Below, piece by piece: positions 1 to 64,000 of a stretch of 64,000 bases of DNA. The translations under genes were made by a program, and so were the position numbers. The notes under the pieces were generated by a model. The model ran no database searches. It had not been told where the DNA came from and worked only from the letters and a program-made list of their open reading frames with translations. Positions within the stretch are counted from its first letter, which is position 1; each line of letters opens with the position of its first letter. The DNA is from a virus. The DNA is taken from the IMG/VR virus record IMGVR_UViG_3300008952_000003, positions 124,001-188,000 of that record. One strand, given 5' to 3'.

Positions 1-849
1 TTGACAAAGACCAGAAAATCTGATAATATAATAAACTTTGAAGATTTTATGGTACACTTTGAAGATTTTATGCTGGAATACAGCAATAACAATATCGTAA
101 CCAAATCATCCTTCGTGATGTCCAATGACGTCGGCCTCCCGCATACTGCCTTGGCTCTGGAGCTTGCAGAAGCAGAATACGCATCAGATTTCGAAAAAGC
201 CAACGACTTCATCAATGACCCAGAATACGCCTATTATCTTAAAGTAGCTGAGAAATACGGGTTTTATGTTGACAAGAATGTTCCTTGGCGACTTGTAGCA
301 AACCTATCTTCTCGCGCCATGCAACTCTTCATAGAGGAGTCTGGAAGCTCCAGCGGACTGGATTCGATCTTGGCATCAAATTTTCGAAAAGCGTACATCA
401 ATGATCTTGGTGCTTTGAAGTTCTGTGCCTACAATGCTTACAGCACAATTGTATCTTCGAGACCAAACATTTCCAAGACATTTCAAGAAAATAGAAAGCT
501 GTTCACCTCATTTGAAAAAAGAATTCCAGTCACCCCCGAAGAGGTAGATGTCTTATATCCCGATGAAAGGTGGCTGCAGCTATATATTAAGATCAAGAAC
601 AATGAAAAGAAGCTTGATTTTAACGAGCAAGAAATCAAGAGAATAACAAAAAATTCAATTAGTTTAAAGAATTTGCTTGACACGAGGGAAGCAATGGGGT
701 ATATTAATAGAGTGTTTCGAGATATTCCGTCATTAGAGGGATCATTCAATGATCTTCAGAATAAGAACTTTTTTAAAAATGTAAAAGATCGCCCATTTTC
801 AGATTATAGAAATTTCCTAACAAAAACGACCAAAATAAAAAAGAGGTAA
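1..849 (+). CDS. Hypothetical protein, probably truncated by the window edge
   Basis: An open frame of 282 codons runs from the first base and ends three bases before the DNA polymerase gene. I do not recognise it. It is soluble and mixed charged with a lysine-rich end. Residues 13-24 hold a tandem duplication (FEDFMVHFEDFM) matched by a duplicated DNA stretch at bases 36-71, which looks like slippage. The TTG at base 1 may not be the true start, since the frame is open to the edge. Its position directly upstream of polymerase suggests a replication operon, but nothing in it proves a role. Confidence 0.6.
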   Translation: MTKTRKSDNIINFEDFMVHFEDFMLEYSNNNIVTKSSFVMSNDVGLPHTALALELAEAEYASDFEKANDFINDPEYAYYLKVAEKYGFYVDKNVPWRLVANLSSRAMQLFIEESGSSSGLDSILASNFRKAYINDLGALKFCAYNAYSTIVSSRPNISKTFQENRKLFTSFEKRIPVTPEEVDVLYPDERWLQLYIKIKNNEKKLDFNEQEIKRITKNSISLKNLLDTREAMGYINRVFRDIPSLEGSFNDLQNKNFFKNVKDRPFSDYRNFLTKTTKIKKR

Positions 850-851
850 GA

Positions 852-2036
852 TTGCTATTTCAGACACTTGACGATAAGAGAGAGTGTGTCGGTATATATT
901 ATGAAGGCGATCTTTTGTTCAATCAGTCCCTCCCGACAGACCTGACTCACACTTGGTCATATTCCAGTTTTCTGGCAGATCGAGATATTGAGTATGCTAA
1001 GATTTATTGTGGGGGATTATCCCTGCGAGAAGCTTGTCCTGACCACCTAGCAGAGCGCTGGAGCCACGTAGAAGAGAAGCTTAGATCTTTCCTTAAATCT
1101 TTTCATACAGCCCGTGTATCGCTCGATAAGAACTGTTTTTTTGATTTAGTGCCTAGAAAGTTCCTTTTGGAGATGAGCTATGTAAAGAACATGATTTGTG
1201 AATATATTTTTGCGAATTATGAAAAGCCCAAAGACTACGATTATCTCTTATCCCTGACTAAGGATATCGAAGAGATAAGACATAGGAAGTTGAACATAAA
1301 CTCAAAAAATCTATCACTGTACAAATCAAAGCATAGAAAATTTGCACGAAAACTAAACGAACTGGAGCCTTACTGCAAGTTCAATATTAATGGCACGAAA
1401 ACGGGGCGCCTAACGAGCAACCCTGCAGGCTTCCCCATCCTCACTCTGGCCAAAGAACTTCGTTGTGTGATTGAACCCAAGAATGACTATTTCGTCGAGC
1501 TTGATTTCAATGCTGCCGAATTGAGAACTCTCATGGCGCTACAAGGAAAGAGCCAGCCAAAAGGAGATATTCATATGTGGAATATTAAAAATGTTTTTCG
1601 AGGCATTGGAACGAGAGAAGAAGCCAAAAGGAGAATATTTGCGTGGCTATACAATCCGGAAAGTCACGACTATCTGTGTGAAAGGTTCTATGATAGAGAG
1701 TCGATAGTTAAAAAATATTTTACCCAAGGACAAGTAACCACCTTTTTCGATAAGAGAATAGTCTCAGAGAAGAGAACTGCCCTAAACTACATCATTCAGA
1801 GTACGTGTGCAGAAAATGTTTTGAGGCAAATGATTAAAGTATCTAATTACTTAAAAGGGTCGAATTCACATCTGGCTTTTCCGATTCACGACTCCGTAGT
1901 CCTAGACATGACAAAAGAAGATTTAAGCAACTTGCCAAAAATCATAGATATCTTTTCAGACACAGAACTGGGGAAATTCAAGGTTAATGTCAGTAAGGGT
2001 GTGAACTTCGGCCAACTAGTGAAAGTGAGGGCCTAA
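852..2036 (+). CDS. Family A DNA polymerase, short form without exonuclease domain
   Basis: This 394-residue protein carries the polymerase core of family A. Motif A reads ELDFNAAELR (canonical DYSQIELR). The O helix reads R-E-E-A-K-R-R-I-F-A-W-L-Y, which keeps the residues equivalent to E. coli Pol I Arg754, Lys758, Phe762 and Tyr766. RTALNYIIQSTCAENV matches the motif before motif C, and motif C is FPIHDSVV, with Ser where Pol I has Glu883. The roughly 200 N-terminal residues show no DxE exonuclease motif, and at 394 residues it is far shorter than T7 or Pol I enzymes. It may be a repair, gap-filling or accessory polymerase, because a complete DnaE is encoded at 15134. The start is TTG after a GAGGTAAG ribosome site. 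Confidence 0.88.
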   Translation: MLFQTLDDKRECVGIYYEGDLLFNQSLPTDLTHTWSYSSFLADRDIEYAKIYCGGLSLREACPDHLAERWSHVEEKLRSFLKSFHTARVSLDKNCFFDLVPRKFLLEMSYVKNMICEYIFANYEKPKDYDYLLSLTKDIEEIRHRKLNINSKNLSLYKSKHRKFARKLNELEPYCKFNINGTKTGRLTSNPAGFPILTLAKELRCVIEPKNDYFVELDFNAAELRTLMALQGKSQPKGDIHMWNIKNVFRGIGTREEAKRRIFAWLYNPESHDYLCERFYDRESIVKKYFTQGQVTTFFDKRIVSEKRTALNYIIQSTCAENVLRQMIKVSNYLKGSNSHLAFPIHDSVVLDMTKEDLSNLPKIIDIFSDTELGKFKVNVSKGVNFGQLVKVRA

Positions 2037-2038
2037 TT

Positions 2039-2878
2039 TTGAATATCGTAGGCATAGGATCCGCAGGATGCAACATAGCAAGCCACTTCGGCGAATATCC
2101 ACAATATGAAATATACAAGATTGATGTTGGCATCGAAGGGGAGAGATGCTACAGCGTCCCGCACTGTGAGACTGCCGAAGAGTACGAGGCAGTAAAACTA
2201 CCAAGAATGAAGACATTCTTTAAGGGTATGAAAGGCGAAACACTTGTTGTGGTTGGTGGCTCGGGAAAAATTTCTTGTGCGTCTCTTCGTATCTTGGAGA
2301 ACATTAAAAAACTACCAATTTCAATTTTATATATAAAGCCAGATATGACATTATTGAATGGCTCCTCCCTTCTACGCGAACGTGTTGTATTTGGGGTCTT
2401 GCAGGAATATACAAGATCGGGAGTTTTTGAAAAGATGTATCTCGTATCAAACGAGATGCTAGATGAGATACTTGATGGCGCTCCGATTATAGGATATCAT
2501 GAGAGGCTCAATGAAATCCTGGTTCCAACATTTCATATGCTAAACGTATTCAGCAACAATGAACCGATCATCGGAAAGATAGAGAAGCCGAAAATCACAC
2601 ATAGAATTGTGACCCTCGGCCTATACGATCCCGACCAAAATCAGGAAAAAAAGTTTTTTTCGCTTGACAATGTGAGAGAAAAATGCTATATTTATGGTAT
2701 CAACGAAGAGAAGCTTAAGAATGACGGAAAGTTATTCAAGAAGATAATGAGTCAAGTGAAATCGAAATCAGAAGAAAATGTTAAGATATCCTACGCCGTG
2801 TATTCTACGAATTATGACTATGATATCGCGTATGTTATCGAAAGAACTCCATACGTTCAGGCTCAAAATAATGAATAA
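2039..2878 (+). CDS. Tubulin/FtsZ-like protein (divergent)
   Basis: The N-terminus (IVGIGSAGCNIASHF) resembles the first glycine loop of FtsZ/TubZ proteins. Around residue 72 VVVGGSGKISCASL occupies the place of the GGGTGTG signature. It is followed by a beta strand ending in KPD and a segment resembling the FtsZ core (RERVVFGVLQEYTRSGVFEKMYLVSN). The GGGTGTG motif is degenerate, so GTP binding is uncertain. Phage tubulins (PhuZ, TubZ) build filaments that position replication centres; whether this one polymerises is inference. It starts two bases after the polymerase stop (TTG), so the two are co-transcribed. A Rossmann-type protein of another family is the main alternative. Confidence 0.45.
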   Translation: MNIVGIGSAGCNIASHFGEYPQYEIYKIDVGIEGERCYSVPHCETAEEYEAVKLPRMKTFFKGMKGETLVVVGGSGKISCASLRILENIKKLPISILYIKPDMTLLNGSSLLRERVVFGVLQEYTRSGVFEKMYLVSNEMLDEILDGAPIIGYHERLNEILVPTFHMLNVFSNNEPIIGKIEKPKITHRIVTLGLYDPDQNQEKKFFSLDNVREKCYIYGINEEKLKNDGKLFKKIMSQVKSKSEENVKISYAVYSTNYDYDIAYVIERTPYVQAQNNE

Positions 2879-2893
2879 ATTTTAATAAAGTTC

Positions 2894-2922
2894 TTGACAA
2901 TCTGGAAGGATTGTGTTATATT
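2894..2922 (+). promoter_or_regulatory. Sigma70-type promoter for the SSB operon
   Basis: TTGACA at 2894-2899, a 17-base spacer and TATATT at 2917-2922. It drives a leader of about 105 bases and then the SSB, FKBP and UvsX genes. Confidence 0.8.
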
Positions 2923-2972
2923 AATACTAATGATAACGTTACTGTTGTTATTGATTTAAGACAAAAAAATAG

Positions 2973-2996
2973 CAGAATAAGAGATTTGTTATTCTG
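2973..2996 (+). promoter_or_regulatory. Leader hairpin upstream of the SSB gene
   Basis: CAGAATAA (2973-2980) pairs with TTATTCTG (2989-2996) around an 8-base loop, about 40 bases before the SSB start codon. T4 gene 32 represses its own translation by binding a structured leader, so this hairpin could be a nucleation site for similar autoregulation. That role is inference. Confidence 0.4.
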
Positions 2997-3035
2997 ACTT
3001 TAGCCGAATGGCACACTACACTAGGAGAAAATTAA

Positions 3036-3815
3036 ATGGGATTAGATTTAACAAAAATTCGAGCACGACTCGATACTGTAAAGAGCAATGGAAAGGCAGG
3101 CGGTTCTTTTTGGCGTCCACAGGATGGACAACAAGTTATTCGAATTGTTCCGACTTCCGACGGAGACCCCTTCAAGGATTATTGGTTTCACTATAATCTC
3201 GGCCCCGAGCAGCGCGGCGGACTATTATGCCCGAAGAAGAATCACGATGAGGCATGCCCCATCTGTGATTTCAAAGATCAACTTTGGAAGGAATATAACG
3301 CCACTCAAGACACGGATACTCTTAAGTTGGCAAAAGACATGACTCCTCGACAGAGGTTTTTCTCTCCCGTTATGGTGCGAGGGGAGGAATCAGAAGGTAT
3401 TCGAATTTGGGGATATGGTAAAGAGGCTTATACCTCCTTGCTCAACCTGGTTCTAAATCCAGAATATGGCGACATCACTGACGTCGATGATGGAACCGAC
3501 CTGACTTTGACCTACGGAAAGCCTCCTGGGGCGAATTTTCCAAAAACAACTTTGACCCCCCGACGCCGCACTTCGCCACTTTGCGACGAAGCTGTCGGTG
3601 GAGATGATGAGTGCTCTCGTTTGTTGGAAAACATTCCTAAATTCGATAACCTGTTTCAGGTAAAGACGCCAGAAGAGGTTCAGGAGACTCTTGATACGTT
3701 TGCTAGCTCGCTCGGCGAAGCTTCAGATACGCCCGAGAAATCTGAAATTTATGAACCATCTTCTTCTGACACCCCAGAAGTTTTGGCAGCCTTTAACGAG
3801 TTGACAGGAAATTAA
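3036..3815 (+). CDS. Single-stranded DNA-binding protein, T4 gp32-like
   Basis: This 259-residue protein has the gp32 layout. A basic N-terminus (LTKIRARLDTVKSN) would serve cooperative binding. The core contains a zinc site, C-P-K-K-N-H-D-E-A-C-P-I-C, comparable to the His/Cys zinc ligands of T4 gp32. The tail is acidic (about 40 residues rich in E, D, S) and would recruit replication partners. It coats ssDNA during replication and recombination. Ribosome site AGGAG precedes ATG 3036, and its own promoter lies at 2894. UvsX two genes downstream is its expected functional partner. Confidence 0.85.
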   Translation: MGLDLTKIRARLDTVKSNGKAGGSFWRPQDGQQVIRIVPTSDGDPFKDYWFHYNLGPEQRGGLLCPKKNHDEACPICDFKDQLWKEYNATQDTDTLKLAKDMTPRQRFFSPVMVRGEESEGIRIWGYGKEAYTSLLNLVLNPEYGDITDVDDGTDLTLTYGKPPGANFPKTTLTPRRRTSPLCDEAVGGDDECSRLLENIPKFDNLFQVKTPEEVQETLDTFASSLGEASDTPEKSEIYEPSSSDTPEVLAAFNELTGN

Positions 3816-3878
3816 AATACATGCCGCAGGTGGGGCACGGGCTTACAGGTGTCCCAAATTTATAAATAAAGGATTATT

Positions 3879-4322
3879 ATGTCTACAGTAAAAAATGGTG
3901 ATCACGTTTTGGTCAATTATCGTGGAACGCTTGCCGATGGAGAAGAGTTTGACAACTCGTATACACGAGGGGCCCCGCTCCCCGTAGAAGTCGGAGATAA
4001 AAAATTGATTCGCGGCTTTAGCGATGCTATTGTTGGAATGTCAGCAGGGGAAAAGAAGACGGTGGCTCTCCACCCGGACGAGGCCTACGGTGACCCCAAT
4101 CCGGCGGCTATCACCCACATTGATCTTACAGCATTCCCGCCAGATTTAGAATTGAGCATCGGCATGCCGATCCCACTCGCATCCCCTGATGGCCACCAGG
4201 CAATCGGCCATGTTGTGCAGATTAATGAACAGGCAGTTACGGTTGATTTAAATCACCCCCTTGCTGGCCAGATTCTGACATTTGAAATTGAGTTGGTTGA
4301 GATTGTAGAAGAGGGTTCGTAA
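3879..4322 (+). CDS. FKBP-type peptidyl-prolyl isomerase, SlyD-like
   Basis: The 147 residues match the SlyD architecture. The FKBP half begins VLVNYRGTLADGEEFDNSY and continues with LIRGFSDAIVGMSAGEKKTVALHPDEAYGD; an insert-in-flap chaperone segment (residues 70-125) is followed by the last FKBP strand (LTFEIELVEI). It catalyses proline isomerisation and can act as a holdase. The histidine-rich metal tail of bacterial SlyD is absent. This is an unusual phage gene; with GroEL, GroES, a J-domain protein and ClpP it forms part of a phage protein-quality set. The next gene begins directly after its stop codon. Confidence 0.88.
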   Translation: MSTVKNGDHVLVNYRGTLADGEEFDNSYTRGAPLPVEVGDKKLIRGFSDAIVGMSAGEKKTVALHPDEAYGDPNPAAITHIDLTAFPPDLELSIGMPIPLASPDGHQAIGHVVQINEQAVTVDLNHPLAGQILTFEIELVEIVEEGS

Positions 4323-5438
4323 TTGGCAAAGAAAACAACATCCGGTAGGCTCTCTGTGAGCGAGATGCGAAAGCTTGTTAATAAAAGGGCTGGCATGCCC
4401 GTCGCCCACAATTTAAAGGAAGCGAATCCGACCGAGGTCACCCAATGGATTCCTACTGGTTCTCGCTGGCTTGATTCTATCATTAGTCGAGGAAAACTAG
4501 CAGGCATCCCGGTTGGAAAAGTTGTTGAAATCGCCGGCCTGGAGTCAACTGGGAAGTCATACATGGCGGCTCAAATTGCAGCAAATGCCCAAAAGATGGG
4601 GATGGATGTTGTCTATTTCGACTCCGAGTCTGCCATTGATCCAGCTTTTTTAGAGAATACAGGTTGCGATTTAGAGAAGCTCCTTTATATCCAGGCCACG
4701 TCAGTCGAATTCGTCCTAGAGACGATCCAAGAGCTACTCGGCGCCGATAATCAGATTTTGTTTATTTGGGATTCGCTAGCTTTGACACCAGCCATTTCAG
4801 ACGTGGAGGGGGATTTTAATCCCCAGTCTTCCATGGCAGTGAAAGCCAGGATCCTTGGTAAAGCGATGTCAAAGCTCACTGTTCCGATCGCAAACACCAA
4901 GTCCACTTTTCTTGTTTTGAATCAGTTGAAGACAAATATCACTCGTTCGCCAAGTGAGGCGATGACGACGCCATATGTGACTCCGGGCGGAAAAGCCATG
5001 ATTTATGCATATTCTTTGCGTATCTGGCTTACCGGAAGAAAGGCAAAGGCGAGTTTCGTCACTGATGAAAATGGATTTCGTATTGGCTCAGAGGTTAAGG
5101 TAAAACTTGAGAAATCTCGATTTGGAACCCAGGGCCGCCGATGCAATTTTAGAATTTTGTGGGGAGGCGACAGGGTTGCCATCCAGGATGATGAGTCTTT
5201 GTTCGAGGCCATAAAGGGATCCGACAACATCCTCCAGTCCGGAGCGTGGTTCACCATGGTTCACGAAGATGGATCAATGGAGAAATTCCAAGCCTCAAAG
5301 TGGGTTGAGAAGATGGAAGGTGATAAATTCCGACAGAGAGTTTATCAAATAATGGACGAAGAAGTTATCATGAAATTCGATACCCGTGAAGGAAAAGCGG
5401 AAGATTTTTATGAAACCGAAGAGATTATAGAAATTTAA
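4323..5438 (+). CDS. UvsX/RecA-family recombinase
   Basis: A 371-residue strand-exchange ATPase. Walker A is GLESTGKS (residues 72-79); the RecA-family acidic residue follows in VVYFDSESAIDP; Walker B lies in ILFIWDSLALT; and LVLNQLKTNI corresponds to the RecA LNQ sensor strand. The GGKAMIYAYSLRIWL segment matches UvsX/RecA after the DNA-binding loops. It would form filaments on SSB-coated DNA for recombination-dependent replication. Translation starts at TTG directly after the FKBP stop with GAAGAGGG upstream. Length and motif set fit phage UvsX better than the host RecA. Confidence 0.9.
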   Translation: MAKKTTSGRLSVSEMRKLVNKRAGMPVAHNLKEANPTEVTQWIPTGSRWLDSIISRGKLAGIPVGKVVEIAGLESTGKSYMAAQIAANAQKMGMDVVYFDSESAIDPAFLENTGCDLEKLLYIQATSVEFVLETIQELLGADNQILFIWDSLALTPAISDVEGDFNPQSSMAVKARILGKAMSKLTVPIANTKSTFLVLNQLKTNITRSPSEAMTTPYVTPGGKAMIYAYSLRIWLTGRKAKASFVTDENGFRIGSEVKVKLEKSRFGTQGRRCNFRILWGGDRVAIQDDESLFEAIKGSDNILQSGAWFTMVHEDGSMEKFQASKWVEKMEGDKFRQRVYQIMDEEVIMKFDTREGKAEDFYETEEIIEI

Positions 5439-5463
5439 CAGAATTGAAAAGTAGGAGGAAGAG

Positions 5464-5769
5464 ATGAAACAATTATTTAAAATCGCACTGCTGGCAATGG
5501 CAATCGTGATCCCGCTCGATGATGCAGAGGCATGTGAAAGGTGTGAATCAACTAAGGTGTGGGTAGACGCTTATCGCGATAGCCATGGCCATTATCACGA
5601 GAGTCACTGGAGGATCGTTGAATTGTGCCGACAACCCCCGCCACCACGCCCTCGGGTGATTATCCGAGTCCCAACAGTGACATTGCGTCCTGGACATGTT
5701 CATCATCGCCATCACACGGCGACACGACGTACACACTCGGTCCATTATCGCGGTCATCATCATCGATAG
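5464..5769 (+). CDS. Small secreted histidine-rich protein
   Basis: 101 residues with a signal peptide (MKQLFKIALLAMAIVIPLDDAEA), a CERC pair just after the predicted cleavage point, a proline stretch (PPPPRP) and a C-terminal third with many histidines (HVHHRHH, HHHR). The histidines and cysteines suggest periplasmic metal binding; no known family was recognised. A strong AGGAGG ribosome site precedes the ATG. The histidine codons also create an opposite-strand open frame that is only a shadow. Confidence 0.7.
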   Translation: MKQLFKIALLAMAIVIPLDDAEACERCESTKVWVDAYRDSHGHYHESHWRIVELCRQPPPPRPRVIIRVPTVTLRPGHVHHRHHTATRRTHSVHYRGHHHR

Positions 5770-5824
5770 TCTGCGCGTGTAACCTCTTTTTGTCTATTGG
5801 GGGGCCAACTTACTATATTATAGT

Positions 5825-6475
5825 ATGCCAGCCCACAAAGACAAACTGAGGAATCATAAATTATTATTCGAATTGAAATTTCTCTACGCAGACCTAGAGT
5901 ACCACAGGGTAGCTGTGGACGAAGCAGGAAGAGATTTTCAGAAAGAATTAGTAAAGAAATATGAAGGCGATGGCGGATTGAATGCGACCCCGCAGGCCGA
6001 ACCTCACTCCGAGGAGTCCGGTGTTCAGGAAGCTGTATCAGAAGGTATTAGCGATATATACCAGATAGATAAAAAAGATATCGATAAAGAAGTCAAAGAT
6101 TTGTACAAAAAGATAGTCACAATAACTCATCCCGACAAGCTAACCTCACTTTCCAAGTCGGAGAGGGAGCACAAGAGGGGGTTGTTCTTGAAGGCATCCG
6201 AAGCTGCAGAAGAAAACCGACTTTTTGCTTTGCAACAAATAGCTCTAGACCTTGGTATCGACATCGGCGACCTGAGTGATGATCAGGTGAGGATACTCAA
6301 ACTAGAGTCGAAAAAGATAAAAAAAGAAATTGATAAAATGACGAATTCTTATGCTTGGGTTTGGTATAATGAGGACTCTGAAGAGATAAAAGACGAACTG
6401 ATAACAAGATATGGCGAAATCATAAAGTCGCTATCGAAAGAGACTGAAAGCGAAAATTCGGAGAAAGAAGAGTGA
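5825..6475 (+). CDS. J-domain (DnaJ-like) protein
   Basis: Residues 88-135 resemble a J-domain: VKDLYKKIVTITHPDKL carries the HPD signature (His102-Asp104) after helix II, then EREHKRGLFLKASEAAEENRLFAL matches helix III. J-domains stimulate DnaK ATPase, so the protein may redirect host DnaK. The first 85 residues are charged and unmatched; the C-terminal part is coiled-coil-like and acidic. No ribosome site is seen, but a possible promoter (TTGTCT 5790, TATATT 5814) would start transcription almost at the ATG, so the message may be leaderless. Its end overlaps the exonuclease start (GTGA). Confidence 0.7.
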   Translation: MPAHKDKLRNHKLLFELKFLYADLEYHRVAVDEAGRDFQKELVKKYEGDGGLNATPQAEPHSEESGVQEAVSEGISDIYQIDKKDIDKEVKDLYKKIVTITHPDKLTSLSKSEREHKRGLFLKASEAAEENRLFALQQIALDLGIDIGDLSDDQVRILKLESKKIKKEIDKMTNSYAWVWYNEDSEEIKDELITRYGEIIKSLSKETESENSEKEE

Positions 6476-7428
6476 AAAGATTATTAGTCATTGATGCACT
6501 CAATGCATATTTCAGGGCCTATATCGTAGACCCGAGCTTATCTGCCAATGGTCAGCCAATTGGTGGATATAAGGGCTTCATCAAGATTTTACAAAAACTA
6601 TGCCGAGAAATGAAGCCTGATGAAATTATCATAGCTTGGGATGGTGCAGGCGGATCCCAGAGAAGGAAGGCTGTTAACAAGAATTATAAAGAGGGCCGCA
6701 AGCCAATTCGCCTGAATAGGGACATTCGAAACTTAACCGAAGACGAAGAAATGAAAAATAAGGTCTGGCAACAGCACAGGCTCATGGAGATACTCAACGA
6801 GATGCCCGTTATCCAGTTGATGAATGATGGCGTCGAAGCAGATGATATTATCTCTTACGTTGTTCAACTTCCGCACTACGAGGGGTGGCAAAAGATTATT
6901 GTTTCTAGTGATAAGGACTTTTTCCAACTTTGCGATGACGAGACTATCCTCTATAGGCCAATCCAAAAAAAGTTTGTCAATAAGCCAAGAATCCTAGAAG
7001 AGTACTCAATACACCCAGACAACTTTGCGCTAGCTAGAGCAATCGCAGGCGACAAGTCCGACAATCTGCCTGGGGCAAAGGGTGTAGGCCTCGCTACCAT
7101 TTCAAAGAGGTTTCCCTTTTTCGCAGAAGAGTCAGGCGCAAATTTTGAAAAACTATTTGAATTTTGTGAAAATGACAATACGAACTTGAGAGTTTTCTCT
7201 TCTATTCTCGATAATAGGGAGATCATTGTAGAGAATTATAAGATCATGCAATTGTATTCTCCATCAATATCTATCGACGGAAAAAACAGGATAAAGCATA
7301 TCGTTGATAATTATGAACCTCAGTTCAACAAAACCGAGGTGATAAAGAGGATGGCCACCGATGGCTTCGGGGAGTGGAATACATCATCACTATTCGCTAC
7401 TTTTAAAAGAATCACAAGTAATGTTTGA
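6472..7428 (+). CDS. 5'-3' exonuclease / flap endonuclease (T4 RNase H type)
   Basis: This 318-residue FEN-family nuclease has the metal-binding acidic clusters in order: LLVIDALNAYFRAY near the N-terminus, IIIAWDG, VEADDIISYVV, VSSDKDFFQL and GDKSDNLPGAKGVGLATI (the helix-hairpin-helix DNA-binding site). It would remove RNA primers and 5' flaps, which matters because neither polymerase encoded here has a linked 5' nuclease. It starts with GTG overlapping the preceding stop, so it is translationally coupled to the J-domain gene. Confidence 0.88.
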   Translation: MKRLLVIDALNAYFRAYIVDPSLSANGQPIGGYKGFIKILQKLCREMKPDEIIIAWDGAGGSQRRKAVNKNYKEGRKPIRLNRDIRNLTEDEEMKNKVWQQHRLMEILNEMPVIQLMNDGVEADDIISYVVQLPHYEGWQKIIVSSDKDFFQLCDDETILYRPIQKKFVNKPRILEEYSIHPDNFALARAIAGDKSDNLPGAKGVGLATISKRFPFFAEESGANFEKLFEFCENDNTNLRVFSSILDNREIIVENYKIMQLYSPSISIDGKNRIKHIVDNYEPQFNKTEVIKRMATDGFGEWNTSSLFATFKRITSNV

Positions 7429-7453
7429 CAAATGCGATATTTGATGTTATATT
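7425..7453 (+). promoter_or_regulatory. Sigma70-type promoter before the helicase gene
   Basis: TTGACA 7425-7430, 17-base spacer, TATATT 7448-7453. It begins in the last codons of the exonuclease gene and gives a very short leader with GGGGGG before ATG 7474. Confidence 0.8.
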
Positions 7454-7473
7454 AACATTAGATAGGGGGGCGA

Positions 7474-8829
7474 ATGTCCAAAGAAGATTTTAGTCAATAT
7501 GGTAAAGATTTTCAAGAAATGCTATGCCATTTGATTTTGATCGATAGGCCATTCGCCGATCAGATGTTTGAGGTCATAGATGTAAATTTCCTAGAGTTAA
7601 AATATCTTCAGGAGTTTATAAATCTGATCTCCTCTTATCGAGATAAATTTTCAGTACACCCAACTGAAAAAATAATGACCTCGATTTTGAGGACAGAGAT
7701 AGGAAATTTAAATGAATCCGTCCAGCAACAAGTCAGGAATTTTTTTGCTAGAATATCCAAGTTGGACATCCACGATGCTACATACATTAAAGAGACTTCT
7801 TTGGATTTTTGTCGCAAGCAAAAGCTCAAAGAAGCTATGCTTAGGTCTGTTAAGCTTTTACGGAAATCTTCGTTTGATGAAATTGCGGAAGTCATCAATG
7901 AGGCCCTCCGCTTAGGGTCGGATTCAAATTTCGGACATGATTATCTGAAGGATTTCGAACAAAGATTCATCCTTAAGGCCCGCAATCCAGTCCCGACGGG
8001 TTGGGACGAGATTGATAGCATAACCCACCAAGGTCTCGGCGCCGGCGAGCTAGGAGTCGTCATCGCTCCGACCGGAGCAGGCAAATCTATGGCCCTTGTT
8101 CACATTGGGTCGCAAGCTCTCATCGCCGGAAAGAATGTGATTTATTATACCCTGGAGCTTTCAGACACAGTAGTGGGCTCCAGATTTGATTCTTGTATAA
8201 CCAAGGTTCCGTTGGGGAGCCTCCACTCTTTTAAAGAAGAGATATATGAAAAGATTCAAGATTTAGAGGGAAAACTAATTGTCAAGGAATACCCAACGAA
8301 ATCTTCAAGCGTCAATACCTTGAAGCACCATTTAGAAAAATTAAAAAATCGTGGATTTGTTCCCGACGTCATAATCGTGGATTATGCGGATCTTTTAAGG
8401 CCTGCATCAAATTTAAGAGAGAAAAGGCATGAACTGGAGACTATTTATGAGCAGTTGAGAGCTTTGGCACAAGTACACAAATGTTGCGTATGGACTGCCT
8501 CGCAAACAAACCGATCTGGATTGAATGCTGAAGTGATCACGATGGAATCTATATCAGAGGCTTTTAATAAATGTTTTGTTGCAGATTTTATATTTTCAAT
8601 CTCTCGAACTGCCGAGGACAAATTGAATAACGAAGGCCGCGTGTTTATCGCAAAGAATAGGAATGGGGTCGACGGAGTGGTGTATCCAATTTATATGAAT
8701 ACTTCAAATATCACGATTAAGATTCATCCAAGTACTGGCGAGACGATAGGAGAGGTCAAGCTCGAAGCCAAGAAAAGGCAAGAAAAGAAAATGAAAGAGA
8801 AATATGCCAAATGGAAGGGGAAAAAATAA
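7474..8829 (+). CDS. Replicative DNA helicase, DnaB/T4 gp41-like
   Basis: 451 residues with an alpha-helical N-terminal half and a RecA-type motor. Walker A is APTGAGKS (residues 198-205), with YYTLELS after it, Walker B in VIIVDYADLL and a WTASQTNRSG motif that corresponds to the DnaB Gln/Arg sensor region. It unwinds DNA 5'-3' at the fork as a hexamer. No separate DnaG-type primase was found in the window. The C-terminus is lysine-rich. The RNR gene starts directly after its stop. Confidence 0.9.
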   Translation: MSKEDFSQYGKDFQEMLCHLILIDRPFADQMFEVIDVNFLELKYLQEFINLISSYRDKFSVHPTEKIMTSILRTEIGNLNESVQQQVRNFFARISKLDIHDATYIKETSLDFCRKQKLKEAMLRSVKLLRKSSFDEIAEVINEALRLGSDSNFGHDYLKDFEQRFILKARNPVPTGWDEIDSITHQGLGAGELGVVIAPTGAGKSMALVHIGSQALIAGKNVIYYTLELSDTVVGSRFDSCITKVPLGSLHSFKEEIYEKIQDLEGKLIVKEYPTKSSSVNTLKHHLEKLKNRGFVPDVIIVDYADLLRPASNLREKRHELETIYEQLRALAQVHKCCVWTASQTNRSGLNAEVITMESISEAFNKCFVADFIFSISRTAEDKLNNEGRVFIAKNRNGVDGVVYPIYMNTSNITIKIHPSTGETIGEVKLEAKKRQEKKMKEKYAKWKGKK

Positions 8830-11067
8830 GTGTCGATAAATATGCTCCAAGAATATACAAGAATAGCGAAATATGCCAAATATTTGTCCGAAGAGAACCG
8901 AAGGGAAACCTGGAAAGAACAGGTCTCGCGAGTCTTTGACATGCACAGGGAAGTATTCGACGACTTCCCAGACGTCATTCCATATGTAGATGAAGCTGAG
9001 GGGGCAGTTCTCAGGAAGGAGATCCTCGGGTCGCAAAGAATCCTACAGTTTGGGGGTACTCCAATCATAAAACATAATGCTAGGGTCTATAACTGTGCAT
9101 TTGGGCATATAAGCCGGACAGCGACCTTTTCCGAACTGATGTACCTCTTATTGTGTGGCTGCGGGGTAGGTTTTTCGGTTCAAAGGCATCACGTAGCGCA
9201 GCTACCACCGATCGCAAGACCAAACAAGAATCACAAAAAGATATTCGTAATTCCGGACTCAATTGAGGGCTGGGCGGATGCTATCGCCGTCCTCATGAGT
9301 AGTTATTTCGGATCTGACAAGAGATTCGATGAATATATCGGCACAAATGTTGAATTTGATTATAGCCAGATCCGCCCACAGGGGTCTAAACTAAGTTCTG
9401 GAGCAAAAGCCCCAGGCCCCGCCGGGCTCAGGCGATCAATCGGGAAAATTCGAGAAGTTTTTGAAAATAGGCTTGGGAATTGTAATCGAGTCACCGTTAG
9501 GCCTATTGACGTATATGATGTCATAATGCACTCTGCAGATGCAGTCATCTCAGGAGGAGTCCGCCGCTCAGCAACAATCGCCCTGTTCTCTCCAGATGAT
9601 GAGGACATGGCGAAAGCTAAGACAGGTAACTGGTTTTTGGAAAATCCCCAAAGAGGACGATCGAACAATAGCGCGCTCTTGATTAGGAACGAGACTTCGA
9701 AGTCTGATTTTAAGAGATTAATTAACTGGGTGAAGGAATTTGGAGAGCCAGGATTTGTATGGGCCGACAACAAGGAGATGGGATTCAATCCGTGCGTCGA
9801 AATCGGACTATACCCCATCGATGAGTCTACGGGAGAATCAGGGTGGCAATTTTGTAATTTGGCAGAGATTAATGGAAAAAAGGCATCGACTCCTGAAAAA
9901 TTTTATGATGCATGTCGCGCTGCAGCAATCATAGGCACACTCCAAGCTGCCTATACCCAGTTCCCATATCTCAGCGAAGCTACCGAAAGAATAACCAGGA
10001 GAGAGGCACTTCTTGGGGTTTCTGTTACGGGAATGATGGATAACCCAGACGTACTTTTCGACCCACAAATCCAGCGCAATGGCGCGAAAATCGTCAAAGA
10101 AATCAATAAAACCGTTGCAGACATAATTGGCATTAATGCTGCAGCAAGGACCACCTGTGTGAAACCAGCCGGCTCCACTTCTTGTATATTAGGGACTGCA
10201 TCTGGCATACACCCCCACCATGCAAAGAGATATTTTCGCAGAGTACAGGCAAACGTGCAAGAAAATCCAGTTCGACACTTTAAACAATTTAATCCACGAG
10301 CAGTAGAAAAGTCAGTGTGGGATCCAAATGGGGTGACCGAAGTTATTACTTTTCTCTGCGAGGTTCCAGTTGGGGCAAAGACGAAGAATCAAATTGATGC
10401 ATCAAGGTTGCTAGAGAGCGTCAAGCTGACTCAGCAGAATTGGGTTAGGTATGGTACGAACAGGGAACTATGCGTAAAGCCCTGGCTCTCTCACAATGTT
10501 TCCAACACTATTCACGTTAGAGAGGATGAGTGGGACGACATCACGGACTATATTTATAAAAACAGAAAATACTTTGCAGGAATCTCTCTGATCCCAAGCT
10601 CAGGAGATAAAGATTATCCACAGGCGCCCTTTTGTGCGGTTCCATACCCTTCTGACATCTTGAGAATCTACGGTCCAGGTTCTTTTTTTGCTTCTGGCAT
10701 CATTGAGGGCGCCCTTTATGCTTTTGATGATGATTTGTGGGCCGCAAGTGATTGTATTTTGGGGGTCGGCATGCCACTGCACGAGGTCGACCTTGTGAAA
10801 AGGGACTGGGCTCAGTCTGCCATTAAATTCGCAGATAGTCATTTTTCTGGCGATGTCAGGAAGATGACATATTGCCTAAAAGACATTTATAATCTCAAAC
10901 TTTGGGAGAAATTATCCCAAGAATATCGCGATGTCGACTGGACTCTCATGAGAGAGGACCGTGATAACGTAGATTTTCAACAAGATTCTGCTTGTGCTGG
11001 TGGATCATGTGAGATGCCAGCCGAGTATTTAGAAGCCATAAGAATTCACACAAATACAGGAGAGTAA
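8830..11067 (+). CDS. Class II (adenosylcobalamin-dependent) ribonucleoside-triphosphate reductase
   Basis: A 745-residue monomeric class II reductase resembling the Lactobacillus leichmannii enzyme. Key cysteines are visible: NCAFGHI (first redox Cys), NPCVEIGLY (thiyl-radical Cys), WQFCNLAEI (second redox Cys) and a C-terminal CAGGSCE shuttle pair. GCGVGFSVQ, GGVRRSATIALFS and a conserved NNSAL are also present. It makes dNTPs without oxygen or a small subunit but needs B12, so the host must supply cobalamin. The start is GTG immediately after the helicase; GroES follows after three bases. Confidence 0.93.
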   Translation: MSINMLQEYTRIAKYAKYLSEENRRETWKEQVSRVFDMHREVFDDFPDVIPYVDEAEGAVLRKEILGSQRILQFGGTPIIKHNARVYNCAFGHISRTATFSELMYLLLCGCGVGFSVQRHHVAQLPPIARPNKNHKKIFVIPDSIEGWADAIAVLMSSYFGSDKRFDEYIGTNVEFDYSQIRPQGSKLSSGAKAPGPAGLRRSIGKIREVFENRLGNCNRVTVRPIDVYDVIMHSADAVISGGVRRSATIALFSPDDEDMAKAKTGNWFLENPQRGRSNNSALLIRNETSKSDFKRLINWVKEFGEPGFVWADNKEMGFNPCVEIGLYPIDESTGESGWQFCNLAEINGKKASTPEKFYDACRAAAIIGTLQAAYTQFPYLSEATERITRREALLGVSVTGMMDNPDVLFDPQIQRNGAKIVKEINKTVADIIGINAAARTTCVKPAGSTSCILGTASGIHPHHAKRYFRRVQANVQENPVRHFKQFNPRAVEKSVWDPNGVTEVITFLCEVPVGAKTKNQIDASRLLESVKLTQQNWVRYGTNRELCVKPWLSHNVSNTIHVREDEWDDITDYIYKNRKYFAGISLIPSSGDKDYPQAPFCAVPYPSDILRIYGPGSFFASGIIEGALYAFDDDLWAASDCILGVGMPLHEVDLVKRDWAQSAIKFADSHFSGDVRKMTYCLKDIYNLKLWEKLSQEYRDVDWTLMREDRDNVDFQQDSACAGGSCEMPAEYLEAIRIHTNTGE

Positions 11068-11070
11068 AAA

Positions 11071-11340
11071 ATGTTCCAGCCATGTAATCGTTATCTGATG
11101 ATAGAGAGAGAAAGCAAGCAAGAGAGTGAAAATTTAATAACACTTCCGGAGGGCGTCTTTAAGACGGAGATCTCCCATGAAAAAGTAAGAGTTAAGGCCA
11201 TTTCAGCCGACGTTCGCCCTCCACTTTCAGCCGATCAGGAAGTGGTAGTTTTGAGCCAGATGATAGAAGAAGTGGAATTTGACAATAAAACTATCTATTT
11301 AGTATTAGAAAATTATGTATTGGGTATCGTTGGAGGATAA
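11071..11340 (+). CDS. groES: GroES-like co-chaperonin
   Basis: 89 residues with the GroES pattern: an opening strand (CNRYLMIERES), then LITLPEGVF..., KVRVKAISADV, and a closing strand (NKTIYLVLENYVLGIV). It lacks the usual DGSGG-like mobile-loop sequence, so it is divergent, comparable in idea to T4 gp31 or RB49 CocO. It should cap a chaperonin, either the host's or the phage GroEL at 29216; the two genes lie 18 kb apart. It directly follows the RNR gene. Confidence 0.7.
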   Translation: MFQPCNRYLMIERESKQESENLITLPEGVFKTEISHEKVRVKAISADVRPPLSADQEVVVLSQMIEEVEFDNKTIYLVLENYVLGIVGG

Positions 11341-11346
11341 TACGAA

Positions 11347-11508
11347 ATGACTATAAGTAATAAGAGTTTTCTTATTTTGATCAAAGATCTTATTAAGGAA
11401 GAAATGGAAAAGAAGCAGACTTTATTGGAGGCCCCATACTCCAAGAAGATGGATGAAGTTTTGGTTGAAAAGCTAAACCTCATTTTTAATAAGAATAAAA
11501 ATAAATAA
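11347..11508 (+). CDS. Small hypothetical protein with tag-like N-terminus
   Basis: A 53-residue frame seven bases after GroES, with GGAGG before the ATG. The start, MTISNKSFLILIKDLIKEEM, weakly resembles the KITKxRLxxIIxEE tag seen at 39873, 59393 and 61674. The rest is helical and lysine-rich. It is probably real because spacing and ribosome site are good; function unknown. Confidence 0.55.
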   Translation: MTISNKSFLILIKDLIKEEMEKKQTLLEAPYSKKMDEVLVEKLNLIFNKNKNK

Positions 11509-11583
11509 TTTTGAAACACAGGTGTCAATATCACCGTTGAGTTATCATCCAGAATAGACAAGCACATTTACCACCACGACAAG

Positions 11584-12438
11584 ATGGTCGTCGGCGGTGG
11601 GCTAAACGCACTGCTGTATTCTTTTTTTAGCGGGTACCCGTGTATCTACGCCAAGGAAGCTCCTCCCTTTAGATTTGATTTCGATACGAAGCTAAGAGAC
11701 TCGGAATTTTTCCAAACCAAAACAGGCAATCTTCGCGAAGTTTGGGAGAGGCTGATTATGATTCTATCCCTCGGCGGGCAGCTTCCGATGGGAGATAAGA
11801 CATATTCAATAAATATTCACGACAATCTCATCAAGGCATACACTCACGGCTCAAGGCTTGGAAGATTTAAGTTTGAAAAGTTAATAATATTCGACGACCA
11901 TCGCATGTTCGGTTTACCACCAGTCAAAAAGCAAGACATAGGAAAGTCGAGGGTTTTGGATTGGTATGATGTCAGGACTGGCATGGAGCATGAGCATGAT
12001 ATTTTCCACACCCCGGATGATTTCGTAAATAAAGTATATTTTTACCCTTCCGATAGATTTGGAAATCAAAAATCTGGTCGCGTTAGGAAGGATCTAGTCG
12101 CAGTATCTTATCTTACCGAGGATCAAATAGGAGATTTTGAATTCTCAGATACGATGGCAAAATTTAAAATTTTGAAACTTATGAAAGAAAACGGAATTAG
12201 GGGAGCCAGAAACGGCCGAGACATGAATAATCCAAACATATATCGGTATTATTCTCCAAAGATAGAATCAGTCCAGCGCCAAGTGATTTCAAATATAAGA
12301 AGTCATTATGAGAAAGATGAAAGATTCGAGTTTCGTTATGACACCCCGGCAGAGATTCTCGCAGCCTTCGAGAATCCTCCAGATACATATTCTTTTAAAA
12401 TAAGTGAGTTTTCTATTGACAAATATATAAATTCGTGA
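11584..12438 (+). CDS. Hypothetical protein with a GGG nucleotide-loop-like N-terminus
   Basis: 284 residues from the only ATG available, but the frame is open back to 11515 (encoding ...VELSSRIDKHIYHHDK) and no ATG, GTG or TTG start exists there, so the true start may be a rare codon or the N-terminus may be unusual. MVVGGGLNALLYSFFSGYP looks like a dinucleotide-binding (Rossmann) loop. The remainder is rich in Asp, His and aromatic residues (DDHRMFGLPPV, MEHEHDIFH) and ends in KISEFSIDKYINS. FAD- or NAD-dependent enzyme of the UDP-galactopyranose mutase style is one possibility only. Confidence 0.55.
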   Translation: MVVGGGLNALLYSFFSGYPCIYAKEAPPFRFDFDTKLRDSEFFQTKTGNLREVWERLIMILSLGGQLPMGDKTYSINIHDNLIKAYTHGSRLGRFKFEKLIIFDDHRMFGLPPVKKQDIGKSRVLDWYDVRTGMEHEHDIFHTPDDFVNKVYFYPSDRFGNQKSGRVRKDLVAVSYLTEDQIGDFEFSDTMAKFKILKLMKENGIRGARNGRDMNNPNIYRYYSPKIESVQRQVISNIRSHYEKDERFEFRYDTPAEILAAFENPPDTYSFKISEFSIDKYINS

Positions 12439-12444
12439 TATGAT
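12416..12444 (+). promoter_or_regulatory. Promoter for the membrane-protein cluster
   Basis: TTGACA 12416-12421, 17-base spacer, TATGAT 12439-12444, inside the last codons of the preceding gene. Confidence 0.65.
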
Positions 12445-12466
12445 TTATTTATAGCTGGAGGTGAGT

Positions 12467-12961
12467 TTGAGAAAGTTTGGAAATTTTATAAGTAATATAT
12501 TTGCTTTTCGATCCGCTAAGAAAACTGATATTTTGTTGTCCATATTTCTGGCCCTGATAGTCGGAACAGTATCTACAAAGTTAGTTAATTTCTTGATTCG
12601 CCAAATGCCAGACAAGGTTCCAGAGGGACTTGAGTTAACGAACGAAATATTGAGAAGCGCAGATGGGTATTTGTTATTGTCGTTTTTATTCGGGGTTTGT
12701 ATCTTCGCCCCGGTTGTAGAAGAGGTGATCTTTAGAGGTATCCTGTGGTGGCCAATTGAGAAGCTTTTCTCAAGCAATGTTGCACTGATTGTGACTTCCG
12801 TATTATTTTCGTTGGCTCATGCAGACCTCTTGCATATAATCGCAGTGTTCCCATTGGGAGTTCTTTTTGGTATCTTAAGGAAGAGGACAGGGAGTATTTG
12901 GCCTTCGATAATCGCCCACGCCGCGAATAATACGATGGCCTCTATAAGTTTAATTTTTTAA
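12467..12961 (+). CDS. CPBP-family intramembrane metalloprotease
   Basis: About 164 residues with four to five hydrophobic segments and the CPBP (Abi/Rce1-like) signature: VVEEVIFRGIL (EExxxR), SLAHAD and IIAHAANN supply the Glu and His residues of the membrane-embedded active site. Such enzymes cleave or process membrane substrates; in bacteria some confer bacteriocin immunity or phage resistance. TTG 12467 is preferred because GGAGGTGA lies just upstream; the GTG at 12461 falls within that site. It opens a run of four membrane or exported proteins. Confidence 0.8.
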   Translation: MRKFGNFISNIFAFRSAKKTDILLSIFLALIVGTVSTKLVNFLIRQMPDKVPEGLELTNEILRSADGYLLLSFLFGVCIFAPVVEEVIFRGILWWPIEKLFSSNVALIVTSVLFSLAHADLLHIIAVFPLGVLFGILRKRTGSIWPSIIAHAANNTMASISLIF

Positions 12962-12984
12962 ATGAAAAGGTACTATTTAGTAAT

Positions 12985-13185
12985 GTGGGACACCTTAAAG
13001 ACATCAATGAAACATATCTTGAGCACTTTCGCCATGCGTTTGAGATCGGGTCTGTTTTGCTTTTATCTTCTTTCTCCCAGCTTTTTCATTCTATTATTCC
13101 TGATTTTCATCCTCCTTATGGATCTGATGTTGAGTCATTGATCAGGTTTCTGGAGTCGAAAAAGGCAGGAAACCGCCATGATTAA
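12985..13185 (+). CDS. Small DUF6356-like protein
   Basis: 66 residues, GTG start. The pattern HLKDINETYLEHFRHAFEIG, then LLLSSFSQLFHSIIPDFHP and a C-terminal helix, resembles from memory the DUF6356 family of short proteins with one hydrophobic helix and invariant histidines; their function is unknown. Another frame (12962-13147) could encode a 61-residue hydrophobic peptide, but the family resemblance favours this one. Confidence 0.55.
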   Translation: MGHLKDINETYLEHFRHAFEIGSVLLLSSFSQLFHSIIPDFHPPYGSDVESLIRFLESKKAGNRHD

Positions 13186-13525
13186 AAAACCAATTATAGT
13201 AAGAAATAGCAAAATCCCAGCTTTATTGAGTTGGGTAATCAAAATATATGCAATCACATTATTTCCATTTGTTTTTATTCGAGACCACGGAGACGAGGTT
13301 ACGATTACTCACGAAACAATCCACCATCATCAGTACTTGGAAACTCTCATTATAGGTTTCCCGATCATTTATCTTGCCGATTGGCTCGTTGGCCTCATAA
13401 AGTACCGTGATTCAGAGAAAGCATATTGCCAGATTCGATTTGAACAAGAAGCGTACAACAATGATCTTTACGAGGATTATCTAGAAAAAAGAAAGTTGTT
13501 TTCTTGGTTGAAATATAAAATTTAA
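13178..13525 (+). CDS. Membrane protein with HExxH motif (putative metalloprotease)
   Basis: 115 residues with two hydrophobic segments (ALLSWVIKIYAITLFPFVFI and TLIIGFPIIYLADWLVGLI) flanking VTITHETIHHHQ, a zinc-protease type HExxH. A downstream RFEQEAY could provide the third ligand. This looks like a minimal gluzincin-style peptidase embedded at the membrane. The ATG overlaps the end of the previous gene. Activity is inferred from the motif only. Confidence 0.6.
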   Translation: MIKKPIIVRNSKIPALLSWVIKIYAITLFPFVFIRDHGDEVTITHETIHHHQYLETLIIGFPIIYLADWLVGLIKYRDSEKAYCQIRFEQEAYNNDLYEDYLEKRKLFSWLKYKI

Positions 13526-13544
13526 TTTACACAAGAGGTGAGAA

Positions 13545-14063
13545 ATGATTAAAAAGACTTTAGCTTCCCTAGCGTTGCTGACTGTTTTAGTTAGTGATTC
13601 TAGTGCTGCGGACAAATCCCATTCTTTGGGTTTTGCTGCTGGATCAACATATGGGATTGGATTATCTTATTCCCACGATTGGGACAAGAATGGGATACAA
13701 GTCACAGCGCTTCCATACTGGAATAACGACAAAGGAATGATTGCAAGTGGCATAAACTTTAAGAGAAATTTTGATGAGAATGGAAAAATCGGTATCTATG
13801 GGAGTTTTGGCCTCGCTGCTTCCGTGCAAAAGGAAACCTACACCGAGTGCCGCTGGGATGATGTCCTAGAGGAAGAAGTTTGCGAACCACCAGTTGTCGA
13901 AATAAGTCACAATTATGCAACTGGCCCAGGCGTAGGTATGCAGTTTTATTTTTGGCAAAATGGAGTTTTTCGATTCGAACTGCCAATCGCAGTTAGGTTT
14001 GGTACCAATGGCTTCGGAATCTTGCCAATTCCAAACGTGGCCCTGATGTATCGATGGCAGTAA
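13545..14063 (+). CDS. Secreted outer-membrane beta-barrel-like protein
   Basis: 172 residues with a signal peptide (MIKKTLASLALLTVLVSDSSA), then alternating short strands rich in Gly and aromatics (SLGFAAGSTYGIGLSYSHDW, ATGPGVGMQFYFW) and a terminal strand ending in Trp-Gln (VALMYRWQ), typical of small outer-membrane barrels. One pair of cysteines sits in an extracellular-loop-like insertion. A phage-encoded OMP could alter the host surface, for example to block competing phages. AGAGGTGAG precedes the ATG. Confidence 0.65.
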   Translation: MIKKTLASLALLTVLVSDSSAADKSHSLGFAAGSTYGIGLSYSHDWDKNGIQVTALPYWNNDKGMIASGINFKRNFDENGKIGIYGSFGLAASVQKETYTECRWDDVLEEEVCEPPVVEISHNYATGPGVGMQFYFWQNGVFRFELPIAVRFGTNGFGILPIPNVALMYRWQ

Positions 14064-14064
14064 A

Positions 14065-14955
14065 TTGCCTTCTTACCACTTGTCTGGAATAGTTCCGGTT
14101 GCTGGCCAGCCATTAGATTTCAAGATGGACTGGCACGACTCTATGATGCCCATCGCTCCGGATTATTTAGCGGTCGAGCGCGCTGTATATGAGTGTGCTT
14201 GGGCAGGCTGCGAAACTATTTGGATTGTGTGCAATGATGACATGTCGCCCCTGATTCGTCACCGAATTGGAGAATGGGTGCAGGACCCTGTTTGGATTGG
14301 GAGAAGACTCGATCCTTATCCATCCCAAACAAGAAAACAAATTCCAATATTTTACGTGCCAGTCCGCGCAAAGGATATTGGAAAGAGAGACTGCTTGGCT
14401 TGGAGTATATTGCATGGCGCAGTCACGGCTTTTGAAATTTCTGCTCGATTGAGCAAGTGGGTGATACCAACAAGAAATTATGTTGCTTTCCCATACGGTG
14501 TCTACGACCCAGAGATCCTCCGAGAATACAGAAAAAACATCTCCAGCGCCAGACCATTCATGTTAGCTCGTAATGGCAAGACCGTTCAGGATGGAGAATA
14601 TCTTGGTTTTACCTTTGATAAGGACGATTTTGTGTCATCGCGCCGAAAGATTCGCGAGGGCACCGGGAAATATAATTCTAAAGTCCTAGAAGACGGTCTA
14701 TATCCCAGGGAGAAGCTGCCAAAAGAAGAAAGATACTCTGCGCGCTATTTTTCCCTTGACAAAATTTTTAAATCTGTTATAATAGATATAGAAAACAAAG
14801 TAGAAGTCCCATGGTATTATAACATAGATTCTTGGGACGGATACTGTAGCTATTTGGGATCAGAAGAGCGAAAGCTGGTTGAAAGACCTCACCCAATCTT
14901 TATGAAATACCACGAATGGAATGAAATAGGAGTTGATGATGAAACTAATGAGTAA
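14065..14955 (+). CDS. Nucleotidyltransferase-like (sugar-nucleotide type) protein
   Basis: 296 residues, TTG start one base after the OMP stop. The N-terminus, HLSGIVPVAGQPLDFKMDWHDSMMPIAP..LAVERAVYECAWAGCETIWIVCND, follows the order of GT-A nucleotidyltransferases: a strand with PVAG, a product site (PIAP), then helix and strand. The later part is unmatched. It may activate a sugar or modify a nucleotide; compare the phosphomannomutase and cupin genes at 35-39 kb. A promoter lies inside its 3' part (14756). Confidence 0.5.
   Translation: MPSYHLSGIVPVAGQPLDFKMDWHDSMMPIAPDYLAVERAVYECAWAGCETIWIVCNDDMSPLIRHRIGEWVQDPVWIGRRLDPYPSQTRKQIPIFYVPVRAKDIGKRDCLAWSILHGAVTAFEISARLSKWVIPTRNYVAFPYGVYDPEILREYRKNISSARPFMLARNGKTVQDGEYLGFTFDKDDFVSSRRKIREGTGKYNSKVLEDGLYPREKLPKEERYSARYFSLDKIFKSVIIDIENKVEVPWYYNIDSWDGYCSYLGSEERKLVERPHPIFMKYHEWNEIGVDDETNE
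14756..14783 (+). promoter_or_regulatory. Internal promoter upstream of the DnaE operon
   Basis: TTGACA 14756-14761, 16-base spacer, perfect TATAAT 14778-14783, within the preceding coding sequence. It would transcribe the small gene at 14939 and dnaE. Confidence 0.6.
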
Positions 14956-15124
14956 CACAAAAAAGCAGTTAGTGATTTTGCTAGAGGGGCACCAACACAA
15001 GTTGTCTGTCATTCAGAGATCCGCAGGACGCTTGCGAAAGGAGATTTTTGATTTGAATCTCGATGCAGAAACACGCAATAAGATTGTCGCCAAAATTGAT
15101 AAACATATTGACAACCTTGTCTAG
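14939..15124 (+). CDS. Small hypothetical helical protein
   Basis: About 61 residues (MKLMSNTKKQLVILLEGHQHKLSVIQ...), highly helical with alternating Lys/Asp/Leu; likely a two-helix hairpin. AGGAG is placed well for ATG 14939; ATG codons at 14933, 14936 and 14948 are alternatives. It overlaps the end of the nucleotidyltransferase gene and lies nine bases before dnaE, so it may be a polymerase partner (inference). Confidence 0.55.
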   Translation: MKLMSNTKKQLVILLEGHQHKLSVIQRSAGRLRKEIFDLNLDAETRNKIVAKIDKHIDNLV

Positions 15125-15133
15125 GGGACACAA

Positions 15134-18100
15134 ATGAAGAGAAAAAGTAGTAGCATCCCCTTTGTTGGGTTGCACGCTCATTCCGTCGCCGGAAGCATCT
15201 TTGATGCCCTTGGGTATCCACAAGAGCACATGGATTTCGCTTTCGAGAATGGTATGAGCGCCCTGGCCCTCACCGACCATGGGAACATGAATGGTCTCCC
15301 CCACCAGGTTCTCCACGCGAAGAAGATGAGAGAGGGTGGTAGGGAGTTTAAGCCCATTTTTGGAATTGAGGCATATTTCATCCCCTCTTTAGACGAGTGG
15401 AGGGAGGATTACGACGCGGCCAAAGAAGATAAAAAGAGGCGCAAGACATTAAGTAAAGATGTAACAGCGACGACCGTCGAAGATGAAGACGCATCTAAAA
15501 AGGCCGTCAGAAACGTCTTGAATCGCCGACGACACCTTATCCTGCTCGCCCAGAATCAAGAGGGCTTGAATAACCTTTTCGCAATGATTTCAGAATCGTT
15601 TGGTCCGAACAATTATTATCGCTACCCGCGCGTTGATTATAAAACTCTAAAAAAGTATTCTGAGGGCGTCATAGGCGCGTCTGCTTGCCTTGGTGGGGTA
15701 TATGCCGGTAATTACTGGGAGAACCGCGAGAATGGGGAAGAATCGGTCCTGGAGGCCATGCGTGAAACGACAAAACAAATGGTCGATATTTTCGGAGATC
15801 GGTGGTATGGAGAACTTCAGTGGAATAATATTGAAGAGCAGCACGTACTGAATAAGTATATTATCAAAATGCACGAAGAGTTTGGAATTAAATTGATTTC
15901 CACTTCCGATTCGCACTACCCAAATCCGAAGGCATGGAAAGATCGCGAGCTTTATCGAAAGCTCGGTTGGCTGGGAAAGCCACGACCAGGATATGAGTCT
16001 GCCGAACTTCCGGCTGGAGTAGAAGAGATCGGATATGAACTTTATCCACGGAATGGGGATCAGATGTGGGAAGCATACAAGAAATACTCCGAGGAGTGCG
16101 GAGTGGAGTATGATGATGACCTGATTCTAAAATCGATAACTGAAACTCACGATATCGCTCATCAGCGCATCGAAGATTTTATGCCAGATAATACCGTGCG
16201 TCTTCCTGACTTTGTTATCCCACCTGGCGAAACAGCAGATTCTGCATTGCAGAAGTTTTGCTTTGAGGGGCTCCGAAGCCTCGGCCTTCATACCAAGGAG
16301 GAATATACCGATCGATTACGCATGGAGCTTGGGGTCATTTCTGATCGAGGCTTCTCTAAGTATTTTCTGACAATGAACCAGATTAGTCAAAAGGCTAATG
16401 AGGTAATGCTCACCGGCCCTGGTCGCGGTTCGGCTGCTGGATCTCTCGTTGCGTATGTGTTGAATATCACACAAGTCGATCCTCTAAAATATGGGCTGCA
16501 GTTTTCCCGCTTTATGCGAGCAGACGCAACCGACTATCCAGATATTGACTATGATGTAGCTGATAGCATGGGCCTGAAAGAGATGTTAATCAATGATTGG
16601 GGGGAGGATAAGGTGGCTCCAATTTCAAACTGGAACACACTGCAGCTTAAAAGCCTCATTAAGGACATTTCAAAATTCTATGGCATACCCTTTAAAGAGG
16701 TCAATGACGTCACTTCTGTTATGATGGTGGAGGCTATTGGCCCCGCTAAACTGAAGCACGGAATCAAGACGGGAATTTATAATCCCACTTTTGAAGAAGT
16801 CATGGAATTTAGCGAGACTCTTAGGGGATTCTTGGCTCGCTATCCGCATGTCAAGACACACGTTGAAGTTCTTTATGGTCAGGTCCGATCGTGTTCCCGG
16901 CATGCCGGCGGAGTCGTCGTAGGGGAAGACCTAAACTCCAGAATGCCACTTATCAATTCTGGAGGAGTTCGTCAAACTCCCTGGTCTGAAGGTCAAAACG
17001 TCCGACATCTTGAGCCGATGGGATTTATCAAGTTTGATGTTCTTGGGCTCTCAACTCTCAAGATGATTGATGGCGCTATCTATCACATTCTTCGAAGGCA
17101 TCACGGAATCGAAAATCCAACATTCGAGGACATCAAAGATTTTTATAATAAAAACCTCCATCCAGATGTAATCGACTTTGATGATCAGGAGGTTTACAAG
17201 AATATATTTCATGCTGGAAAGTGGGCGGGAGTATTTCAATTTACTGAAGTGGGAGCCCAGAGATTCTGCCAACAGGCGAAACCAGCAAATCTGATCGACC
17301 TAGCGGCAATAACCTCCATTTATCGACCAGGCCCACTAGGAGCTAATGTACACAATGATTATGTGGAGGCCAGAGAGAACGCTCATCGACTCAAGTTTAT
17401 TAATGACGAACATCGAGAAGTTACAGAAGAAACGTTCGGGTTTCTAATCTTTCAGGAGCAGATTGCTGAGCTTGCTCATAGGTTGGGGAAAGGTCTCTCT
17501 CTAGATGAGGGCAATGCATTGCGAAAAGTCTTGACCAAGAAGGGCACAGGCAAGGAAGCGAAAGTAAAAAAAGCTCTTCACTCAAAATTTGTAAATGGCT
17601 GTACGGAAAAGGGGATCCAAAGGGCAACTGCGGAAAGGCTATGGGAGACTTTCGAGTATTTCTCCGGATACGGCTTCAATAAGTCTCACGCAGTTTCATA
17701 TTGCATTTTGTCTTTCCAGTGTGCGTGGCTATTGAACTATTATCAAGTTGAGTGGCTCGCAGCATTCCTGGACAAGGAGCCGGAAACTAGAAAAGAGCGC
17801 GCCATTAATGTAGCAAAATCTTTCGGCCTCGGCATTAAGAGTTTAGATGTAAATTCTTCTGGTCGAGTTTGGGAGATTTCTGAAGATGGCAAAATGCTAA
17901 TTCAGCCACTATCTTCGATCAAGGGCTTGGGAGACGCAGCAATAGATCAAATTGTTGGAAATAGGCCATTCGAAAATATCGAAGCTTTCTTGTTCAATGA
18001 AAAGATCATTTATTCAAAACTTAATAAAAAGAGCCTGGATGTTCTTTGCAGGAGCGGAGCCCTGCAGGGACTAGCTGATGAACGCTTCACTGGTGGAAAA

Positions 18101-18565
18101 CACTTCTGGACCGCCATATGTATTGATCGACCACGAAAGGAAAAACACCTAGCTGAGAATATAAAAGAGTACGCTCCAGAGGGAGATTTTTCTGACGAGG
18201 AGAAGATCGGGTATCTAGTTGAGCTAACTGGGGTATTTCCTTTCAACAAGGTCATGAAACCAGAAATATATAAACAATTAAATGAAGCATTTATTCCGCC
18301 CATCGCGAATTACGATCCAGAGCTTTGCGAAGTGGTGTGGTTTATTCCCCGAACAGTGACAACGAAGAGGACAAAAAATGGAAAGCCGTATTGGATTCTT
18401 GAAGTTGTCGATGATACGAACACCCTAACTCGCATTCGATGTTGGGGAGTACAGCAGTATGATAGGATCCACATCAATAAGCCATACATGGCAAAATTAG
18501 AGTATAACGAGAAGTGGGGATTTTCAACCAGAAGTCTCCGAAGAAATTTTAGGATTTTAGCTTGA
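15134..18565 (+). CDS. dnaE: DNA polymerase III alpha subunit (DnaE)
   Basis: A 1143-residue C-family replicase, close to bacterial full length. The PHP domain opens with VGLHAHSVAGS (His14, His16) and ALTDHGNMNGL. The palm carries GPGRGSAAGSLVAYVL and the catalytic PDIDYD (Asp470, Asp472). HAGGVVV, GVFQFTEVGAQRF and SIYRPGPL are further DnaE landmarks, followed by GYGFNKSHAVSYC, a helix-hairpin-helix region (IKGLGDAAIDQIV) and an OB fold near the end. It may be proofreading-competent through PHP; a lysine-rich insert sits near residues 95-125. It is probably the phage's main replicase, with the short PolA as accessory. Ribosome site AGGGGACAC. Confidence 0.95.
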   Translation: MKRKSSSIPFVGLHAHSVAGSIFDALGYPQEHMDFAFENGMSALALTDHGNMNGLPHQVLHAKKMREGGREFKPIFGIEAYFIPSLDEWREDYDAAKEDKKRRKTLSKDVTATTVEDEDASKKAVRNVLNRRRHLILLAQNQEGLNNLFAMISESFGPNNYYRYPRVDYKTLKKYSEGVIGASACLGGVYAGNYWENRENGEESVLEAMRETTKQMVDIFGDRWYGELQWNNIEEQHVLNKYIIKMHEEFGIKLISTSDSHYPNPKAWKDRELYRKLGWLGKPRPGYESAELPAGVEEIGYELYPRNGDQMWEAYKKYSEECGVEYDDDLILKSITETHDIAHQRIEDFMPDNTVRLPDFVIPPGETADSALQKFCFEGLRSLGLHTKEEYTDRLRMELGVISDRGFSKYFLTMNQISQKANEVMLTGPGRGSAAGSLVAYVLNITQVDPLKYGLQFSRFMRADATDYPDIDYDVADSMGLKEMLINDWGEDKVAPISNWNTLQLKSLIKDISKFYGIPFKEVNDVTSVMMVEAIGPAKLKHGIKTGIYNPTFEEVMEFSETLRGFLARYPHVKTHVEVLYGQVRSCSRHAGGVVVGEDLNSRMPLINSGGVRQTPWSEGQNVRHLEPMGFIKFDVLGLSTLKMIDGAIYHILRRHHGIENPTFEDIKDFYNKNLHPDVIDFDDQEVYKNIFHAGKWAGVFQFTEVGAQRFCQQAKPANLIDLAAITSIYRPGPLGANVHNDYVEARENAHRLKFINDEHREVTEETFGFLIFQEQIAELAHRLGKGLSLDEGNALRKVLTKKGTGKEAKVKKALHSKFVNGCTEKGIQRATAERLWETFEYFSGYGFNKSHAVSYCILSFQCAWLLNYYQVEWLAAFLDKEPETRKERAINVAKSFGLGIKSLDVNSSGRVWEISEDGKMLIQPLSSIKGLGDAAIDQIVGNRPFENIEAFLFNEKIIYSKLNKKSLDVLCRSGALQGLADERFTGGKHFWTAICIDRPRKEKHLAENIKEYAPEGDFSDEEKIGYLVELTGVFPFNKVMKPEIYKQLNEAFIPPIANYDPELCEVVWFIPRTVTTKRTKNGKPYWILEVVDDTNTLTRIRCWGVQQYDRIHINKPYMAKLEYNEKWGFSTRSLRRNFRILA

Positions 18566-18590
18566 CACGAGAAGGAATGTGTGCTATATT
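18562..18590 (+). promoter_or_regulatory. Sigma70-type promoter after dnaE
   Basis: TTGACA 18562-18567 overlaps the dnaE stop; 17-base spacer; TATATT 18585-18590. Drives the small gene at 18616 and the purine-synthesis gene. Confidence 0.8.
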
Positions 18591-18615
18591 GATAGAGTAG
18601 GCAGAGGAGAATACT

Positions 18616-18801
18616 ATGAAGTTTACGAATGTAATTACTAAGATTGAATTTAGCAAAGAGGATATCCGCACCGCGCTAGCTGACTATGTTGATTTAAATC
18701 ATCATCGACCTGGCTTGGCAGATAGCATTCGCAAGAACAATTTCAAAGTCACGACATCCCCCAATGGAAACTTCAGTATCAAGGTGCTCTCTGTAAAATA
18801 A
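18616..18801 (+). CDS. Small hypothetical protein
   Basis: 61 residues with AGAGGAG before the ATG. The sequence KFTNVITKIEFSKEDIRTALADYV followed by NFKVTTSPNGNFSIKVLSV suggests a short helix plus two-strand fold. No family recognised. It is the first gene of the transcript that continues into the adenylosuccinate synthetase-like gene. Confidence 0.6.
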   Translation: MKFTNVITKIEFSKEDIRTALADYVDLNHHRPGLADSIRKNNFKVTTSPNGNFSIKVLSVK

Positions 18802-18820
18802 GTTTTAATTTGGAGATTGA

Positions 18821-19822
18821 ATGTTACAAGTTGATATTATTCTGGGAGTGCAGCACGGCGATGAGGGAAAGGGAAAAGTTACCCATCACTTATTGAGAGA
18901 GGGAGACTACACCCACTGTCTTCGCTATAACGGCGGCTGCAATGCGGGGCATACAATTTATCATAACGGACAAAAGTTCGTCACACACCACATCCCAGCC
19001 GGTGTCTTCTTTGGGGTGAAGAGTATCATCGGCCCAGGGTGTATTGTTGACATTGATAAATTCTTCGAAGAGATCCAGATGCTGAGGGATGGAGGAATCG
19101 ACGTCGATAGCAAAATATTTATTGCTAAAAATGCACACGTCATACAGAGAAAGCACACCGACGCCGACGCAAATGAGATTCGCTTAGGCACCACCAGGAC
19201 TGGTAATGGTCCGTGCTATAGCGACAAATATGCCAGGGTTGGCTCTCGTGCAGAATCGTTTGCTCGCCTTGTGCCATACCTCGTCGATATGTACGAGGAA
19301 TTTTATATTGCGAACAGTAGCGCCACAGTCTTGTGCGAAGGAGCCCAAGGCTTCGCCCTGGACGTTGACTGGGGAGACTACCCGCATGTCACCAGCAGCC
19401 ACTGCACCACTGCTGGCGCCATGTTGAACGGCTTTCCTCCTAAATCAATACGAAATGTTTATGGTGTTGCAAAGGTATACGAAACGTATGTCGGCTCAAA
19501 GAAATTCCAACCTACCGGCGAGGTTTTTGAAAAAATCCAAGAAGCTGGGCAAGAGTATGGGGCCACCACCGGCCGCAAGCGCCAATGCAACTGGATGAAT
19601 TTAAGTTCCTTAAACCGAGCCTTGAAGATAAACGGAGTAGATCACCTAATAATCAATAAGGTCGATGTACTGGAAGAGGTTGGAGAGTGGTCCGTGGAAA
19701 TCGGATATCCAGAAAACAGTTCTATGTTATCTTTCTGCAATAAAGACCAGTTCTGTGATTACATTACCCGATATTTTGACGGAGTGGATATCACATTTTC
19801 CTCAAGTCCCGAGCAGATCTGA
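18821..19822 (+). CDS. Short adenylosuccinate synthetase (PurA/PurZ family)
   Basis: 333 residues, close to the length of archaeal PurA and phage PurZ (about 340) and shorter than bacterial PurA (about 430). The phosphate loop GVQHGDEGKGK keeps the catalytic Asp (Asp14), which characterised PurZ proteins replace. NAGHT supplies the catalytic His, LGTTRTGNGPCYSDKYAR matches the IMP-binding region, GATTGRKRQ the aspartate loop, and NKVDVLEE the guanine-recognition motif, so GTP use is expected. It either makes adenylosuccinate from IMP or belongs to the GTP-using PurZ0 type that makes the precursor of 2-aminoadenine. The retained Asp favours the former. IMP dehydrogenase is encoded 5 kb downstream. 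Confidence 0.88.
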   Translation: MLQVDIILGVQHGDEGKGKVTHHLLREGDYTHCLRYNGGCNAGHTIYHNGQKFVTHHIPAGVFFGVKSIIGPGCIVDIDKFFEEIQMLRDGGIDVDSKIFIAKNAHVIQRKHTDADANEIRLGTTRTGNGPCYSDKYARVGSRAESFARLVPYLVDMYEEFYIANSSATVLCEGAQGFALDVDWGDYPHVTSSHCTTAGAMLNGFPPKSIRNVYGVAKVYETYVGSKKFQPTGEVFEKIQEAGQEYGATTGRKRQCNWMNLSSLNRALKINGVDHLIINKVDVLEEVGEWSVEIGYPENSSMLSFCNKDQFCDYITRYFDGVDITFSSSPEQI

Positions 19823-20062
19823 GTGAAAGTAAAATATCCGATACTCGATCTCCATGGTGAGGAACACGACCGCGCAGACTTCTTAATTGAAAAGTTCATC
19901 ACAGACAATATTGATGAACTTCCGCTGAAGGTCATCACTGGGTATTCTGAGTTTTTTATCGATAAGACAAAAGAAATTGTCAAGAAGCTAAATCTTTTCT
20001 GCTACAAAGAGAACTATACAAATGATGGTTGCTGGATTATTCTTCGCAGTCCGTGGTTTTGA
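19823..20062 (+). CDS. Smr-domain-like protein
   Basis: 79 residues starting at GTG overlapping the previous stop. YPILDLHGEEHDRADFLIEKFI then LPLKVITGYSEFF and a final strand GCWIILRSPWF follow the Smr pattern (LDLHG...ITG.G). Smr domains are nucleases or RNA/DNA-binding modules in MutS2 and related proteins. The usual final GxG loop is changed to GYSEF, so catalysis is uncertain. Confidence 0.65.
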   Translation: MKVKYPILDLHGEEHDRADFLIEKFITDNIDELPLKVITGYSEFFIDKTKEIVKKLNLFCYKENYTNDGCWIILRSPWF

Positions 20063-20072
20063 GAGAAAGTGC

Positions 20073-20101
20073 TTGACAAATGTTAGCAATCATGCTATAT
20101 T
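20073..20101 (+). promoter_or_regulatory. Promoter of the restriction-modification operon
   Basis: TTGACA 20073-20078, 17-base spacer, TATATT 20096-20101, followed by AGGAGG and ATG 20125. Confidence 0.8.
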
Positions 20102-20124
20102 AATATTATAACTTAGGAGGAAAC

Positions 20125-20631
20125 ATGGCAGGAGGCATTCAGCCGGGAACATCAGCCACTACAACGGAATCAGTGTTGTCGGAACAAAAACATATTGATC
20201 TTGTTTTATACGCAATTTCTTTGCGTCCGAATCTTTCGCTTAAAAAATCTGTATTGATTGAGGACATTGCTGATCATCCGGCAGAGTATTCTAGGTGCGC
20301 CAATGGTAAATCTCAACGATGGGATGCTGATGGCGGCTTTATCACAACAAACGACGGTCAGGTTATCGGTGTTTGTGAAAACAAATATCAGGGTACCCGA
20401 CAAAACGCGTGCGAGAGGGTTTGTAAATATCTAACATTTCTAGACGCCCACCAGATGTTTGTTTCTTGCGATGGTCCGGGTTTCGAAAAGAAGAATGGCG
20501 AAGGATCTACTGGTCCACTCGTTGATATGCTTAAGCATGCTGGTGCAGTCGTACTAGAAAACGAAACCCATGAAAAGTTCTTGGAAGCCATCAATGGCTG
20601 GCTCGATTCATTAGAGGCAAGATATTTATGA
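20125..20631 (+). CDS. EcoRI-like type II restriction endonuclease (putative)
   Basis: 168 residues with a PD-(D/E)xK core like EcoRI: D-A-D69-G-G-F-I, then VIGVCE85NK87YQG, comparable to EcoRI PDGGIVEV...VVLVAEAKHQG. The following IFVSCDG-type segment (MFVSCDGPGF) and GPLVDMLKHAGAVV mirror the EcoRI order of strand, Gly-Asn-Phe-like loop and helix. It would cut a short palindrome. The adjoining, overlapping gene is an adenine methyltransferase, as expected of a type II system. At 168 residues it is shorter than EcoRI (277), so recognition elements may be reduced. Confidence 0.7.
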   Translation: MAGGIQPGTSATTTESVLSEQKHIDLVLYAISLRPNLSLKKSVLIEDIADHPAEYSRCANGKSQRWDADGGFITTNDGQVIGVCENKYQGTRQNACERVCKYLTFLDAHQMFVSCDGPGFEKKNGEGSTGPLVDMLKHAGAVVLENETHEKFLEAINGWLDSLEARYL

Positions 20632-21674
20632 AGCCACTGTTTATGTGGGCTGGAGGCAAGAAAAAGCTTCTCAAGAAATACGAACCACACTTGCCTGACA
20701 ATTTTGAATCTTATCACGAACCTTTCTTTGGTGGTGGTGCGATGTTTGTCTGGGCATACGAAAAGAATCCTAATGCAAACTTCTACATCAATGACATCAA
20801 TAAACATATTATTGGTATCTATAAGGCCGTTCGAGACGATGTGGAAACGTTCTGCGCGCATTTAGACGAGCTTCAAAGGGAGTATCTTGAACTGCCTGGC
20901 CCAAAAGAGCAGGGCGGAGAGACGAACAAGACCCTGCAGAAAAAGTACGCTCGCCCAGATAAGGGACGAGGCCGTAGAGACTGGGAGTCAATTTACAGAG
21001 AGCAAAAGTCTCGAAGGCATTATTATTTCAAAGTTCGAGACGAGTATGCTTGGGATCACAAGAAATTAACTCCAGTCAATGAAGCTGCCATGCTGTATTT
21101 TCTAATGAAGACTGGGTTTAACGGCGTCTGGCAACTGAACAAGAACACTAACGGCAGATTCGGCACACCTTGTGGCCTAATGAAGCATACTGATAAAGTG
21201 TACGACAAAGAGAATGTCATGGAGTGGCACAGAGCCCTCCAGAATTGTGAAATAACTTCTGGCGACTACAAGCAAACTTTAAGAGATGTTGGTCCCGGCT
21301 CTTATATCTTCTTGGATCCTCCTTATCGTGGGGGCTTTGCGGACTATGGAACAGAAAAAGACGATAACTTCCAGCAAGAAGTCGTAAATTATCTTAACGC
21401 TGCTGCAGCCAGAAAGGCATACTGTATGCTATCCAATCGTGACATGGGTGACGGATTCTTCGAGGATCGAAAAGGAAACAATCAAATTGAATATTTTGAT
21501 GTAACTTACACGGTTGGGCGAAGAAAGAAAGTAGGCGTGGATGAGAATGGAAAAGATATATTCGAGGCTGTAAAGGCAAAAGAAATTTTAATGATTGGAC
21601 TTGACAAAGAAAGTCAAACGTGCTATATTAATAATACAAACAAACTAGGAGTGTTAAATGGGAACTGGATTTGA
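20628..21674 (+). CDS. N6-adenine DNA methyltransferase (D12/Dam class)
   Basis: 348 residues in alpha-group order: FMWAGGKKKLL (SAM site), EPFFGGGAMF (motif I), a 100-residue target-recognition segment and IFLDPPYRGG (catalytic DPPY, around residue 230). It methylates adenine in a short site and would protect phage DNA from the endonuclease encoded just upstream (ATGA overlap). The last 25 codons contain the promoter of the next gene (21601) and the frame overlaps the next start by 17 bases, which is unusual. The C-terminus may therefore have been altered by the promoter's arrival. Confidence 0.9.
   Translation: MKPLFMWAGGKKKLLKKYEPHLPDNFESYHEPFFGGGAMFVWAYEKNPNANFYINDINKHIIGIYKAVRDDVETFCAHLDELQREYLELPGPKEQGGETNKTLQKKYARPDKGRGRRDWESIYREQKSRRHYYFKVRDEYAWDHKKLTPVNEAAMLYFLMKTGFNGVWQLNKNTNGRFGTPCGLMKHTDKVYDKENVMEWHRALQNCEITSGDYKQTLRDVGPGSYIFLDPPYRGGFADYGTEKDDNFQQEVVNYLNAAAARKAYCMLSNRDMGDGFFEDRKGNNQIEYFDVTYTVGRRKKVGVDENGKDIFEAVKAKEILMIGLDKESQTCYINNTNKLGVLNGNWI
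21601..21629 (+). promoter_or_regulatory. Promoter inside the methyltransferase 3' end
   Basis: TTGACA 21601-21606, 17-base spacer, TATATT 21624-21629; lies wholly in coding sequence and drives 21658 onward. Confidence 0.75.
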
Positions 21675-21969
21675 AATTTTTGAAAACGTAGTGGAGATTC
21701 ATCAAGAAGTTGAGGATGTCGATATGTCAACAAAAGAAGAAAAGATGTTGGAGTATGTTCAAGAACTTCAGAAGATTGAAGATCAGATGGAGCCACTGAA
21801 AGAGATGAAGCGCCAACTTAAAGCAGACTTTAAAGAAGCTGATTGGCTCACTGGAGACGAGATCTCCATGACAGTCAAGGCTTATCGAATGCTCAAGACA
21901 AAAGACTTTGACTTCGATGAGTTTAGCAACGTTTATGAATCACTTGCGAAGATTGCTGGGAAGGTATGA
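21658..21969 (+). CDS. Small coiled-coil protein
   Basis: 103 residues; AGGAG precedes ATG 21658. Residues 20-65 (STKEEKMLEYVQELQKIEDQ...) form a strongly predicted coiled coil, followed by DWLTGDEISMTVKAYRML. It overlaps both neighbours. It may regulate or accompany the restriction-modification and ParB-like genes; no family was recognised. Confidence 0.65.
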   Translation: MGTGFEIFENVVEIHQEVEDVDMSTKEEKMLEYVQELQKIEDQMEPLKEMKRQLKADFKEADWLTGDEISMTVKAYRMLKTKDFDFDEFSNVYESLAKIAGKV

Positions 21970-23093
21970 TGGGAAATATAATACGAAACAAATTCACAGG
22001 GACTGATAAAAACAATAAATTAGACCTTCGACAGTTTCCGTCAAAGAAGATGTATTGCCCAGTCGCTCAATCAGAAAAGGCATGCTATTATGTTCCTTTG
22101 AGTATGGTTGATTCTTTGGGTCACAACCCAGGTAGAATAAAGGGGACTCAAAACGATAATGTTCAGCGCATTGCAGAATCATTTCGCACAAATCCAGATG
22201 GACAAGAAGAGCCGGTTTGTCTTAGATGGTCGGGCATCCATGCAAACTTCGAGAGGGTTTACGGAGTTCATCGATGCGAAGCGGCCAATATTGTTCAAAA
22301 TGAGGACAATATGACAATCGCCAATCATCCACCAAATACTGAACCCGGCATCTGGGCTTGGGTTTTTACTGGAACTGACGCCGAAAAAACACTAGTTCAA
22401 ATGAAGGAGAATGGAAATAAGAAGCCTCAAAGTCCTGCCACCAAAGAAGAAATCGCCGGAATGTTAAAAAAGTGTATTGATCAGGGGGGCCTAGATTATT
22501 CTGAAGGAGGAAGATTTGCATCCCTTAGTGATGAAGACAAACGCAAGCGTGCAAAGGACTTGCTGCTCAAGGAAGTTCCCCAATGGGGCGGAAGAAAGTT
22601 CCAAGGAGTGTGGAATGTTATCCTTGGTAGTGATGCACACTCATCGTATTCTAGTTTAAAAACTTGGACCAAAGAAAGAATTAGGGAATATTTTGCATAT
22701 CACAATAAATATAATTTACCTATAGACGAAGTATTAAATACAAAGAAGAAGTCGCCGATCATCGACGCGGGTGGAGTAAGATATAATATCAGATTTGTGG
22801 CAGATGTCCAAGAAATCACCGGAGCGCTCCCGACTCATGCAGCAAAGGCAAGGGAGAAAAAGAAAATAGATAAGACTATAGTTGTCGCTGGACTTGGAAG
22901 AACTACAGTAAAAAAGATTGAAACCGACAGAAAGCGTCTTATCAAGGAAGCAAAATATTGGAACGAAAATATTTATTATTCTTTTGATGAATTATTATTT
23001 GTTCCCCAGACAACAGAAGAAACGGACAAGCATCTCCATAAGGGTGAATATGCTCTCGAAGTTGATCTTACAGAAAGCCAAGAAGAGGAATAA
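21966..23093 (+). CDS. ParB-like protein, copy 1
   Basis: 375 residues. YYVPLSMVDSLGHNPGRIKGTQNDNVQRIAESFRTNPDGQEEPVCLRWSG..., then VYGVHRCEAANI, resembles the ParB/Srx N-terminal fold, where the GVHR replaces the usual GERR/GxHR catalytic turn. A basic middle region (DEDKRKRAKDLLLKEVPQWGGRKFQ) may bind DNA. It is homologous to the protein at 42744 (shared ATKEEI/ATKDDN, VPQW/MPSW, and a closing FVPQTTEE/VLPQTTAE). ParB-fold proteins can be CTPases or nucleases; the role here is unknown. It begins in a 4-base overlap with the preceding gene. Confidence 0.6.
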   Translation: MMGNIIRNKFTGTDKNNKLDLRQFPSKKMYCPVAQSEKACYYVPLSMVDSLGHNPGRIKGTQNDNVQRIAESFRTNPDGQEEPVCLRWSGIHANFERVYGVHRCEAANIVQNEDNMTIANHPPNTEPGIWAWVFTGTDAEKTLVQMKENGNKKPQSPATKEEIAGMLKKCIDQGGLDYSEGGRFASLSDEDKRKRAKDLLLKEVPQWGGRKFQGVWNVILGSDAHSSYSSLKTWTKERIREYFAYHNKYNLPIDEVLNTKKKSPIIDAGGVRYNIRFVADVQEITGALPTHAAKAREKKKIDKTIVVAGLGRTTVKKIETDRKRLIKEAKYWNENIYYSFDELLFVPQTTEETDKHLHKGEYALEVDLTESQEEE

Positions 23094-23627
23094 ATGATTT
23101 TAGAGTATTACCGCACACGACCGAATGCTATTCCTCCAACCCGCGCAAATCCATCAGACGCGGGATTGGATGTGTATTATAATCCAGAACACCCCCAGGA
23201 ATTGGGGTTGAATCTGCGCCCAGGCGAGAGTAAGTTGTTTCCCACTGGTCTTAAATTCGGAGTGCCTCACGGCTATATGCTGGAGGTAAAGAATCGCAGT
23301 GGAAATGCATCGAAACGAAGTTTACTTGTTGGTGCCTGTGTTATAGATTCTGGATATGATGGCGAGGTTTTTGTGAATCTCCATAATGTGGGGACGGAGA
23401 CTCAATTTGTGAAAAGAGGAACGAAGGTTGCTCAAATCGTAATGGTACCGGTTGTACACTTCCGAGCGCTTGAGACAAATCGAGACAATCTATACGATTG
23501 GTATCCGATTACGATGAGTGGTCGCGGCGATGGTGCCCTTGGCTCAACGGATAATGAGAGCCCCCCACAAAACTCAATCGATTCTCGTGACACCCCCGGA
23601 AGCTGGGAACTTGGAGATCCTACATGA
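23094..23627 (+). CDS. dut: dUTPase
   Basis: 177 residues, with the five trimeric dUTPase motifs: SDAGLDVYY (1), NRSGNASKR (2), GVIDSGY-like ACVIDSGYDGEV (3), KRGTKVAQIVMVPV (4) and SGRGDGALGSTD (5). It hydrolyses dUTP, keeping uracil out of DNA and giving dUMP. A 20-residue polar tail follows motif 5. The ATG directly follows the stop of the ParB-like gene. Confidence 0.93.
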   Translation: MILEYYRTRPNAIPPTRANPSDAGLDVYYNPEHPQELGLNLRPGESKLFPTGLKFGVPHGYMLEVKNRSGNASKRSLLVGACVIDSGYDGEVFVNLHNVGTETQFVKRGTKVAQIVMVPVVHFRALETNRDNLYDWYPITMSGRGDGALGSTDNESPPQNSIDSRDTPGSWELGDPT

Positions 23628-24664
23628 AGATGAGAAAATGCTTATCATACGATGACGTGTTGCTCGTGCCTCAGTATTCTGATATAGTGTCACGATCCGA
23701 GGTAGACATTACAACGAGCCTATCTCCTGATTTAATCTTTGAATTTCCGGTGATCTCTTCGCCTATGGATACGATCACAGAAGATGATATGGCGGCTACC
23801 ATGTCATCATTGGGAGGCCTGGGAGTTATCCATCGATATAACACGATAGAAGCCCAGTGTGATTTGGTGAGATCGGTAAAAGTCTCCTCCCCTGGCGCCA
23901 CCGTATCCGCAGCTATTGGGGTGACTGGAGACTATATGGAGAGGGCCCAGTCGCTCGTCCGTGCTGGAGCAAGCATTCTTTGTTTGGATGTTGCTCACGG
24001 TCACCACATTCTTATGAAAGATGCACTTACGAGCGTTAGATCAATCTTTAATGAGCGCCTGCACATAATGGCTGGAAATGTCGCGACCAGGAAGGCCGCC
24101 GAGGATCTAGCAAAGTGGGGAGCAGATTCGATTAGGTGCAATATAGGTGGCGGTTCAATTTGTTCCACGCGAGTTCAGACTGGTCACGGCCTTCCCGGAT
24201 TTCAAACAATCGTAGATTGCTTTGATGCTACCTTTAATCGCGATATCAAAATTATCGCTGATGGGGGAATTCGAAATAGTGGGGATATTGTAAAGGCCCT
24301 CGCCGCTGGCGCCGACTTTGTGATGGTCGGGTCTCTGTTTTCTGGCACGTCGGAGACCCCAGGGAAAATAATCAGAGATAAGGAAGGAAATAGCTTTAAG
24401 GCATATCGCGGAATGGCATCCTCAGAGGCACAAAGAAACTGGCGAGGACACACCAGTTCTCTGGAGGGTGTCTCCGCATTGGTTCCGTTTCGTGGCTCCG
24501 TCGAGAACATAGTAGATGAACTAAAGGTCGGAATCCGCAGTGGCCTCTCCTATTCTGGAGCTAGGAATATCGACGAATTGCAGTCAACCGCCGAGTTCGT
24601 TGTGCAGACATCTTCCGGCTTGGTGGAGAGTGGCACCCACATTAATGGCAGGTTCAGTGGCTGA
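23624..24664 (+). CDS. guaB: IMP dehydrogenase without CBS domains
   Basis: 346 residues forming the IMPDH barrel. LSYDDVLLVPQYSD opens the protein, ISSPMDTITED and HRYNTIEAQ follow, and GGGSICSTR holds the catalytic Cys (Cys180). ADGGIRNSGDIVKALAAGADFVMVGSLF is the phosphate-binding signature and KAYRGMASSEAQ the mobile flap. The regulatory CBS pair of bacterial GuaB (about 120 residues) is missing, so feedback control by purine nucleotides is probably lost. It commits IMP to guanine nucleotides. GMP reductase is the alternative, but the flap fits IMPDH. ATGA overlap with dut. Confidence 0.88.
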   Translation: MKMRKCLSYDDVLLVPQYSDIVSRSEVDITTSLSPDLIFEFPVISSPMDTITEDDMAATMSSLGGLGVIHRYNTIEAQCDLVRSVKVSSPGATVSAAIGVTGDYMERAQSLVRAGASILCLDVAHGHHILMKDALTSVRSIFNERLHIMAGNVATRKAAEDLAKWGADSIRCNIGGGSICSTRVQTGHGLPGFQTIVDCFDATFNRDIKIIADGGIRNSGDIVKALAAGADFVMVGSLFSGTSETPGKIIRDKEGNSFKAYRGMASSEAQRNWRGHTSSLEGVSALVPFRGSVENIVDELKVGIRSGLSYSGARNIDELQSTAEFVVQTSSGLVESGTHINGRFSG

Positions 24665-24986
24665 TTACGGAAAAAGGGAGAAGCGAATAAGTTTCATGGA
24701 TACGGATAAACGAAATGCAGATTTGCTTATTAGGTTAAAGAATGATGGACTGACAAAGACAAAGTTTTTTCGAGCAATCCTTTCTGGGTATTTAGAGAGG
24801 GATCACGCCATTGTTGAGTTTGTGGAGAGGTTCAAGCTATCAGCGGGCCACCAAAGCCGCTCCAAAGCCGCAGTTGTTAAAGATTTAGAGGGAAAAGGAA
24901 AAAAGAATAAGGCAAAATATGGTCTTGAGGATAGAGAGATACAAAATATTTTCGATATCCTTGAAAAAGAACATCCCGAATTATAA
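24657..24986 (+). CDS. Hypothetical basic protein
   Basis: About 109 residues from GTG 24657 (AGG upstream), overlapping the guaB end; the frame is open further upstream inside guaB, but that part is a shadow. The sequence DTDKRNADLLIRLKNDGLTKTKFFRAILSGYLERD resembles a ribbon-helix-helix or similar small DNA-binding layout, followed by a lysine-rich segment. Possible regulator; not recognised. Confidence 0.6.
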   Translation: MADYGKREKRISFMDTDKRNADLLIRLKNDGLTKTKFFRAILSGYLERDHAIVEFVERFKLSAGHQSRSKAAVVKDLEGKGKKNKAKYGLEDREIQNIFDILEKEHPEL

Positions 24987-25012
24987 ACTTTTGGGTTTTT
25001 TAAAAAACAAAA

Positions 25013-25022
25013 TACTATTTAT
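25013..25022 (+). promoter_or_regulatory. Candidate late-promoter motif TACTATTTAT
   Basis: Preceded by the palindrome GTTTTTTAAAAAAC (24995-25008). The same pair occurs at 59346-59366. It lies 47 bases before the acidic repeat-protein gene. Confidence 0.4.
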
Positions 25023-25069
25023 TAATGATTATAATATACTGCTCTTGGTATATCTAAGGAGATCTTAAA

Positions 25070-25750
25070 ATGAGCAAAAAACTTTTGAACGAGTCAACTA
25101 TTCGTCGCTTCGGCCAGTTGGCCAACATGAATTCTTCTCTCGTTTCCAATTTCATTCAGGAAATGGTGGAAGAAGAGACACCTCCCTATATTGGGGAAGA
25201 AGAGGAAGAAGACGGTGATCTAGGCCTCGATGGCGAAGTTGATATGGAGCTTCCCCCGGAAGAGCCAGTCATGGACTATCCCGAAGATGAGGCCCTGGGC
25301 GAAGAACCAGCAGATCTTGCATCGAAAGTGATTCAAGCTGTTGCCGACGCACTAGATATCCAGGTTGACATTGTGGGTGGCGCCGCAGACGATCTTGGAC
25401 TTGAAGACGATCTCGCCGCAGACGATCTTGGACTTGAAGACGATCTCGCCGCAGACGATCTTGGACTTGAAGATGATTTGGAGGAGAGTGATGTCGGACA
25501 GAAATCTTTCGACGCTCTCGTCGCAGCAGTTCTCCAGGAAATAGAGAATGTCAAGAGTACAGACGAGACTGAAATCACTGAAGCCGAAGAGGCAGACGAG
25601 ACTGAAATCACTGAAGCCGAAGAGGCAGACGAGACTGAAATCACTGAAGCCGACGAAGCTGATAAAGCCGAAATTGACGAAGAGGTGGTTCAGGAAGTTT
25701 TGCGTAGAGTCAAGAGTCGCATTGCAAGCCTTCGCAATAAAAAATCTTAA
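25070..25750 (+). CDS. Acidic repeat protein, possible scaffold or prohead-core protein
   Basis: 226 residues, extremely acidic after residue 35. The N-terminus LLNESTIRRFGQLANMNSSLVSNFIQEMVEEE is a conserved-looking helical tag. Two tandem repeats follow: AADDLGLEDDL three times (33-base DNA repeats at about 25383-25480) and ADETEITEAEE three times (about 25561-25650). The end is basic (RRVKSRIASLRNKKS). Acidic, helical, repeat-rich proteins with a tag are typical of scaffolds, but no capsid gene is adjacent in this window. Confidence 0.7.
   Translation: MSKKLLNESTIRRFGQLANMNSSLVSNFIQEMVEEETPPYIGEEEEEDGDLGLDGEVDMELPPEEPVMDYPEDEALGEEPADLASKVIQAVADALDIQVDIVGGAADDLGLEDDLAADDLGLEDDLAADDLGLEDDLEESDVGQKSFDALVAAVLQEIENVKSTDETEITEAEEADETEITEAEEADETEITEADEADKAEIDEEVVQEVLRRVKSRIASLRNKKS
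25383..25650 (+). repeat. Two families of 33-bp in-frame tandem repeats
   Basis: Three near-identical 33-base units encode AADDLGLEDDL and three further units encode ADETEITEAEE. High DNA identity implies recent expansion. Confidence 0.85.
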
Positions 25751-25768
25751 AACACTTTAGTGTGCCCT

Positions 25769-25818
25769 AAATGCCATGATCCTTATTTTTCTTAAATAAG
25801 CCATGGCATTTTATATTT
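25769..25818 (+). terminator. Rho-independent-like terminator
   Basis: AAATGCCATG (25769-25778) pairs with CATGGCATTT (25802-25811); an inner CTTATTT/AAATAAG pair extends the hairpin; TTTTATATTT follows. Confidence 0.7.
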
Positions 25819-25830
25819 GAGAGTGGATAA

Positions 25831-26223
25831 ATGGAAAATATTTTAATATTTGCCTTTGGGTTGGTGGCTGGAGCCATCTTTTATCGAGCAGCAGCAATTC
25901 TGCGAGTGGCGTGGATAAACCTTTTAATGTTCCGTATGGTAGAGTTACAATGCCTTCAGATGCTGGCAATGTCTCTTGAGGACGCCGCGTTCATGAAGGA
26001 AGCGCGCCGACAAATGATGCAAAAGGTCCGTATATATGACAAGAACCAGATAAGAATAATAGAGAATGAAGATCAATACAACCTTCAGAATTGGAAGGAC
26101 AACTCAATCGATCGTTTAATTAATCGATACCCAAAGAATTACAAGAAGACTTTAAAGTATCATGATTGGGGGACTGCAATGAAATATCTAAATGCTCATG
26201 TGGAGAAAGTGCTTGACAGATAA
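25831..26223 (+). CDS. Membrane-anchored hypothetical protein
   Basis: 130 residues with one N-terminal membrane segment (ILIFAFGLVAGAIFYRAAAIL) and a long helical, charged body that would lie in the cytoplasm. The C-terminal segment (KNYKKTLKYHDWGTAMKYLNAHVEKVL) contains the promoter for the next gene. It follows a terminator, so it probably needs its own start of transcription or readthrough. No family recognised. Confidence 0.65.
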   Translation: MENILIFAFGLVAGAIFYRAAAILRVAWINLLMFRMVELQCLQMLAMSLEDAAFMKEARRQMMQKVRIYDKNQIRIIENEDQYNLQNWKDNSIDRLINRYPKNYKKTLKYHDWGTAMKYLNAHVEKVLDR

Positions 26224-26241
26224 ATTGTTTTGTGTTATACT
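26213..26241 (+). promoter_or_regulatory. Promoter for the ClpP operon
   Basis: TTGACA 26213-26218, 17-base spacer, TATACT 26236-26241. Confidence 0.75.
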
Positions 26242-26269
26242 TATTTATAGATAGAGGAGAAAAGGTCTC

Positions 26270-26593
26270 ATGGAAGCAGTTGCATGGAAACACTTTAGAA
26301 GCGGTAATAATTATTACTATGTGATTCAACTAAATAATATAAGGGGTATACGCCAAAAGAGAGAAATTGAAAAACACCTTAGAGATTGGAAATTTCACGG
26401 AGAAGGGTTTGATCCCAAAAACAAAGAAATGACACTGTTGTTTAGGAGGAGTTTCGATAGCGACGAGAGTTGGAAATCCTGGGCTCAGTTATTTCCATAC
26501 GTCTTGATTGAAGTAGGAAAGAGCGGAAAGAATAAGCCATACAAACTGGGATTAGATTACATGAATTCCCCCAGGAGAAAAAAGAATGCCTGA
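26270..26593 (+). CDS. Hypothetical protein upstream of ClpP
   Basis: 107 residues, AGAGGAG before the ATG. Many basic and aromatic residues (KHFRSGNNYYYVIQLNNIRGIRQ, KSWAQLFPYVLIEVG) and a basic end (SPRRKKNA). It overlaps the clpP start by eight bases. Unknown function. Confidence 0.65.
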   Translation: MEAVAWKHFRSGNNYYYVIQLNNIRGIRQKREIEKHLRDWKFHGEGFDPKNKEMTLLFRRSFDSDESWKSWAQLFPYVLIEVGKSGKNKPYKLGLDYMNSPRRKKNA

Positions 26594-27176
26594 TGAAGAT
26601 AGTCCTCTGAATGAGGACACAGACACAGACACAGACGCGGAAGCGGAAGAGGTACCACAACCACCACCAGAGCTTCGCGTTATTGGGCTCTTTGGTGAAG
26701 TGTCGGAGAAAAAAGCCGAAGAAATAATCTATGGACTAATGCTGTTAGCGCACGAGGCGCCTGAAGACATCGATTTGTGCATCTCCTCCACTGGAGGCGC
26801 CGCAATTGATATGTTCGCCATATATGATGTAATGAGGGTGCTGAGAGAGGGTGTAGATATCAGTACGATCGGCCTGGGAAAGATAATGTCTGCTGCAGTT
26901 CTATTGTTGGCCGCCGGCACCAAGGGAAAGAGGAAGATAGGCAGATATTGTCGAGTCATGATTCACTCTGTAATTTCTGGGACACACGGAAGCCTCCATG
27001 ATTTAAATAATGAAATGAGAGAGATAGAATATACTCAGGATCAATATATCGAAGTTCTGTGCAAGGAAACCAACCTCACCGAAGAGAAAATTAGAGAGAT
27101 GTTTTCTAAGAATGTTAATATATATCTTACGGCTGAAGAGGCAGTTGAGTATGGAATTGCCGATGAGATAATTTAA
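26586..27176 (+). CDS. clpP: ClpP-like protease with altered catalytic triad
   Basis: 196 residues. After an acidic 25-residue extension, the ClpP core runs from RVIGLFGEV through DIDLCISSTGG (oxyanion region) and GLGKIMSAAVLLLAAG, with nucleophile Ser102. RVMIHSVI gives His127. The third triad residue, Asp171 in E. coli (TERDRFLSAPEA), aligns with Asn178 here (KNVNIYLTAEEA). The enzyme may be weak, self-assembling only with host ClpP, or use another acid. Prohead protease or host-ClpP modulator are possible roles. L,D-transpeptidase-like gene follows. Confidence 0.85.
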   Translation: MPDEDSPLNEDTDTDTDAEAEEVPQPPPELRVIGLFGEVSEKKAEEIIYGLMLLAHEAPEDIDLCISSTGGAAIDMFAIYDVMRVLREGVDISTIGLGKIMSAAVLLLAAGTKGKRKIGRYCRVMIHSVISGTHGSLHDLNNEMREIEYTQDQYIEVLCKETNLTEEKIREMFSKNVNIYLTAEEAVEYGIADEII

Positions 27177-27186
27177 GGAGAACAGA

Positions 27187-27828
27187 ATGTCCACCATCAA
27201 GGGCTTGCATGCCAAAATAATTGCCGAGAACATAAAAGGGATTATGAAGAAAAAAGGATATGCCTTCTTTGAAAAGGGGTCTTACAACGTTAATATTGTT
27301 GGCGTAAGATCAAAAGAGAGAAAATCAAATAATTTTGATGATACGATCCTCTTAGTTTATAAAAATAAGAAAGAACAGTGGGAGGTAATATCTTCTGTAG
27401 CTACCACCGATCCTGGAAAATACTACCTTGTTGATAGCCCAGTAAATGATCGCGGTACTGCGATATTGGTCCCGAATCAATATAGGGGGATTTATCGCGT
27501 AGATATCCATGCAGCAAGTAATAAAAACTTTGCTCACGAGGCTCTGTGCCAGAGAGGCGGCGTGCTATCTGTGTGGCGTGATAATAATTTTGATGACATC
27601 TTGGATCACGACCCGGAGTCGATTGAGGAAGGTTGGTTTGGTGTGAATATTCATCGCAGCAAGTCTTCTGGTGCGGCAAATTATGTGGGCGCCTACTCCG
27701 CAGGATGCCAGGTTTTTAAAAATAGTACAAATTTTGATAACTTCATGAGTGTTGTTAATAAATCTAAAGATAAATATGGCAACAGTTTTACTTACACTCT
27801 TTTGGAAGAAGAGGATTTTGAGGACTAA
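27187..27828 (+). CDS. L,D-transpeptidase/YkuD-like cell-wall protein (putative lysin)
   Basis: 213 residues. GVNIHRSKSSGAANYVGAYSAGCQVF gives a His followed 16 residues later by S-A-G-C, the layout of the YkuD catalytic His and Cys (canonical SHGC). YRGIYRVDIHAASNKNF may be an earlier strand of the same fold. No signal peptide is present, so export would need a holin or virion delivery. An endolysin or peptidoglycan-editing role is inference. AAGGAG precedes the ATG. Confidence 0.6.
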   Translation: MSTIKGLHAKIIAENIKGIMKKKGYAFFEKGSYNVNIVGVRSKERKSNNFDDTILLVYKNKKEQWEVISSVATTDPGKYYLVDSPVNDRGTAILVPNQYRGIYRVDIHAASNKNFAHEALCQRGGVLSVWRDNNFDDILDHDPESIEEGWFGVNIHRSKSSGAANYVGAYSAGCQVFKNSTNFDNFMSVVNKSKDKYGNSFTYTLLEEEDFED

Positions 27829-27836
27829 TTAGTAGT

Positions 27837-29153
27837 ATGGACGAACTAGATCTATTAATCAAGAAAAGATATAAAAAACAAGACAGAATGGGTTCAGAAG
27901 AATTTGTTAAGTTTGTCGAAGAGACACTTGATAAATTCTATGATAGCTTGCCTCGCGCCACTATTCTGGCGGAAGGCGCCATCAATGAGGAATTCGAGAA
28001 GGGAAAAGAATTTCTATTGACTCTTCCAAAATTCGCACCCAATGAAAATTGGGGAAAGCCAGGGTCTGCCGACCGAGAGGCAGTCAATCGAATCTTTAAT
28101 GCTATCGGTGGTGACGCCACCCTCGAAGCAAAGTTGAATTTTTTAGCAACTATCGGAAAAGAAGAGTCGGGAATAACATCTCCACGTCGAATAATATCGA
28201 GCCTGATAATCCTAGAGTCTCTATCGTCTATATTGACAAGTTTCCAGCCATCACCAGCCGGCTTTGTATTTGAGGCTTTCCTGGCAGCACTTCTGAGAGG
28301 AGCACAAATCCCAGCAGCCAACGCCGACACGATCGCCGACTTGGAGGCATTCACTCATATCCCTTCTTCGGGCAATGCTCCAGCAAAAGTGCGAAAAGGA
28401 TTGTCGATAAGCCTTAAGTTGCTTGCTCCTGGGACGGCAATCGAGGGAAGCTACACTGACCTCATAGACTCCCTGAATAAAGCGGGCTCAATGACGTATG
28501 TGATCGCGAGGAAGGTAGGGGGAGTTCTTAAAATTGAATCTTTCGTATTCACTAGGGATAATTTCCTTAAAGCCATCAGCACGATGCAGAAGGGCACTAA
28601 ACTTAAGTCAACTGCTGGGCTCTTTACTCTTCCTGGAAAAACTGGCAAAGAATCTCTCGAATATCTTAACAGTCTGGACTGGCCCGAGAAGTACAGGGAG
28701 CTTCAAAAAACACCAGGTTACCGTGGCAAAGTTACCCCAACAGAGGAGAAGCCAGATAGAGATCCCGCGATCGAACCAACAGACAATCCCGACACTCAGT
28801 CTGTCACTACAGAGTCGCAAGAGCTTTTAGCCGAGTCATTGACCCAGTGGAGCGTTACCGGTGGTCAGCTTGACACGCTGGGCAAAGCCGTGGTCTATGG
28901 ACACCTGGCCGACCTGCCATATGCGCCAGAAAAGATTTATAAAATTGCTGAAATGAGAATGAAGGCTCTCGATGCTACATTGTTGGATCTCTTTTCCGCA
29001 ACAAAAAGCTTGTCCGATAATGTAAATTTGTATTTCTCCGAAGAGCATCGCAATAATGCGATCAGTGCTGGACAGTCTGCTATATCGGACACTACCAGAA
29101 TTGCTGAGAACTTGAAATCTGGAATTGCAAAAGATAAAAAAGAAGTAAATTAG
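27837..29153 (+). CDS. Large hypothetical protein
   Basis: 438 residues. The central SPAGFVFEAFLAALLRGAQIP, then ADTIADLEAF and a SLKLLAPGTAIEGSYTDLIDSL segment recall nuclease-like proteins with acidic E...D...K spacing, which I have seen in marine phage genomes, but I cannot assign a function. The C-terminal 130 residues are helical and begin with a low-complexity linker rich in Pro, Thr and Asp. It starts nine bases after the YkuD-like gene. Confidence 0.7.
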   Translation: MDELDLLIKKRYKKQDRMGSEEFVKFVEETLDKFYDSLPRATILAEGAINEEFEKGKEFLLTLPKFAPNENWGKPGSADREAVNRIFNAIGGDATLEAKLNFLATIGKEESGITSPRRIISSLIILESLSSILTSFQPSPAGFVFEAFLAALLRGAQIPAANADTIADLEAFTHIPSSGNAPAKVRKGLSISLKLLAPGTAIEGSYTDLIDSLNKAGSMTYVIARKVGGVLKIESFVFTRDNFLKAISTMQKGTKLKSTAGLFTLPGKTGKESLEYLNSLDWPEKYRELQKTPGYRGKVTPTEEKPDRDPAIEPTDNPDTQSVTTESQELLAESLTQWSVTGGQLDTLGKAVVYGHLADLPYAPEKIYKIAEMRMKALDATLLDLFSATKSLSDNVNLYFSEEHRNNAISAGQSAISDTTRIAENLKSGIAKDKKEVN

Positions 29154-29156
29154 TCC

Positions 29157-29185
29157 TTGACATTTAGTTCAAATGTGTTTATAAT
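29157..29185 (+). promoter_or_regulatory. Promoter for groEL
   Basis: TTGACA 29157-29162, 17-base spacer, perfect TATAAT 29180-29185, directly after the preceding stop. Confidence 0.85.
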
Positions 29186-29215
29186 ATAGTATACAAGACT
29201 TTTACGAGGTGTGAT

Positions 29216-30784
29216 TTGAAAAAACATTATGATTCTGGTTCCGAGATGAGTCAGCGTATCTTGGCTGGCGTCAATAAGCTAGCAGATAACGTGGCTTCCA
29301 CTCTGGGCCCAAGAGGCAGAAACGTCATATTGCAAGAAAAGAATAAGCGCCCCATTATCACAAAAGATGGCGTTACGGTCGCAGGCTTTGTTGACCTTGA
29401 AGATCCTATCGAGAATGTGGGCGCCCAGATAATCAAGCAGGCAGCAGAACAAACCAACTCTGATGCTGGTGACGGAACTACTACTGCCACGGTTCTTTCG
29501 AGAGCAATATTGAACGGGGCACAAAAGTATATATCATCTGGAGTACCTCCCATCGAGCTTCAGAGAGGAATAGAGAGGGCTGTACAGTCGATGGTGGAAA
29601 ACCTCGACGCCGCCAGCCGCCCGATTATGTCCGAGGATGATATTGCCCACGTGGCCACGATATCTGCAAATAACGATAAGCAAATTGGAAAACTCATAGC
29701 CCAGGCTGTATCTGCCGCTGGTAAGGACGGTGCGATAACTGTCGAAGAGGCCAGATCGTTTCAGACTAGTTTGGATTTGGTCGAGGGATTCAGGATGGAT
29801 GCTGGCTATGCAGCCAGTGCCTTCATTACTGATGAGCGCCGCCGCGCAGTCCTATACGAGGATCCAATGATCCTGGTTACAGATGAAAAAATTGATAATG
29901 TACATGATATTCTTCCCATTTTGGAACTCGCCGCACGCGAAGCTCGTCCTCTAATCTTTGTTGCTAGCGAGGTAGAGGGGCAAGCTCTCGCCGCGATGAT
30001 CGTTAATGCCCTCAAGGGCACACTAAAGGTCGCCGCGATAAAGGCCCCAAGATACGGAGAGGAACGCAAGAATATCTTAAGTGATCTGGCGCTCTCTACG
30101 GGAGCAACCTTGATCACACGGTCAAGCGGGAAAAGATTAAAAGATGCTAAACTAGTGGACTTTGGAAGTGCATCGAGAGTGGACATCACCAGGGCGCAAA
30201 CGACGATCGTCGGCGGAAATGGTGATCCAACTATGACTGAGATTAGAATTAATAGCCTTAAGGAAGAGTTGGTTGGTGAAGATAATCTGCATGAGTGCGA
30301 GAAGATACAGGACCGGATTTCACGTTTGGCCAGTGGTATCGCTATAATAAGAGTTGGTGCGTCTACGGAGATTGAAATGGTTGAGAAGAAGCACCGCATC
30401 GAAGATGCTCTTGAGGCAGTTCGCTCGGCCCAGATGGAGGGGATCGTAGAGGGTGGCGGCATCGCACTTCTCCGCGCCTCCACTGCGTTGAATGTGGAGG
30501 TCGAGAACCCGGACCAGGCGCTCGGTATTGAGATTATTAAGCAAGCTTCGCAGGCCCCGCTTCGGCAGATGGCAACTAATGCAGGCAGATCACCCGACAT
30601 CATTTGTCAACTTGTTTTGGAGTCGAACATCGGCGACGGCTACGATTTTATAACTGACTCCATCGTACATATGATTGATTCTGGAATAATAGATCCAGTG
30701 AGGGTTACTAAGAAAGCCCTTCAGAACGCGGCATCTGTATCTGGAACCCTGATAACAACAAATTGTGCTGTGATTGAGGAGTGA
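29216..30784 (+). CDS. groEL: GroEL-type chaperonin
   Basis: 522 residues, near bacterial length. Equatorial-domain markers are TLGPRGRNVIL and GDGTTTATVLSRAIL (ATP site); the hinge and apical domain follow, with GAITVEEA and VEGFRMDAGYAASAF; the closing equatorial part has EGIVEGGGIALLRAS. The C-terminal GGM tail of bacterial GroEL is missing. It can fold phage proteins independently of the host and should pair with the co-chaperonin at 11071. The start is TTG after GAGGTG. A phage-encoded GroEL is rare, but known from some large phages. Confidence 0.95.
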   Translation: MKKHYDSGSEMSQRILAGVNKLADNVASTLGPRGRNVILQEKNKRPIITKDGVTVAGFVDLEDPIENVGAQIIKQAAEQTNSDAGDGTTTATVLSRAILNGAQKYISSGVPPIELQRGIERAVQSMVENLDAASRPIMSEDDIAHVATISANNDKQIGKLIAQAVSAAGKDGAITVEEARSFQTSLDLVEGFRMDAGYAASAFITDERRRAVLYEDPMILVTDEKIDNVHDILPILELAAREARPLIFVASEVEGQALAAMIVNALKGTLKVAAIKAPRYGEERKNILSDLALSTGATLITRSSGKRLKDAKLVDFGSASRVDITRAQTTIVGGNGDPTMTEIRINSLKEELVGEDNLHECEKIQDRISRLASGIAIIRVGASTEIEMVEKKHRIEDALEAVRSAQMEGIVEGGGIALLRASTALNVEVENPDQALGIEIIKQASQAPLRQMATNAGRSPDIICQLVLESNIGDGYDFITDSIVHMIDSGIIDPVRVTKKALQNAASVSGTLITTNCAVIEE

Positions 30785-30820
30785 GCCGCTAGTTAATACA
30801 ATCAAGCGGAGGAACGCAGA

Positions 30821-31093
30821 ATGTCAGAAGAAGAAATTAAAATAGATATTGTTGAGCTAGGCGGAAAGATAGATAGAATGATAGATAACTTGCACGCCGT
30901 TCGCGAAAGGTGTGACGAGATAGCAGTGTGTGTGAACAAGGTAAAGAAAGCGGTATACGAGCCAGATCAGGGATTGTATGCCAGACTAAGAGAGTTAGAG
31001 CAGTGGAAAGACCAGGCATCTAGGTTCCTCTGGGTCATCACGACATCTTTGATTGGTTTGATTACCGCGACAGTTTATAAAGCACTTTTTTAG
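30821..31093 (+). CDS. Coiled-coil protein with C-terminal membrane anchor
   Basis: 90 residues: a helical segment with heptads (ELGGKIDRMIDNLHAVRERC...), then a C-terminal hydrophobic helix (LWVITTSLIGLITATVYKAL). Tail-anchored layout, resembling phage small membrane proteins near lysis genes; a spanin or holin-like accessory is only a guess. GGAGG precedes the ATG. Confidence 0.6.
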   Translation: MSEEEIKIDIVELGGKIDRMIDNLHAVRERCDEIAVCVNKVKKAVYEPDQGLYARLRELEQWKDQASRFLWVITTSLIGLITATVYKALF

Positions 31094-31113
31094 GATACAA
31101 ATGAGAGGTAGTG

Positions 31114-31413
31114 ATGAGGGTTAATATAACTTATTCTGTAGATTTGGAGGACATTCCAATCGAAATAGATAAATTATTGCAAGAGAATAGGGAATTGTTA
31201 AATAAAATAATTGAGGATTTAGAATCTGTTTCTGGAAAGAATCCTCTTGAAATCATAGAACTAATTAATACTTCGCGAGAATCCCTTGCGGTAGTTGACG
31301 TAAGATTGTCGGAGTGCAATAACATCTTGTCGGGATTTATAGACATTCGAGCAAGGGGAGTTAACCAACAATTTATAGAAGTCGAGGAGGGCTCCCCAGA
31401 TGGCCCCATTTAA
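31114..31413 (+). CDS. Small hypothetical helical protein
   Basis: About 99 residues from ATG 31114 (GAGAGGT upstream; GTG 31111 is the alternative). RVNITYSVDLEDIPIEIDKLLQENRELL suggests a strand then long acidic helices. It overlaps the next gene by 14 bases. Confidence 0.6.
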   Translation: MRVNITYSVDLEDIPIEIDKLLQENRELLNKIIEDLESVSGKNPLEIIELINTSRESLAVVDVRLSECNNILSGFIDIRARGVNQQFIEVEEGSPDGPI

Positions 31414-31642
31414 AGAAGGGGAGTATGTTCACATCCCTGCAGGAGTGGTGGCTTACAATTTAGACGACACTGGCGATGTTGTGTCCTATTTTAAATCACA
31501 AGAGCCGCTCGTGTTGATGTATCTGGGCCACCGCCTCGATCCGAAATTCACGGGCTCCGAAATGTGTGATGTTTTTTACGAGGGGAAGGTTTACTCTGTT
31601 ATAGAGGAAAATGTCTATGAAGTGAGGGGGGAAAGTGAGTAA
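31400..31642 (+). CDS. Small hypothetical protein, beta-rich
   Basis: 80 residues. FKEGEYVHIPAGVVAYN then PLVLMYLGHRL and GKVYSVIEENVYEV suggest an SH3-like barrel, distantly like the paralogue array at 44-54 kb. AGGAGG sits inside the preceding gene. Overlaps the following gene. Confidence 0.6.
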   Translation: MAPFKEGEYVHIPAGVVAYNLDDTGDVVSYFKSQEPLVLMYLGHRLDPKFTGSEMCDVFYEGKVYSVIEENVYEVRGESE

Positions 31643-31934
31643 TACTGTTAAATTTATTGAAATTTATAATCGATCGGGCGGAGGCACAATCCGAGATTAT
31701 AGTCTGAGAACAATTTATATTAATCCTGATCACGTGATCTCCCTAGTGGAGGACAGTAGGACTGCTAGGCTACTCCACGAGGGCGCCCTCCCCGACGATC
31801 TTGATCAAAGGCAGCAATTTACTAATATATCTTTGAATGTTGGGGTCAGCGGGCAATCCATTGTAGTCGTAGGGCCTATTAGTGAGATCCACCATAAACT
31901 TTATGAAAGCAATAAAACACTACTGAAAGGATAA
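31635..31934 (+). CDS. Small hypothetical protein (FlbD-like pattern)
   Basis: 99 residues, GTG start overlapping the previous stop. The phrase TIYINPDHVISLVED resembles the flagellar FlbD/phage small-protein pattern 'lNp..I..ie', but the rest is unmatched. Confidence 0.55.
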   Translation: MSNTVKFIEIYNRSGGGTIRDYSLRTIYINPDHVISLVEDSRTARLLHEGALPDDLDQRQQFTNISLNVGVSGQSIVVVGPISEIHHKLYESNKTLLKG

Positions 31935-31937
31935 AAA

Positions 31938-32360
31938 ATGGAAATCCCTTGTAAGTTCGAGTCGGTCACTCAATGGCATGGCACCTCGTTGGGCGGCGAA
32001 ACAAAACTAGGTCGATATGACGGAACAAACCTGAATATCAAAGGCCTTGGGTATGAGAAGTGGGCCTTGGTTGCCAATATCTTAATGGACAAGCCAATCC
32101 AGGAATATTTAGAGCGTGGCTTGACCGAAAAACAAGTCGTCGATGGATGCTTGGAGTTCTTGAACAAGCCTCCCACAAAGCGAGCCCGCAAGCCAAAGTA
32201 TGGCAGGTTGGATTGTCGCTATTTTAAGGTCTTGAGTGACAAGATAACCATGTCACTGACGACAACAGAAAGAAATAGCAAATACTTCTGGGGTCGCGGC
32301 TCTAAGTCCCAAGAACCCAGGAAGATGTCTAAGCGCGGCCGACCAAGGAATCGCAAGTGA
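31938..32360 (+). CDS. Hypothetical basic protein
   Basis: 140 residues, ATG after AAAGG. The C-terminal third is strongly basic (RGSKSQEPRKMSKRGRPRNRK), containing an AT-hook-like RGRPR, so DNA binding in AT-rich grooves is plausible. Overlaps the next start (GTGA). Confidence 0.6.
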   Translation: MEIPCKFESVTQWHGTSLGGETKLGRYDGTNLNIKGLGYEKWALVANILMDKPIQEYLERGLTEKQVVDGCLEFLNKPPTKRARKPKYGRLDCRYFKVLSDKITMSLTTTERNSKYFWGRGSKSQEPRKMSKRGRPRNRK

Positions 32361-32806
32361 GCAATAGTAAAATGGTGCGATCACACTTGAGGCAGCTTGA
32401 GTGGTATTTGCTAGACAGATATGACGTTCACGTATCATTCGAGAAGGACGGAACGGATGAGTATTGGTACGATCCAGAAAATCTTGAAGAAGACAAGGGG
32501 GTGATATCCATAAATTCATCAAAGACTCTGATGCACCAGCTTTATGTTTTACTCCACGAGTCGGGTCATGTAATTTTGAGAGCAGATCCGACCGCCTTCA
32601 AGGAGGAGTTCCCTGATTCCTGTAGGAACACGCTTCCGGGCCGTCTGGAGATATTGAGAGAGGAAGTTCTTGCTTGGGACAAGGCAGGGGAAGTTGCCGA
32701 GCGGTTGGATATAAAGATCAATCAATGCACCTGGAAGGAGAACTACCGGGATGCTTTAGAGAAGTATGTTAGATGGGTATTGGATGGAGATGATGATGAG
32801 AAATAG
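32357..32806 (+). CDS. HExxH metallopeptidase-like protein
   Basis: 149 residues, GTG start. LMHQLYVLLHESGHVIL has the HExxH zinc motif and EEVLAWDKAGEVAERL could supply the third ligand, the layout of ImmA/IrrE-type peptidases. Such proteins often cleave repressors or act in toxin regulation. It is co-transcribed with, and overlaps, the VWA lipoprotein gene. Confidence 0.65.
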   Translation: MSNSKMVRSHLRQLEWYLLDRYDVHVSFEKDGTDEYWYDPENLEEDKGVISINSSKTLMHQLYVLLHESGHVILRADPTAFKEEFPDSCRNTLPGRLEILREEVLAWDKAGEVAERLDIKINQCTWKENYRDALEKYVRWVLDGDDDEK

Positions 32807-35459
32807 ATTTGTTGAGTTGTTTATGTTGCTAGCCTTGGTGCTAAGCTCGGCCTGTAGCGAATATGAAATAGAGGTAATAGAGACAGAGGTTATCCCTGGT
32901 CCGCCACATTTCACAGACCCGCCAGATGGCAAGTGGTTACCCCCTCAGAAGGATTTTGAAATCCCAGATGGGCCCCTGGAGCTTGGAGACCCACTGCTCC
33001 CCGATATTGACCTGAGCTTCATTCAGTATGATTTTGGCACACACGAGTTATCGGACCCCCCAGTCTCAATCGGTCTTGAAATTAGGAACCTCGGGGACTA
33101 TCCCTTGCGGATAGGCAGTATCGATCAGACATCTATTTCAAAATCTTTCACTCTTTCATCGCTATTGAATAATGAGATACAACCTGGCGCCATGGAGGTT
33201 CTCGACATCACATATGATGGAGAAAAGCATGGCCCCGACGGTGATATGATAAAGATAGAATCAAACGATCCAGATGAGCCCTCCGTGGTTGTCCTGGTCG
33301 CAGCTAACGGTGCAACTCCTATTTTAGAGATTGATCCATTAGCGTTTGATTTTGGCCCAGTAGACCCCCTCAATTCTCCCGTCACGACATTCATAGACTT
33401 GACAAATGTCGGCGACGGCGTTTTGGAAATATCAAAGATAGAGGAGTTAAAGTCAAATTTGGACATCAGTATCACTTCCTATCCATCCACTAAACTATCC
33501 CCAGGCCAAGCCACATCCATGCAGGTGTCATATTATCCTATCGACTCTGGAAAGGATATTGAAAAGATAAAAATTACAAGCAATGATCCGAACGATCCTG
33601 TTCAAAAAATCACACTCAAAGGCGAATCAGCCGACCCAGATATCGATGCCCCCTCTCAGGTAGATTTTGGAACCCTGGAGTTGTCGAACTCCCTGGTAAA
33701 GACGGTCGATATTAAAAATGTCGGAGCAGGGATACTTCGTGTCACCGGAATTTCTTTTCCGCAAAGTACCGCAGCCTTCTCCATTATAAAGGGTTTTTCT
33801 GGTGATATCCTCCCAGGAAATTCCGAACCGATAGAGGTTCAATACTCACCAGATGATTATCTTTCTGATGCGTCCAGTTTGCAGATCTCTTCCAATGACC
33901 CGGCGACACCAGCGCATTCGATATCTCTGATTGGGTCTGTAGGCGTACCGGAAATAGAAATTGACCCATTCAGTATCGATTTTGGCAATGTAAACGTCTA
34001 TGGGGTTCCCCCGACAGAGAAAATTAAAATATCCAATGTCGGAACTGGAAATTTATCACTGGCACCAGTGTCGCTGAAGGGTGGCCTCCCATTTTCGTGG
34101 ACGCTAATAAGCAATTCTCTAGCCCCTGGAATGTCTGTTGACTTGGAGGTGACGTATAGTCCATCATCTTATTCTCCGTCCTCGGACGAATTGTTGATAG
34201 GCTCCAATGACCCCACCCAACCTCTAACAACTGTCCCTTTGATCGGCTGGGGCTCTGCTCCACAGTTGGAGATATATCCAGACCCGTATGATTTTGGATC
34301 CTCATATCTTGAGTGTGGCATTGAGAAAGTCATAGATTTAAAGAACGTGGGTGATGCAGACTTAGAGATCTCAAAGGTAGAATACTTCACGTCGTTCCCT
34401 AGCCACTTTACTATTGATTATGATTACGCAGCAAACGGCCAGTTTCCATGGGTTGTCTCTCCTGGGTCATTCTATTCTGTGTATATTGAGTATCTACCAA
34501 TGGCTGCAGCAACGACCGATTCTTCTTTCGTAAAAGTTCACTCCAACGATCCCCAGAATCCACAAATGCTCTCTTATCAATATGGGGTGGGAGATTATTA
34601 TTCTTCTGTGATGGACACCTACACCCAGGACACAGTTATGATGTCTGATATTCTATTTATAATAGATAATTCCTGTTCTATGTCAACGTGGCAGACACAT
34701 GTGGCTACAAATTTTGATTCTTTTATAACTGTGTTTAAAAATTCTGGAGTTGATTATCATATAGCCATCATAACTACTGATGATCCCTCTTTCACAGGGC
34801 CCATCATCGACAACTCCACGATTGATCCGATCGCAGAGTTTAAAACCCAGGCACAAGTGGGGACATATGGCTCCGGTCACGAGCGCGGCCTCGATATGGC
34901 TTATGGCGCCTTACAACCCGGAGGTGACGCCGCACCCGGCTCTTCTTTCGAACGCACCGATGCGAAGATGTCGCTTATCTTTGTTTCCGATGAGCCGGAT
35001 TACTCTTATGAACTTTCCACGCCCCTTGATTATTCATCCTATTTTACAGGAGTAAAGCTCAACTCTTCGAAGATCGTGTCCCATGCTGTGAGTGGGGACT
35101 GTCCAAGCGGCTGCTCGATGCCCTATACTTCTTCGACTGGGTACACGTACAATAAATATGCATCCTGTAATTACGATTATATTGATGTTGTCAGTGATAT
35201 GGGGGGCACACAACTATCATTGTGTGATACAGACTGGGGCCTGAAGATGGAGACGTTGGCAAAAGACTCCATCATTAAATCCTCTTTTGAATTATCGGAT
35301 ATCCCTATTGCGACCACTATTGAGGTATTGGTCGACGGCTCACTCACGGGAAACTGGACATACGACCCGCTCATCAACAGCGTCATATTTGATCCAGGAA
35401 GTATTCCAGTTGCAGGAAGCATCATTGATATTAGTTACAATATTTTAGGAGGTTGTTGA
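32796..35459 (+). CDS. Large lipoprotein with Hydin-type repeats and a VWA domain
   Basis: About 887 residues. A lipoprotein signal ends in LVLSSAC. Five choice-of-anchor/ASPM-SPD-2-Hydin repeats of about 100 residues follow, each with DFG, 'IKNVG', 'LxPG' and 'SNDPxxP'. Then comes a VWA domain (DILFIIDNSCSMSTW, a MIDAS DxSxS variant) and a C-terminal beta module (IEVLVDGSLTGNWTYDPLINSVIF) shared with the protein at 37451. Such architecture is known from predatory and myxobacterial surface proteins. It would sit on the host envelope or in the virion as adhesin. ATG codons around 32793-32799 are alternatives; the longer frame begins at 32766. Confidence 0.8.
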   Translation: MRNRFVELFMLLALVLSSACSEYEIEVIETEVIPGPPHFTDPPDGKWLPPQKDFEIPDGPLELGDPLLPDIDLSFIQYDFGTHELSDPPVSIGLEIRNLGDYPLRIGSIDQTSISKSFTLSSLLNNEIQPGAMEVLDITYDGEKHGPDGDMIKIESNDPDEPSVVVLVAANGATPILEIDPLAFDFGPVDPLNSPVTTFIDLTNVGDGVLEISKIEELKSNLDISITSYPSTKLSPGQATSMQVSYYPIDSGKDIEKIKITSNDPNDPVQKITLKGESADPDIDAPSQVDFGTLELSNSLVKTVDIKNVGAGILRVTGISFPQSTAAFSIIKGFSGDILPGNSEPIEVQYSPDDYLSDASSLQISSNDPATPAHSISLIGSVGVPEIEIDPFSIDFGNVNVYGVPPTEKIKISNVGTGNLSLAPVSLKGGLPFSWTLISNSLAPGMSVDLEVTYSPSSYSPSSDELLIGSNDPTQPLTTVPLIGWGSAPQLEIYPDPYDFGSSYLECGIEKVIDLKNVGDADLEISKVEYFTSFPSHFTIDYDYAANGQFPWVVSPGSFYSVYIEYLPMAAATTDSSFVKVHSNDPQNPQMLSYQYGVGDYYSSVMDTYTQDTVMMSDILFIIDNSCSMSTWQTHVATNFDSFITVFKNSGVDYHIAIITTDDPSFTGPIIDNSTIDPIAEFKTQAQVGTYGSGHERGLDMAYGALQPGGDAAPGSSFERTDAKMSLIFVSDEPDYSYELSTPLDYSSYFTGVKLNSSKIVSHAVSGDCPSGCSMPYTSSTGYTYNKYASCNYDYIDVVSDMGGTQLSLCDTDWGLKMETLAKDSIIKSSFELSDIPIATTIEVLVDGSLTGNWTYDPLINSVIFDPGSIPVAGSIIDISYNILGGC

Positions 35460-35461
35460 TA

Positions 35462-35797
35462 ATGGAGAAAATAGAAAAACCATGGGGATTTGAAATAATC
35501 TGGGCCAAGACTGATAGTTATGTTGGAAAATTGCTACACATAACTTCCGGCTCACGACTGTCCAGGCAGTACCATGTCGAGAAGGAAGAGACGATTTACG
35601 TTTTGACGGGAGTTTTGTATAATTACGATAGAGACGGAAACGTCCAAAGAATACTTCCAGGGGAATCGTTTCACGTTCGCCCACGACAAATTCATAGATT
35701 CGCCGCAATGGAAGAATCGAACGTAGAGTTGATTGAGGTCAGCACGAATCATCTCGATGATGTGGTCCGACTCGCCGATGATTACAAGAGGGTCTAG
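35462..35797 (+). CDS. Cupin-fold protein (mannose-6-phosphate isomerase/type II-like)
   Basis: About 111 residues. EKPWGFEIIWAKTDSYVGKLLHITSGSRLSRQYHVEKEETIYVLTG with the QYHxxKxE metal-binding motif and GESFHVRPRQIHRFAA form a single cupin domain like the C-terminal half of GDP-mannose pyrophosphorylase/PMI. AGGAGG at 35447 favours ATG 35462. With the phosphomannomutase at 38781 it hints at mannose or GDP-mannose chemistry. Confidence 0.78.
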   Translation: MEKIEKPWGFEIIWAKTDSYVGKLLHITSGSRLSRQYHVEKEETIYVLTGVLYNYDRDGNVQRILPGESFHVRPRQIHRFAAMEESNVELIEVSTNHLDDVVRLADDYKRV

Positions 35798-36144
35798 TGA
35801 CCTATAAGCTTCTGTTTGCGTGTCTATTGATCCTAATGGGTCACACAGTATCTTGGTATGCGACATACTCACAATTCATATGGGATTGGTGCAAGAATAA
35901 TGTGATTTTGCTGCCATTGATTTTCTCAATTCCAACAGGGTACTTGTTCACTTATGGTATGAGGTTCGCAGTCCAGGAGATGGGCGAAGCCTGGGGCCCC
36001 CGACTTCTTGGATTCGGCATATCCTATCTGGTGTTTCCGATGTTAACTTATTATTATTTTAATGAAAGCATGTTCACACCGAAAACCCTATTATGTATAT
36101 TGTTGTCGCTTGTCATTGTGGCAATTCAGGTATTTTGGCGCTAA
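35797..36144 (+). CDS. Four-helix membrane protein
   Basis: 115 residues with four hydrophobic helices (LLFACLLILMGHTVSWY, VILLPLIFSIPTGYLF, LLGFGISYLVFPMLTYYYF, LLCILLSLVIVAIQVF). GTG start overlapping the cupin stop. Small multi-helix transporter or anti-restriction-like inner-membrane protein; identity unknown. Confidence 0.7.
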   Translation: MTYKLLFACLLILMGHTVSWYATYSQFIWDWCKNNVILLPLIFSIPTGYLFTYGMRFAVQEMGEAWGPRLLGFGISYLVFPMLTYYYFNESMFTPKTLLCILLSLVIVAIQVFWR

Positions 36145-36147
36145 AAT

Positions 36148-36158
36148 AAACTATTTAT
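36148..36158 (+). promoter_or_regulatory. Candidate late-promoter motif AAACTATTTAT
   Basis: Lies 16 bases before ATG 36175, with AGGAG in between. Same core as at 25013, 59357, 61642 and 62540. The short leader makes a promoter role less sure here. Confidence 0.3.
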
Positions 36159-36174
36159 TGATTAGGAGACTAAC

Positions 36175-36531
36175 ATGGCTTTAATTGATGACGTAATAAA
36201 TGAAAATTTACAGAGACTAAGAGAAGAAAAATACAGATTAAGGACTTTTCAGGTGGTGATGGACCTTAAGATCGATTCCGAATATGGAGTCGAGGAAACC
36301 CTGCAGGCCATCCGAGCAATCCGGGGCGTCACCGTCGTAACTGCGATCGATTCAACGTACCAGAAGCAGCAATCCGAATATATAAGCACAGTAAGGGTGA
36401 AATTTCACCCAGCCAGAGAAACAATGACTCCGATAAAATATGTCAATACGGAATTACTCCCATCCATTAGGGATCGCTCCATTCCAGGTGTATCTCTTGT
36501 CCGCGTCGGCTCCCCATCCCAGATTGGCTAA
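36175..36531 (+). CDS. Hypothetical protein with ferredoxin-like pattern
   Basis: 118 residues. RTFQVVMDLKIDS..GVEETLQAIRAIRGVTVVTAIDST and a later strand (YISTVRVKFHP) give a beta-alpha-beta pattern similar to ACT or ferredoxin-like domains. Function unknown. Followed by 108 bases without a gene. Confidence 0.7.
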   Translation: MALIDDVINENLQRLREEKYRLRTFQVVMDLKIDSEYGVEETLQAIRAIRGVTVVTAIDSTYQKQQSEYISTVRVKFHPARETMTPIKYVNTELLPSIRDRSIPGVSLVRVGSPSQIG

Positions 36532-36639
36532 TCTCATAAATATTGTCAAAAAAATAGTAAAACATAAGAAATAGATCTTCTTTTATATTTTATCTTCATA
36601 GTTATCTATGAGGGTGAGAACCCGCGGGGGGGAATATGT

Positions 36640-37461
36640 ATGATTATCGGAAGGTGGCTTTCTAAGGTAGTAGTAGCATCATTAATGGGGATTATTCTAG
36701 TTTTTACTGGATGTCAACCATGGCAAGCTTGGGAAGTTGACTTGTCTGATCACGGAACGAACCTGGGGTCGGTATACGCTTCCAATAGCAATTTTACTGA
36801 TTATCTATATCATGATATTGCGCGCTACGAATATGAGACATATGTTCATCGCCTCTCTCGCAACGCCGCTGTCAGGGTTCAGATAGAATATCCCTTTGGA
36901 ACCATACAGGGAACTGGAACCTATTTTAAGTGGAAGGGTCACACAATGGTTGTTACTGCTGCTCACTTATTCGCCTTCGGAGGAGCCTATGCAATGTCAT
37001 CCGAGGCCCTCGTAACAACTCCGAGCGAGCGGGTACTCGGAAGATTGGTTTACGTTGACAACTATGTCGACATCGCTGTTTTTGCAGTGCCTACCCTGGA
37101 CTCTCGCCGGCCAGCAAGATTTAACCGTGCAACAGACTTCCCAATAGGGGAAGACGTGGTATATTCAGGGTTTCCTGGCGCCAATAGCTTGTTGACTTTT
37201 GAGGGCACTCTTACTGGCGACGGCTTTGATACTGACATCGCGATGCAATCTTTTGCATGGGGAGGGTCATCGGGTTCTGGCGTTTTTAATGCAAGGGGAG
37301 AGTTCGTCGGCGTGCTGGTATCCATAATGGTGGGCCCAGGCTTTCAGGGTCCACAACTTGTCGGTTCCGTCGTCTACATAGCTCCATCAACTTTGATTGA
37401 TTCTGCACTACTTAGGCACAGGCTCGACAAACTATCGAGGATGAAGAATAATGGCTTTTAA
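36640..37461 (+). CDS. Trypsin-like serine protease lipoprotein
   Basis: 273 residues. The lipobox is LVFTGC (Cys25). The catalytic triad is visible as VVTAAHLF (His), VDIAVFAV (Asp) and GGSSGSGVF (Ser), in the S1 order of a DegP/trypsin-like fold. It would act on the periplasmic face, perhaps degrading receptors or processing the neighbouring VWA lipoproteins. The preceding bases include a run of G (36624-36632) before GGAATATGTATG. Overlaps the next gene by 11 bases. Confidence 0.82.
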   Translation: MIIGRWLSKVVVASLMGIILVFTGCQPWQAWEVDLSDHGTNLGSVYASNSNFTDYLYHDIARYEYETYVHRLSRNAAVRVQIEYPFGTIQGTGTYFKWKGHTMVVTAAHLFAFGGAYAMSSEALVTTPSERVLGRLVYVDNYVDIAVFAVPTLDSRRPARFNRATDFPIGEDVVYSGFPGANSLLTFEGTLTGDGFDTDIAMQSFAWGGSSGSGVFNARGEFVGVLVSIMVGPGFQGPQLVGSVVYIAPSTLIDSALLRHRLDKLSRMKNNGF

Positions 37462-38413
37462 TAAGCTTTCGTTGATCATCTTTTTCTTTTTGGCGCTCAT
37501 ATCCTGCACTACAAATTTGGACTACACTCTTGGAACTTCGACAGTTCCAGATGAATTAGAGACTGATATTTGGGTCGATTCTTTCGTTCAGGTTGGATCA
37601 TATGAGAACATAGATATCCTTTGGGTTATTGACAGATCGTGTTCCATGAATGATAACGACACGGAGTTATTATCAGGAATAGAATCTATGATGAATCTTC
37701 TCTCTTCGGATGTAAACTGGAGACTAAAGATAATTACAGCAGGAGATTGGGGAATTCCTCAATCAAATTCGTTCCCGCTAACACAGGGCGCAACTTATAA
37801 GGATGCCTTGTCCATGTTAAGCACATTGCCAGACGACGGAGGTGAGGCTGGTTTCGCTGCGCTCTATGATTATATTATGTACGATTCCTACGCGCAAACA
37901 TGGCTTCGTTCCGACGCCGCTCTGTTGGTGGTATTCGTGTCAGACGAAGAAGAACAAAGCAGTATGCTCGTGAGCGAGTTTACTTCTTGGTACGAAGATC
38001 TCAGAGATAGTGTGTATGTATCGTCTATAGTGAACGTAGACCCGGCAGAATCAGTATGTTCTTATGTTCCTCACGGCTCAAATATTGGCTACCGATATGT
38101 CGAGGCGACTGATTACTTCAATGGAAATGTGATAGATATATGTTCACAGGATTGGTCTTCGGGTGTAGCAGAGGCTACCTCGCGAATAGAGCCACATGAA
38201 TTTTATACTCTCAGTCATTTTCCCTACGAGGATACTATAGTGGTATTTCAAAATGGCTCTCCATTTAATGCATGGTATTATGAACCGCTAGATAATACGG
38301 TATATTTTGATGAAACTCCAGCCGAAGGAGTACTGATGGAAATAGGATATTCGATTAAAGAGTATGCCACATCGGATACAGAATCTGTTGGCTTGGTAGC
38401 CCCAAATAAATAA
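37451..38413 (+). CDS. Lipoprotein with VWA domain
   Basis: 320 residues. The signal ends in ALISC. NIDILWVIDRSCSMNDND opens the VWA domain with a MIDAS-like DxSCS, and VVFVSDEEEQSS is the following strand. The C-terminal module (VVFQNGSPFNAWYYEPLDNTVYFDE) is homologous to that of the 32796 lipoprotein, but Hydin repeats are absent. The pair probably arose by duplication. A promoter follows at 38424. Confidence 0.8.
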   Translation: MAFNKLSLIIFFFLALISCTTNLDYTLGTSTVPDELETDIWVDSFVQVGSYENIDILWVIDRSCSMNDNDTELLSGIESMMNLLSSDVNWRLKIITAGDWGIPQSNSFPLTQGATYKDALSMLSTLPDDGGEAGFAALYDYIMYDSYAQTWLRSDAALLVVFVSDEEEQSSMLVSEFTSWYEDLRDSVYVSSIVNVDPAESVCSYVPHGSNIGYRYVEATDYFNGNVIDICSQDWSSGVAEATSRIEPHEFYTLSHFPYEDTIVVFQNGSPFNAWYYEPLDNTVYFDETPAEGVLMEIGYSIKEYATSDTESVGLVAPNK

Positions 38414-38423
38414 GATAAAATGC

Positions 38424-38452
38424 TTGACATTCCCATAATAAGTTGCTATAAT
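38424..38452 (+). promoter_or_regulatory. Promoter for the phosphomannomutase unit
   Basis: TTGACA 38424-38429, 17-base spacer, TATAAT 38447-38452. Confidence 0.8.
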
Positions 38453-38490
38453 GTATAAGTAAACTAATTACTTTTAGTTGGGGGTGTGTT

Positions 38491-38778
38491 GTGATTAAAC
38501 GGTGGTTATACTATATTTTGAGGTTGTTTGGGCTAGCCCCAATTTCCGAATCAAGAAGATTAGTAAGCGAGATAATAAGACTTGAGGCGCGAAATGACGA
38601 ATTGGGCGTGCTTGCGCTAGCGCTTGAGGATGAGAATAAGTCATTGTGGCTGATGTTGGATGAGAATAAGCAGTCTTCAAAATTGGACAGACAAACTGTT
38701 GATGACTTTATTGAGGAGGTGAGGGAAACCCTCATGGAAGAGATGCTTAAAGATTTTGATCCCGTTGGGGAGGCATAG
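38491..38778 (+). CDS. Small coiled-coil protein with N-terminal hydrophobic helix
   Basis: 95 residues, GTG start with GGGGGTG upstream. The first 20 residues (KRWLYYILRLFGLAPI) are amphipathic or membrane-associated, then a long acidic coiled coil. Unknown. Confidence 0.6.
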   Translation: MIKRWLYYILRLFGLAPISESRRLVSEIIRLEARNDELGVLALALEDENKSLWLMLDENKQSSKLDRQTVDDFIEEVRETLMEEMLKDFDPVGEA

Positions 38779-38780
38779 CG

Positions 38781-39506
38781 ATGTCAAGCTTGTTTCTTTT
38801 TGACGTCGACGGAACACTCACTCTCCCTCGAAAAAGAATGTCTACCCGGTTTGCAGAACTATTTGATTCTCTCGTAGATAGAGAGAGGGTATACTTGGTA
38901 TCAGGAAGCGACATTGGTAAAATTAGAGAACAAGTCCCGCATAGTATTTTGGAAAGATGTGCTGGAATATTCGCTAGCTCCGCTAATGAATATTGGATCG
39001 GATCGATGCTGCAGCACGAGAACGTTTACGTCCCCTCCAATGCGGTACTTCACCTTTTGAACGCTGCCATCGAGCAATCGGACTATGAAACGAAAACAGG
39101 AAAACACATAGAGCATCGACCCGGAATGATAAACTTTAGCATCGTAGGTCGAAACGCCACCGATGAGCAGAGAAAGGAGTACAATAGTTGGGACAAGAAA
39201 ACACAAGAGAGAAAAAGGTTGTCTGAACAACTGCTAAACAAACATCCCGAATTGGATGTAAAAGTCGGGGGAGAAATATCGATTGATATATACCCGATGG
39301 GCTTGGATAAATCACAAGCCGTCCAATATTTGCGAGAAGAATACGGCAACTGTCAGATCGTATTTTTTGGAGACAGAACGGATGAAGATGGGAACGATTA
39401 CAGTGTTGTTCGAGAAATGTCACCGACAGATATCGTTCATGCTGTTGAGAGTTGTGAAGATACTTATCAAATTTTAAAAAACTACTTAGGTTATGAAGAT
39501 GAATAA
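38781..39506 (+). CDS. Eukaryotic-type phosphomannomutase (HAD family)
   Basis: 241 residues matching alpha-PMM1/2-type enzymes. LFLFDVDGTL gives the nucleophile Asp8 and acid Asp10; VYLVSGSDIGKIREQ, GMINFSIVGRNATDEQRKEYNSWDKK (the cap-domain substrate signature), GGEISIDIYPMGLDKSQ and FFGDRTDEDGNDY follow in PMM order. It interconverts mannose-6-P and mannose-1-P. This fold is typical of eukaryotes and rare in bacteria, so its presence in a phage is notable. Bacterial PMM/PGM enzymes are unrelated. Confidence 0.88.
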   Translation: MSSLFLFDVDGTLTLPRKRMSTRFAELFDSLVDRERVYLVSGSDIGKIREQVPHSILERCAGIFASSANEYWIGSMLQHENVYVPSNAVLHLLNAAIEQSDYETKTGKHIEHRPGMINFSIVGRNATDEQRKEYNSWDKKTQERKRLSEQLLNKHPELDVKVGGEISIDIYPMGLDKSQAVQYLREEYGNCQIVFFGDRTDEDGNDYSVVREMSPTDIVHAVESCEDTYQILKNYLGYEDE

Positions 39507-39852
39507 TGAAGATAATGAGCAGGATGAAGATAATAAGCTTTCGATCGAGGAAGTGGAGGCCGAAGATCTCAAGCCAAAGCCAAGACCAAAGCTAGCTCCT
39601 CGCGGAATCGAAACATTTACAGTGTGTCGTCAGCACGACGAAACTGGAGTTTCGGGAGAGGGTGTGATAATAGAGGGTGTCGTTCTTGGGACGGGCCAAT
39701 GTATTGTTCACTGGCTTTATCCCCCACCAAGGGGTGGTATCGCTATCTTCGATTCGATGACAGACTTTATCAAAGTCCACATAGAACCACACCCAGGAAA
39801 TAAAACAATTATTACCTACCAAGAAGGGGAACAAGAGGTTTATGGTGACTAA
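39493..39852 (+). CDS. Hypothetical protein
   Basis: 119 residues; the acidic first 30 are followed by RGIETFTVCRQHDETGVSGEGVIIEGVVLGTGQCIVHWLYPPPRGGIAIF, a beta-rich domain. Similar proteins occur in T4-like marine phages by my recollection; function unknown. The start overlaps the PMM end; ATG 39499 is an alternative. Confidence 0.65.
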   Translation: MKMNNEDNEQDEDNKLSIEEVEAEDLKPKPRPKLAPRGIETFTVCRQHDETGVSGEGVIIEGVVLGTGQCIVHWLYPPPRGGIAIFDSMTDFIKVHIEPHPGNKTIITYQEGEQEVYGD

Positions 39853-39872
39853 TTACAGCAGGAGAGAAAACT

Positions 39873-40205
39873 ATGAAAATCACAAAATCAAGACTTATTG
39901 AGATGATCAAGGAAGAGGCAGCGTCATACGACGACGCGACCCACGTTGAAGAGGGAATTCTTGATCTCTTCAAGCAAAAATCTGCAGAAGCTCCGGCAAA
40001 GGGTGAGCCCGAACTTAAGGATCTTATAGTAAAGGCTATACGCCAGAGTCATGGGGAATCCATGGGTGCGATCGAGAGGATGACTCACAAATTCAACGAA
40101 AGAATCGCAGCAATCGAAAAAGAACTTAAGATTCGAACCCCTGCAGCGCCAGAAGTCTCCCCGACAGTCACCCAAACCGCCCCTGGACTTAAAAAAGATG
40201 ACTAA
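39873..40205 (+). CDS. KITK-tagged protein
   Basis: 110 residues. MKITKSRLIEMIKEEA is the N-terminal tag found also at 59393 and 61674. A helical body and a Pro/Ala/Thr-rich tail follow. The tag is likely a sorting or scaffold-binding signal for virion packaging (inference). AGGAG precedes the ATG; the end overlaps the next gene by eight bases. Confidence 0.65.
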   Translation: MKITKSRLIEMIKEEAASYDDATHVEEGILDLFKQKSAEAPAKGEPELKDLIVKAIRQSHGESMGAIERMTHKFNERIAAIEKELKIRTPAAPEVSPTVTQTAPGLKKDD

Positions 40206-41100
40206 AGAGTGGAACGAATACCTTGAAATCCTGTCAGAGATGAAGACTACGAAACACGTGCAAAATACTTACAGGAAGCTCGGTGATGATTTCATGAAAG
40301 CCATGTTGGGTGGGGAGCAGCCAAATACGGCCCCATACACTCGACCACGCCCCCCAAGAGGAAAATCGGGCCTTGGACCACTCGAAGAGGATGTACCGCT
40401 CGTTCCAGAGATTAAAGAAGACTTAAATCGAGATATTTGGGATGAGAATGATAAACTCAAGCCAGAGATTGCCAAAAAGCTATTGAAGATTGCACGAGAT
40501 TTTTATGAAGGATTAGATTTAGTAGCCCCAATCTTGGATATCACCATAACCGGGTCCATTGCAAACTATAACTGGACTGAAAAATCAGATATAGACTTGC
40601 ACATCCTCATAGATTACGCAGCAGTGAATGAGGATACGGAATTGGTTAAGAAGTTTTTGTCCCAGGCAAAAACAAATTGGAACAAGAATCATGAGATAAT
40701 GATTAAGGACCATGAAGTCGAGACTTATGTCCAAGATAATAACGAACCCCATCATTCGACCGGAGTATACTCTGTTTTGGGCGACGACTGGATTATCAAG
40801 CCAGAGCCAGCAGAATTTCAAGTTAGTGAAGACGATATCAAAAAGAAGAATAAATACTTTGTTGATGTTATAGACTCAATAGAGAAGATAAAAGAGGAAG
40901 GAAAATACGAAGAGGCATACGGAGATTCAGATAGGCTCACAGATAAACTTAGGAATTATCGCCAATCGGGCCTTGAGACTGGTGGCGAATTTTCTGTTGA
41001 GAATTTGGTTTTTAAAAGCTTGAGAAATTCTGATTATCTTGGAAAATTATATGACCTCAAGAGAGCCGCCTATGATGCCATCATGTCAGTGAGTCAATAA
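40198..41100 (+). CDS. Nucleotidyltransferase-domain protein
   Basis: 300 residues. ITGSIANYNWTEKSDIDLHILID (residues 120-142) is the pol-beta nucleotidyltransferase core: GS helix turn, then DxD metal ligands. VETYVQDNNE may hold the third acid. N-terminal and C-terminal parts are helical. It may adenylylate or nucleotidylate a protein or RNA; a MNT-toxin-like or CCA-like role cannot be told apart here. Confidence 0.72.
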   Translation: MTKEWNEYLEILSEMKTTKHVQNTYRKLGDDFMKAMLGGEQPNTAPYTRPRPPRGKSGLGPLEEDVPLVPEIKEDLNRDIWDENDKLKPEIAKKLLKIARDFYEGLDLVAPILDITITGSIANYNWTEKSDIDLHILIDYAAVNEDTELVKKFLSQAKTNWNKNHEIMIKDHEVETYVQDNNEPHHSTGVYSVLGDDWIIKPEPAEFQVSEDDIKKKNKYFVDVIDSIEKIKEEGKYEEAYGDSDRLTDKLRNYRQSGLETGGEFSVENLVFKSLRNSDYLGKLYDLKRAAYDAIMSVSQ

Positions 41101-41117
41101 CAAGGAATCCACAATGA

Positions 41118-41423
41118 ATGAGTCGCTTATCTTTTGAGCTTGGAGACATAGTGAGATGGCGCCCCCTGTTTATGGTAGCCGGCAAGGCATTAGAAGAATT
41201 TTATGGCATGGTTATAAAGGACACAGAGACACTGCGCGGCGGTAAATATTCCTATGGATCATCTGAATCTTCGACTGGCGATATAAATATGACCTATATA
41301 GAGCCGATGTCTGCTGTGACGGTCTTTTCGTTCAAGGATCAAAAAGTGGTAGTCTTATACCAAAATCCAGATGACATCCCCTTGAGTATAGAGAAAGTTT
41401 GTTTTAATAATAAAAACTCTTGA
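41118..41423 (+). CDS. Small hypothetical protein, SH3-like pattern
   Basis: 101 residues. FELGDIVRWRP then FYGMVIKDTE recall the 'PGDIV ... IV' pattern of the 44-54 kb paralogues and could be the founder outside the array. Its 3' end carries the next promoter (41420). Confidence 0.55.
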   Translation: MSRLSFELGDIVRWRPLFMVAGKALEEFYGMVIKDTETLRGGKYSYGSSESSTGDINMTYIEPMSAVTVFSFKDQKVVVLYQNPDDIPLSIEKVCFNNKNS

Positions 41424-41448
41424 CAAACTGCCTTTATTGATATATAAT
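41420..41448 (+). promoter_or_regulatory. Promoter
   Basis: TTGACA 41420-41425, 17-base spacer, TATAAT 41443-41448; drives 41471 onward. Confidence 0.8.
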
Positions 41449-41470
41449 GTAGGTAGGATATGGAGAGAAC

Positions 41471-41887
41471 ATGTCAAAACTTGAACTTGATTTTGAACCC
41501 ACCGAGCTAGAAATAGAGCACTGTATAGAGATGTTGGTCCCCAAGTTACAGAGGAAAGTCAACGACCACTACGATGCGATTTACAAAAGAGGCACCCATT
41601 CCGCGATAGTTGGGAAGTCATATCTTTCAGAATCGAAGCCTCCACTTTTAACAAAAAAGAAAGGAAGAGTTTACTGGAAATTGATTCTGGAAAATAGAAA
41701 TGATTTTGGAGGATCCTCCAGCACAGTGTATGGATTTGTGCGAAGAGCAGACGGCGCAGTCTTTAGGGCCGCAGACTGGAAGAAGCCAGAGACCAGAACC
41801 AAAAGAGCGATTCGGGGATATGTGACAGATGAATTCCCAGAAGATTATTTTACTGCCTATGGCGTGGTATATGATATGGAATCCTGA
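41471..41887 (+). CDS. Conserved phage hypothetical protein
   Basis: 138 residues. The C-terminal STVYGFVRRADGAVFRAADWKKPETRTKRAIRGYV is a pattern I have seen in several phage proteins of unknown role (small, single domain, cytosolic). ATGA overlap with the next small gene. Confidence 0.65.
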   Translation: MSKLELDFEPTELEIEHCIEMLVPKLQRKVNDHYDAIYKRGTHSAIVGKSYLSESKPPLLTKKKGRVYWKLILENRNDFGGSSSTVYGFVRRADGAVFRAADWKKPETRTKRAIRGYVTDEFPEDYFTAYGVVYDMES

Positions 41888-42039
41888 TGCAATATAATAC
41901 TTATAAGTTGATCATCGAACTTTTAAATCAAGAGCTTAAAAAAGCAGATAGAATTCCCACGCTTCTTTATCACGAAGAGATTGAAGAGGCAAAAAAAGAT
42001 TTCATAAATCATATAAAAGAACAAAACAAGAGGGGCTGA
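41887..42039 (+). CDS. Small hypothetical helical protein
   Basis: 50 residues (MQYNTYKLIIELLNQELKKA...), ATG overlapping the preceding TGA, charged helices. Coupled translation supports it; function unknown. Confidence 0.5.
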   Translation: MQYNTYKLIIELLNQELKKADRIPTLLYHEEIEEAKKDFINHIKEQNKRG

Positions 42040-42040
42040 T

Positions 42041-42238
42041 GTGACTTATAATACACTTGGCGAAGGCAATATGATATGGACAGTCATCTTTAAGACTCTC
42101 TGTGAGAAACCAGATAGTTGTGTGACTCTCGGGCCACCGTCAAGAACGAGATGCTGGAACCTTGCAAACCAAAAATATAACAAATTGATCGCAATCATAC
42201 CAGGAAATCACGAAGTTTATATTAAAAATAACTCTTGA
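42041..42238 (+). CDS. Small hypothetical protein
   Basis: 65 residues from GTG one base after the previous stop. Short beta-rich sequence with a hydrophobic core (MIWTVIFKTLCE, IAIIPGNHEVYI). The stop coincides with the first early-promoter box, so it probably ends the preceding transcription unit. Confidence 0.45.
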   Translation: MTYNTLGEGNMIWTVIFKTLCEKPDSCVTLGPPSRTRCWNLANQKYNKLIAIIPGNHEVYIKNNS

Positions 42239-42289
42239 CATACTCTTGACAATTTAACACTAGACAAAATCAGAAATAGCGTGTATAAT
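42235..42289 (+). promoter_or_regulatory. Triple-box promoter P1
   Basis: TTGACA 42235, TTGACA 42246, TAGACA 42261, TATAAT 42284. Box starts are 11, 15 and 23 bases apart; the third box sits 17 bases from the -10 and is the working -35. The tRNA gene begins about 14 bases after the -10. Confidence 0.85.
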
Positions 42290-42302
42290 GTATATACATA
42301 AT

Positions 42303-42378
42303 ACGCTAGTAGCTCAGGGGTGAGAGCAGTCGTCTTATATGCGATTGGTCGGTGGTTCAAATCCACCCTAGCGTACCA
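42303..42378 (+). tRNA. tRNA-Ile (anticodon UAU)
   Basis: All arms pair: acceptor ACGCTAG/CTAGCGT (7 bp, 42303-42309 with 42368-42374), D stem GCTC/GAGC, anticodon stem of 5 bp with loop CTTATAT (anticodon TAT), 5-base variable loop, T stem GGTGG/CCACC with loop TTCAAAT. ACCA is encoded at the 3' end. It reads AUA codons, which are frequent in this genome. Confidence 0.93.
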
Positions 42379-42405
42379 TTTAACCCACAACCATAAAGGT
42401 AAATC

Positions 42406-42660
42406 ATGATTAAAACTTGTAAACACTGTGAAATAGAATTCAATGTCAACTCGCGCCAAAAGCGCCTCGTCGGAGGATACATTAATGAGTGTCCAGATTG
42501 CGTCGAGGAGCGAGGTGGTGATAACTCGGAGCCCAAACACTTCGGAGTGACCGGTTCACTCGGTGACGATGTTTCGGTAGTTCGCTTTGATAGTCAAAAG
42601 AAGCGAGATCAATTCCAGAAAGAGTATGGAGAAATTAAAACCCTCAAAGACTTTTTCTAG
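42406..42660 (+). CDS. Small zinc-binding protein
   Basis: 84 residues. KTCKHCEIEF and NECPDCVEE give two CxxC pairs, a treble-clef or zinc-ribbon. The C-terminal VVRFDSQKKRDQFQKEYGEIKTL is helical. Possible nucleic-acid-binding regulator. It shares P1 with the tRNA. Confidence 0.7.
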   Translation: MIKTCKHCEIEFNVNSRQKRLVGGYINECPDCVEERGGDNSEPKHFGVTGSLGDDVSVVRFDSQKKRDQFQKEYGEIKTLKDFF

Positions 42661-42662
42661 TC

Positions 42663-42717
42663 TTGACATTCTCTTGACAATTTAACCATTGACTTAACCT
42701 TGAAAATCATGTATAAT
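42663..42717 (+). promoter_or_regulatory. Triple-box promoter P2
   Basis: TTGACA 42663, TTGACA 42674, TTGACT 42689, TATAAT 42712; same 11/15/23 geometry. Directly after the stop of the preceding gene. Confidence 0.85.
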
Positions 42718-42743
42718 TATTAGAAATCACACAGGAGCCTAAA

Positions 42744-43886
42744 GTGCTAAAATCAAACCTATCTGTAGTACCCTCCGTCATCCCACCACTTCCACAGCAG
42801 TCCGCTATCCAGTGGGATACTTATCTTAAATCGTGCCCCACCCGACCAGCTCGGTGTCCGGTACGCGAACACGCCGGGATCAATGGCGGTATCGCAAAAG
42901 AATATTTAATAGATATTCACTTAATCGTAAAAGACCCTTACTATCAAAATCGCCTTCTCGGTGCCCTTGCGAACAAGATTAGTGAGTTAGCTAACCAACT
43001 CCACACTTGTCCAGAAGGGCTGAAAGTTGGTATCTGTGTGGCTCTTGGGCCCAACGGCGACCTTCTATTACGTTGGGGTAACCACCGACTTCGCGCAACT
43101 AAGCAAAACAATGGAAATAACTTAGCTATCCCTAACATGCCCGTAGGAAAAATCTGGGCTTCAATTTATGACTTTCCAACGTCACAGGTTCGCAAGTGGC
43201 AAGCTGTAGAAAATAACATACACGATGTCTCTAGTCCTGCTACAAAAGACGATAATGTACTTTCTTTGAAGGAAATGGTTGCCGCTGGCGAATTGGATAC
43301 TTCTGCTTCCAAGTTTGTCGATTGCGACGACGAAGAAAAGGATAAGCGTTTAAAGAAGATTATTAAAGAAACGATGCCAAGTTGGTCGACCAAAATTAAA
43401 CGTTTGATTAAGGAGTTTCGTCGCCAAAATACCAATGTTTATCGAGTGGAATCGTATACAGCCCGCGAAATGAAAACTTACTTTAAGAAAAACTGTCCAC
43501 TTCACGGAGAACTTGATTTTAGCTCCTATTCGGAGAGTAATAAGAATATTATTAAGTCCACATTGCCAGATGGTTCAGTTCGTTCGAGCAAGATTGTATT
43601 TACTCATGCTGCCAGCGCAGACCTTGGCGGCGCAATCTTTCAAACTGCCATGCAAAACAAATTTGTTGACGTAGACTGCGACGAAGTTGTCTTAGTAAGT
43701 TGTCATAGCGGCAAGGCTGAAGCTGGTTTGAACTCGACTCGAAAGGACCGAGAAACATTAGTCCGAACTTGGAATTCGGCACTACCAGGCGGTTCTCATA
43801 CAAGGTTGATTGATAGGATCTTCGTACTTCCGCAGACAACAGCGGAAAAGAAAGGTTCTAAGTTTATTTCTAAGAAGCCTCTATAG
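42744..43886 (+). CDS. ParB-like protein, copy 2
   Basis: 380 residues, GTG start with AGGAG. WGNHRLRATKQ corresponds to GVHRCEAA of copy 1 at 21966; ATKDDNVLSLKEMVAAGEL, ETMPSW and VLPQTTAE are also shared. The N-terminal 60 residues differ (SCPTRPARCPVREHAG). The copies are diverged well beyond recent duplication, so each probably has its own DNA target. Copy 2 is under an early-type promoter, copy 1 in the restriction operon. Confidence 0.6.
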   Translation: MLKSNLSVVPSVIPPLPQQSAIQWDTYLKSCPTRPARCPVREHAGINGGIAKEYLIDIHLIVKDPYYQNRLLGALANKISELANQLHTCPEGLKVGICVALGPNGDLLLRWGNHRLRATKQNNGNNLAIPNMPVGKIWASIYDFPTSQVRKWQAVENNIHDVSSPATKDDNVLSLKEMVAAGELDTSASKFVDCDDEEKDKRLKKIIKETMPSWSTKIKRLIKEFRRQNTNVYRVESYTAREMKTYFKKNCPLHGELDFSSYSESNKNIIKSTLPDGSVRSSKIVFTHAASADLGGAIFQTAMQNKFVDVDCDEVVLVSCHSGKAEAGLNSTRKDRETLVRTWNSALPGGSHTRLIDRIFVLPQTTAEKKGSKFISKKPL

Positions 43887-43939
43887 ACTACACTAGTACC
43901 AAGGGGCTGACTCCCCCTAACACCTTTCCATAAGGACTC

Positions 43940-43994
43940 TTGACATTCTCTTGACAATTTAACCATTGACTTTAACTTAAATAACGTGTATAAT
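43940..43994 (+). promoter_or_regulatory. Triple-box promoter P3
   Basis: TTGACA 43940, TTGACA 43951, TTGACT 43966, TATAAT 43989. Transcription should start about 44000-44001, exactly at the structured RNA. Confidence 0.85.
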
Positions 43995-44000
43995 GTATGT

Positions 44001-44091
44001 ATAAATAGGGAGAGAGGCGCGGGTTCAAATCCTGTCACGACCAAGGGACCAGTTGTGAAGTGTTGCTAGGTGGCACGCTCGCCCTATTTAT
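44001..44091 (+). ncRNA. Structured RNA, circularly permuted tRNA-like fold
   Basis: ATAAATAGGG (44001-44010) pairs with CCCTATTTAT (44082-44091), extended by GAG/CTC. Inside lie a T-arm-like hairpin (GCGGG-TTCAAAT-CCTGT, 44019-44035), CACGAC (44036-44041) pairing with GTTGTG (44052-44057), and a GTG/CAC hairpin with an 11-base loop (44060-44076) like a D arm. The order T arm, 3' acceptor strand, linker, 5' acceptor strand, D arm is that of a permuted tRNA or the acceptor half of a two-piece tmRNA. It could be a cis leader of 44123 or a free RNA. Confidence 0.55.
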
Positions 44092-44122
44092 ATCACCAAT
44101 CAATTCAAACCAGGAGCCCAAA

Positions 44123-44287
44123 ATGCTGAACGACCCATCACTTCAAGACCTCATTCAAGAAACCATCGAAGAATATTATAAAGAAGAATATAATTACGGT
44201 TTAGATTATGACGAAATGCCAGAAGATTTAGAGGGCGAATGCCCCGAGTGGATTAAGGAACAACTTGATGACGACATCCCATTTTAA
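44123..44287 (+). CDS. Small acidic protein
   Basis: 54 residues (MLNDPSLQDLIQETIEEYYKEEY...), nearly a third Asp/Glu, starting after CAGGAG at ATG 44123. Acidic DNA-mimic proteins are common among early anti-restriction genes, but this is only a suggestion. Overlaps the next gene. Confidence 0.6.
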   Translation: MLNDPSLQDLIQETIEEYYKEEYNYGLDYDEMPEDLEGECPEWIKEQLDDDIPF

Positions 44288-44513
44288 ACAAGGAACACAA
44301 ACAACACTGAAGCCCAATAAAGGGGCATCACAGCGGACCCGAAATCGTATTCGCGAAAAGGGTCCGTCTTTTATTGTCGAGCTTGAGGCGACAATGTTAA
44401 CCAACACAGCCTCTTCAATTGATGGGAAAATTTGTGTTTGCTTTCGACAAATCGATGGTGATTGGTCGGGTTGGCTCCCCGTCGACGAGATTCACGCAAT
44501 AACTTCACTATGA
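44265..44513 (+). CDS. Small hypothetical protein
   Basis: 82 residues; basic N-terminal half (KPNKGASQRTRNRIREKG), then a beta-rich half (SFIVELEATML, ICVCFRQIDGDWSGWLP). It overlaps its neighbours on both sides (ATGA at the end). ATG 44268 is an alternative start. Confidence 0.55.
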   Translation: MMTTSHFKQGTQTTLKPNKGASQRTRNRIREKGPSFIVELEATMLTNTASSIDGKICVCFRQIDGDWSGWLPVDEIHAITSL

Positions 44514-44524
44514 GAGAGAGCAGC

Positions 44525-44749
44525 ATGAAAAGACAATACTTCGAGCCAGGGCAAATTGTTCAGCTAGACCGCCCAGAATTGGGCGAGCGCGATACGTGGA
44601 GATTTATTGTTCTATCTTCGGGTCACAGTCGGTCGCGTCCACCTGGCCGATATTCTCTTTATTGCATTCGCGCCCCATCTTATCGTAAAGCAGACCTCAA
44701 TACCATTCAGTATGTATCTGGTTGCAGCCTGCGAATAACGGAGGACTAA
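44525..44749 (+). CDS. SH3-like array paralogue 1
   Basis: 74 residues. FEPGQIVQL, then WRFIVLSS, PPGRYSLYCI and a final strand CSLRITED define the family pattern used below: an N-terminal 'xPGxIV', a central 'W.IVL', an aromatic strand and a closing strand. The layout fits a small beta barrel. GAGAG before ATG 44525 decides the start over ATG 44510. Function unknown. Confidence 0.7.
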   Translation: MKRQYFEPGQIVQLDRPELGERDTWRFIVLSSGHSRSRPPGRYSLYCIRAPSYRKADLNTIQYVSGCSLRITED

Positions 44750-44752
44750 TAA

Positions 44753-44974
44753 GTGAAGTTTAAATCATCAGATTTTAGCAAGGGTCAATTTTATAAGTTG
44801 AAGACCCAATCCTTTATTATCTTGGATAAGGAATCAATAAGTGGGTGGTTCGACCGCATCTCTGTGTACTTTGTCACGTGCAGAAACAAGCAGTTAAGAG
44901 GAAAGAAAAAAGAATTTACCAGTGGTGGTTTTGAAATTTACTTAAACAAGCTTTGCTCCAGCGAACATAAATAA
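44753..44974 (+). CDS. SH3-like array paralogue 2
   Basis: 73 residues, GTG start three bases after the previous stop. FSKGQFYKL and SFIILDKES fit the family; the closing part (GFEIYLNKL) is more basic than in other members. Its last codons form one arm of the 23-bp inverted repeat. Confidence 0.65.
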   Translation: MKFKSSDFSKGQFYKLKTQSFIILDKESISGWFDRISVYFVTCRNKQLRGKKKEFTSGGFEIYLNKLCSSEHK

Positions 44975-45199
44975 AATGACCGAGGAGGTTACATAACTTG
45001 AAAGCGTAGCCCGTTGCTATATAGGGCTACCTCTTGATTCTAAGGGTTGGCGACAGCGCTGCTTCAGGCGCGGCGCATTATGAGCCTTCTATCTCCATTA
45101 TCAAGGGGGCGCGCGCGAAGCGTCAACAAACAATTTATGTAGATAGGAAGCCGGATATCCGAGCAAAACGGCATCGACCTCCTCGGTCATTTTATTTAT
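44967..45199 (+). ncRNA. Structured RNA closed by a 23-bp perfect stem
   Basis: Bases 44967-44989 are perfectly complementary to 45177-45199. Between them lie hairpins GTAGCCC/GGGCTAC (45006-45030) and GCGCTGC/GCGGCGC (45056-45076), a long-range helix CCTCTTGAT/ATCAAGGGG (45030-45038 with 45100-45108) and GCCTTCTATCT (45084-45094) pairing with GATAGGAAGC-type bases (45139-45152), which crosses the former and makes a pseudoknot. No open frame of note occurs inside. The GC-rich core and pseudoknot suggest a functional RNA. Unrecognised class. Confidence 0.65.
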
Positions 45200-45206
45200 A
45201 ATTCTC

Positions 45207-45261
45207 TTGACATTCTCTTGACAATTTAGTTCTTTACTTTCTCTCTAAAAGCGCGTATAAT
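45207..45261 (+). promoter_or_regulatory. Triple-box promoter P4
   Basis: TTGACA 45207, TTGACA 45218, TTTACT 45233, TATAAT 45256. Drives the four-gene paralogue block from 45288. Confidence 0.85.
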
Positions 45262-45287
45262 GTAAGTATACAAAAGAGAGTTGTGCC

Positions 45288-45536
45288 ATGCTAGACATCA
45301 ATAACTTAAAGTCAGGGCAAATGGTGAGATACTCCTCAAAGATCTTTGATTCTGAGAAATCGGTAGAGTCTTTGTGGATATTGCTAGAGGAAGAACTCGG
45401 AGCCCATCCGCTGGGCCGCGCGTTCAAACTGTATCAAATATATGATAGTCAAAACTATGTCGACCCCCAGTACATAACAGTTACTTACATTTTTAACTCA
45501 CTCAACGCTAAAGATTTCACGCTGGAGGTGCCATGA
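45288..45536 (+). CDS. SH3-like array paralogue 3
   Basis: 82 residues: LKSGQMVRYS, LWILLEEELG, FKLYQIYDSQ, YIFNSL. Its closest relative is the next gene, with which it shares most of these phrases; ATGA overlap between them. Confidence 0.72.
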   Translation: MLDINNLKSGQMVRYSSKIFDSEKSVESLWILLEEELGAHPLGRAFKLYQIYDSQNYVDPQYITVTYIFNSLNAKDFTLEVP

Positions 45537-45793
45537 TAGATATCAATAGCTTAAAGTCAGGGCAAATGTTAAGATATTCCGTAAAATTGTATGCATCGCA
45601 GGAACACGTTGAATCTTTGTGGATATTGCTGGGGGAAAGTAAAGCGCATGCGTTCTGCCGCCCCGGAGAAAGATTGTTCAAAATGTATCAAATATATGAT
45701 AGCCACAATGACCTTTTCATCTTGCGTAATCGACCAACCGATTACATTTTTAACTCAAGTACCATTAAGAATTTTGTATTGGAGCCGGCATGA
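45533..45793 (+). CDS. SH3-like array paralogue 4
   Basis: 86 residues: LKSGQMLRYS, LWILLGES, FKMYQIYDSH, YIFNSSTIKNFVLEP. A clear recent duplicate of paralogue 3 with a longer central loop. Confidence 0.72.
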   Translation: MIDINSLKSGQMLRYSVKLYASQEHVESLWILLGESKAHAFCRPGERLFKMYQIYDSHNDLFILRNRPTDYIFNSSTIKNFVLEPA

Positions 45794-46002
45794 AAGATGA
45801 GCTTAAAGCAGGACAATTAAGAACTGTTCCACGTGGTGGGCTTGAGGGCGCAGTGGTTATTCTTTTGGATATACAGGAACACGCAAGAGTGTTGACCCCC
45901 AAGAATCAGATTTGGAACTCGATTATCGTCTTTTCACCCAGTCCATACTGGGAGCCTGGCGAGAAAATAGGTCTTCGTGGCATAGATTTGATGAACTGGT
46001 GA
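45790..46002 (+). CDS. SH3-like array paralogue 5
   Basis: 70 residues: LKAGQLRTV, AVVILLDIQE, WEPGEKIGLRGIDLMNW. Overlaps the previous gene by four bases (ATGA). Lacks the usual charged loop after the first strand. Confidence 0.68.
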   Translation: MKDELKAGQLRTVPRGGLEGAVVILLDIQEHARVLTPKNQIWNSIIVFSPSPYWEPGEKIGLRGIDLMNW

Positions 46003-46005
46003 GTT

Positions 46006-46239
46006 ATGGATTTCGAACCCGGCCAAGTCCTGAATCTATATAGTGGCTACGAGCAGAGCGCTGAAGAGGAGCTATTGTCATCCAGTATAATCGTGGAAGT
46101 TCGAGAGCACTCCCTGCTTCTGTTTAAATTTTATACTAGATTTCCAGACCCAACAGAGGGCGCCCTCGTACTTCAAGCTAAAGAATATATAGAAGAAGAG
46201 TGGGATAATAAATATTTCTATTGGAGAATAGAAAGTTAA
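46006..46239 (+). CDS. SH3-like array paralogue 6
   Basis: 77 residues: FEPGQVLNL, SSIIVEVREHS, LLFKFYTRF, YWRIES. More acidic than its neighbours. Last member of the P4 block; P5 begins seven bases after its stop. Confidence 0.68.
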   Translation: MDFEPGQVLNLYSGYEQSAEEELLSSSIIVEVREHSLLLFKFYTRFPDPTEGALVLQAKEYIEEEWDNKYFYWRIES

Positions 46240-46245
46240 TTCTTC

Positions 46246-46300
46246 TTGACATTCTCTTGACAATTTAGTTCTTTACTTTCTCTTCGAAAGCGTGTATAAT
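46246..46300 (+). promoter_or_regulatory. Triple-box promoter P5
   Basis: TTGACA 46246, TTGACA 46257, TTTACT 46272, TATAAT 46295. From 46287 to the ATG (46328) its 42 bases are identical to 49458-49499 at P8. Confidence 0.85.
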
Positions 46301-46325
46301 GTATATATAGAATGGAGTTTACCCT

Positions 46326-46928
46326 ATGTCAGAACAAGCCAAAAGACTAGATGCCTTCCTGAACAACAACAGTATTTCTGCCTCTGAACGCTCTTTTGGG
46401 GCCTCCCTAAAAAAGAGTGTTACAAACTACGGAAAGATGACAGAGCGCCAGTGGAGTGCTTTTCAGCGCATGGAGGCGCGCCATAGCCCCGAAGTCAAGG
46501 CCGCTCGAAAACAATGGGAGCAAGACTGGACCGAGGAGAAGGCCAAGAATCTCCGAACCGCCGCCGAATACTATCTATGTAATCCTCCATACTTCGGAGA
46601 GGCAGCCCGAACAATTATCGCAGACCCCACCTACATTCCAAGTCAAAAATTGTATCATAAGATGGTAGAGAATAAGTATGTTCAGAAGGTTTTAACGACA
46701 CTCGCCACAGAGCCGCTCTATCCAGTTGGCAGTCTTGTCCAGGTCAGAAAGACCGCCAGAGAATATGCGTACAAGCTCCGCGACCGCCAGGCGCTAGTTG
46801 TAATGAATGACGGCGTAGTCAAGTCAGCCGCCAAGGGCGCCCGAACTTACACAATTCTTCCATTCGGAGAATCAGGCACCATCACCATCGAAGAACGCTG
46901 GCTCAAGAGAGCCCCGAGGGCTAAATGA
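46326..46928 (+). CDS. Hypothetical cytosolic protein
   Basis: 200 residues, GGAG before ATG. The first 140 residues are helical and charged (MTERQWSAFQRMEARH...), and the end (YPVGSLVQVRKTAREYAYKLRDRQALVVMND...TITIEERWLKR) is beta-rich and resembles the array proteins' 'GxLV...ALVV' layout, so it may be a helical domain fused to an array-like barrel. ATGA overlap with the next paralogue. Confidence 0.65.
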   Translation: MSEQAKRLDAFLNNNSISASERSFGASLKKSVTNYGKMTERQWSAFQRMEARHSPEVKAARKQWEQDWTEEKAKNLRTAAEYYLCNPPYFGEAARTIIADPTYIPSQKLYHKMVENKYVQKVLTTLATEPLYPVGSLVQVRKTAREYAYKLRDRQALVVMNDGVVKSAAKGARTYTILPFGESGTITIEERWLKRAPRAK

Positions 46929-47182
46929 GCACCCATCTATCCCCGAATCCGGGAGATATCCTTGAGGAGAACTGCCCCAGAAGTGATTTCAGGGCAAGAT
47001 ATATTGTTTTATCTATTATCCAAGATAAGCATGCCCCTACTCATGGAAATTCTTACAAGTTGTACACCTTGTTTGTCGAGTCTCCGTGCCCATCGGATAG
47101 GGATTTGCAGGGTACAATCGACACCGTATACAATCTGGAAATAAACAACACCGACCACGACGAATGGCGTATCATCTCTTGA
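46925..47182 (+). CDS. SH3-like array paralogue 7
   Basis: 85 residues: PNPGDILEE, ARYIVLSIIQ, YKLYTLFVES, EWRIIS. The only single copy between the two blocks, coupled to the 46326 gene. P6 overlaps its stop codon. Confidence 0.7.
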   Translation: MSTHLSPNPGDILEENCPRSDFRARYIVLSIIQDKHAPTHGNSYKLYTLFVESPCPSDRDLQGTIDTVYNLEINNTDHDEWRIIS

Positions 47183-47233
47183 CATTCTCTTGACAACTTT
47201 TCTCTTTACTTTCTCTTGAAAAGCGTGTATAAT
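47179..47233 (+). promoter_or_regulatory. Triple-box promoter P6
   Basis: TTGACA 47179, TTGACA 47190, TTTACT 47205, TATAAT 47228. Confidence 0.85.
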
Positions 47234-47281
47234 GTATATGTAAGTTAGAGATTCGCCTACAAACTTTTTGGAGCTATCACA

Positions 47282-48076
47282 ATGGCATACACAAGAAACT
47301 ACAAAAGAACCGTCCGATGCTCATACTGCGGAGATTCCGGTCACAACCGCTCATCATGCTCAAACCTGAAAGAGCATATTGAAAAACTACGCGCCGAACA
47401 CGGCGACGAGCATTATACCGTTCGAGTCCATGACCGCAAGAAAGCAAAACGGAAGGCCAGCGGAAAGAGTCGCAAGTGTTCATACTGCGACGAAGGCGGC
47501 CACAACCGCGCAACCTGTTCGCACTTGAAAGAGCACATGGCTGAAACCAGAGCTAAAAACTCTGAATTCAGGAAGGCTGTTTATAGGCACCTGTGCCGCC
47601 TGGGAATAGGCGTTGGGGCCATAGTTTCGAGCGACACCCACCAGAATCGTATCGATCCAGACAACTTTGAGAGTGCGCGCTACCGAGTTCCGCAGATTGT
47701 AACAGATATAAATTGGCTCGGAATCAACGTATGGAACCGCGAAGTTTGGTATTTTGACAGTTCCTCCTCGGGCCACACTGGCGACCGCCCAGCACCTCTT
47801 TTCGTCGTTCCTATGGGGAACCTCGGCGCCTACAACTGGAAGAATGTAATGGGCTACCCGTTCGATGAGGAGCTTTTAAAGCTGTTTTTGAACGAGCGTC
47901 TTTTGGGAGAGCTAAAGGACGGCTCTCACTGGCGTGCTAATGAGAAGGAAAACCACTTCTTAACTATTGAATCACCCGTTCCGCCCACTGCCCCACCTAA
48001 AGGCTGGTTTAGTTCCAAGGACAAGAAAATTAAAGAGATTTACAAGCGCCGAAAGAGTTGGCAAGGGGCTTTATAA
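47282..48076 (+). CDS. Double zinc-knuckle protein
   Basis: 264 residues. Two CCHC-like knuckles, RCSYCGDSGHNRSSCSNLKEH (residues 13-33) and KCSYCDEGGHNRATCSHLKEH (about 65-85), are separated by a basic linker (HDRKKAKRKASGKSRK). The remaining 170 residues are unmatched, aromatic-rich and end basic. Knuckles of this sort bind single-stranded RNA or DNA, so an RNA-binding regulator acting on the nearby structured RNAs is a possibility. GGAG before the ATG. Confidence 0.75.
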   Translation: MAYTRNYKRTVRCSYCGDSGHNRSSCSNLKEHIEKLRAEHGDEHYTVRVHDRKKAKRKASGKSRKCSYCDEGGHNRATCSHLKEHMAETRAKNSEFRKAVYRHLCRLGIGVGAIVSSDTHQNRIDPDNFESARYRVPQIVTDINWLGINVWNREVWYFDSSSSGHTGDRPAPLFVVPMGNLGAYNWKNVMGYPFDEELLKLFLNERLLGELKDGSHWRANEKENHFLTIESPVPPTAPPKGWFSSKDKKIKEIYKRRKSWQGAL

Positions 48077-48090
48077 GCCCTTTATCACTC

Positions 48091-48145
48091 TTGACATTCT
48101 CTTTACAATTAAAGTATTGATTTATGTTCTAAAAGCGTGTATAAT
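48091..48145 (+). promoter_or_regulatory. Triple-box promoter P7
   Basis: TTGACA 48091, TTTACA 48102, TTGATT 48117, TATAAT 48140. Confidence 0.82.
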
Positions 48146-48190
48146 GTATATATAAGTTAGAGAAACAACACAACAACCTGGAGACTTAAT

Positions 48191-49345
48191 ATGTCTATTG
48201 CTATCACATTCGCAAACCTCAATTCCATGATTCCAACACTCCTTTCGGGAGACGAAAAAGACCTTTATTCAGTTCTTATTCGCGGCCGCCACGGCATCGG
48301 GAAATCATGGGTTGCTTATCAAACTGCTGCCGGCCTCACTTGGGACGCCTCGGAAAACAAGACGCGTCCGCTAAGAGGGAGCGAAAAAGCCCTCCCAGTG
48401 GTTGAGATTCGCGCCTCCCAAATGACCGAGGGCGACCTTCTCGGCCTCCCTTCTCCTCATGAAGTCGACATTAACGGAGAAAAAGCAGCTTCGTTGCGTC
48501 CTTTCGCGTGGCTTGTTAAAGCCTGTACCGAGCCCGTTGTCCTTTTCCTTGATGAAGTTGACCGAGCCACAACGGAGGTTCGCCAGGGCTTCTTTCAGCT
48601 TGGTGATAGTCGTCAAATTAACGGCTGGAAACTTCATCCTGGCACTGTTGTTTTTGGCGCGGTAAATGGAGGAGTTCATGCTGCACAATATCAGGTAGCT
48701 GATATGGACCCCGCAGAGCTTGACCGCTGGGTTACGTTTGACGTCGAGCCATCTATCGAAGATTGGCTCGCTTGGGGCAAATCCGAAGTTCATTCTATTA
48801 TCTGGGATTTTGTCAATCAAAACCATGATCATCTTGAGCACAAGGGGGAATTCGAGCCGGGCACCGTGTACCCTTCGCGCCGCTCGTGGCATCGCTTGAG
48901 CAATACTCTTGCAAAAGTTGATATGCTCGACGAAGAGAGTCCAAATCTGGGGCTGCTATTCAATCTCTCTCATGGGTTCGTCGGCTTTGAGGCCGCCGTA
49001 GCCCTCCGTGATTTTGTTGAGAATTACGAGCGCCAAGTCACTGTTGAGGACATCTTGGTCCATGGCAGAATAGATAAAACCAAGGACTTCGGACTTGTCG
49101 ACCACGTGGCCCTCATCGAAAAGATTGACGCAAGTGGGGTTTTCGCCGCAGCAATTGAGAATTCGAAAATGATCAACTTGGTCGATTACTTCGATGCACT
49201 CCCAGCAGAGGCCCGCATGAAACTGTTTACAACCCTGACCGCAGCTAACAGCCAGGTATCCGCCGAGAATGGAGCGAACTTCCACCGCGAACTGGCCAAG
49301 CAAGGCAAAGTGGAAGCATTTATCAAGCTTCTTGGTGGAAAATAA
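48191..49345 (+). CDS. MoxR-type AAA+ ATPase
   Basis: 384 residues. Walker A GRHGIGKS (residues 32-39), an ASQMTEGDLLGLPSP segment typical of MoxR, Walker B VVLFLDEVDRA, sensor 1 FGAVNGG and an arginine-rich sensor 2 segment (SRRSWHRLS). MoxR ATPases remodel metal-binding or stress complexes together with a VWA partner; the next gene supplies one. GGAG precedes the ATG. Confidence 0.85.
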   Translation: MSIAITFANLNSMIPTLLSGDEKDLYSVLIRGRHGIGKSWVAYQTAAGLTWDASENKTRPLRGSEKALPVVEIRASQMTEGDLLGLPSPHEVDINGEKAASLRPFAWLVKACTEPVVLFLDEVDRATTEVRQGFFQLGDSRQINGWKLHPGTVVFGAVNGGVHAAQYQVADMDPAELDRWVTFDVEPSIEDWLAWGKSEVHSIIWDFVNQNHDHLEHKGEFEPGTVYPSRRSWHRLSNTLAKVDMLDEESPNLGLLFNLSHGFVGFEAAVALRDFVENYERQVTVEDILVHGRIDKTKDFGLVDHVALIEKIDASGVFAAAIENSKMINLVDYFDALPAEARMKLFTTLTAANSQVSAENGANFHRELAKQGKVEAFIKLLGGK

Positions 49346-49368
49346 GAGAGTGTGATAGCAAAGGTTGC

Positions 49369-49418
49369 AGCGCTGGCGTCGGTTGGTTGTTATCCGACGC
49401 TAGCGCTCCCTTTCTCTT
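49369..49418 (+). terminator. Terminator-like hairpin after the MoxR gene
   Basis: AGCGCTGGCGTCGG (49369-49382) pairs with CCGACGCTAGCGCT (49394-49407), 14 bp with one G-T pair and an 11-base loop, followed by CCCTTTCTCTT. The U run is imperfect. It separates MoxR from P8. Confidence 0.7.
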
Positions 49419-49471
49419 GACATTCTCTTGACAATTTAATCCTTTACTTTTGCGCTAAAAGCGTGTATAAT
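49417..49471 (+). promoter_or_regulatory. Triple-box promoter P8
   Basis: TTGACA 49417, TTGACA 49428, TTTACT 49443, TATAAT 49466. Its leader matches P5's base for base. Confidence 0.85.
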
Positions 49472-49496
49472 GTATATATAGAATGGAGTTTACCCT

Positions 49497-50831
49497 ATGA
49501 CACCGACACCCTTTAATCTTGACGAACATATTGTTGGCCTTCTCCGAGACGAGCCCTTCTTCGCCGCCCTCTCGCGCCGCATGGAAAAGGTGGCATCGAG
49601 GTCAGTTCCTACGGCTGGAGTAGCTTTTAATGAGGAGCGCGCCCGGTTTGAGCTATACTATAATCCCGAATTCATGGCAGACATGCTCTCGCAAGATAAG
49701 AAATATGTTAAGGGCATTCTTTTACACGAGTTCTATCATATCATGCTTTTACACGTAACTTCTCGCATGCCCGAAGGCAAGATGACGAGAAAGTGGAATA
49801 TCGCTACTGACCTCGCCATTAACAGCGAGCTATCTGTGTTTGCGGCTAACAGCGAAACTCCAACTGGGTACGCCGTTGAAAGCTCGCTCTTGCCGCTCGA
49901 TAAAGCGCTAATTCCCACTGTTGGGCCATTTTCCGAACTGAAGCCACATCTTTCGGCTGAAGAGTATATGGTTTTATTACCAGAATCCCCAGAGCAAGAT
50001 AATAATCCAGCCGACGGCCCCGGCGAGCCCGGTGACGATTCTGACTCCGATGGTCCCGGCAACCCAAGCGACGGCGATGGTGGTTCGTCACCAAGCGACC
50101 AGGAAGGCGACGAACAAGGAGGAGAGGGAAGTGGAGACGGCAACGGCTTCGATGATCATTCTGATTGGGGTTCTTCCGATGGTTCCGACGAGAATCGAAA
50201 AATAGCCGAAGAGAGACTAAAAGAAGCCATCAAGGAGGCATATGTCGAGGCCCAGTCTCGCGGTTTTGGTTCGGTTTCTGCTAGCATGAGGCGCACAATT
50301 AAGGATGTTATAACTCCCAAGGTAAACTGGCGCTCAATCCTGCGCTCTTTCGTCAAGGCTTCGCAGAGAGCAGATAGAACCTCAACTATCAAGCGCCTGA
50401 ATCGCCGATACGCTTACATTCATCCAGGCCGCAAGGCAAAGCGTCAAGCTAAAATCGCGGTTTCAATTGACCAATCTGGCAGTGTTTCCGATGGCATGCT
50501 CGTTGCATTTTATGCAGAGCTTGAAAAGCTGGCAACCATCGCTGATTTTACGATTGTCCCCTTTGATACCGAGGTTGCAGAAGAGCACATCCATGTTTGG
50601 AAGAAGGGCGCCCGCCACGAAAAGACTCGCTATAAGCATGGTGGAACCTGCTTCAACGCTCCAACCAGGTGGGTCAACGAGAATAACTTTGATGGTCACA
50701 TTGTCCTGACTGATATGGAGGCTCCAAAGCCCATTCCTAGCAAGTGTCAGCGTATGTGGATGACAACCAAGGCGCATGCAGAACGCCCTTACTTCCAGAC
50801 CAATGAGCGAGTGATAGCAATCAATGACTGA
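49497..50831 (+). CDS. VWA-like metallopeptidase-domain protein (MoxR partner)
   Basis: 444 residues. The N-terminal half has GILLHEFYHIMLLH, an HExxH motif, then WNIATDLAINSEL, the pattern of DUF2201-type proteins. A Gly/Asp/Ser/Pro-rich linker (about residues 165-245) joins to a C-terminal VWA-like domain (KIAVSIDQSGSVSDG, a DxSxS MIDAS; then GGTCFNAP and HIVLTDMEAP). With the ATPase upstream it forms the MoxR-VWA pair known from bacteria. In the phage it may remodel a host complex. Overlaps the next gene. Confidence 0.82.
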   Translation: MTPTPFNLDEHIVGLLRDEPFFAALSRRMEKVASRSVPTAGVAFNEERARFELYYNPEFMADMLSQDKKYVKGILLHEFYHIMLLHVTSRMPEGKMTRKWNIATDLAINSELSVFAANSETPTGYAVESSLLPLDKALIPTVGPFSELKPHLSAEEYMVLLPESPEQDNNPADGPGEPGDDSDSDGPGNPSDGDGGSSPSDQEGDEQGGEGSGDGNGFDDHSDWGSSDGSDENRKIAEERLKEAIKEAYVEAQSRGFGSVSASMRRTIKDVITPKVNWRSILRSFVKASQRADRTSTIKRLNRRYAYIHPGRKAKRQAKIAVSIDQSGSVSDGMLVAFYAELEKLATIADFTIVPFDTEVAEEHIHVWKKGARHEKTRYKHGGTCFNAPTRWVNENNFDGHIVLTDMEAPKPIPSKCQRMWMTTKAHAERPYFQTNERVIAIND

Positions 50832-51060
50832 TAGATACCTTAAAATCAGCAATATCGAATCTTTAAAAGCTGGAGATATTCTCTGTCTTCCTATGAAGGG
50901 AGAGCTAGGTGAGTGGTCGAGGCTTGTTGTATACGAGGTTACGAAAAGGTTGTTGAAAACTTATGTATTGCTTGACCAAGCTGGTGGCTGGGCTCCAGGA
51001 GATATGTATAGTTTCCAGTTAATTGGCTTCGACCCTGCGAATTGGAGGCTACTAGCATGA
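50824..51060 (+). CDS. SH3-like array paralogue 8
   Basis: 78 residues: LKAGDILCL, SRLVVYEVTK, WAPGDMYSFQL, NWRLLA. It opens the 14-gene block and its start overlaps the VWA gene by eight bases, so the whole block can be read through from P8. Confidence 0.72.
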   Translation: MTDRYLKISNIESLKAGDILCLPMKGELGEWSRLVVYEVTKRLLKTYVLLDQAGGWAPGDMYSFQLIGFDPANWRLLA

Positions 51061-51284
51061 TTCTTGAGTCTGGAACTATAATCGAGGAAATCTCGGATGG
51101 TCAAGTCGATATCCGGTGCCTGGTGTTGGAGTACGAAAAACATCCAACGGTTCGAGACTTGGGAACGTATGTTTTATATGTGATATATTCAGGCAATACA
51201 TACGCGCTCCCCGGCGAGACGATGGTGGTCAGGAGTACCCTTGTTGAATCTACGCATGCAAATTATCACTGGAGGATAATCTAA
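51057..51284 (+). CDS. SH3-like array paralogue 9
   Basis: 75 residues: LESGTIIEE, CLVLEYEKH, YVLYVIYSG, ALPGETMVV, YHWRII. ATGA overlap decides ATG 51057 rather than the upstream in-frame ATGs. Confidence 0.7.
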   Translation: MILESGTIIEEISDGQVDIRCLVLEYEKHPTVRDLGTYVLYVIYSGNTYALPGETMVVRSTLVESTHANYHWRII

Positions 51285-51535
51285 TGAAGTTTAAACCTGG
51301 AAATTTATTGAAGCACGAGAGGTCTTCCGGGCTCTGGATTGTCGTTGAGGCGCTCCCAATAAATAAGAAGGGCTCGCCTCACCGCCCGACCGTCTTTAGG
51401 CTCCAGATGACTGCCACTTGTGTCCAGCCCGGTACTTCAAACCTCCACTATCCTGGGAGCAGCGATACCTGGCTTTTCAAGGAGAAAGATGGAAGCGACC
51501 ATAACGATATGTGGAAGGTGATAAATGAAATTTAA
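51284..51535 (+). CDS. SH3-like array paralogue 10
   Basis: 83 residues: FKPGNLLKH, LWIVVEALP, FRLQMTATCV, MWKVINE. Start abuts the previous stop (TAATG). Confidence 0.72.
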   Translation: MKFKPGNLLKHERSSGLWIVVEALPINKKGSPHRPTVFRLQMTATCVQPGTSNLHYPGSSDTWLFKEKDGSDHNDMWKVINEI

Positions 51536-51770
51536 AGTCGGAGATTTAATAACTCACAAGCCTTTGGGTGGTAATACCGCCGTTGATGCGATTATCTTGA
51601 AGCACTGGCAAACTGAAACACCAGGAATGGGCGCCCAACAAAAGACGCAGCGCGTTGATAACGTGCATTTATTCATAACTTTCGACGAGGCTGACCCGAC
51701 TGCAGTTGGCGATATTGACGTGATGTGCGGTTTCCGAGAGCAGCATTGGAGCTTAAAAAATGGAGTTTAA
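51525..51770 (+). CDS. SH3-like array paralogue 11
   Basis: 81 residues: FKVGDLITH, DAIILKHWQ, VHLFITFDE, HWSLKNG. Pairs with paralogue 12 through the shared ILKHW/VVKHW and LF.T phrases. Overlaps the previous gene by 11 bases. Confidence 0.7.
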   Translation: MKFKVGDLITHKPLGGNTAVDAIILKHWQTETPGMGAQQKTQRVDNVHLFITFDEADPTAVGDIDVMCGFREQHWSLKNGV

Positions 51771-51981
51771 AGCTGGAGATATTGTAGTTTATAAACAGGA
51801 CGGCAAATCGTCAATTGAGGGCATTGTCGTCAAGCACTGGAAAGGGCCAAACCCGTGGGTAGCGGGAACCATTGATAATGTAGATTTATTCGTAACTTTG
51901 GATACGACCTGGCCTTCTAAGCTTCATAAAATTGAGACGTTTAGAAATTTTAGTACCCAGATTTGGGAGGTGAAAACATGA
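51760..51981 (+). CDS. SH3-like array paralogue 12
   Basis: 73 residues: FKAGDIVVY, EGIVVKHWK, VDLFVTLDT, IWEVKT. Close sister of paralogue 11, overlapping it by 11 bases. Confidence 0.7.
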   Translation: MEFKAGDIVVYKQDGKSSIEGIVVKHWKGPNPWVAGTIDNVDLFVTLDTTWPSKLHKIETFRNFSTQIWEVKT

Positions 51982-52205
51982 AAAAGGGCGACCTAATTCA
52001 GCTTCGAACCTCGGTTGCCGCGCGCCGCTGCAGGGGGATTGTATTGGAAGACGCCCCAAAAGATGCCAATTTTAGAACGAGAATCGCGGTGTATATGTTT
52101 TACGTTCCATCCTGGAACAACCTTAAATCAGGGGAAATTTGGGACATCCCCCTGAACAAGCTAGGCAAGCAATATGAGATTTTGGGTAAAATCGAAACTA
52201 TCTAA
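51978..52205 (+). CDS. SH3-like array paralogue 13
   Basis: 75 residues: MKKGDLIQL, CRGIVLEDAP, VYMFYVPSW, LKSGEIWDI, QYEILGK. ATG 51978 overlaps the previous stop with GGAGGTG upstream. Confidence 0.7.
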   Translation: MKKGDLIQLRTSVAARRCRGIVLEDAPKDANFRTRIAVYMFYVPSWNNLKSGEIWDIPLNKLGKQYEILGKIETI

Positions 52206-52208
52206 GGT

Positions 52209-52478
52209 GTGAAAAAGAGATATCTCCCAGGTCAAATAGTGAGTTTTATGAGGACTGGGGCTATATATTTGTTAATTGAGGAAGTGGAGATATCAATGCT
52301 TTCACCTCATTTTTTTAAAGGAACTGGTCAGGGGTTTAGAGCTAGAATTCTCTATACAGGAAGAACCTGGTCGAAACCAGGCGAAGAAAGGGAGATATTC
52401 ATCCTGCACGCATCATCTTATTACGAGATTTTATCGGACGTCGCCCCAGCCGCGCCCGCCCAGATAGTTGGTGATTAG
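52209..52478 (+). CDS. SH3-like array paralogue 14
   Basis: 89 residues, GTG start: YLPGQIVSF, IYLLIEEVE, ILYTGRTWSKPGE, YYEILSD and a short Ala/Pro tail. It is followed by a terminator, so it probably ends the first half of the block. Confidence 0.7.
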   Translation: MKKRYLPGQIVSFMRTGAIYLLIEEVEISMLSPHFFKGTGQGFRARILYTGRTWSKPGEEREIFILHASSYYEILSDVAPAAPAQIVGD

Positions 52479-52500
52479 CGCGTTTCGCGCGATTTTTTTC
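52478..52500 (+). terminator. Terminator inside the array
   Basis: GCGCG-TTT-CGCGC (52478-52490) followed by GATTTTTTTC. Short but GC-rich stem and a good T run; more T-runs lie at 52507-52514. Confidence 0.7.
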
Positions 52501-52531
52501 CGCTAAATTTTTTTTTCAACAGGATCACATT

Positions 52532-52789
52532 GTGAAGTTTAAACCAGGAAATATCATCGAACATTGCCCCACCAAAACAAGATGGATTGTGCTCTCTGCA
52601 GAGAATGTCGAGAAAAGAACAGGAATAAACAGCGCTTATAAGCTAGAAGTCGAAGCTTATTGCGTCTATTTGGGAAAACACAAGAGGGCAATTAAATATT
52701 GGGAAGTTAATCAGCGTGATACCTTTGTTTTGACACAGCAAGATTTAAATCCGAGTGACTTTGTATGGGAGGTTAGGAATGAAGTTTAA
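52532..52789 (+). CDS. SH3-like array paralogue 15
   Basis: 85 residues, GTG start: FKPGNIIEH, RWIVLSAEN, YKLEVEAYCV, VWEVRNEV. Nearest to paralogue 10. No promoter was seen between the terminator and this gene, so it depends on readthrough or an unseen start. Confidence 0.7.
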   Translation: MKFKPGNIIEHCPTKTRWIVLSAENVEKRTGINSAYKLEVEAYCVYLGKHKRAIKYWEVNQRDTFVLTQQDLNPSDFVWEVRNEV

Positions 52790-52970
52790 ACCAGGACAAT
52801 TGGTGAGAAAGAAAGCGAGAAAAGGAGATCCAGACGCAATCTATTATGTATTGGACACGAACTATCCTAAAATGCTGATTCATTGTGTTGAATCACTCTT
52901 TGATTTTATACAGGGGGAAGCCTATGAAGTCTGTGTTGGTGAGTGTGAATTGTTGATGGATTACCGATGA
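52779..52970 (+). CDS. SH3-like array paralogue 16
   Basis: 63 residues, the shortest member: FKPGQLVRKK, IYYVLDTNY, IQGEAYEV, CELLMDYR. ATG 52779 with GGAGG upstream is chosen over an in-frame upstream ATG. Confidence 0.66.
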   Translation: MKFKPGQLVRKKARKGDPDAIYYVLDTNYPKMLIHCVESLFDFIQGEAYEVCVGECELLMDYR

Positions 52971-53212
52971 CCTCGAAACCCGCGAAGATTAGGCTTGAAG
53001 CGGGGGATATCGTAACTCTCGATTATGCCCGCGACAAGCCAAAGGGAGACGCGCCATTATTCATAACGCTAGATGATCCGCCCTCGGTACACTATTCGGT
53101 GAATGTTTACTGCTTTTATAGCCCAGATCCAGGGTATGGGTACACGAATGCTGCTTGGCTTCATACAATTTTTGACATTTCCCAGAGCAGGTTAATAAAA
53201 GTTAATTATTGA
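52967..53212 (+). CDS. SH3-like array paralogue 17
   Basis: 81 residues: LEAGDIVTL, LFITLDDPP, VYCFYSPDPG, RLIKVNY. ATGA overlap with the previous gene. N-terminal extension of nine basic residues. Confidence 0.7.
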   Translation: MTSKPAKIRLEAGDIVTLDYARDKPKGDAPLFITLDDPPSVHYSVNVYCFYSPDPGYGYTNAAWLHTIFDISQSRLIKVNY

Positions 53213-53233
53213 AAAAGTTTTTCTATTTACAAT

Positions 53234-53500
53234 GTGAGCGACTTCTTTCCAGGTGATTTCATAGAGGAAACCATCGATAATAGAATAGTTGGCTATTATA
53301 TAGTATTAACCAGGCATTATTTAAACGGTTGCAAAGAGGATGGCATGATTTTGGGATATTACACTTTAATAGTATATAGTACAGGACACGCATTGCCAAC
53401 TCATTCTCCAGGATCAAACTGGTTTATCAAGCACTCTGATTTACAAAAATCCGATTTCAGAGTGGTATCCAGTGGCAAATTGTTGTGTCAAAGTCAATAA
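53234..53500 (+). CDS. SH3-like array paralogue 18
   Basis: 88 residues, GTG start: FFPGDFIEE, GYYIVLTRHY, YTLIVYSTG, SPGSNWFI, DFRVVSSG. First of four members with 'YIV..RH/RR', which form a subgroup with the next three. No clear ribosome site. Confidence 0.68.
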   Translation: MSDFFPGDFIEETIDNRIVGYYIVLTRHYLNGCKEDGMILGYYTLIVYSTGHALPTHSPGSNWFIKHSDLQKSDFRVVSSGKLLCQSQ

Positions 53501-53799
53501 TAGAAATCAATCCGGGTGACATTGTGGCGGAGATACTTGGCGGAGAAGAGACGGGCCGATATATTGTCACGAGCAGAAGATTCGTGCGAGACCACACATT
53601 AAGAGAATATGTCATGTATGAGGCGATTATTATATATATAACTGATGAATGGACAGACTTTCATAAGCCGGGTGATAAGTGGTCATTCGAATTGTATTCA
53701 GACGGGCACAGTATACAGGACGTTAGTTTCGGATCTTACACCTACAAAGTCCTGTTTAGAAGCTCGTTAACGTGGAAAGACATAGAAGTCATGGAATAA
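53485..53799 (+). CDS. SH3-like array paralogue 19
   Basis: 104 residues, GTG start inside the previous gene: INPGDIVAE, GRYIVTSRR, EAIIIYITD, KPGDKWSFEL and the tail SSLTWKDI. Shares the tail 'SxLxWxD' with paralogues 20 and 21. Confidence 0.7.
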   Translation: MSKSIIEINPGDIVAEILGGEETGRYIVTSRRFVRDHTLREYVMYEAIIIYITDEWTDFHKPGDKWSFELYSDGHSIQDVSFGSYTYKVLFRSSLTWKDIEVME

Positions 53800-53807
53800 A
53801 CACGCTA

Positions 53808-54146
53808 ATGACATTTGACGCAAAAACATTTAAAAAGAGCATCAGAAGGGGTGATATCCTCGTTGAAAAGTACAAACTAACAAAGCACGGACATCGAGAA
53901 GTGGTTAGCATATATCTAGTATTAAACAGGCATATGGAGAGTGAACCCATGGTCGATGGATACGAGAGAACACTTTTTTATAAAACCTATTTAATGTACG
54001 TTAATACTCGACAATGGTCATCAGGAGAGAAAAATCTGGTTGGAACGATATACTATTTATCAGAGCATGAAATCAGTGACCATCACAATTGGGAAAAACT
54101 GTTTGAATCTGGTTTATCATGGAATGATTCTTATCCGAGGACATAA
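53808..54146 (+). CDS. SH3-like array paralogue 20
   Basis: 112 residues, longest member: IRRGDILVE, SIYLVLNRHM, KTYLMYVNTR, SSGEKNLVG, ESGLSWND. ATG 53808 is chosen; the frame is open upstream but lacks a ribosome site. Confidence 0.7.
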   Translation: MTFDAKTFKKSIRRGDILVEKYKLTKHGHREVVSIYLVLNRHMESEPMVDGYERTLFYKTYLMYVNTRQWSSGEKNLVGTIYYLSEHEISDHHNWEKLFESGLSWNDSYPRT

Positions 54147-54154
54147 AAAAGAAA

Positions 54155-54433
54155 ATGAAAATTGATGAGTTATCTCCAGGGGATATAGTAAGAGAGAAGG
54201 ACGGCGATGAAGAAATAGCTCGTTATATAGTAATAAACAGGCATATCCAGCACCCAGGCGCACAATATTATTATGTCGAATATGATTGTATAATATTGTA
54301 CTATAATGGTAAGTTATACCAGAGACCTGAAAAGGTAGGAACATGGTGGATAATTGATTCAATCAATCTTAATAGTCCCAGAGAGAACTGGGAAATTGTG
54401 GTAGAAAGTGGGTTATCGTGGGATGATGATTAA
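54155..54433 (+). CDS. SH3-like array paralogue 21
   Basis: 92 residues: LSPGDIVRE, ARYIVINRHI, YDCIILYYNG, TWWIIDS, WEIVVESGLSWDDD. Last gene of the array; followed by about 350 bases without a gene. Confidence 0.72.
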   Translation: MKIDELSPGDIVREKDGDEEIARYIVINRHIQHPGAQYYYVEYDCIILYYNGKLYQRPEKVGTWWIIDSINLNSPRENWEIVVESGLSWDDD

Positions 54434-54733
54434 TATCACAAAACGTAGATTAAAATAAGGGAATAATAGAATCACAATAGGCATGGAAGAAATAGGGGAA
54501 TCACGGTGAGGATCTAGTACGTTGTAACTAGAATGTCAAGCGCCATTATTGTGAAGATTCTGTCAATTCTTCATATATTTACTTGACAAATGTAAACACG
54601 CTTATATACCCCCTTATCGCAATCACAGTACTCATATCGAGTGATTAATCATATGCCACCATCAAACACACTAATCGCGTGTCAAGTATTTAATTGTCAA
54701 AAGAATGTCAAGTGAAGATAAACAAGATTCCCC
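54434..54733. other. Gene-free AT-rich stretch
   Basis: No gene seen. It contains several TTGAC/GTCAA steps and a possible second promoter (TTGACA at 54583 with TATATAC downstream). No clear inverted repeat. Confidence 0.4.
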
Positions 54734-54763
54734 TTGACATTTCCCCCAATATCATGGTATACT
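54734..54763 (+). promoter_or_regulatory. Promoter for small membrane peptides
   Basis: TTGACA 54734-54739, 18-base spacer, TATACT 54758-54763. Confidence 0.7.
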
Positions 54764-54779
54764 AGTATTATAGGAGAGA

Positions 54780-54920
54780 ATGATGGAAGCACTATTACGC
54801 AATATACTCCTGCTTTTTGGAGTGTTGTTCATAATTGACTTTGTAACTGAATATCCAAAGACATTCGATAATGTCGATGAAACCGTTGAAAACATTAAAG
54901 CCAAATTTGGCAGTAAATAA
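54780..54920 (+). CDS. Small membrane peptide
   Basis: 46 residues (MMEALLRNILLLFGVLFIIDFV...), one membrane helix then a charged cytoplasmic-type tail. AGGAGAG precedes two in-frame ATGs (54780, 54783). Confidence 0.6.
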   Translation: MMEALLRNILLLFGVLFIIDFVTEYPKTFDNVDETVENIKAKFGSK

Positions 54921-54930
54921 GGAGATTATC

Positions 54931-55017
54931 ATGCCATCACGATTTACCGACATTGTAATAGTGATATCACTCGCGTATCTTGTGGGTTTTGCATTGTATG
55001 CTTACATACTAGCTTAA
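54931..55017 (+). CDS. Single-helix membrane micropeptide
   Basis: 28 residues (MPSRFTDIVIVISLAYLVGF...), almost entirely one membrane helix. GGAG ten bases before ATG supports translation. Confidence 0.5.
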   Translation: MPSRFTDIVIVISLAYLVGFALYAYILA

Positions 55018-55125
55018 TCACAAAACACGTCAAACGCACAAATCTGACAGAAAATTCGGAGAGCCTATAAGAATATAAATATTATGTCCTCGGTCATATA
55101 GAGGGTTATAACACGAATATCACTC

Positions 55126-55180
55126 TTGACATTCTCTTTACAATTAAGTGATAGACTTCAAACGCTATCGGGTGTATAAT
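55126..55180 (+). promoter_or_regulatory. Triple-box promoter P9
   Basis: TTGACA 55126, TTTACA 55137, TAGACT 55152, TATAAT 55175. Most diverged copy that keeps the 11/15/23 geometry. Confidence 0.8.
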
Positions 55181-55208
55181 TGTATTATAAGTCAGAGGAG
55201 CGACCCAC

Positions 55209-55400
55209 ATGAATAAAAAACGCCGTTCATATCGTCCACGCAAGCCGGCCCGCACGCCTTGGATTGTCTGTTGGACTCACAACACAACAGGATTCGCAGA
55301 CGCGTCGACTGTGTACGCGAAAGACGAGGAACAAGCTAAGCTTTTGGCGTCTAACGGTTACACCTCGAACATCACAATTACCAGCGTTTATCGCGCTTAA
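55209..55400 (+). CDS. Small basic protein
   Basis: 63 residues: a basic start (NKKRRSYRPRKPARTP), then WIVCWTHNTTGFADASTVYAKDEEQAKLLASNG, a strand-helix layout. GAGGAG before ATG. Confidence 0.65.
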   Translation: MNKKRRSYRPRKPARTPWIVCWTHNTTGFADASTVYAKDEEQAKLLASNGYTSNITITSVYRA

Positions 55401-55423
55401 TCACCCCAGTATAGGATAATAAT

Positions 55424-55819
55424 ATGAAAGATATCAGATTAATGATTGCAGAAAAAATGGACGATATGCTTGACGAGCTTTTGTCAGACCTCGCGTACGA
55501 CTTAGACCTGGATGATGCCGATTTGGATTACGACGTTAAACAGGATGTAAGTGATGAATGGGGCACCATGGTCGATAAAATCACTGAAGCTGTTGAGAAT
55601 CACGTTCAGGCAGTTGTCGAGGTTAAAACAGAGCAATTGCTTGAAGAGTGGAAAGGGTGGTCATTGCCTATTATCAAGAAAGAATGCGAACAAGATGGCG
55701 TCATGGACGGGCCAGCGCGCCGAGAGGATTGGTGCAATTTCGTCGACGCAAAGCAGAAAAACGGTGAAATCTCCGATTTTGTCGCTGAACTCGTGGATGC
55801 TGACGTTGAGAGTGTATAA
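55424..55819 (+). CDS. Acidic hypothetical protein
   Basis: 131 residues, rich in Asp and Glu (LLSDLAYDLDLDDADLDYDVKQD), helical. A DNA-mimic or inhibitor role is a guess only. TAATG overlap with the next peptide. Confidence 0.65.
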   Translation: MKDIRLMIAEKMDDMLDELLSDLAYDLDLDDADLDYDVKQDVSDEWGTMVDKITEAVENHVQAVVEVKTEQLLEEWKGWSLPIIKKECEQDGVMDGPARREDWCNFVDAKQKNGEISDFVAELVDADVESV

Positions 55820-55911
55820 TGAATGACTCAATATTGGACTTTCTTGGCCTATTATCAATCTTCGCAACCTGTTATTTCCTGCTAATCGCATCACAACTCA
55901 TCGGAGCATAA
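55819..55911 (+). CDS. Membrane micropeptide
   Basis: 30 residues (MNDSILDFLGLLSIFATCYF...), one hydrophobic helix, ATG overlapping the previous TAA. Confidence 0.5.
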   Translation: MNDSILDFLGLLSIFATCYFLLIASQLIGA

Positions 55912-55913
55912 TT

Positions 55914-56183
55914 ATGTTTGACCCACACGCAATCGGACCTTTTGCAGAATCCCAAACCAAGGCTTTAAGCTTCATTACGAGCCTTATCGTTAATACTGCA
56001 GTCACCGAGACTCTTAAAGTCATGGATGATATGCAGTTAGAAGGCAAACAATTGCTTAAAGAACTTCGAAGTTCCGAGGGCAATAAAAAAGAAGAAGTAA
56101 AAGCAGCTTTGAAACTGCACATTAAAGACTCTAAACTCTTGCTTGAAACCATTATGATGAACCCAATCGAAAAGGATGCTTAA
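55914..56183 (+). CDS. Small helical protein
   Basis: 89 residues; hydrophobic-amphipathic first half (SQTKALSFITSLIVNTAVTETL) and a lysine/glutamate helical second half. Unknown. Confidence 0.6.
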   Translation: MFDPHAIGPFAESQTKALSFITSLIVNTAVTETLKVMDDMQLEGKQLLKELRSSEGNKKEEVKAALKLHIKDSKLLLETIMMNPIEKDA

Positions 56184-56186
56184 ACC

Positions 56187-56456
56187 ATGCGTATTGAAAA
56201 CTATAAATCAAATCAAACTATCGTTCACACTAACACTTATACCGCTCTCTTGAGCTATGGAGTCCCTCAAGTTGTTGTTTGTAACCCAGATATGCCATCG
56301 CTTGGTAATACTGTGCTTGTGAATAATAAGAAATACTCAAACACTACTTCGAAGCACCGCAATGCTTATTTGCGTCAATTGTGTGATCGTTCATATACTA
56401 TCATCGAAGCAACCCCCGCAGAGATTCAAGAAGTCACCGGCCTAGAAACCCGATAA
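56187..56456 (+). CDS. Conserved small phage protein
   Basis: 89 residues. SYGVPQVVVCNPDM and YSNTTSKHRNAYLRQL resemble, from memory, a small phage family of unknown function whose members carry a 'T.SKH...FL' motif. Beta-strand first half, helical second half. Confidence 0.6.
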   Translation: MRIENYKSNQTIVHTNTYTALLSYGVPQVVVCNPDMPSLGNTVLVNNKKYSNTTSKHRNAYLRQLCDRSYTIIEATPAEIQEVTGLETR

Positions 56457-56467
56457 TGGAGGACACT

Positions 56468-56614
56468 ATGAATATCGAGTTAACACCTGAAGAATTGGAC
56501 GTTCTACGTCACGCACTCAAAGTCGAGATATCCTCCTTTAAAGGCGAGGAATTGGAAGACCCCGATCTTCAAGCTCTCTTCTCCCTCGTTCGCAAGTTAG
56601 AAGGTGCAGAATGA
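56468..56614 (+). CDS. Small acidic helical protein
   Basis: 48 residues (MNIELTPEELDVLRHALKVE...), GGAGG before ATG, ATGA overlap with the following peptide. Confidence 0.55.
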   Translation: MNIELTPEELDVLRHALKVEISSFKGEELEDPDLQALFSLVRKLEGAE

Positions 56615-56703
56615 CAAACACACGAAAGGTACTTATAATCGCACATATCGCTGACTGTGCATGCTGGGCGTCATTGGGCTTTCTAATAGGACAATTGATT
56701 TAG
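56611..56703 (+). CDS. Membrane micropeptide
   Basis: 30 residues (MTNTRKVLIIAHIADCACWA...), hydrophobic; coupled to the previous gene. Confidence 0.45.
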   Translation: MTNTRKVLIIAHIADCACWASLGFLIGQLI

Positions 56704-56740
56704 CCGAGGGCCTAACAAATAAATAAACCCATATCAGAAT

Positions 56741-56768
56741 AAGCCAGGTAACCCCTGGCTTTTCTTTT
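56741..56768 (+). terminator. Rho-independent terminator
   Basis: AAGCCAGG (56741-56748), loop TAACC, CCTGGCTT (56754-56761), then TTCTTTTG. Ends the P9 operon. Confidence 0.85.
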
Positions 56769-56788
56769 GTCAAGTATTATTATCAGGC

Positions 56789-56850
56789 TTTACATTCTCT
56801 TGACAATTAAATGCTTGACACTCTATAGAGCAGTAACAAACTTATATAAT
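56789..56850 (+). promoter_or_regulatory. Degenerate triple-box promoter P10
   Basis: Boxes TTTACA 56789, TTGACA 56800 and TTGACA 56815 keep the 11/15 spacing, but the nearest TATAAT (56845) is seven bases too far, giving a 24-base spacer. No gene follows for 300 bases. Between this and the next promoter lies only GGGGGGTACCCCCC (56983-56996). Confidence 0.5.
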
Positions 56851-57098
56851 ACGAATTGACACAATCTTTACATATGACATAGTAATAAAAGAGTTTACAA
56901 GTATTTGACATATCACAATAACAAAGGAACAAACTGATTTGTCACAGCAAGCAAACGATTTGTCAGGATAAAACACGCTAATGGGGGGTACCCCCCCTCC
57001 CCCTCACACTCCCCGGAAAGTAGCCTCTAACCTGGGATATCGGCCGATCGGGCGAGGTACATTCGCGATATACACCCAGAAAATTCCCCAGAATAAAA

Positions 57099-57127
57099 TT
57101 GACAGAAACCGGTTTCTGTGGTATACT
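57099..57127 (+). promoter_or_regulatory. Operator-containing promoter of the sigma gene
   Basis: TTGACA 57099-57104, 17-base spacer, TATACT 57122-57127. The spacer and -35 end are occupied by the 18-base perfect palindrome ACAGAAACCGGTTTCTGT (57102-57119), so a dimeric repressor bound there would block RNA polymerase. Confidence 0.8.
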
Positions 57128-57153
57128 ACGAGTATAACAAGAGGAGTAGGTAC

Positions 57154-57840
57154 ATGTATTTTGGTAAAGAACAAGAAAAGCAAGTATTGAGATATCTGCA
57201 GACAAGAGATGAAAACCTGTACCACAAGGAAGTTCATAAATTGCTTAAGAATATAGCATATGGAGTGGCAGCAAAAATGAAAATGAAGCCAGCTAGTCTA
57301 TACCAATCAAAGGCCGTCAAAGACGGGTGCATCTCTCTCATGTGGGAAAAGCTTACTTCAACCTGGAATCCAAACAAAGGTCGCGCATACTCCTATTTAA
57401 CAGCAATTGCACAAAATTATTATTGCAGCGTATGGAGGACATATCACAAAAAGACCAAAACTCTCTACAAAACTGGCCAAGAGATCGATCGGATCTATCA
57501 TGCCGCTCATAATCCAAGCTTAAACTCAAATGTGCGAGGCCAAATTGGGTCAATTGAGGAGTTTAGAATCAAAGAAGAAATCGAAAAGGAGCGGTTCGAT
57601 TTAGCACTTCAAGTAACTGAGGAAACAAAAGCCCGACAAAAGGAGGCCTCCGTTGCTGAGGCGGTGATGATCATCCTCGAAAACGCAGACGACGTCGCAG
57701 TCTTTAATAAAAAAGCTATTTACCTATATATTAGAGAAATTACCGGCTTAAGCACAAAGCAGATTGTACGTGTACTAACTAAAATGAGAAAAAGGTACGG
57801 TAACCGGAAAATTTCCCAGAATAATTTTCCCATTTTTTAA
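57154..57840 (+). CDS. gp55-like late sigma factor (putative)
   Basis: 228 residues from ATG 57154 (GAGGAG upstream). STWNPNKGRAYSYLTAIAQNYYCSVWRTY is the sigma region 2-like pattern of T4 gp55 and relatives, with a helical C-terminal region (TGLSTKQIVRVLTKMRKRYG) that could read DNA. It would direct host RNA polymerase to late promoters, perhaps the ACTATTTAT motif nearby. The operator in its promoter would time the early-to-late switch. Other small sigma-like or helix-turn-helix proteins are alternatives. Confidence 0.68.
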   Translation: MYFGKEQEKQVLRYLQTRDENLYHKEVHKLLKNIAYGVAAKMKMKPASLYQSKAVKDGCISLMWEKLTSTWNPNKGRAYSYLTAIAQNYYCSVWRTYHKKTKTLYKTGQEIDRIYHAAHNPSLNSNVRGQIGSIEEFRIKEEIEKERFDLALQVTEETKARQKEASVAEAVMIILENADDVAVFNKKAIYLYIREITGLSTKQIVRVLTKMRKRYGNRKISQNNFPIF

Positions 57841-57938
57841 AAAACAGATACTAATTACAGGAGTAGAAACACAAGGTATTATTTTCATGAAAAACCAAAC
57901 TAACAGTAGTAATCAGAGAGAACAAGAGCAGTGAACAG

Positions 57939-58088
57939 TTGGACGAGCTTCTGCCCGGCCCGGCCATCATAACGCATGCATACAAGTGGCTAGCCCCATT
58001 GCACGATATGGTGAATATGGCAGATCCCCGCATAATTCAAAGTGAGGTAGAAGTCTGGCTTGATAATCGGCACTACGACGCGCTTTAA
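57939..58088 (+). CDS. Possible small gene or gene remnant
   Basis: A coding-looking frame (QLDELLPGPAIITHAYKWLA..., 49 residues from TTG) without a good start. Upstream a separate 15-codon ATG frame (57889) runs into a TGA, so this may be a frameshifted gene, a frameshift signal or non-coding. The 315 bases between sigma and lipoprotein hold nothing else. Confidence 0.3.
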   Translation: MDELLPGPAIITHAYKWLAPLHDMVNMADPRIIQSEVEVWLDNRHYDAL

Positions 58089-58104
58089 TAAAACACAAAA
58101 CCCC

Positions 58105-58133
58105 TTGACACGCACGTAGCCCCGTGTTATAAT
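58105..58133 (+). promoter_or_regulatory. Promoter for the lipoprotein gene
   Basis: TTGACA 58105-58110, 17-base spacer, TATAAT 58128-58133. Confidence 0.8.
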
Positions 58134-58154
58134 AATACTATATAAGAGGTCAGA

Positions 58155-58625
58155 ATGGCATTTAGGCATCGATATATTGCAGGACCATTAACTATGGCCC
58201 TATTCTTTGTAGCACTAATGATCGCGCTATTTACAGCAGGCTGCGTGTCATATGACCCATATAACCCCTACGCCCCTAGAGATATATCTGATCCCGTCAA
58301 AACCCCCATATTCGAGGATGCCAAGGCGTCATGTTACTTTGAGCCGGCTATCAATGATCACGTATGGCACTTTGAAGCTTGGATTCACTATCCTAGACAC
58401 GACTTTAAACAATTGAAGAGAGCCTATGTTGAGGTGTATGATGGAGAATATCTTGTTGATTGGTTCGAACTTTATCGCGATAGTGGAAAGTATTGGGATA
58501 CAAAACGCATCGAATCATATCAAACTGCTTTATATTGCGAGTATTTTGATGATTATGAAGCAGATTTCTTCGCTTTTGATCATAAAAATGAATCCGACAT
58601 AATTACAGTACAGGACTTTAATTGA
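58155..58625 (+). CDS. Small lipoprotein A
   Basis: 156 residues. The signal (LTMALFFVALMIALFTAGC) ends in a lipobox. The mature part has VWHFEAWIHY, AYVEVYDGEYLVDWFELYRDSG and ETALYCEYFDDY-like phrases and is homologous to lipoprotein B at 60575 (aligned VWEFDAWVDH, EVWVDVWHGPHLVNSFPLYPDIG). Two cysteines may form a disulphide. Small phage lipoproteins often block receptors (superinfection exclusion); that is inference. Confidence 0.75.
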   Translation: MAFRHRYIAGPLTMALFFVALMIALFTAGCVSYDPYNPYAPRDISDPVKTPIFEDAKASCYFEPAINDHVWHFEAWIHYPRHDFKQLKRAYVEVYDGEYLVDWFELYRDSGKYWDTKRIESYQTALYCEYFDDYEADFFAFDHKNESDIITVQDFN

Positions 58626-58627
58626 AC

Positions 58628-58744
58628 ATGACCACTAAACACAAGCAAAAACCAGCGATATACCGTATAATAACAAGAACTTTAACCAAACCAATGGTTA
58701 AATCACTCATAAAGCCACTGTATAAGTCAAAGGATGAGCAATGA
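58628..58744 (+). CDS. Small basic peptide
   Basis: 38 residues, 12 of them Lys/Arg (MTTKHKQKPAIYRIITRTLT...). Its ATG follows two bases after the lipoprotein stop and it overlaps the next start (ATGA). Nucleic-acid or membrane binding is possible. Confidence 0.5.
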   Translation: MTTKHKQKPAIYRIITRTLTKPMVKSLIKPLYKSKDEQ

Positions 58745-59061
58745 TCATCAATTTGGCACAATCATACCTTCATGACCTATTCAAAGGAGAGCTTGAGCTA
58801 TATTTGATGTCACAATATCCCGGCTTTAAGCTCAATAATATTCCAAATAAGCGAGTTGTGAAGGTTAAAGGCATCAAAATACCCAAAAATACCCCAAATG
58901 TGATTGACCGCATACTCGAATATTGCAAAAAGAAGGATAATGCACTCATGAGTTTAAGGAAATTCCTCCCAAGCTATAAAAGAAATGAAGAATTGATAAT
59001 CAGAAAGATGAGACGCAAGGGCTTGAACCAATGGTACCTGACCGAGGATATAAAAAAATAA
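58741..59061 (+). CDS. Hypothetical basic protein
   Basis: 106 residues, highly basic after residue 40 (NKRVVKVKGIKIPKNTP, RKMRRKGLNQWYLTEDIKK), helical. Nucleic-acid binding is plausible. Confidence 0.6.
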   Translation: MIINLAQSYLHDLFKGELELYLMSQYPGFKLNNIPNKRVVKVKGIKIPKNTPNVIDRILEYCKKKDNALMSLRKFLPSYKRNEELIIRKMRRKGLNQWYLTEDIKK

Positions 59062-59339
59062 TGGCATCAATACAGAAGAAAAAGAACGGTGAAAAAATTA
59101 TCGCTTTAAATAGGGGTGAGAGTGCGATTGTGTTTACAGACGAAGGAATACACCAAATCCTTTCGCAAACCTTCAAAAGCACCCTTTTAGAGGCACAGAG
59201 GACCCAAGGAAAGTCAATAATGGAAAGATTCGAGAAGTGCGCAGACAAAGATGCTACGTCTGTTATAAATGATTTCGTATTGATCCAAGTTGTGAATCTG
59301 TTGGCAGAGATTGTTGATAATTTAAAGTCAAAAAAATAA
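59061..59339 (+). CDS. Hypothetical helical protein
   Basis: 92 residues from ATG 59061; SAIVFTDEGIHQILSQTFKSTLLEAQRTQ then a long helical tail. No ribosome site apart from the overlap with the previous stop. Unknown. Confidence 0.6.
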   Translation: MASIQKKKNGEKIIALNRGESAIVFTDEGIHQILSQTFKSTLLEAQRTQGKSIMERFEKCADKDATSVINDFVLIQVVNLLAEIVDNLKSKK

Positions 59340-59356
59340 AGCTTTGTTTTTTAAAA

Positions 59357-59366
59357 AACTATTTAT
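59357..59366 (+). promoter_or_regulatory. Candidate late-promoter motif AACTATTTAT
   Basis: Fused to the palindrome GTTTTTTAAAAAAC (59346-59359). Lies 26 bases before ATG 59393. Confidence 0.45.
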
Positions 59367-59392
59367 AATACAAAGCATGGGAGACTTTCATC

Positions 59393-60352
59393 ATGAAAAT
59401 CACGAAAACAAGACTTAGAGAGATAATTGCACAAGAAATAGTGGGAATCCGCGAGTATCGTGATCTACCGGATGATCCTGAATATGCATACTGGATCCAG
59501 GATCCGGAATTGTGGAATAAATTTCTTGAGAAAGCCAAAACCCCCACGGTATCACCAGAAGACTTTAAGACGTTGAGGGCCGCGAAGGAGAAAGTCGACA
59601 CAGATCAACCCATTGGAATCCATCACGCGCTGGAGGTAGGAAATCGAGAACTGTATGACTTCGCCGTGGCCGCGCGAGCCGCCATGGATAAGCACGATCC
59701 CAGATTGTCGAATAGCGAAGGCGCCAAGATAAGCGAATCAACAAAAATCACGAAAACGAGGCTTAGAGAGATAATTGCACAAGAAATGAGCAATACTGCT
59801 TATGACCGCGATGATGGGGGTGAAACCAAGACCATCGATAGTCTCATCGACGATCTTGGAAACGCAGCAGAGCAGTTAAATCATGTCTTAAAGATGGCGG
59901 ACAAGAAAGTGGAACCGGACGTGGGCGCGCTTAAAACAGCGCTTCAAGGCCTTGAGCGCTTTCGGGATGAAAAAGATGAAGAATATGGCGAACTCCTGGA
60001 TCAGGCGGACAATGCTATAGATCAAGCTAATTTAAACGACCTTTCTGGTATCCTCACCGACCTTCAAAAATATAGACTAACATCATGGATTGAGGAATAT
60101 GTCGTAGCGGACGATAATAAAGCTTGGATCGATCTTGCAACGAAGATGCTCAGCAAAGGTCGCTGGACGGAAGATACCTTTAAGGCACTAACTAGACTCA
60201 AGGGTGAGATCAGATTGGGAAAGGACTATCCCAACCTCACAGACGAAGAACGAGACCTTCTTGATCTTAGCGATCCAGACAAAAATGCAAGTCGGGCCCC
60301 GATGACCGAACAAGATCTTCTTAAAATTATCCGCGATGTTTTGGCAGAGTGA
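59393..60352 (+). CDS. KITK-tagged protein with internal duplicated tag
   Basis: 319 residues. The tag MKITKTRLREIIAQE opens the protein and recurs at residues 118-131 (KITKTRLREIIAQE). The corresponding DNA (about 59395-59438 and 59744-59787) differs at only two bases. The body is acidic and helical (DLPDDPEYAYW, QADNAIDQANLNDLSGI). The structure looks like a fusion of two tagged genes at the tag. Possible virion or scaffold protein. Confidence 0.7.
   Translation: MKITKTRLREIIAQEIVGIREYRDLPDDPEYAYWIQDPELWNKFLEKAKTPTVSPEDFKTLRAAKEKVDTDQPIGIHHALEVGNRELYDFAVAARAAMDKHDPRLSNSEGAKISESTKITKTRLREIIAQEMSNTAYDRDDGGETKTIDSLIDDLGNAAEQLNHVLKMADKKVEPDVGALKTALQGLERFRDEKDEEYGELLDQADNAIDQANLNDLSGILTDLQKYRLTSWIEEYVVADDNKAWIDLATKMLSKGRWTEDTFKALTRLKGEIRLGKDYPNLTDEERDLLDLSDPDKNASRAPMTEQDLLKIIRDVLAE
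59395..59787 (+). repeat. Direct repeat encoding the KITK tag
   Basis: Two 44-base copies near 59395-59438 and 59744-59787, two mismatches, 349 bases apart; coding for the tag. A recombination footprint. Confidence 0.85.
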
Positions 60353-60504
60353 TATTAAATATTGCAGGCATAATATTCATACTTGCATACATGTTTTTTG
60401 TTGCTTATATATGCATTAAGCTTATGTATGCAATATCATGGATCCTAGAGCCAATGATCGAGGGCCTAATAGGAACTATCATATACCTCCTCCAGAGAAA
60501 ATAA
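60349..60504 (+). CDS. Small membrane peptide
   Basis: 51 residues, GTG start overlapping the previous stop; two hydrophobic stretches (IAGIIFILAYMFFVAYICI, MIEGLIGTIIYLL). Unknown. Confidence 0.5.
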   Translation: MILNIAGIIFILAYMFFVAYICIKLMYAISWILEPMIEGLIGTIIYLLQRK

Positions 60505-60516
60505 TATTAATTTCTC

Positions 60517-60545
60517 TTGACAGAGATCACATATGGTGCTATAAT
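60517..60545 (+). promoter_or_regulatory. Promoter for lipoprotein B
   Basis: TTGACA 60517-60522, 17-base spacer, TATAAT 60540-60545. Confidence 0.8.
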
Positions 60546-60574
60546 GTAAGTACAATATAACAAAGAGGTGTCTC

Positions 60575-61003
60575 ATGTACATTAAATACATTATTTCGTC
60601 GTTAATCCTATTGTTAACCGTCACAGGGTGTGATATCGTCATTGATACCCCACGTCCGCAGGGCCCGGTGGTGATCGTTGATCACGATTATCCAATCCTT
60701 CACGATGCAAACGTTGTTTGTAGGTGGGATAACTACTATTATGATTATGTATGGGAGTTTGACGCATGGGTTGATCACACTTATGGTCCCCGCGAAATTG
60801 CCGAGGTTTGGGTAGATGTGTGGCATGGACCGCATTTGGTAAACTCTTTTCCACTATATCCCGATATTGGCAGTCACTGGGATTCTGATTGGATCGAATG
60901 GAGTGAGACCAATCTATATTGCGGTGATTACTATGAGTTCGAATTCGTTGCGTATGATTGGCATGGTGCTGAAGACTATTTGCTGATTGTACCCACTTAT
61001 TAG
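60575..61003 (+). CDS. Small lipoprotein B
   Basis: 142 residues. Signal peptide ends LTVTGC. The mature part is aromatic and acidic with VWEFDAWVDH and EVWVDVWHGPHLVNSFPLYPDIG, matching lipoprotein A. Both carry two Cys in equivalent positions. Own promoter at 60517; GAGGTG before ATG. Confidence 0.75.
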   Translation: MYIKYIISSLILLLTVTGCDIVIDTPRPQGPVVIVDHDYPILHDANVVCRWDNYYYDYVWEFDAWVDHTYGPREIAEVWVDVWHGPHLVNSFPLYPDIGSHWDSDWIEWSETNLYCGDYYEFEFVAYDWHGAEDYLLIVPTY

Positions 61004-61012
61004 GGGACAGCT

Positions 61013-61594
61013 ATGGATAGTTTAGAAGCAAATATGGAGATTGAATATAAGTTTTGGGCTGGGAATGTCACAAAACAAGATTTTCACTCTCTTTTGGAGA
61101 CTGCCATAGGTCGTCAATATGAACCACTGTACGTGTGTTCATGTGATGACTATTATGTCAATCAAGATCATGATTCCTTTTTAAGATATCGCAAAGGAGG
61201 GATGGTCACGGAACTCACACTCAAGCAAAAGCGCGAAGGAAATGTCGTTAGAAAGGAGATTAATCTTGATATGACAAGCAATGATGACTCTTCTGTTGTC
61301 GAATTCTTGCTTTTGAGTGGTTATGAAAAGACATTTTCTGTGTTCAAAGAGGCTTGGATTTGGGAATTCGAGGATTGTGATGTTTCTTATTACATTTTAT
61401 CGGATGGAAGGGCTGTTGTGGAGCTAGAAGCCACAATATATGATACACAAGAGCAAGGAATAGCGATCATTGACGAGTGGTCAAGCAAATTGAAGTGTAA
61501 TAAACTGATGAGAGAATCACGCTCATTGTTTGAGATATTCACACAAGAGGCAGAATCACGCGAGTTGTGTGATGTTGGTGGGTGTGTTAAATAA
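61013..61594 (+). CDS. CYTH-domain protein
   Basis: 193 residues. MEIEYKF (ExEYK, residues 8-13) is the CYTH opening; SFLRYRKG, ELTLKQKREG and VRKEINLD continue the tunnel-lining strands, then a later VELEATIYD. CYTH enzymes (thiamine triphosphatase, class IV adenylate cyclase, inorganic triphosphatase) act on triphosphates. A phage version might act on nucleotide signals or RNA 5' ends. ATG 61034 would begin nearer the motif. Confidence 0.75.
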   Translation: MDSLEANMEIEYKFWAGNVTKQDFHSLLETAIGRQYEPLYVCSCDDYYVNQDHDSFLRYRKGGMVTELTLKQKREGNVVRKEINLDMTSNDDSSVVEFLLLSGYEKTFSVFKEAWIWEFEDCDVSYYILSDGRAVVELEATIYDTQEQGIAIIDEWSSKLKCNKLMRESRSLFEIFTQEAESRELCDVGGCVK

Positions 61595-61641
61595 AAATTT
61601 AGCGAAAAAATAAAAAAAATTTGCGGCGCGAAAACGGTGCG

Positions 61642-61650
61642 TACTATTTA
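61642..61650 (+). promoter_or_regulatory. Candidate late-promoter motif TACTATTTA
   Basis: 23 bases before ATG 61674, after A-tracts at 61603-61619. Confidence 0.4.
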
Positions 61651-61673
61651 CGTTACTGAGGAGATTTTTTAGA

Positions 61674-62027
61674 ATGAAACTTACAAGGAACAGATTGAAG
61701 CGGATAATTTCCGAAGAAATGGAGCGGCTAACCGAAGTCGACAATAGTCGGGTGCAAATCGCAACTGCACAATCTATGATGGATGATGTTAATCAGACGG
61801 GAGATCCGAAACTTATTGATGAGGTCTGTGTCCTTTTGGACCAAATCATAACTGTCACCTCTAATTTATCTGACGGATCTATGCAGGGCGCCATCATCAC
61901 CCATATTCAAAGCCTCAAGAGTCTCATCGATGAGATCAAGGAAGACGCAAACAGCAGGGCAGAACCAGAAGTTGATATGCCCGATCAAAATATGGGCGGC
62001 GTTGAGGTCGATACGCCCGAAATATAA
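61674..62027 (+). CDS. KITK-tagged small acidic protein
   Basis: 117 residues. MKLTRNRLKRIISEEM is the tag. The body is acidic and ends in VDMPDQNMGGVEVDTPEI. Possible internal virion or scaffold protein. No ribosome site stronger than GAGG at 61659. Confidence 0.65.
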   Translation: MKLTRNRLKRIISEEMERLTEVDNSRVQIATAQSMMDDVNQTGDPKLIDEVCVLLDQIITVTSNLSDGSMQGAIITHIQSLKSLIDEIKEDANSRAEPEVDMPDQNMGGVEVDTPEI

Positions 62028-62071
62028 TTTAAAAAAGCATTTTTTTATATTTCTAGCCCATAGTTACTAGT

Positions 62072-62521
62072 GTGAAAGCATTTCTATTATCGCTATTCTT
62101 TATCACTAGTTGCTCCTCTGAGCCTCGCCTGACCGGATATAAATACGGCGGTGGCTGGGATGGGAATAAAATAAGGACTTGTAACGAGAGCGACATTATG
62201 CAAAAATGGTGGCACTTCGAAACAAAAAACGCAATTGTCAGCACGCTAGTTCCTGGTTTTGAGGATCTGTGTGCTTTTCCAAAAGAAGATGGTGTTCTTT
62301 TCTGGAATGAGGCTGAAGGCTGGGGCGCTTGGCAAGATCAATGGGATTGGTCATGCTCGGACATTGATACGATGAAGGTTCTTGATACAGACAATAATGA
62401 TGTCTATTACGTTCAGATCTTCGGAAAAGATCCAGATGGATGCTATGATATCGAAGTTTCCGATAGTGGAATCACAGTAAGGGGCGAAATGTGCCCCTGT
62501 GATGACCCATTCGAAGAATAG
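62072..62521 (+). CDS. Small lipoprotein C
   Basis: 149 residues, GTG start. The signal is short (MKAFLLSLFFITSC, lipobox ITSC). The mature region is unlike A and B: Trp-rich (GGGWDGN, MQKWWHFETK, WGAWQDQWDWSC) with six further cysteines, some near the end (MCPCDDP), suggesting disulphides and a surface role. Confidence 0.7.
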   Translation: MKAFLLSLFFITSCSSEPRLTGYKYGGGWDGNKIRTCNESDIMQKWWHFETKNAIVSTLVPGFEDLCAFPKEDGVLFWNEAEGWGAWQDQWDWSCSDIDTMKVLDTDNNDVYYVQIFGKDPDGCYDIEVSDSGITVRGEMCPCDDPFEE

Positions 62522-62539
62522 GATTTTAACCTTATAAGT

Positions 62540-62549
62540 AACTATTTAT
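62540..62549 (+). promoter_or_regulatory. Candidate late-promoter motif AACTATTTAT
   Basis: 27 bases before ATG 62577, with AGGAG in between. Confidence 0.45.
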
Positions 62550-62576
62550 ATTATAATAATATAGGAGACCTTTACC

Positions 62577-63761
62577 ATGAAGGCTATTAAGAACAAGAAA
62601 AGATTTGATGCTCGCAGATTTCTCAGCGAGAGGAAAGAAGAAACTAAAGAGAATATTGAAGAAATTAAAGTGAGTTTTAATGATTTCTCGTTCGATAATT
62701 GGCTTGAAGAGGAGTCTGTTAAAGAATTTCAAGTTGGCGACGGCGCGCGTGATCCCTATGCTCAGAGTGAAGTTCCACCGCCAACAAAAGAAAATCCAAA
62801 GCGAAAAAGTGACGAAGAGCTTGCTAAGGAACTAGCCGATCGCGAGCCTGGTAAAATGGTTAAGAACACCTATGAAGAAGGCTGCGGCGAGCCAGAGATG
62901 GGTCCAGAAGAAGACGAGCTAGCAGTTACTGATCTTTCCCCGGATGAAGCATTTGGCGCAGGTTATACGGCTGCTGTGGAAGAAATTATGGCTTCAATTC
63001 AAGGCCTCTTGGAAGATCCAATAGAGATGGGTACTGCTCCTGGAGAGGAGGAGAAAGGAGCCGTTGACATCTCCGCTATATTCGAAGATGATGATGAAAT
63101 GGTTGGCCAACTTCCAAAAGCAACAGAGTATAGCCCTGATGATCCCGTTTATATGATCACTACTAATGACGGAAAAAACCCCGAGCACAAGTCGCAGAGC
63201 GCCAATGAAATCGGAGACTGGTACGATAAATTCAGTGAGGAGGGTTATTCAGATGAACAAATAATAGTAACAAAAAACCGTGATCCACTTAACGATATAT
63301 TCGACGAGCCTGGATACGACGTTAACGGCGACGAGCGACCGGAGTGGGAAGACGAAGCCGCCGAGCTGGATAGGGGGCTCCAAGGAAAAACGTCTGGACG
63401 TGTTGATTATGGGATCGGTACCCCGCGACTCAAAAGTGGATCACGTATCCCGCGAGCGGGTCGGCGAGGTGTTAGTGAATCCCTGCGTGTTCAAGAAGAT
63501 TCAGACCAAGAAGAAAGGGATACAGCAGTTCAAAAATTGGATGATATAGTCAACAAAGACTGGAAAGAAAAACATTACTATGTCATAAAGCGTGGGGAAA
63601 TGAGAAGTGTCAGAAAACCGGGAACCCTCGGCCCCAAGGGTCATGAAGTTGTACGCCAAAGAACCGAAGACGGACTTAGATCTTTCGCGAGTAGATTGAA
63701 GGCTGGGGGAGAGCCATATGCTACCAATTTACCTGACGAGCTAGACCTAGAAGAATCCTGA
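62577..63761 (+). CDS. Large acidic protein, candidate virion/scaffold protein
   Basis: 394 residues, highly acidic and low complexity in large parts. The basic N-terminus (MKAIKNKKRFDARRFLSERK) resembles tag-like starts; residues 105-175 (EDELAVTDLSPDEAFGAGY) and a basic patch (TPRLKSGSRIPRAGRRG) near residue 290 are followed by a charged tail. No fold recognised; architecture is like scaffolds. Confidence 0.65.
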   Translation: MKAIKNKKRFDARRFLSERKEETKENIEEIKVSFNDFSFDNWLEEESVKEFQVGDGARDPYAQSEVPPPTKENPKRKSDEELAKELADREPGKMVKNTYEEGCGEPEMGPEEDELAVTDLSPDEAFGAGYTAAVEEIMASIQGLLEDPIEMGTAPGEEEKGAVDISAIFEDDDEMVGQLPKATEYSPDDPVYMITTNDGKNPEHKSQSANEIGDWYDKFSEEGYSDEQIIVTKNRDPLNDIFDEPGYDVNGDERPEWEDEAAELDRGLQGKTSGRVDYGIGTPRLKSGSRIPRAGRRGVSESLRVQEDSDQEERDTAVQKLDDIVNKDWKEKHYYVIKRGEMRSVRKPGTLGPKGHEVVRQRTEDGLRSFASRLKAGGEPYATNLPDELDLEES

Positions 63762-63789
63762 ACAGAAGAAAACGATCAGGGTGATCAAG

Positions 63790-63876
63790 ATGATATCTAA
63801 AATAGTTTTAATATTTTTTATTTTATGTATTGCATCTTTCATATGTTCGTGGTATAATATGACATGGATTGGTTGA
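63790..63876 (+). CDS. Membrane micropeptide
   Basis: 28 residues (MISKIVLIFFILCIASFICS...), one hydrophobic helix; GATCAAG upstream is a weak ribosome site. Overlaps the next frame. Confidence 0.35.
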   Translation: MISKIVLIFFILCIASFICSWYNMTWIG

Positions 63877-64000
63877 GCAAAGAAGTAATTGAGGAACTCA
63901 GATTGATCATCAAGCGTCAAACTTCCGTTCTCAAACAAGTTCAAGTTAGAAAAGAGGATGCTCTAGTCGAGTACGAGTTAAACAAAAAAATAGAAGATGA
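63864..64000 (+). CDS. Hypothetical helical protein, cut by the window end
   Basis: At least 45 residues (MDWLSKEVIEELRLIIKRQT...), charged helices; incomplete. It continues beyond the window. Confidence 0.4.
   Translation, partial: MDWLSKEVIEELRLIIKRQTSVLKQVQVRKEDALVEYELNKKIED

Follow-up and report, generated by a model that had tools for sequence, protein, structure and literature searches.

The window analysed here, a stretch of 64,000 nucleotides from a phage (virus of bacteria) record of 193,157 bases, contains 21 intact small genes with plausible starts, all on the plus strand and encoding proteins of 63–112 aa, as determined by an ORF check of the window. All 21 ORFs were present where the earlier note had placed its 21 small paralogues. 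The genes fall into three groups, with six at 44,525–46,239, one at 46,925–47,182 and 14 at 50,824–54,433. The first group comprises g01 (44525..44749, 74 aa), g02 (44753..44974, 73 aa), the sister genes g03 (45288..45536, 82 aa) and g04 (45533..45793, 86 aa), g05 (45790..46002, 70 aa) and g06 (46006..46239, 77 aa). The second is g07 alone (46925..47182, 85 aa). The third comprises g08 (50824..51060, 78 aa), g09 (51057..51284, 75 aa), g10 (51284..51535, 83 aa; a relative of g15), the related g11 (51525..51770, 81 aa) and g12 (51760..51981, 73 aa), g13 (51978..52205, 75 aa), g14 (52209..52478, 89 aa), g15 (52532..52789, 85 aa), g16 (52779..52970, 63 aa), g17 (52967..53212, 81 aa), g18 (53234..53500, 88 aa), g19 (53485..53799, 104 aa), g20 (53808..54146, 112 aa) and g21 (54155..54433, 92 aa). 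The net charge of the array proteins spans −10 to +8. A small protein encoded directly upstream, at 44,289–44,513, had no match to a profile built from the 21 genes.

The array occupies two slots on either side of two larger genes on the same strand. The first encodes a MoxR-type AAA ATPase of the N4 gp24 family (48191..49345; Pfam AAA_5, phrog_1297, RaK2 gp24-like annotation), and the second encodes a DUF2201_N metallopeptidase and VWA-like protein of the N4 gp25 family (49497..50831; Pfam, phrog_1314, RaK2 gp25-like). The AAA_5/MoxR ATPase thus adjoins a DUF2201_N-DUF2201 protein as in the N4 gp24/gp25 pair, an assignment that concerns the pair and not the array. Two further plus-strand genes, both syntenic in relatives, are a 200-aa gene in the interval between g06 and g07 (46326..46928) and a gene for a 264-aa protein with two C2H2-type zinc-finger matches (47282..48076; zf-C2H2_10).

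We then assessed whether the small genes form one family. With phmmer, significant pairwise relatives were found within 3/4, 11/12 and 18–21, the subgroups that had been named before, and additionally for 10/15. In leave-one-out HMMs, 18 of the 21 proteins scored above all 1050 shuffled sequences, a comparison that is lenient where a close paralogue stays in the model, while g02, g06 and g14 failed to beat all shuffles. Chance low-complexity similarity was thereby ruled out for the 18 and not for these three; related arrays contain an ortholog of g02 (L010:7243, 83% identity) and orthologs of g14 (in L009, L010, L011 and L013), and none was found for g06. Searching the whole record with the 21-gene profile returned exactly the 21 known places at E ≤ 0.1. 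As the profile was made from these genes, the absence of further matches is the informative part. In the family alignment, framework columns were conserved and loops were variable. Membership in a named family was rejected, since searches of PHROGs, Pfam, PADLOC and PDB sequences gave nothing usable: the nine of 21 window proteins scanned against Pfam and PHROG had only scattered weak matches, and none of 56 family members matched PADLOC, the library of which holds defence and not counter-defence proteins. Among isolated phages, no relative of g21 or of the consensus of a shorter type of array protein (described below) was detected, and one member of that shorter type gave insignificant matches only.

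The suggestion that these proteins are SH3-like barrels was supported by AlphaFold models of one window protein and one shorter relative. The g15 model is a five-strand SH3-like barrel (pLDDT 90) with strands at residues 8–11, 16–30, 34–46, 62–68 and 79–83, and the shorter relative also has five strands (pLDDT 80). These models support a small SH3-like barrel as the predicted fold shared by the array proteins. The top Foldseek matches were SH3-like barrels. For the window type they comprised EF-P domain I, aIF5A, CAP-Gly and HspQ; the shorter type matched Spt5/NusG KOW and PcrA/UvrD tudor domains, as well as MutS2 complexes. No match reached E ≤ 0.001 for either model. Structural matches in BFVD (E 0.01–0.35, probability up to 1.00) included small uncharacterised SH3-like phage proteins, some of them DUF1653 or T4-type gp30.5, which resemble the array proteins in size and barrel fold but share less than 20% sequence identity with them in the structural alignments. 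The matches to translation factors and to KOW and tudor domains raise the alternative that the array encodes KOW/tudor-like factors, which would tune phage or host transcription or translation by binding to RNA polymerase, ribosomes or nucleic acid. However, no array protein scanned in Pfam matched a KOW family profile, the wide range of net charge argues against one common nucleic-acid surface, and a general factor would not be expected in dozens of fast-exchanged copies. We therefore consider this alternative quite improbable.

The genes are overlapped, as had been noted, and the first 8 bases of g08 are also the last 8 of the VWA gene. The closing strand with tryptophan followed by I/V, which the earlier note took as a family feature, serves in part a second purpose. 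Its aromatic residue is conserved family-wide, but in g08, g09, g10, g12 and g15 the codons for W-[RKE]-[VIL] read TGGAGG, TGGAAGG or TGGGAGG and double as the Shine-Dalgarno sequence for the gene that follows. In g06 and g07, which have no gene immediately behind them, the corresponding codons form no such sequence. In the shorter type (MKVGDLV...LEVISESR), successive genes share a stereotyped overlap of 14 bases. At the third base, the identity of junction codons was 0.604 within loci versus 0.554 between loci and was higher within in 32 of 43 loci, a small signal; in gene interiors, third-base identity was not higher within loci than between them. Among genome contigs, the junction pattern occurred in four metagenome-assembled records only, three of which are small contigs that may be phage.

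A promoter-like element, CTTGACATTCTCTTGACAATT, lies before g03 on the plus strand (45206..45226). Further plus-strand copies start at 42234, 42662, 43939, 46245, 47178, 48090, 49416, 55125 and 56788, and one copy is on the minus strand (54692–54712). These 11 copies are all that the 193 kb contain at no more than two mismatches, and all of them lie at window positions 42,234–56,808; the reversed control pattern had no copy in the 193 kb. The MoxR, VWA and array genes are preceded by this same element. Co-transcription of the array, as originally proposed, is too simple a description, because several promoter-like copies split the region, g08 begins within the VWA gene and a terminator-like hairpin with a T run, read from the sequence, lies between g14 and g15 (52477..52504, plus strand). 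A candidate structured RNA is located between g02 and g03 (44973..45198, plus strand). Most likely, the array would be expressed jointly with MoxR-VWA, presumably also in timing, with a single set of host-type promoters dedicated to both.

The expansion and diversification of the family extend far beyond one phage. The VWA protein is encoded by at least 157 viral stretches. Of these loci 82 were examined, and their two slots are filled by hundreds of array proteins that belong to the window type or to the shorter type. In eight records of 185–196 kb, about 120 of 131 profile matches lay no more than 15 kb from the VWA gene. The sets of array genes turn over at a much higher pace than MoxR and VWA do. 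The MoxR proteins of G000 and L009 are 89% identical, whereas the array genes in common are only g05, g14, g20 and part of g17, with a marginal match (26%) for g19. In locus pairs, the fraction of array genes with a partner of at least 40% identity dropped from 0.42 at a VWA identity of 85–95% to 0.02 at 55–65%, a comparison made against VWA identity alone. The turnover consists of whole-gene gain, loss and exchange. Slot 1 of L036 holds an extra array gene (4290–4487) that matches slot 2 of L053, and the breaks between the two loci fall at gene starts. For g05, which has orthologs in L009, L010 and L013, relatedness shifts abruptly near the gene start: L010 and L013 are the same upstream and over the first bases and then diverge, and G000 resembles L010 throughout the gene. 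Other genes have kept close counterparts, such as g01 (L010:7018, 86%). The phages of this group may thus gain, lose and swap single-gene cassettes at gene starts, probably by recombination, and as a consequence each phage would have its own set.

The array orthologs are under purifying selection. The dN/dS ratio was 0.09–0.56 in every array gene compared, indicating that the genes are maintained. Pooled ratios were nearly equal for framework positions (0.19) and variable positions (0.23), so the elevated substitution in one face that had been predicted was not found. Positive selection as the driver of diversity was rejected, as none was detected in the ortholog ratios or in the pooled positions. 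These data also bear on the idea that the array is a by-product of recombination, in which short conserved joins ease duplication and exchange and most copies have little function. The conserved joins, the fixed overlap and the strong copy-number variation between phages would fit such an origin, but the low ortholog ratios, the 21 intact reading frames and the persistence of arrays in many divergent phages make it very improbable.

We tentatively favour the reading, at somewhat short of an even chance, that the array serves as a bank of SH3-fold modules, exchangeable between phages, for binding in interactions with the host. Each cassette, a single gene in one of the fixed slots next to MoxR-VWA, would encode a small SH3-like barrel, with a constant framework and with loops and a surface that differ between proteins. 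Each protein may have a target of its own, a protein or nucleic acid of the host or of a rival, and block or redirect it, and the outcome could be counter-defence or host takeover, depending on what the targets are. Diversification against many targets, as proposed earlier, is plausible. The observations in favour of a binder bank are the single family, the barrel models, the shared slots, the turnover with its breaks at gene starts, the higher within-locus identity at junction codons, the purifying selection, the contrast of constant framework and variable loop columns, and the promoter-like element confined to the module. On the other side, free-standing host binders leave the constant MoxR-VWA linkage unexplained, and the lack of a PADLOC match and of positive selection, the non-significant Foldseek matches and the small junction signal are also counted against it.

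The linkage is what the main rival would explain. It holds that the array proteins are interchangeable MoxR-VWA adaptors, in which each barrel would attach by one side to the VWA/metallopeptidase protein or to the MoxR ring, while its variable loops would choose the protein to be remodelled or cut. Many divergent phages have the array slots on either side of MoxR-VWA, each of the eight records of at least 139 kb with the junction pattern also carries a VWA homologue, and the g08 overlap with the VWA stop and the common promoter-like element point in the same direction. The Foldseek matches of both models include HspQ (5ycq), an SH3-like protein that acts as a specificity factor for the AAA+ protease Lon, but it is just one of many SH3-like matches and its E-values are weak. 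Moreover, no conserved docking surface was identified, and linkage within one clade can be ancestral. The sampled isolates that have the pair carry no array nearby, so the pair works without it. We regard the adaptor function as rather unlikely, and as unlikely the bolder proposal of a phage modular recognition system, in which a MoxR-VWA/metallopeptidase machine and dozens of swappable SH3-fold adaptors would target different host proteins while the joins let phages trade single genes. Separately, arrays as a general companion of the MoxR-VWA pair were rejected, as none was found near the pair in SCTP-2, RaK2, phiKT1024 and VBP47.

A role in virion assembly has been proposed for MoxR-vWA with an N-terminal metallopeptidase in jumbo phages (Iyer et al. 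2021, PMC7824862), and the array proteins might accordingly be assembly clients or accessories. Yet such fast exchange is rare for structural parts and related phages differ strongly in array content, which leaves this explanation scarcely probable at all.

The array looks like a rapidly exchanged toolkit of predicted barrel binding proteins, and the two fixed slots show this pattern again and again in a large group of uncultured, seemingly marine phages. Should the members bind host proteins, they would provide a ready-made collection of natural binders to host factors; should they serve MoxR-VWA, it would become possible to test what this widespread but poorly understood gene pair does in phages.

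Reports of a phage with an expansion of a single tiny protein family are rare. Our search, which covered open-access papers only, found no account of such arrays, and the earlier statement that none was known is consistent with it. The array proteins differ from any named family, with no Pfam or PHROG match of note among the nine window proteins scanned. Bacillus phage G likewise has a large expansion of one tiny-protein family, of about 35 zinc-ribbon proteins (PMC7824862), but the fold differs from that of the array, and the passage on this expansion mentions no tandem layout, joins or exchange between phages. The N4 gp24/gp25 pair of Schitoviridae and jumbo phages belongs to the same families as the genes between the array slots; unlike in the window, the pair in the sampled isolates is without flanking arrays. 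The vWA-MoxR ternary conflict systems (VMAP, iSTAND; PMC7159879) combine, like the window, a core of MoxR and vWA with a third part that varies. Among the Pfam matches of the scanned window proteins there was no VMAP or iSTAND partner; the VWA protein of the window has an N-terminal metallopeptidase domain instead, and the variable parts of the window locus, unlike those of the ternary systems, are separate SH3-like proteins.

All 21 small array genes that the earlier note had described (g01–g21, in window order) were found at their places. They lie on the + strand, encode proteins of 63–112 aa and form groups of six (g01–g06), one (g07) and 14 (g08–g21), within which they mostly abut or overlap. 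The subgroups g03/g04, g11/g12 and g18–g21 were recovered as clear pairwise relatives, and g10/g15 were a further such pair. To place all 21 in one family held for most of them: when each gene was scored with a profile built from the other 20 against 1050 shuffled sequences, 18 of the 21 outscored every shuffle, in a test that is easier for a gene whose close sister stays in the profile, and g02, g06 and g14 did not. Membership of g02 and g14 is backed by orthologs in related arrays; g06 is, judged by its sequence, the weakest member. The profile of all 21 found no places beyond these at E ≤ 0.1 in the complete 193,157-base IMG/VR record. The small protein upstream of g01 (44,289–44,513), which bears the conserved stretch GASQRTRNRIREKG, did not match the family profile; its counterpart stands first in the array of the related locus L015 (6194–6427).

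Between the array groups lie genes for a MoxR-type ATPase (48,191–49,345, phrog_1297) and a DUF2201_N metallopeptidase with a VWA-like domain (49,497–50,831, phrog_1314), and the start of g08 falls within the 3ʹ end of the latter. In Klebsiella phage RaK2 their counterparts are annotated as N4 gp24/gp25-like; N4 gp24 and gp25 are listed as conserved proteins of N4-like viruses (PMC7650795). A search with the MoxR protein retrieved loci L009–L013 at 82–89% identity and the more distant L014–L016. Arrays of the window type fill the same two slots flanking the pair in L009, L010, L011 and L013; L012 begins just before MoxR and has array members behind its VWA gene. In L015 and L016 the slots are occupied by shorter proteins with the pattern MKVGDLV...G[IV]V...V.W...LEVI.ESR.

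A VWA protein search of viral contigs gave at least 157 stretches, of which 80 were kept. Across 82 loci, a G-D-hydrophobic start was present in 31% of small ORFs on the + strand (1296/4116) and 4% on the − strand (165/4081), and an HMM iterated from the 21 genes matched 791 + strand ORFs at E < 1e-3 and none on the − strand. This HMM drifts toward the shorter type, which at the level of sequence shows a continuum rather than one tight family; in a profile–profile comparison, the match between the types was confined to the first hairpin (hhalign probability 91.5, p 9e-7).

The shorter-type genes are most frequently joined by a 14-base overlap (181 cases) resembling TGGAGGTNATCAGTGAAAGTCGGTGATTTAGT, which supplies the Shine-Dalgarno sequence and start of the next gene and also encodes the LEVISESR tail. 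Its window counterpart is a W-[ERK]-[VIL] ending, with the codons TGGGAGG, TGGAGG or TGGAAGG immediately 5ʹ of the next start. Because these codons double as a ribosome site, the C-terminal similarity in part reflects ribosome-site constraint. The closing tryptophan is retained in g06 and g07, where no gene comes after, and its column is 98% aromatic across the family. The junction pattern gave four genome-collection hits, one being a contig named TaraRedSea, from which a marine origin of the record is likely.

A candidate structured RNA lies between g02 and g03 (44,973–45,198), with a strong fold (z −6.7), a long terminal helix with GAGGAGGU/ACCUCCUC and nine pairs in which both bases change across an alignment of four phages. 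It is also present in L013, L011 and L009, there between genes of 200 and 264 aa; it was not found in 48 other loci searched and had no Rfam match. Its model gave a weak second match at 18,953–19,127 of the record (E 0.0014).

The arrays are linked to the MoxR–VWA pair. In eight records of 185–196 kb, about 120 of the 131 profile hits lay no more than 15 kb from the VWA gene, one record having just two weak hits. A VWA homologue was present in every junction-bearing record of at least 139 kb (eight in all), and records lacking one were fragments below 80 kb; this sampling started from VWA, MoxR or the junction and may have overlooked arrays in other places. Furthermore, the record contains 11 copies (≤2 mismatches) of CTTGACATTCTCTTGACAATT, a pair of TTGACA-like repeats spaced by about 11 bases that precedes a promoter-like stretch; all lie within 42,234–56,808, and a reversed control pattern gave none. 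This confinement points to a single regulated module comprising MoxR, VWA and the array. Both the linkage and the common promoter-like elements would suit the main rival to our reading, that the array proteins are adaptors of a MoxR–VWA machine; it is weakened by isolates that carry the pair with no array beside it, and we hold it less probable than our reading, though ahead of the other alternatives. Elsewhere in the window are a GroEL-type chaperonin gene (29,216–30,784) and one for a protein of 897 aa that contains repeated HYDIN/ASPM-type Ig-like domains (32,766–35,459).

Our preferred reading, held tentatively and at slightly less than an even chance, is that the array is a bank of exchangeable binding modules against host factors. 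Between the window's record (G000) and L009, MoxR is 89% and VWA 77% identical, and the only array partners are g05 (43%), g14 (52%), g20 (37%) and part of g17, with g19 marginal. Over locus pairs, the share of array genes with a partner of at least 40% identity was 0.42, 0.25, 0.15 and 0.02 at VWA identities of 85–95%, 75–85%, 65–75% and 55–65%, figures that cover array genes alone and lack a matched small-gene control. One slot-1 gene of L036 has its match in slot 2 of L053, the breaks falling at gene starts; the two loci also differ at other places. In g05, L010 equals L013 before and just past the start and then diverges, G000 tracking L010 in the body. Third bases of junction codons agreed a little more often within a locus than across loci (0.604 vs. 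0.554; 32 of 43 loci), a difference absent inside genes. Taken together, these patterns favour exchange at gene starts, presumably by recombination.

The elevated substitution that the earlier note had named as support for target-binding diversification was not borne out. Between G000 and L010, dN/dS was 0.09–0.56 in the array and 0.04 in MoxR, several dS values being near saturation; over pooled positions, amino-acid identity was 80% in framework and 63% in variable positions, with hardly different dN/dS (0.19 vs. 0.23). Positive selection was thus not seen in these comparisons of orthologs. By these sequence measures the array genes are maintained, and an array that is a by-product of duplication is less likely.

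The SH3-like barrel proposed from sequence agrees with the AlphaFold model of g15, a five-strand barrel (pLDDT 90, 56-row alignment); a shorter-type member also gave five strands (pLDDT 80, 45 rows). For g15 the first Foldseek hits were EF-P domain I, aIF5A, CAP-Gly and HspQ; for the shorter type they were Spt5/NusG KOW, MutS2 complexes and PcrA/UvrD tudor, and none of the matches reached E 0.001. The predicted barrel fold class is therefore well supported and a specific homology is not; that the proteins are KOW-like general factors, as the Spt5/NusG hit might hint, is less likely. The nearest predicted viral structures were those of uncharacterised small phage proteins, some of which carry the name DUF1653.

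The earlier note knew of no description of such arrays, and our search of open-access papers likewise found no account; the passages seen of two papers on related gene pairs describe none. One proposes an assembly role for phage MoxR–vWA pairs with a metallopeptidase (Iyer et al. 2021, PMC7824862), beside which the array proteins could be assembly clients, a less likely reading than exchangeable binding modules. The other describes vWA–MoxR conflict systems that have variable parts (Kaur et al. 2020, PMC7159879).

Follow-up and report, generated by a model that had tools for sequence, protein, structure and literature searches.

A pseudoknotted RNA closed by a long terminal stem and its relatives in a group of large phages

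Introduction

In the genome of a virus, two 23-nt arms of DNA (44967-44989 and 45177-45199) are fully complementary and enclose 187 nt, which raises the question of whether they form a chance repeat, an element of the DNA or the closing stem of a folded RNA and, in the latter case, what such an RNA might do. The window, i.e. the whole stretch of DNA analysed here, is 64,000 nt long and runs from base 124001 to base 188000 of a virus record of 193,157 bases (IMGVR_UViG_3300008952_000003, also called G000). To our knowledge, elaborate conserved folds have been described in few phage RNAs, most of which are without a known function. A first-pass annotation of the window, made from the letters alone, had proposed a structured RNA of a class that it did not recognise. 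We find that this RNA is real and structured, that Rfam does not contain it, and that it belongs to a wider family than the annotation suggested. As far as the searched collections show, the phages that carry it form a large (~200 kb), uncultivated group, the MoxR ATPase and polymerase of which have their best annotated matches at less than 60% identity.

Results

The terminal stem

The stem formed by the two arms, P1, is the longest inverted repeat in the window when 40-450 nt are allowed between the arms. In first-order Markov resamples of the window (n=60), the longest inverted repeat reached 11-15 bp, compared with the 23 perfect pairs observed. The annotation was right about the perfect complementarity of the arms. 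Its remark that one arm overlaps the end of a coding gene is equally correct, as the outer part of the 5' arm comprises the last codons and the stop of ORF 44753-44974; the inner 14 bp are common to the related contig L008. The 3' arm (45177-45199) was assigned by complementarity to the 5' arm and by comparison with relatives. On the plus strand, the full 233 nt fold with an energy of -93.7 kcal/mol and a z-score of -6.29, against -4.47 for the minus strand. Without the terminal stem, the 187-nt interior has a z-score of only -1.39, with 23 of 200 shuffles folding equally well, so the folding energy proves the stem and not the interior. The 23-bp repeat is a plus-strand RNA structure rather than a chance repeat.

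A tRNA-like RNA is found nearby in the window (43996-44098), with a TATAAATAGGG/CCCTATTTATA stem around a T-arm-like GGGTTCAAATCC and a weak match to YrlA (16.8 bits, E 4.7, gathering threshold 69), and is kept in L005 (98%) and L008 (93%). The 'ATAAATA' start that both RNAs have in common had been taken as a hint of kinship between them. It is no feature of the family, since the 14-bp stem of L008 is without the outer AT part, and the suggested kinship is not supported.

Relatives of the window RNA and their covariation

With the nearby MoxR-type ATPase as a query, eight related viral contigs were obtained. The kind of RNA present in the window, hereafter type I, was found in L008, L006 and L004 by BLAST and by a covariance model (R1) built from these three copies and that of the window, and was newly detected by R1 in L019 (E 2e-18). 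A second model, R2, built from all five copies, recovered type I RNA in 5 of the 54 contigs searched whole (E 5e-46 to 4e-34), the same five that had been used to build it. The covariance-model search proposed by the first-pass annotation as a check has yielded homologues in phage contigs, with paired bases that change together. The type I RNAs are about 213-254 nt long and their cores, of 164-169 nt, are 66-87% identical among the five contigs; no conserved reading frame was found in these cores, in which most frames contain stops. When the viral collection was scanned with patterns, two strict scans gave no contig that was not already known, a third gave the L019 contig as the sole other one, and a looser scan gave 58 stretches, 55 of them new, with no credible further type I copy among the 55.

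Several other matches were considered and rejected. Matches of R1 or R2 in L020 and L022 (judged by eye) and in L164 (where an ORF is listed) are apparently located in coding sequence, and those of L165-L167 are short partial R1 matches, of which only L165 was inspected. In L051/L054, the same motif is located within a gene of the opposite strand. Two named phages (L204, L205) gave short BLAST matches, which were also set aside. Five bacterial contigs obtained by scanning genome-wide with a pattern were rejected as well, since a 15-nt match (E 3) was all that fitted R1.

A terminal stem is present in each of the five type I copies, with lengths of 24, 14, 16, 20 and 14 bp when GU pairs are counted. 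Its inner 14 bp are identical in the window and L008, and the stems of L006, L004 and L019 have other sequences. Mononucleotide shuffles of the 70-nt flanks give stems of 6-7 bp on average, with single maxima of 13 bp (L008) and 16 bp (L019), so that the stems of these two contigs are convincing mainly by their position and as members of the set. The annotation had looked to homologues with an uncompensated break in the stem as evidence against it; instead, the five copies keep the stem with its sequence changed.

In the R1-fitted alignment of the five copies, 87.4% of the cells are paired and nine pairs are changed on both sides, against a mean of 4.4 in shuffled alignments, and 2 of 500 shuffles have as many. 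When the structure is slid out of register, pairing falls to 38-47%, with 0-5 pairs changed on both sides. These figures come from five sequences, and the fitting used P2, P4, P5, P6 and P7 and not P3, so the counts lean towards the fitted helices.

Helices of the type I RNA

All the helices described here are read on the plus strand and given in window coordinates. The two hairpins reported by the first-pass annotation are present as P2 and P5. P2 (45006-45012/45024-45030) closes an 11-nt loop, is paired in 100% of the cells of the five copies and has three of its seven pairs changed on both sides, while P5 (45056-45062/45070-45076) is paired in 66.7% of the cells, a weak support across copies. 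The long-range helix is likewise present as P3 (45031-45038/45100-45107), with 90% of the cells paired and one pair changed on both sides. With regard to the crossing helix, which had been placed at 45084-45095/45139-45152, it exists inside those limits as P4 (45087-45094/45141-45148), which crosses P3 and has 92.5% of its cells paired and one pair changed on both sides. However, P4 is nearly invariant in four of the five copies and therefore provides little covariation, and the pseudoknot proved by covariation is another one, PK2, discussed below.

PK2, P6 and P7 were absent from the annotation. The hairpin P6 (45108-45112/45120-45124) is paired in 68% of the cells in the fitted register and has two pairs changed on both sides, and neither P5 nor P6 has a good common register across the type I copies. 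The hairpin P7 (45150-45153/45169-45172) is paired in 100% of the cells, with two of its four pairs changed on both sides. The invariant single-stranded blocks of type I are GATTCTAAGG, CTCCATTA and the P7 loop.

A second, smaller type of RNA

A weak R1 match in L021 (G001:11505, 16.2 bits, E 0.014) is intergenic and has P1, P2 and the P7 motif, and was for this reason used as a query for further copies. A copy of this second kind, type II, is present in the window's own phage (G000:18954-19117) and is smaller than type I; the segment G000:18984-19105 was detected by R2 (E 0.029) and also by its DNA sequence, which is similar over 45 nt (84%) and 22 nt (95%). Further copies were found by search in G006 and G028, and these four were used to build a third model, R3. 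Type II RNA occurs in 13 of 81 contigs of the phage group (11 of 54 and 2 of 27 in the two sets searched), with 12 distinct sequences, including the four that built R3; in a twelfth contig of the first set, G004, R3 had matched the L019 type I RNA. Out of the nine matches of a pattern search, five are type II copies (G000, G001, G006, G021 and G028), and the other four (G014, G027, G037 and G044) were discarded after inspection by eye. The weakest copy, in G052 (E 0.056), was kept on account of its visible P2, PK2 (GUCACC/GGUGGC) and terminal stem. R3 gave no match on 29 other loci, and a minus-strand match in L219:1630-1701 (E 0.36) was dropped.

In the type II alignment A10, with nine distinct rows, 89.7% of the cells are paired and 19 of 25 pairs are changed on both sides. 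The covariation score is 0.598 against 0.186 +/- 0.028 after shuffling, and none of 500 shuffles scores as high. The copy in G001 folds no better than its shuffles and has a terminator-like T-run at its end. Some type II copies are found near tRNA or tmRNA genes (a tmRNA in L171, four tRNAs in L228 and one tRNA in L021). The phage-encoded tmRNA of L171 (L171:1826-2158 in G006; 122 bits), which lies close to the type II RNA, has the tag ANNNNHFDSVRLAA. In G052, G061 and G064 (L230, L231 and L232), the 3' arm of P1 apparently overlaps a CTTGACA promoter-type repeat, with bases shared between the two.

Both types have the P1 stem, a P2 hairpin with the loop-linker helix PK2, and P7 before the 3' arm of P1, in the common order P1-P2/PK2-P7-P1', and the motif of the P7 loop is common to both. 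R2, a type I model, matches the type II RNA of G001 (E 0.005) in addition to that of G000. Conversely, R3, which had no type I input, gives exactly three matches over 160 kb, all of them at the 3' end of a type I RNA: L019:1616-1665 (E 0.017), the P7 region of the window (45144-45172, E 1.9) and L008:6922-6950 (E 3.4). The score of R2 for the G001 copy (18.4 bits) is exceeded by that of the coding-sequence false positive L164 (22.9 bits), and a counterpart of the P3/P4 pair was looked for in type II and not found. Judging from the sequences, type I and type II are likely to be of common descent, although the E-values are modest.

The pseudoknot PK2

PK2 joins the loop of P2 to the linker before the 3' strand of P4 and, in the window, pairs AUAUA (45019-45023) with UAUGU (45136-45140). 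Both strands were placed by an exchange matrix of loops and linkers, and the 3' strand also by the equivalent helix of type II; the 5' strand may extend to 45017, and the 3' strand could reach 45142, where it would be in competition with P4. In L006 and L004, an A-U pair is changed to G-C, and in L019 the helix is replaced altogether (AUCUGA/UCAGAU). In a loop-by-linker energy matrix of seven RNAs, three of type I and four of type II, the true pairing is optimal, and the permutations that are as low, 24 of 5040, are as many as the possible exchanges of the four type II loops with one another. Over the 12 type II sequences, 70 of 72 cells are paired, with changes to A-U and C-G matched across the strands, and none of 5000 shuffles reaches the observed pairing (10 distinct strand pairs); in alignment A10, 96.3% of the PK2 cells are paired. 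Furthermore, the second pair is U-G in 8 of the 12 copies, which would be a mismatch if read on the other strand. As PK2 was absent from the fitted structure, this support is independent, and PK2 is proved by covariation in the sequences compared.

Genomic context

The window RNA is located at the 3' end of an operon, between the stop of ORF 44753-44974 and the next promoter. A promoter-like TTGACT-17-TATAAT (43966-43994, plus strand) would start the operon that ends with the RNA, and a promoter-like TTTACT-17-TATAAT (45233-45261, plus strand) just downstream of the RNA belongs to the next operon. The copies of L008, L006 and L019 likewise follow a gene and precede a promoter repeat, and no promoter of its own was found before any type I copy. 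With regard to type II, a promoter directly precedes P1 in three of the nine copies tested (G000, G006 and G046; p 0.016-0.024 each), and the predicted transcription start in G006 falls at P1. The genes neighbouring the RNAs differ between several phages, which argues against the control of one gene.

In L004, L006, L008 and L019, the type I RNA lies between orthologues of ORFs 46326 and 47282, and that of the window, 1.1 kb upstream of ORF 46326, has moved relative to them. L005 represents a clean empty site, 88% identical over the preceding 1 kb, in which the flanks join at ...GAACATAAATAAAACCTCTTGACATTC..., and the outer AT pairs of the window's P1 are supplied by the last part of the upstream ORF, a part that is also present, without the RNA, in L005. 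Because the promoter repeat CTCTTGACATTCTCTTGACA stands at the end of the additional stretch, the window copy would most simply have reached its position by recombination at this repeat.

The surroundings contain further conserved or repetitive features. A protein with two C-x2-C-x4-H-x4-C zinc knuckles (47282-48076) is conserved in the phage group, has no match among annotated proteins and may be a candidate RNA-binding protein. Its gene stands beside four of the five type I copies, which makes the protein an attractive candidate for a partner of the RNA, but orthologues also occur in L005, L009, L010 and L011, contigs in which the searches gave no type I RNA. Downstream (48191-50831) follow a MoxR-type AAA ATPase and a DUF2201 metallopeptidase/VWA-like protein. 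MoxR-vWA pairs in which vWA is fused to a metallopeptidase domain are outlined for jumbo phages, with a proposed role in virion assembly (PMC7824862), and genes 48191-49345 and 49497-50831 fit such a pair. A protein search with the neighbouring gene 42744-43886 found no relative, and family scans of the window indicated adenylosuccinate synthetase-like, IMP dehydrogenase, GroEL and Clp protease genes. Runs of short ORFs occupy 44510-46239 and 50824-54430; many of these ORFs have an xGQ motif near the start (SGQ, PGQ, KGQ, AGQ), some are alike, and near-identical promoter repeats separate their groups. In L006, a perfect 22-bp inverted repeat is present at 14680-14779 (arms 14680-14701 and 14758-14779).

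Comparison with known RNAs

The window RNA has no match in Rfam 15 (4227 families) at gathering or at E<=10, in agreement with its description as an unrecognised class, and no family exceeded its threshold in the copies scanned from L019, L021, L168, L171, L177, L223 and L225-L228, a set which leaves out type II L230-L232 and type I L004, L006 and L008. No match to the window RNA was obtained among annotated phages by DNA BLAST, and a non-exhaustive literature search found no description of a type I or type II RNA.

Group I introns have a P3/P7/P8/P9 topology, which is mirrored by the type I order of P3 5' strand, hairpin, P4 5' strand, P3 3' strand, P6 hairpin, P4 3' strand and P7 hairpin. 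However, type I RNAs have no P4-P6 domain and do not match the Rfam group I families. With YrlA (RF02553), the window RNA shares a long stem made of the paired 5' and 3' ends and a size class of 100-230 nt, but the 233 nt contain neither a YrlA match nor a tRNA-like gene. A search for YrlA in 47 contigs gave 34 weak matches, none over the cut-off, and was uninformative as 12 of 14 control genomes also gave such matches.

ROOL and GOLLD, in the account given by PMC12286853, are structured phage or prophage RNAs with pseudoknots and no known function, often found near tRNA islands (PMC12286853). The RNAs studied here resemble them, to the extent of that account, in being phage-encoded and pseudoknotted and in the location of some type II copies near tRNA or tmRNA genes. 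They differ in size, several hundred nt in ROOL and GOLLD against about 213-254 nt in type I, and the copies scanned have no Rfam match.

Discussion

What comparison shows to be kept in these RNAs is a P1 pairing of free sequence, the P2 hairpin with PK2, and P7 with its conserved loop, and type II, which is smaller and more widespread than type I, has these parts in the same order. A P1 stem of free sequence and the promoters just before P1 in three type II copies point to a self-contained RNA and not to a regulator of one gene. The reading that we favour, with some reserve, is that type I and type II form a new family of independently folding, sense-strand noncoding phage RNAs, which are cut from operons or transcribed beside them and act in trans. 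Transcription of the operon beginning near 43994 would produce the window RNA as the 3' tail of the transcript, and an RNase III-type enzyme, for instance, could release or trim it at the long P1 duplex. With both of its ends locked in P1, it would survive and might work in trans during infection, offering its pseudoknotted core and P7 loop to a partner, either a protein or another RNA.

The same location can be read differently. Lying between the stop of ORF 44753-44974 and the next promoter, as the copies of L008, L006 and L019 also lie between a gene and a promoter repeat, the folded tail could be a cis-acting 3'-UTR element that keeps 3' exonucleases off the operon mRNA and insulates this transcript against the promoter that follows, with no separate job as an RNA, and the terminator-like T-run of the G001 type II copy would suit such a role. 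However, conserved loop sequences, crossing helices and a loop-linker pseudoknot would be superfluous in a mere end-blocker, and neither the promoters directly before P1 in G000, G006 and G046 nor the differing genes adjoining the RNAs in several phages are expected of it, so that we regard this explanation as rather unlikely. The compact fold with several pseudoknots and the invariant GATTCTAAGG, CTCCATTA and P7 loop of type I would also be in keeping with an undescribed self-cleaving ribozyme or ligand-binding riboswitch; this seems improbable, given that no Rfam ribozyme or riboswitch matched the copies scanned and that, in the window, L006, L008 and L019, a promoter separates the type I RNA from the next gene, which argues against leader-type control.

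That the structure might be a by-product of a DNA-level element, such as a miniature inverted-repeat transposable element or a recombination hot spot, is suggested by the terminal inverted repeats, the presence or absence of the RNA with flanks joined cleanly in L005, and the different placement of the window copy relative to L004, L006, L008 and L019. Yet L006, L004 and L019 have other terminal-repeat sequences, which one transposase could hardly recognise, U-G is among the pairs, no sign of a target-site duplication is seen, and ordinary recombination explains the move of a stretch that ends in a repeated promoter sequence. The DNA-element explanation is largely refuted by the sequence-free P1 and is very improbable. 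Least probable of all, to a degree that makes it nearly negligible, is a bacterial Y RNA of the YrlA kind that partners a Ro60/Rsr protein. The long terminal stem, the tRNA-like RNA with its weak YrlA match 0.9 kb upstream and an annotated TROVE (Ro60-like) protein in the distantly related, 191-kb Vibrio phage phiKT1024 (OM249648; L206:53-1561), about 8 kb from a MoxR-like ATPase, would be compatible with it. Against it, no TROVE domain was found in the 193-kb record of the phage, which may itself be a fragment, and the 233-nt RNA has no YrlA match or tRNA-like gene.

Going beyond the favoured reading of a trans-acting family, these RNAs could, tentatively and with more doubt than confidence, be regarded as a class of phage effectors, in which a core of P2/PK2 and P7, shut by a stem of free sequence, is kept across ~200-kb phages, occurs as two paralogous lines in one genome and acts in trans on a machine of the host or the phage. 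If this were true, translation would be the process suggested by the tRNA and tmRNA genes that lie nearby in some phages. Unexplained phage RNAs are an already known kind, and the type I/type II family itself is absent from Rfam 15. The covariation of PK2 in 12 distinct sequences makes the fold directly testable, and the covariance models provide a means of finding it elsewhere. The two lines in one phage, the presence or absence of the RNA and its changed position suggest a mobile and useful RNA module in large phages.
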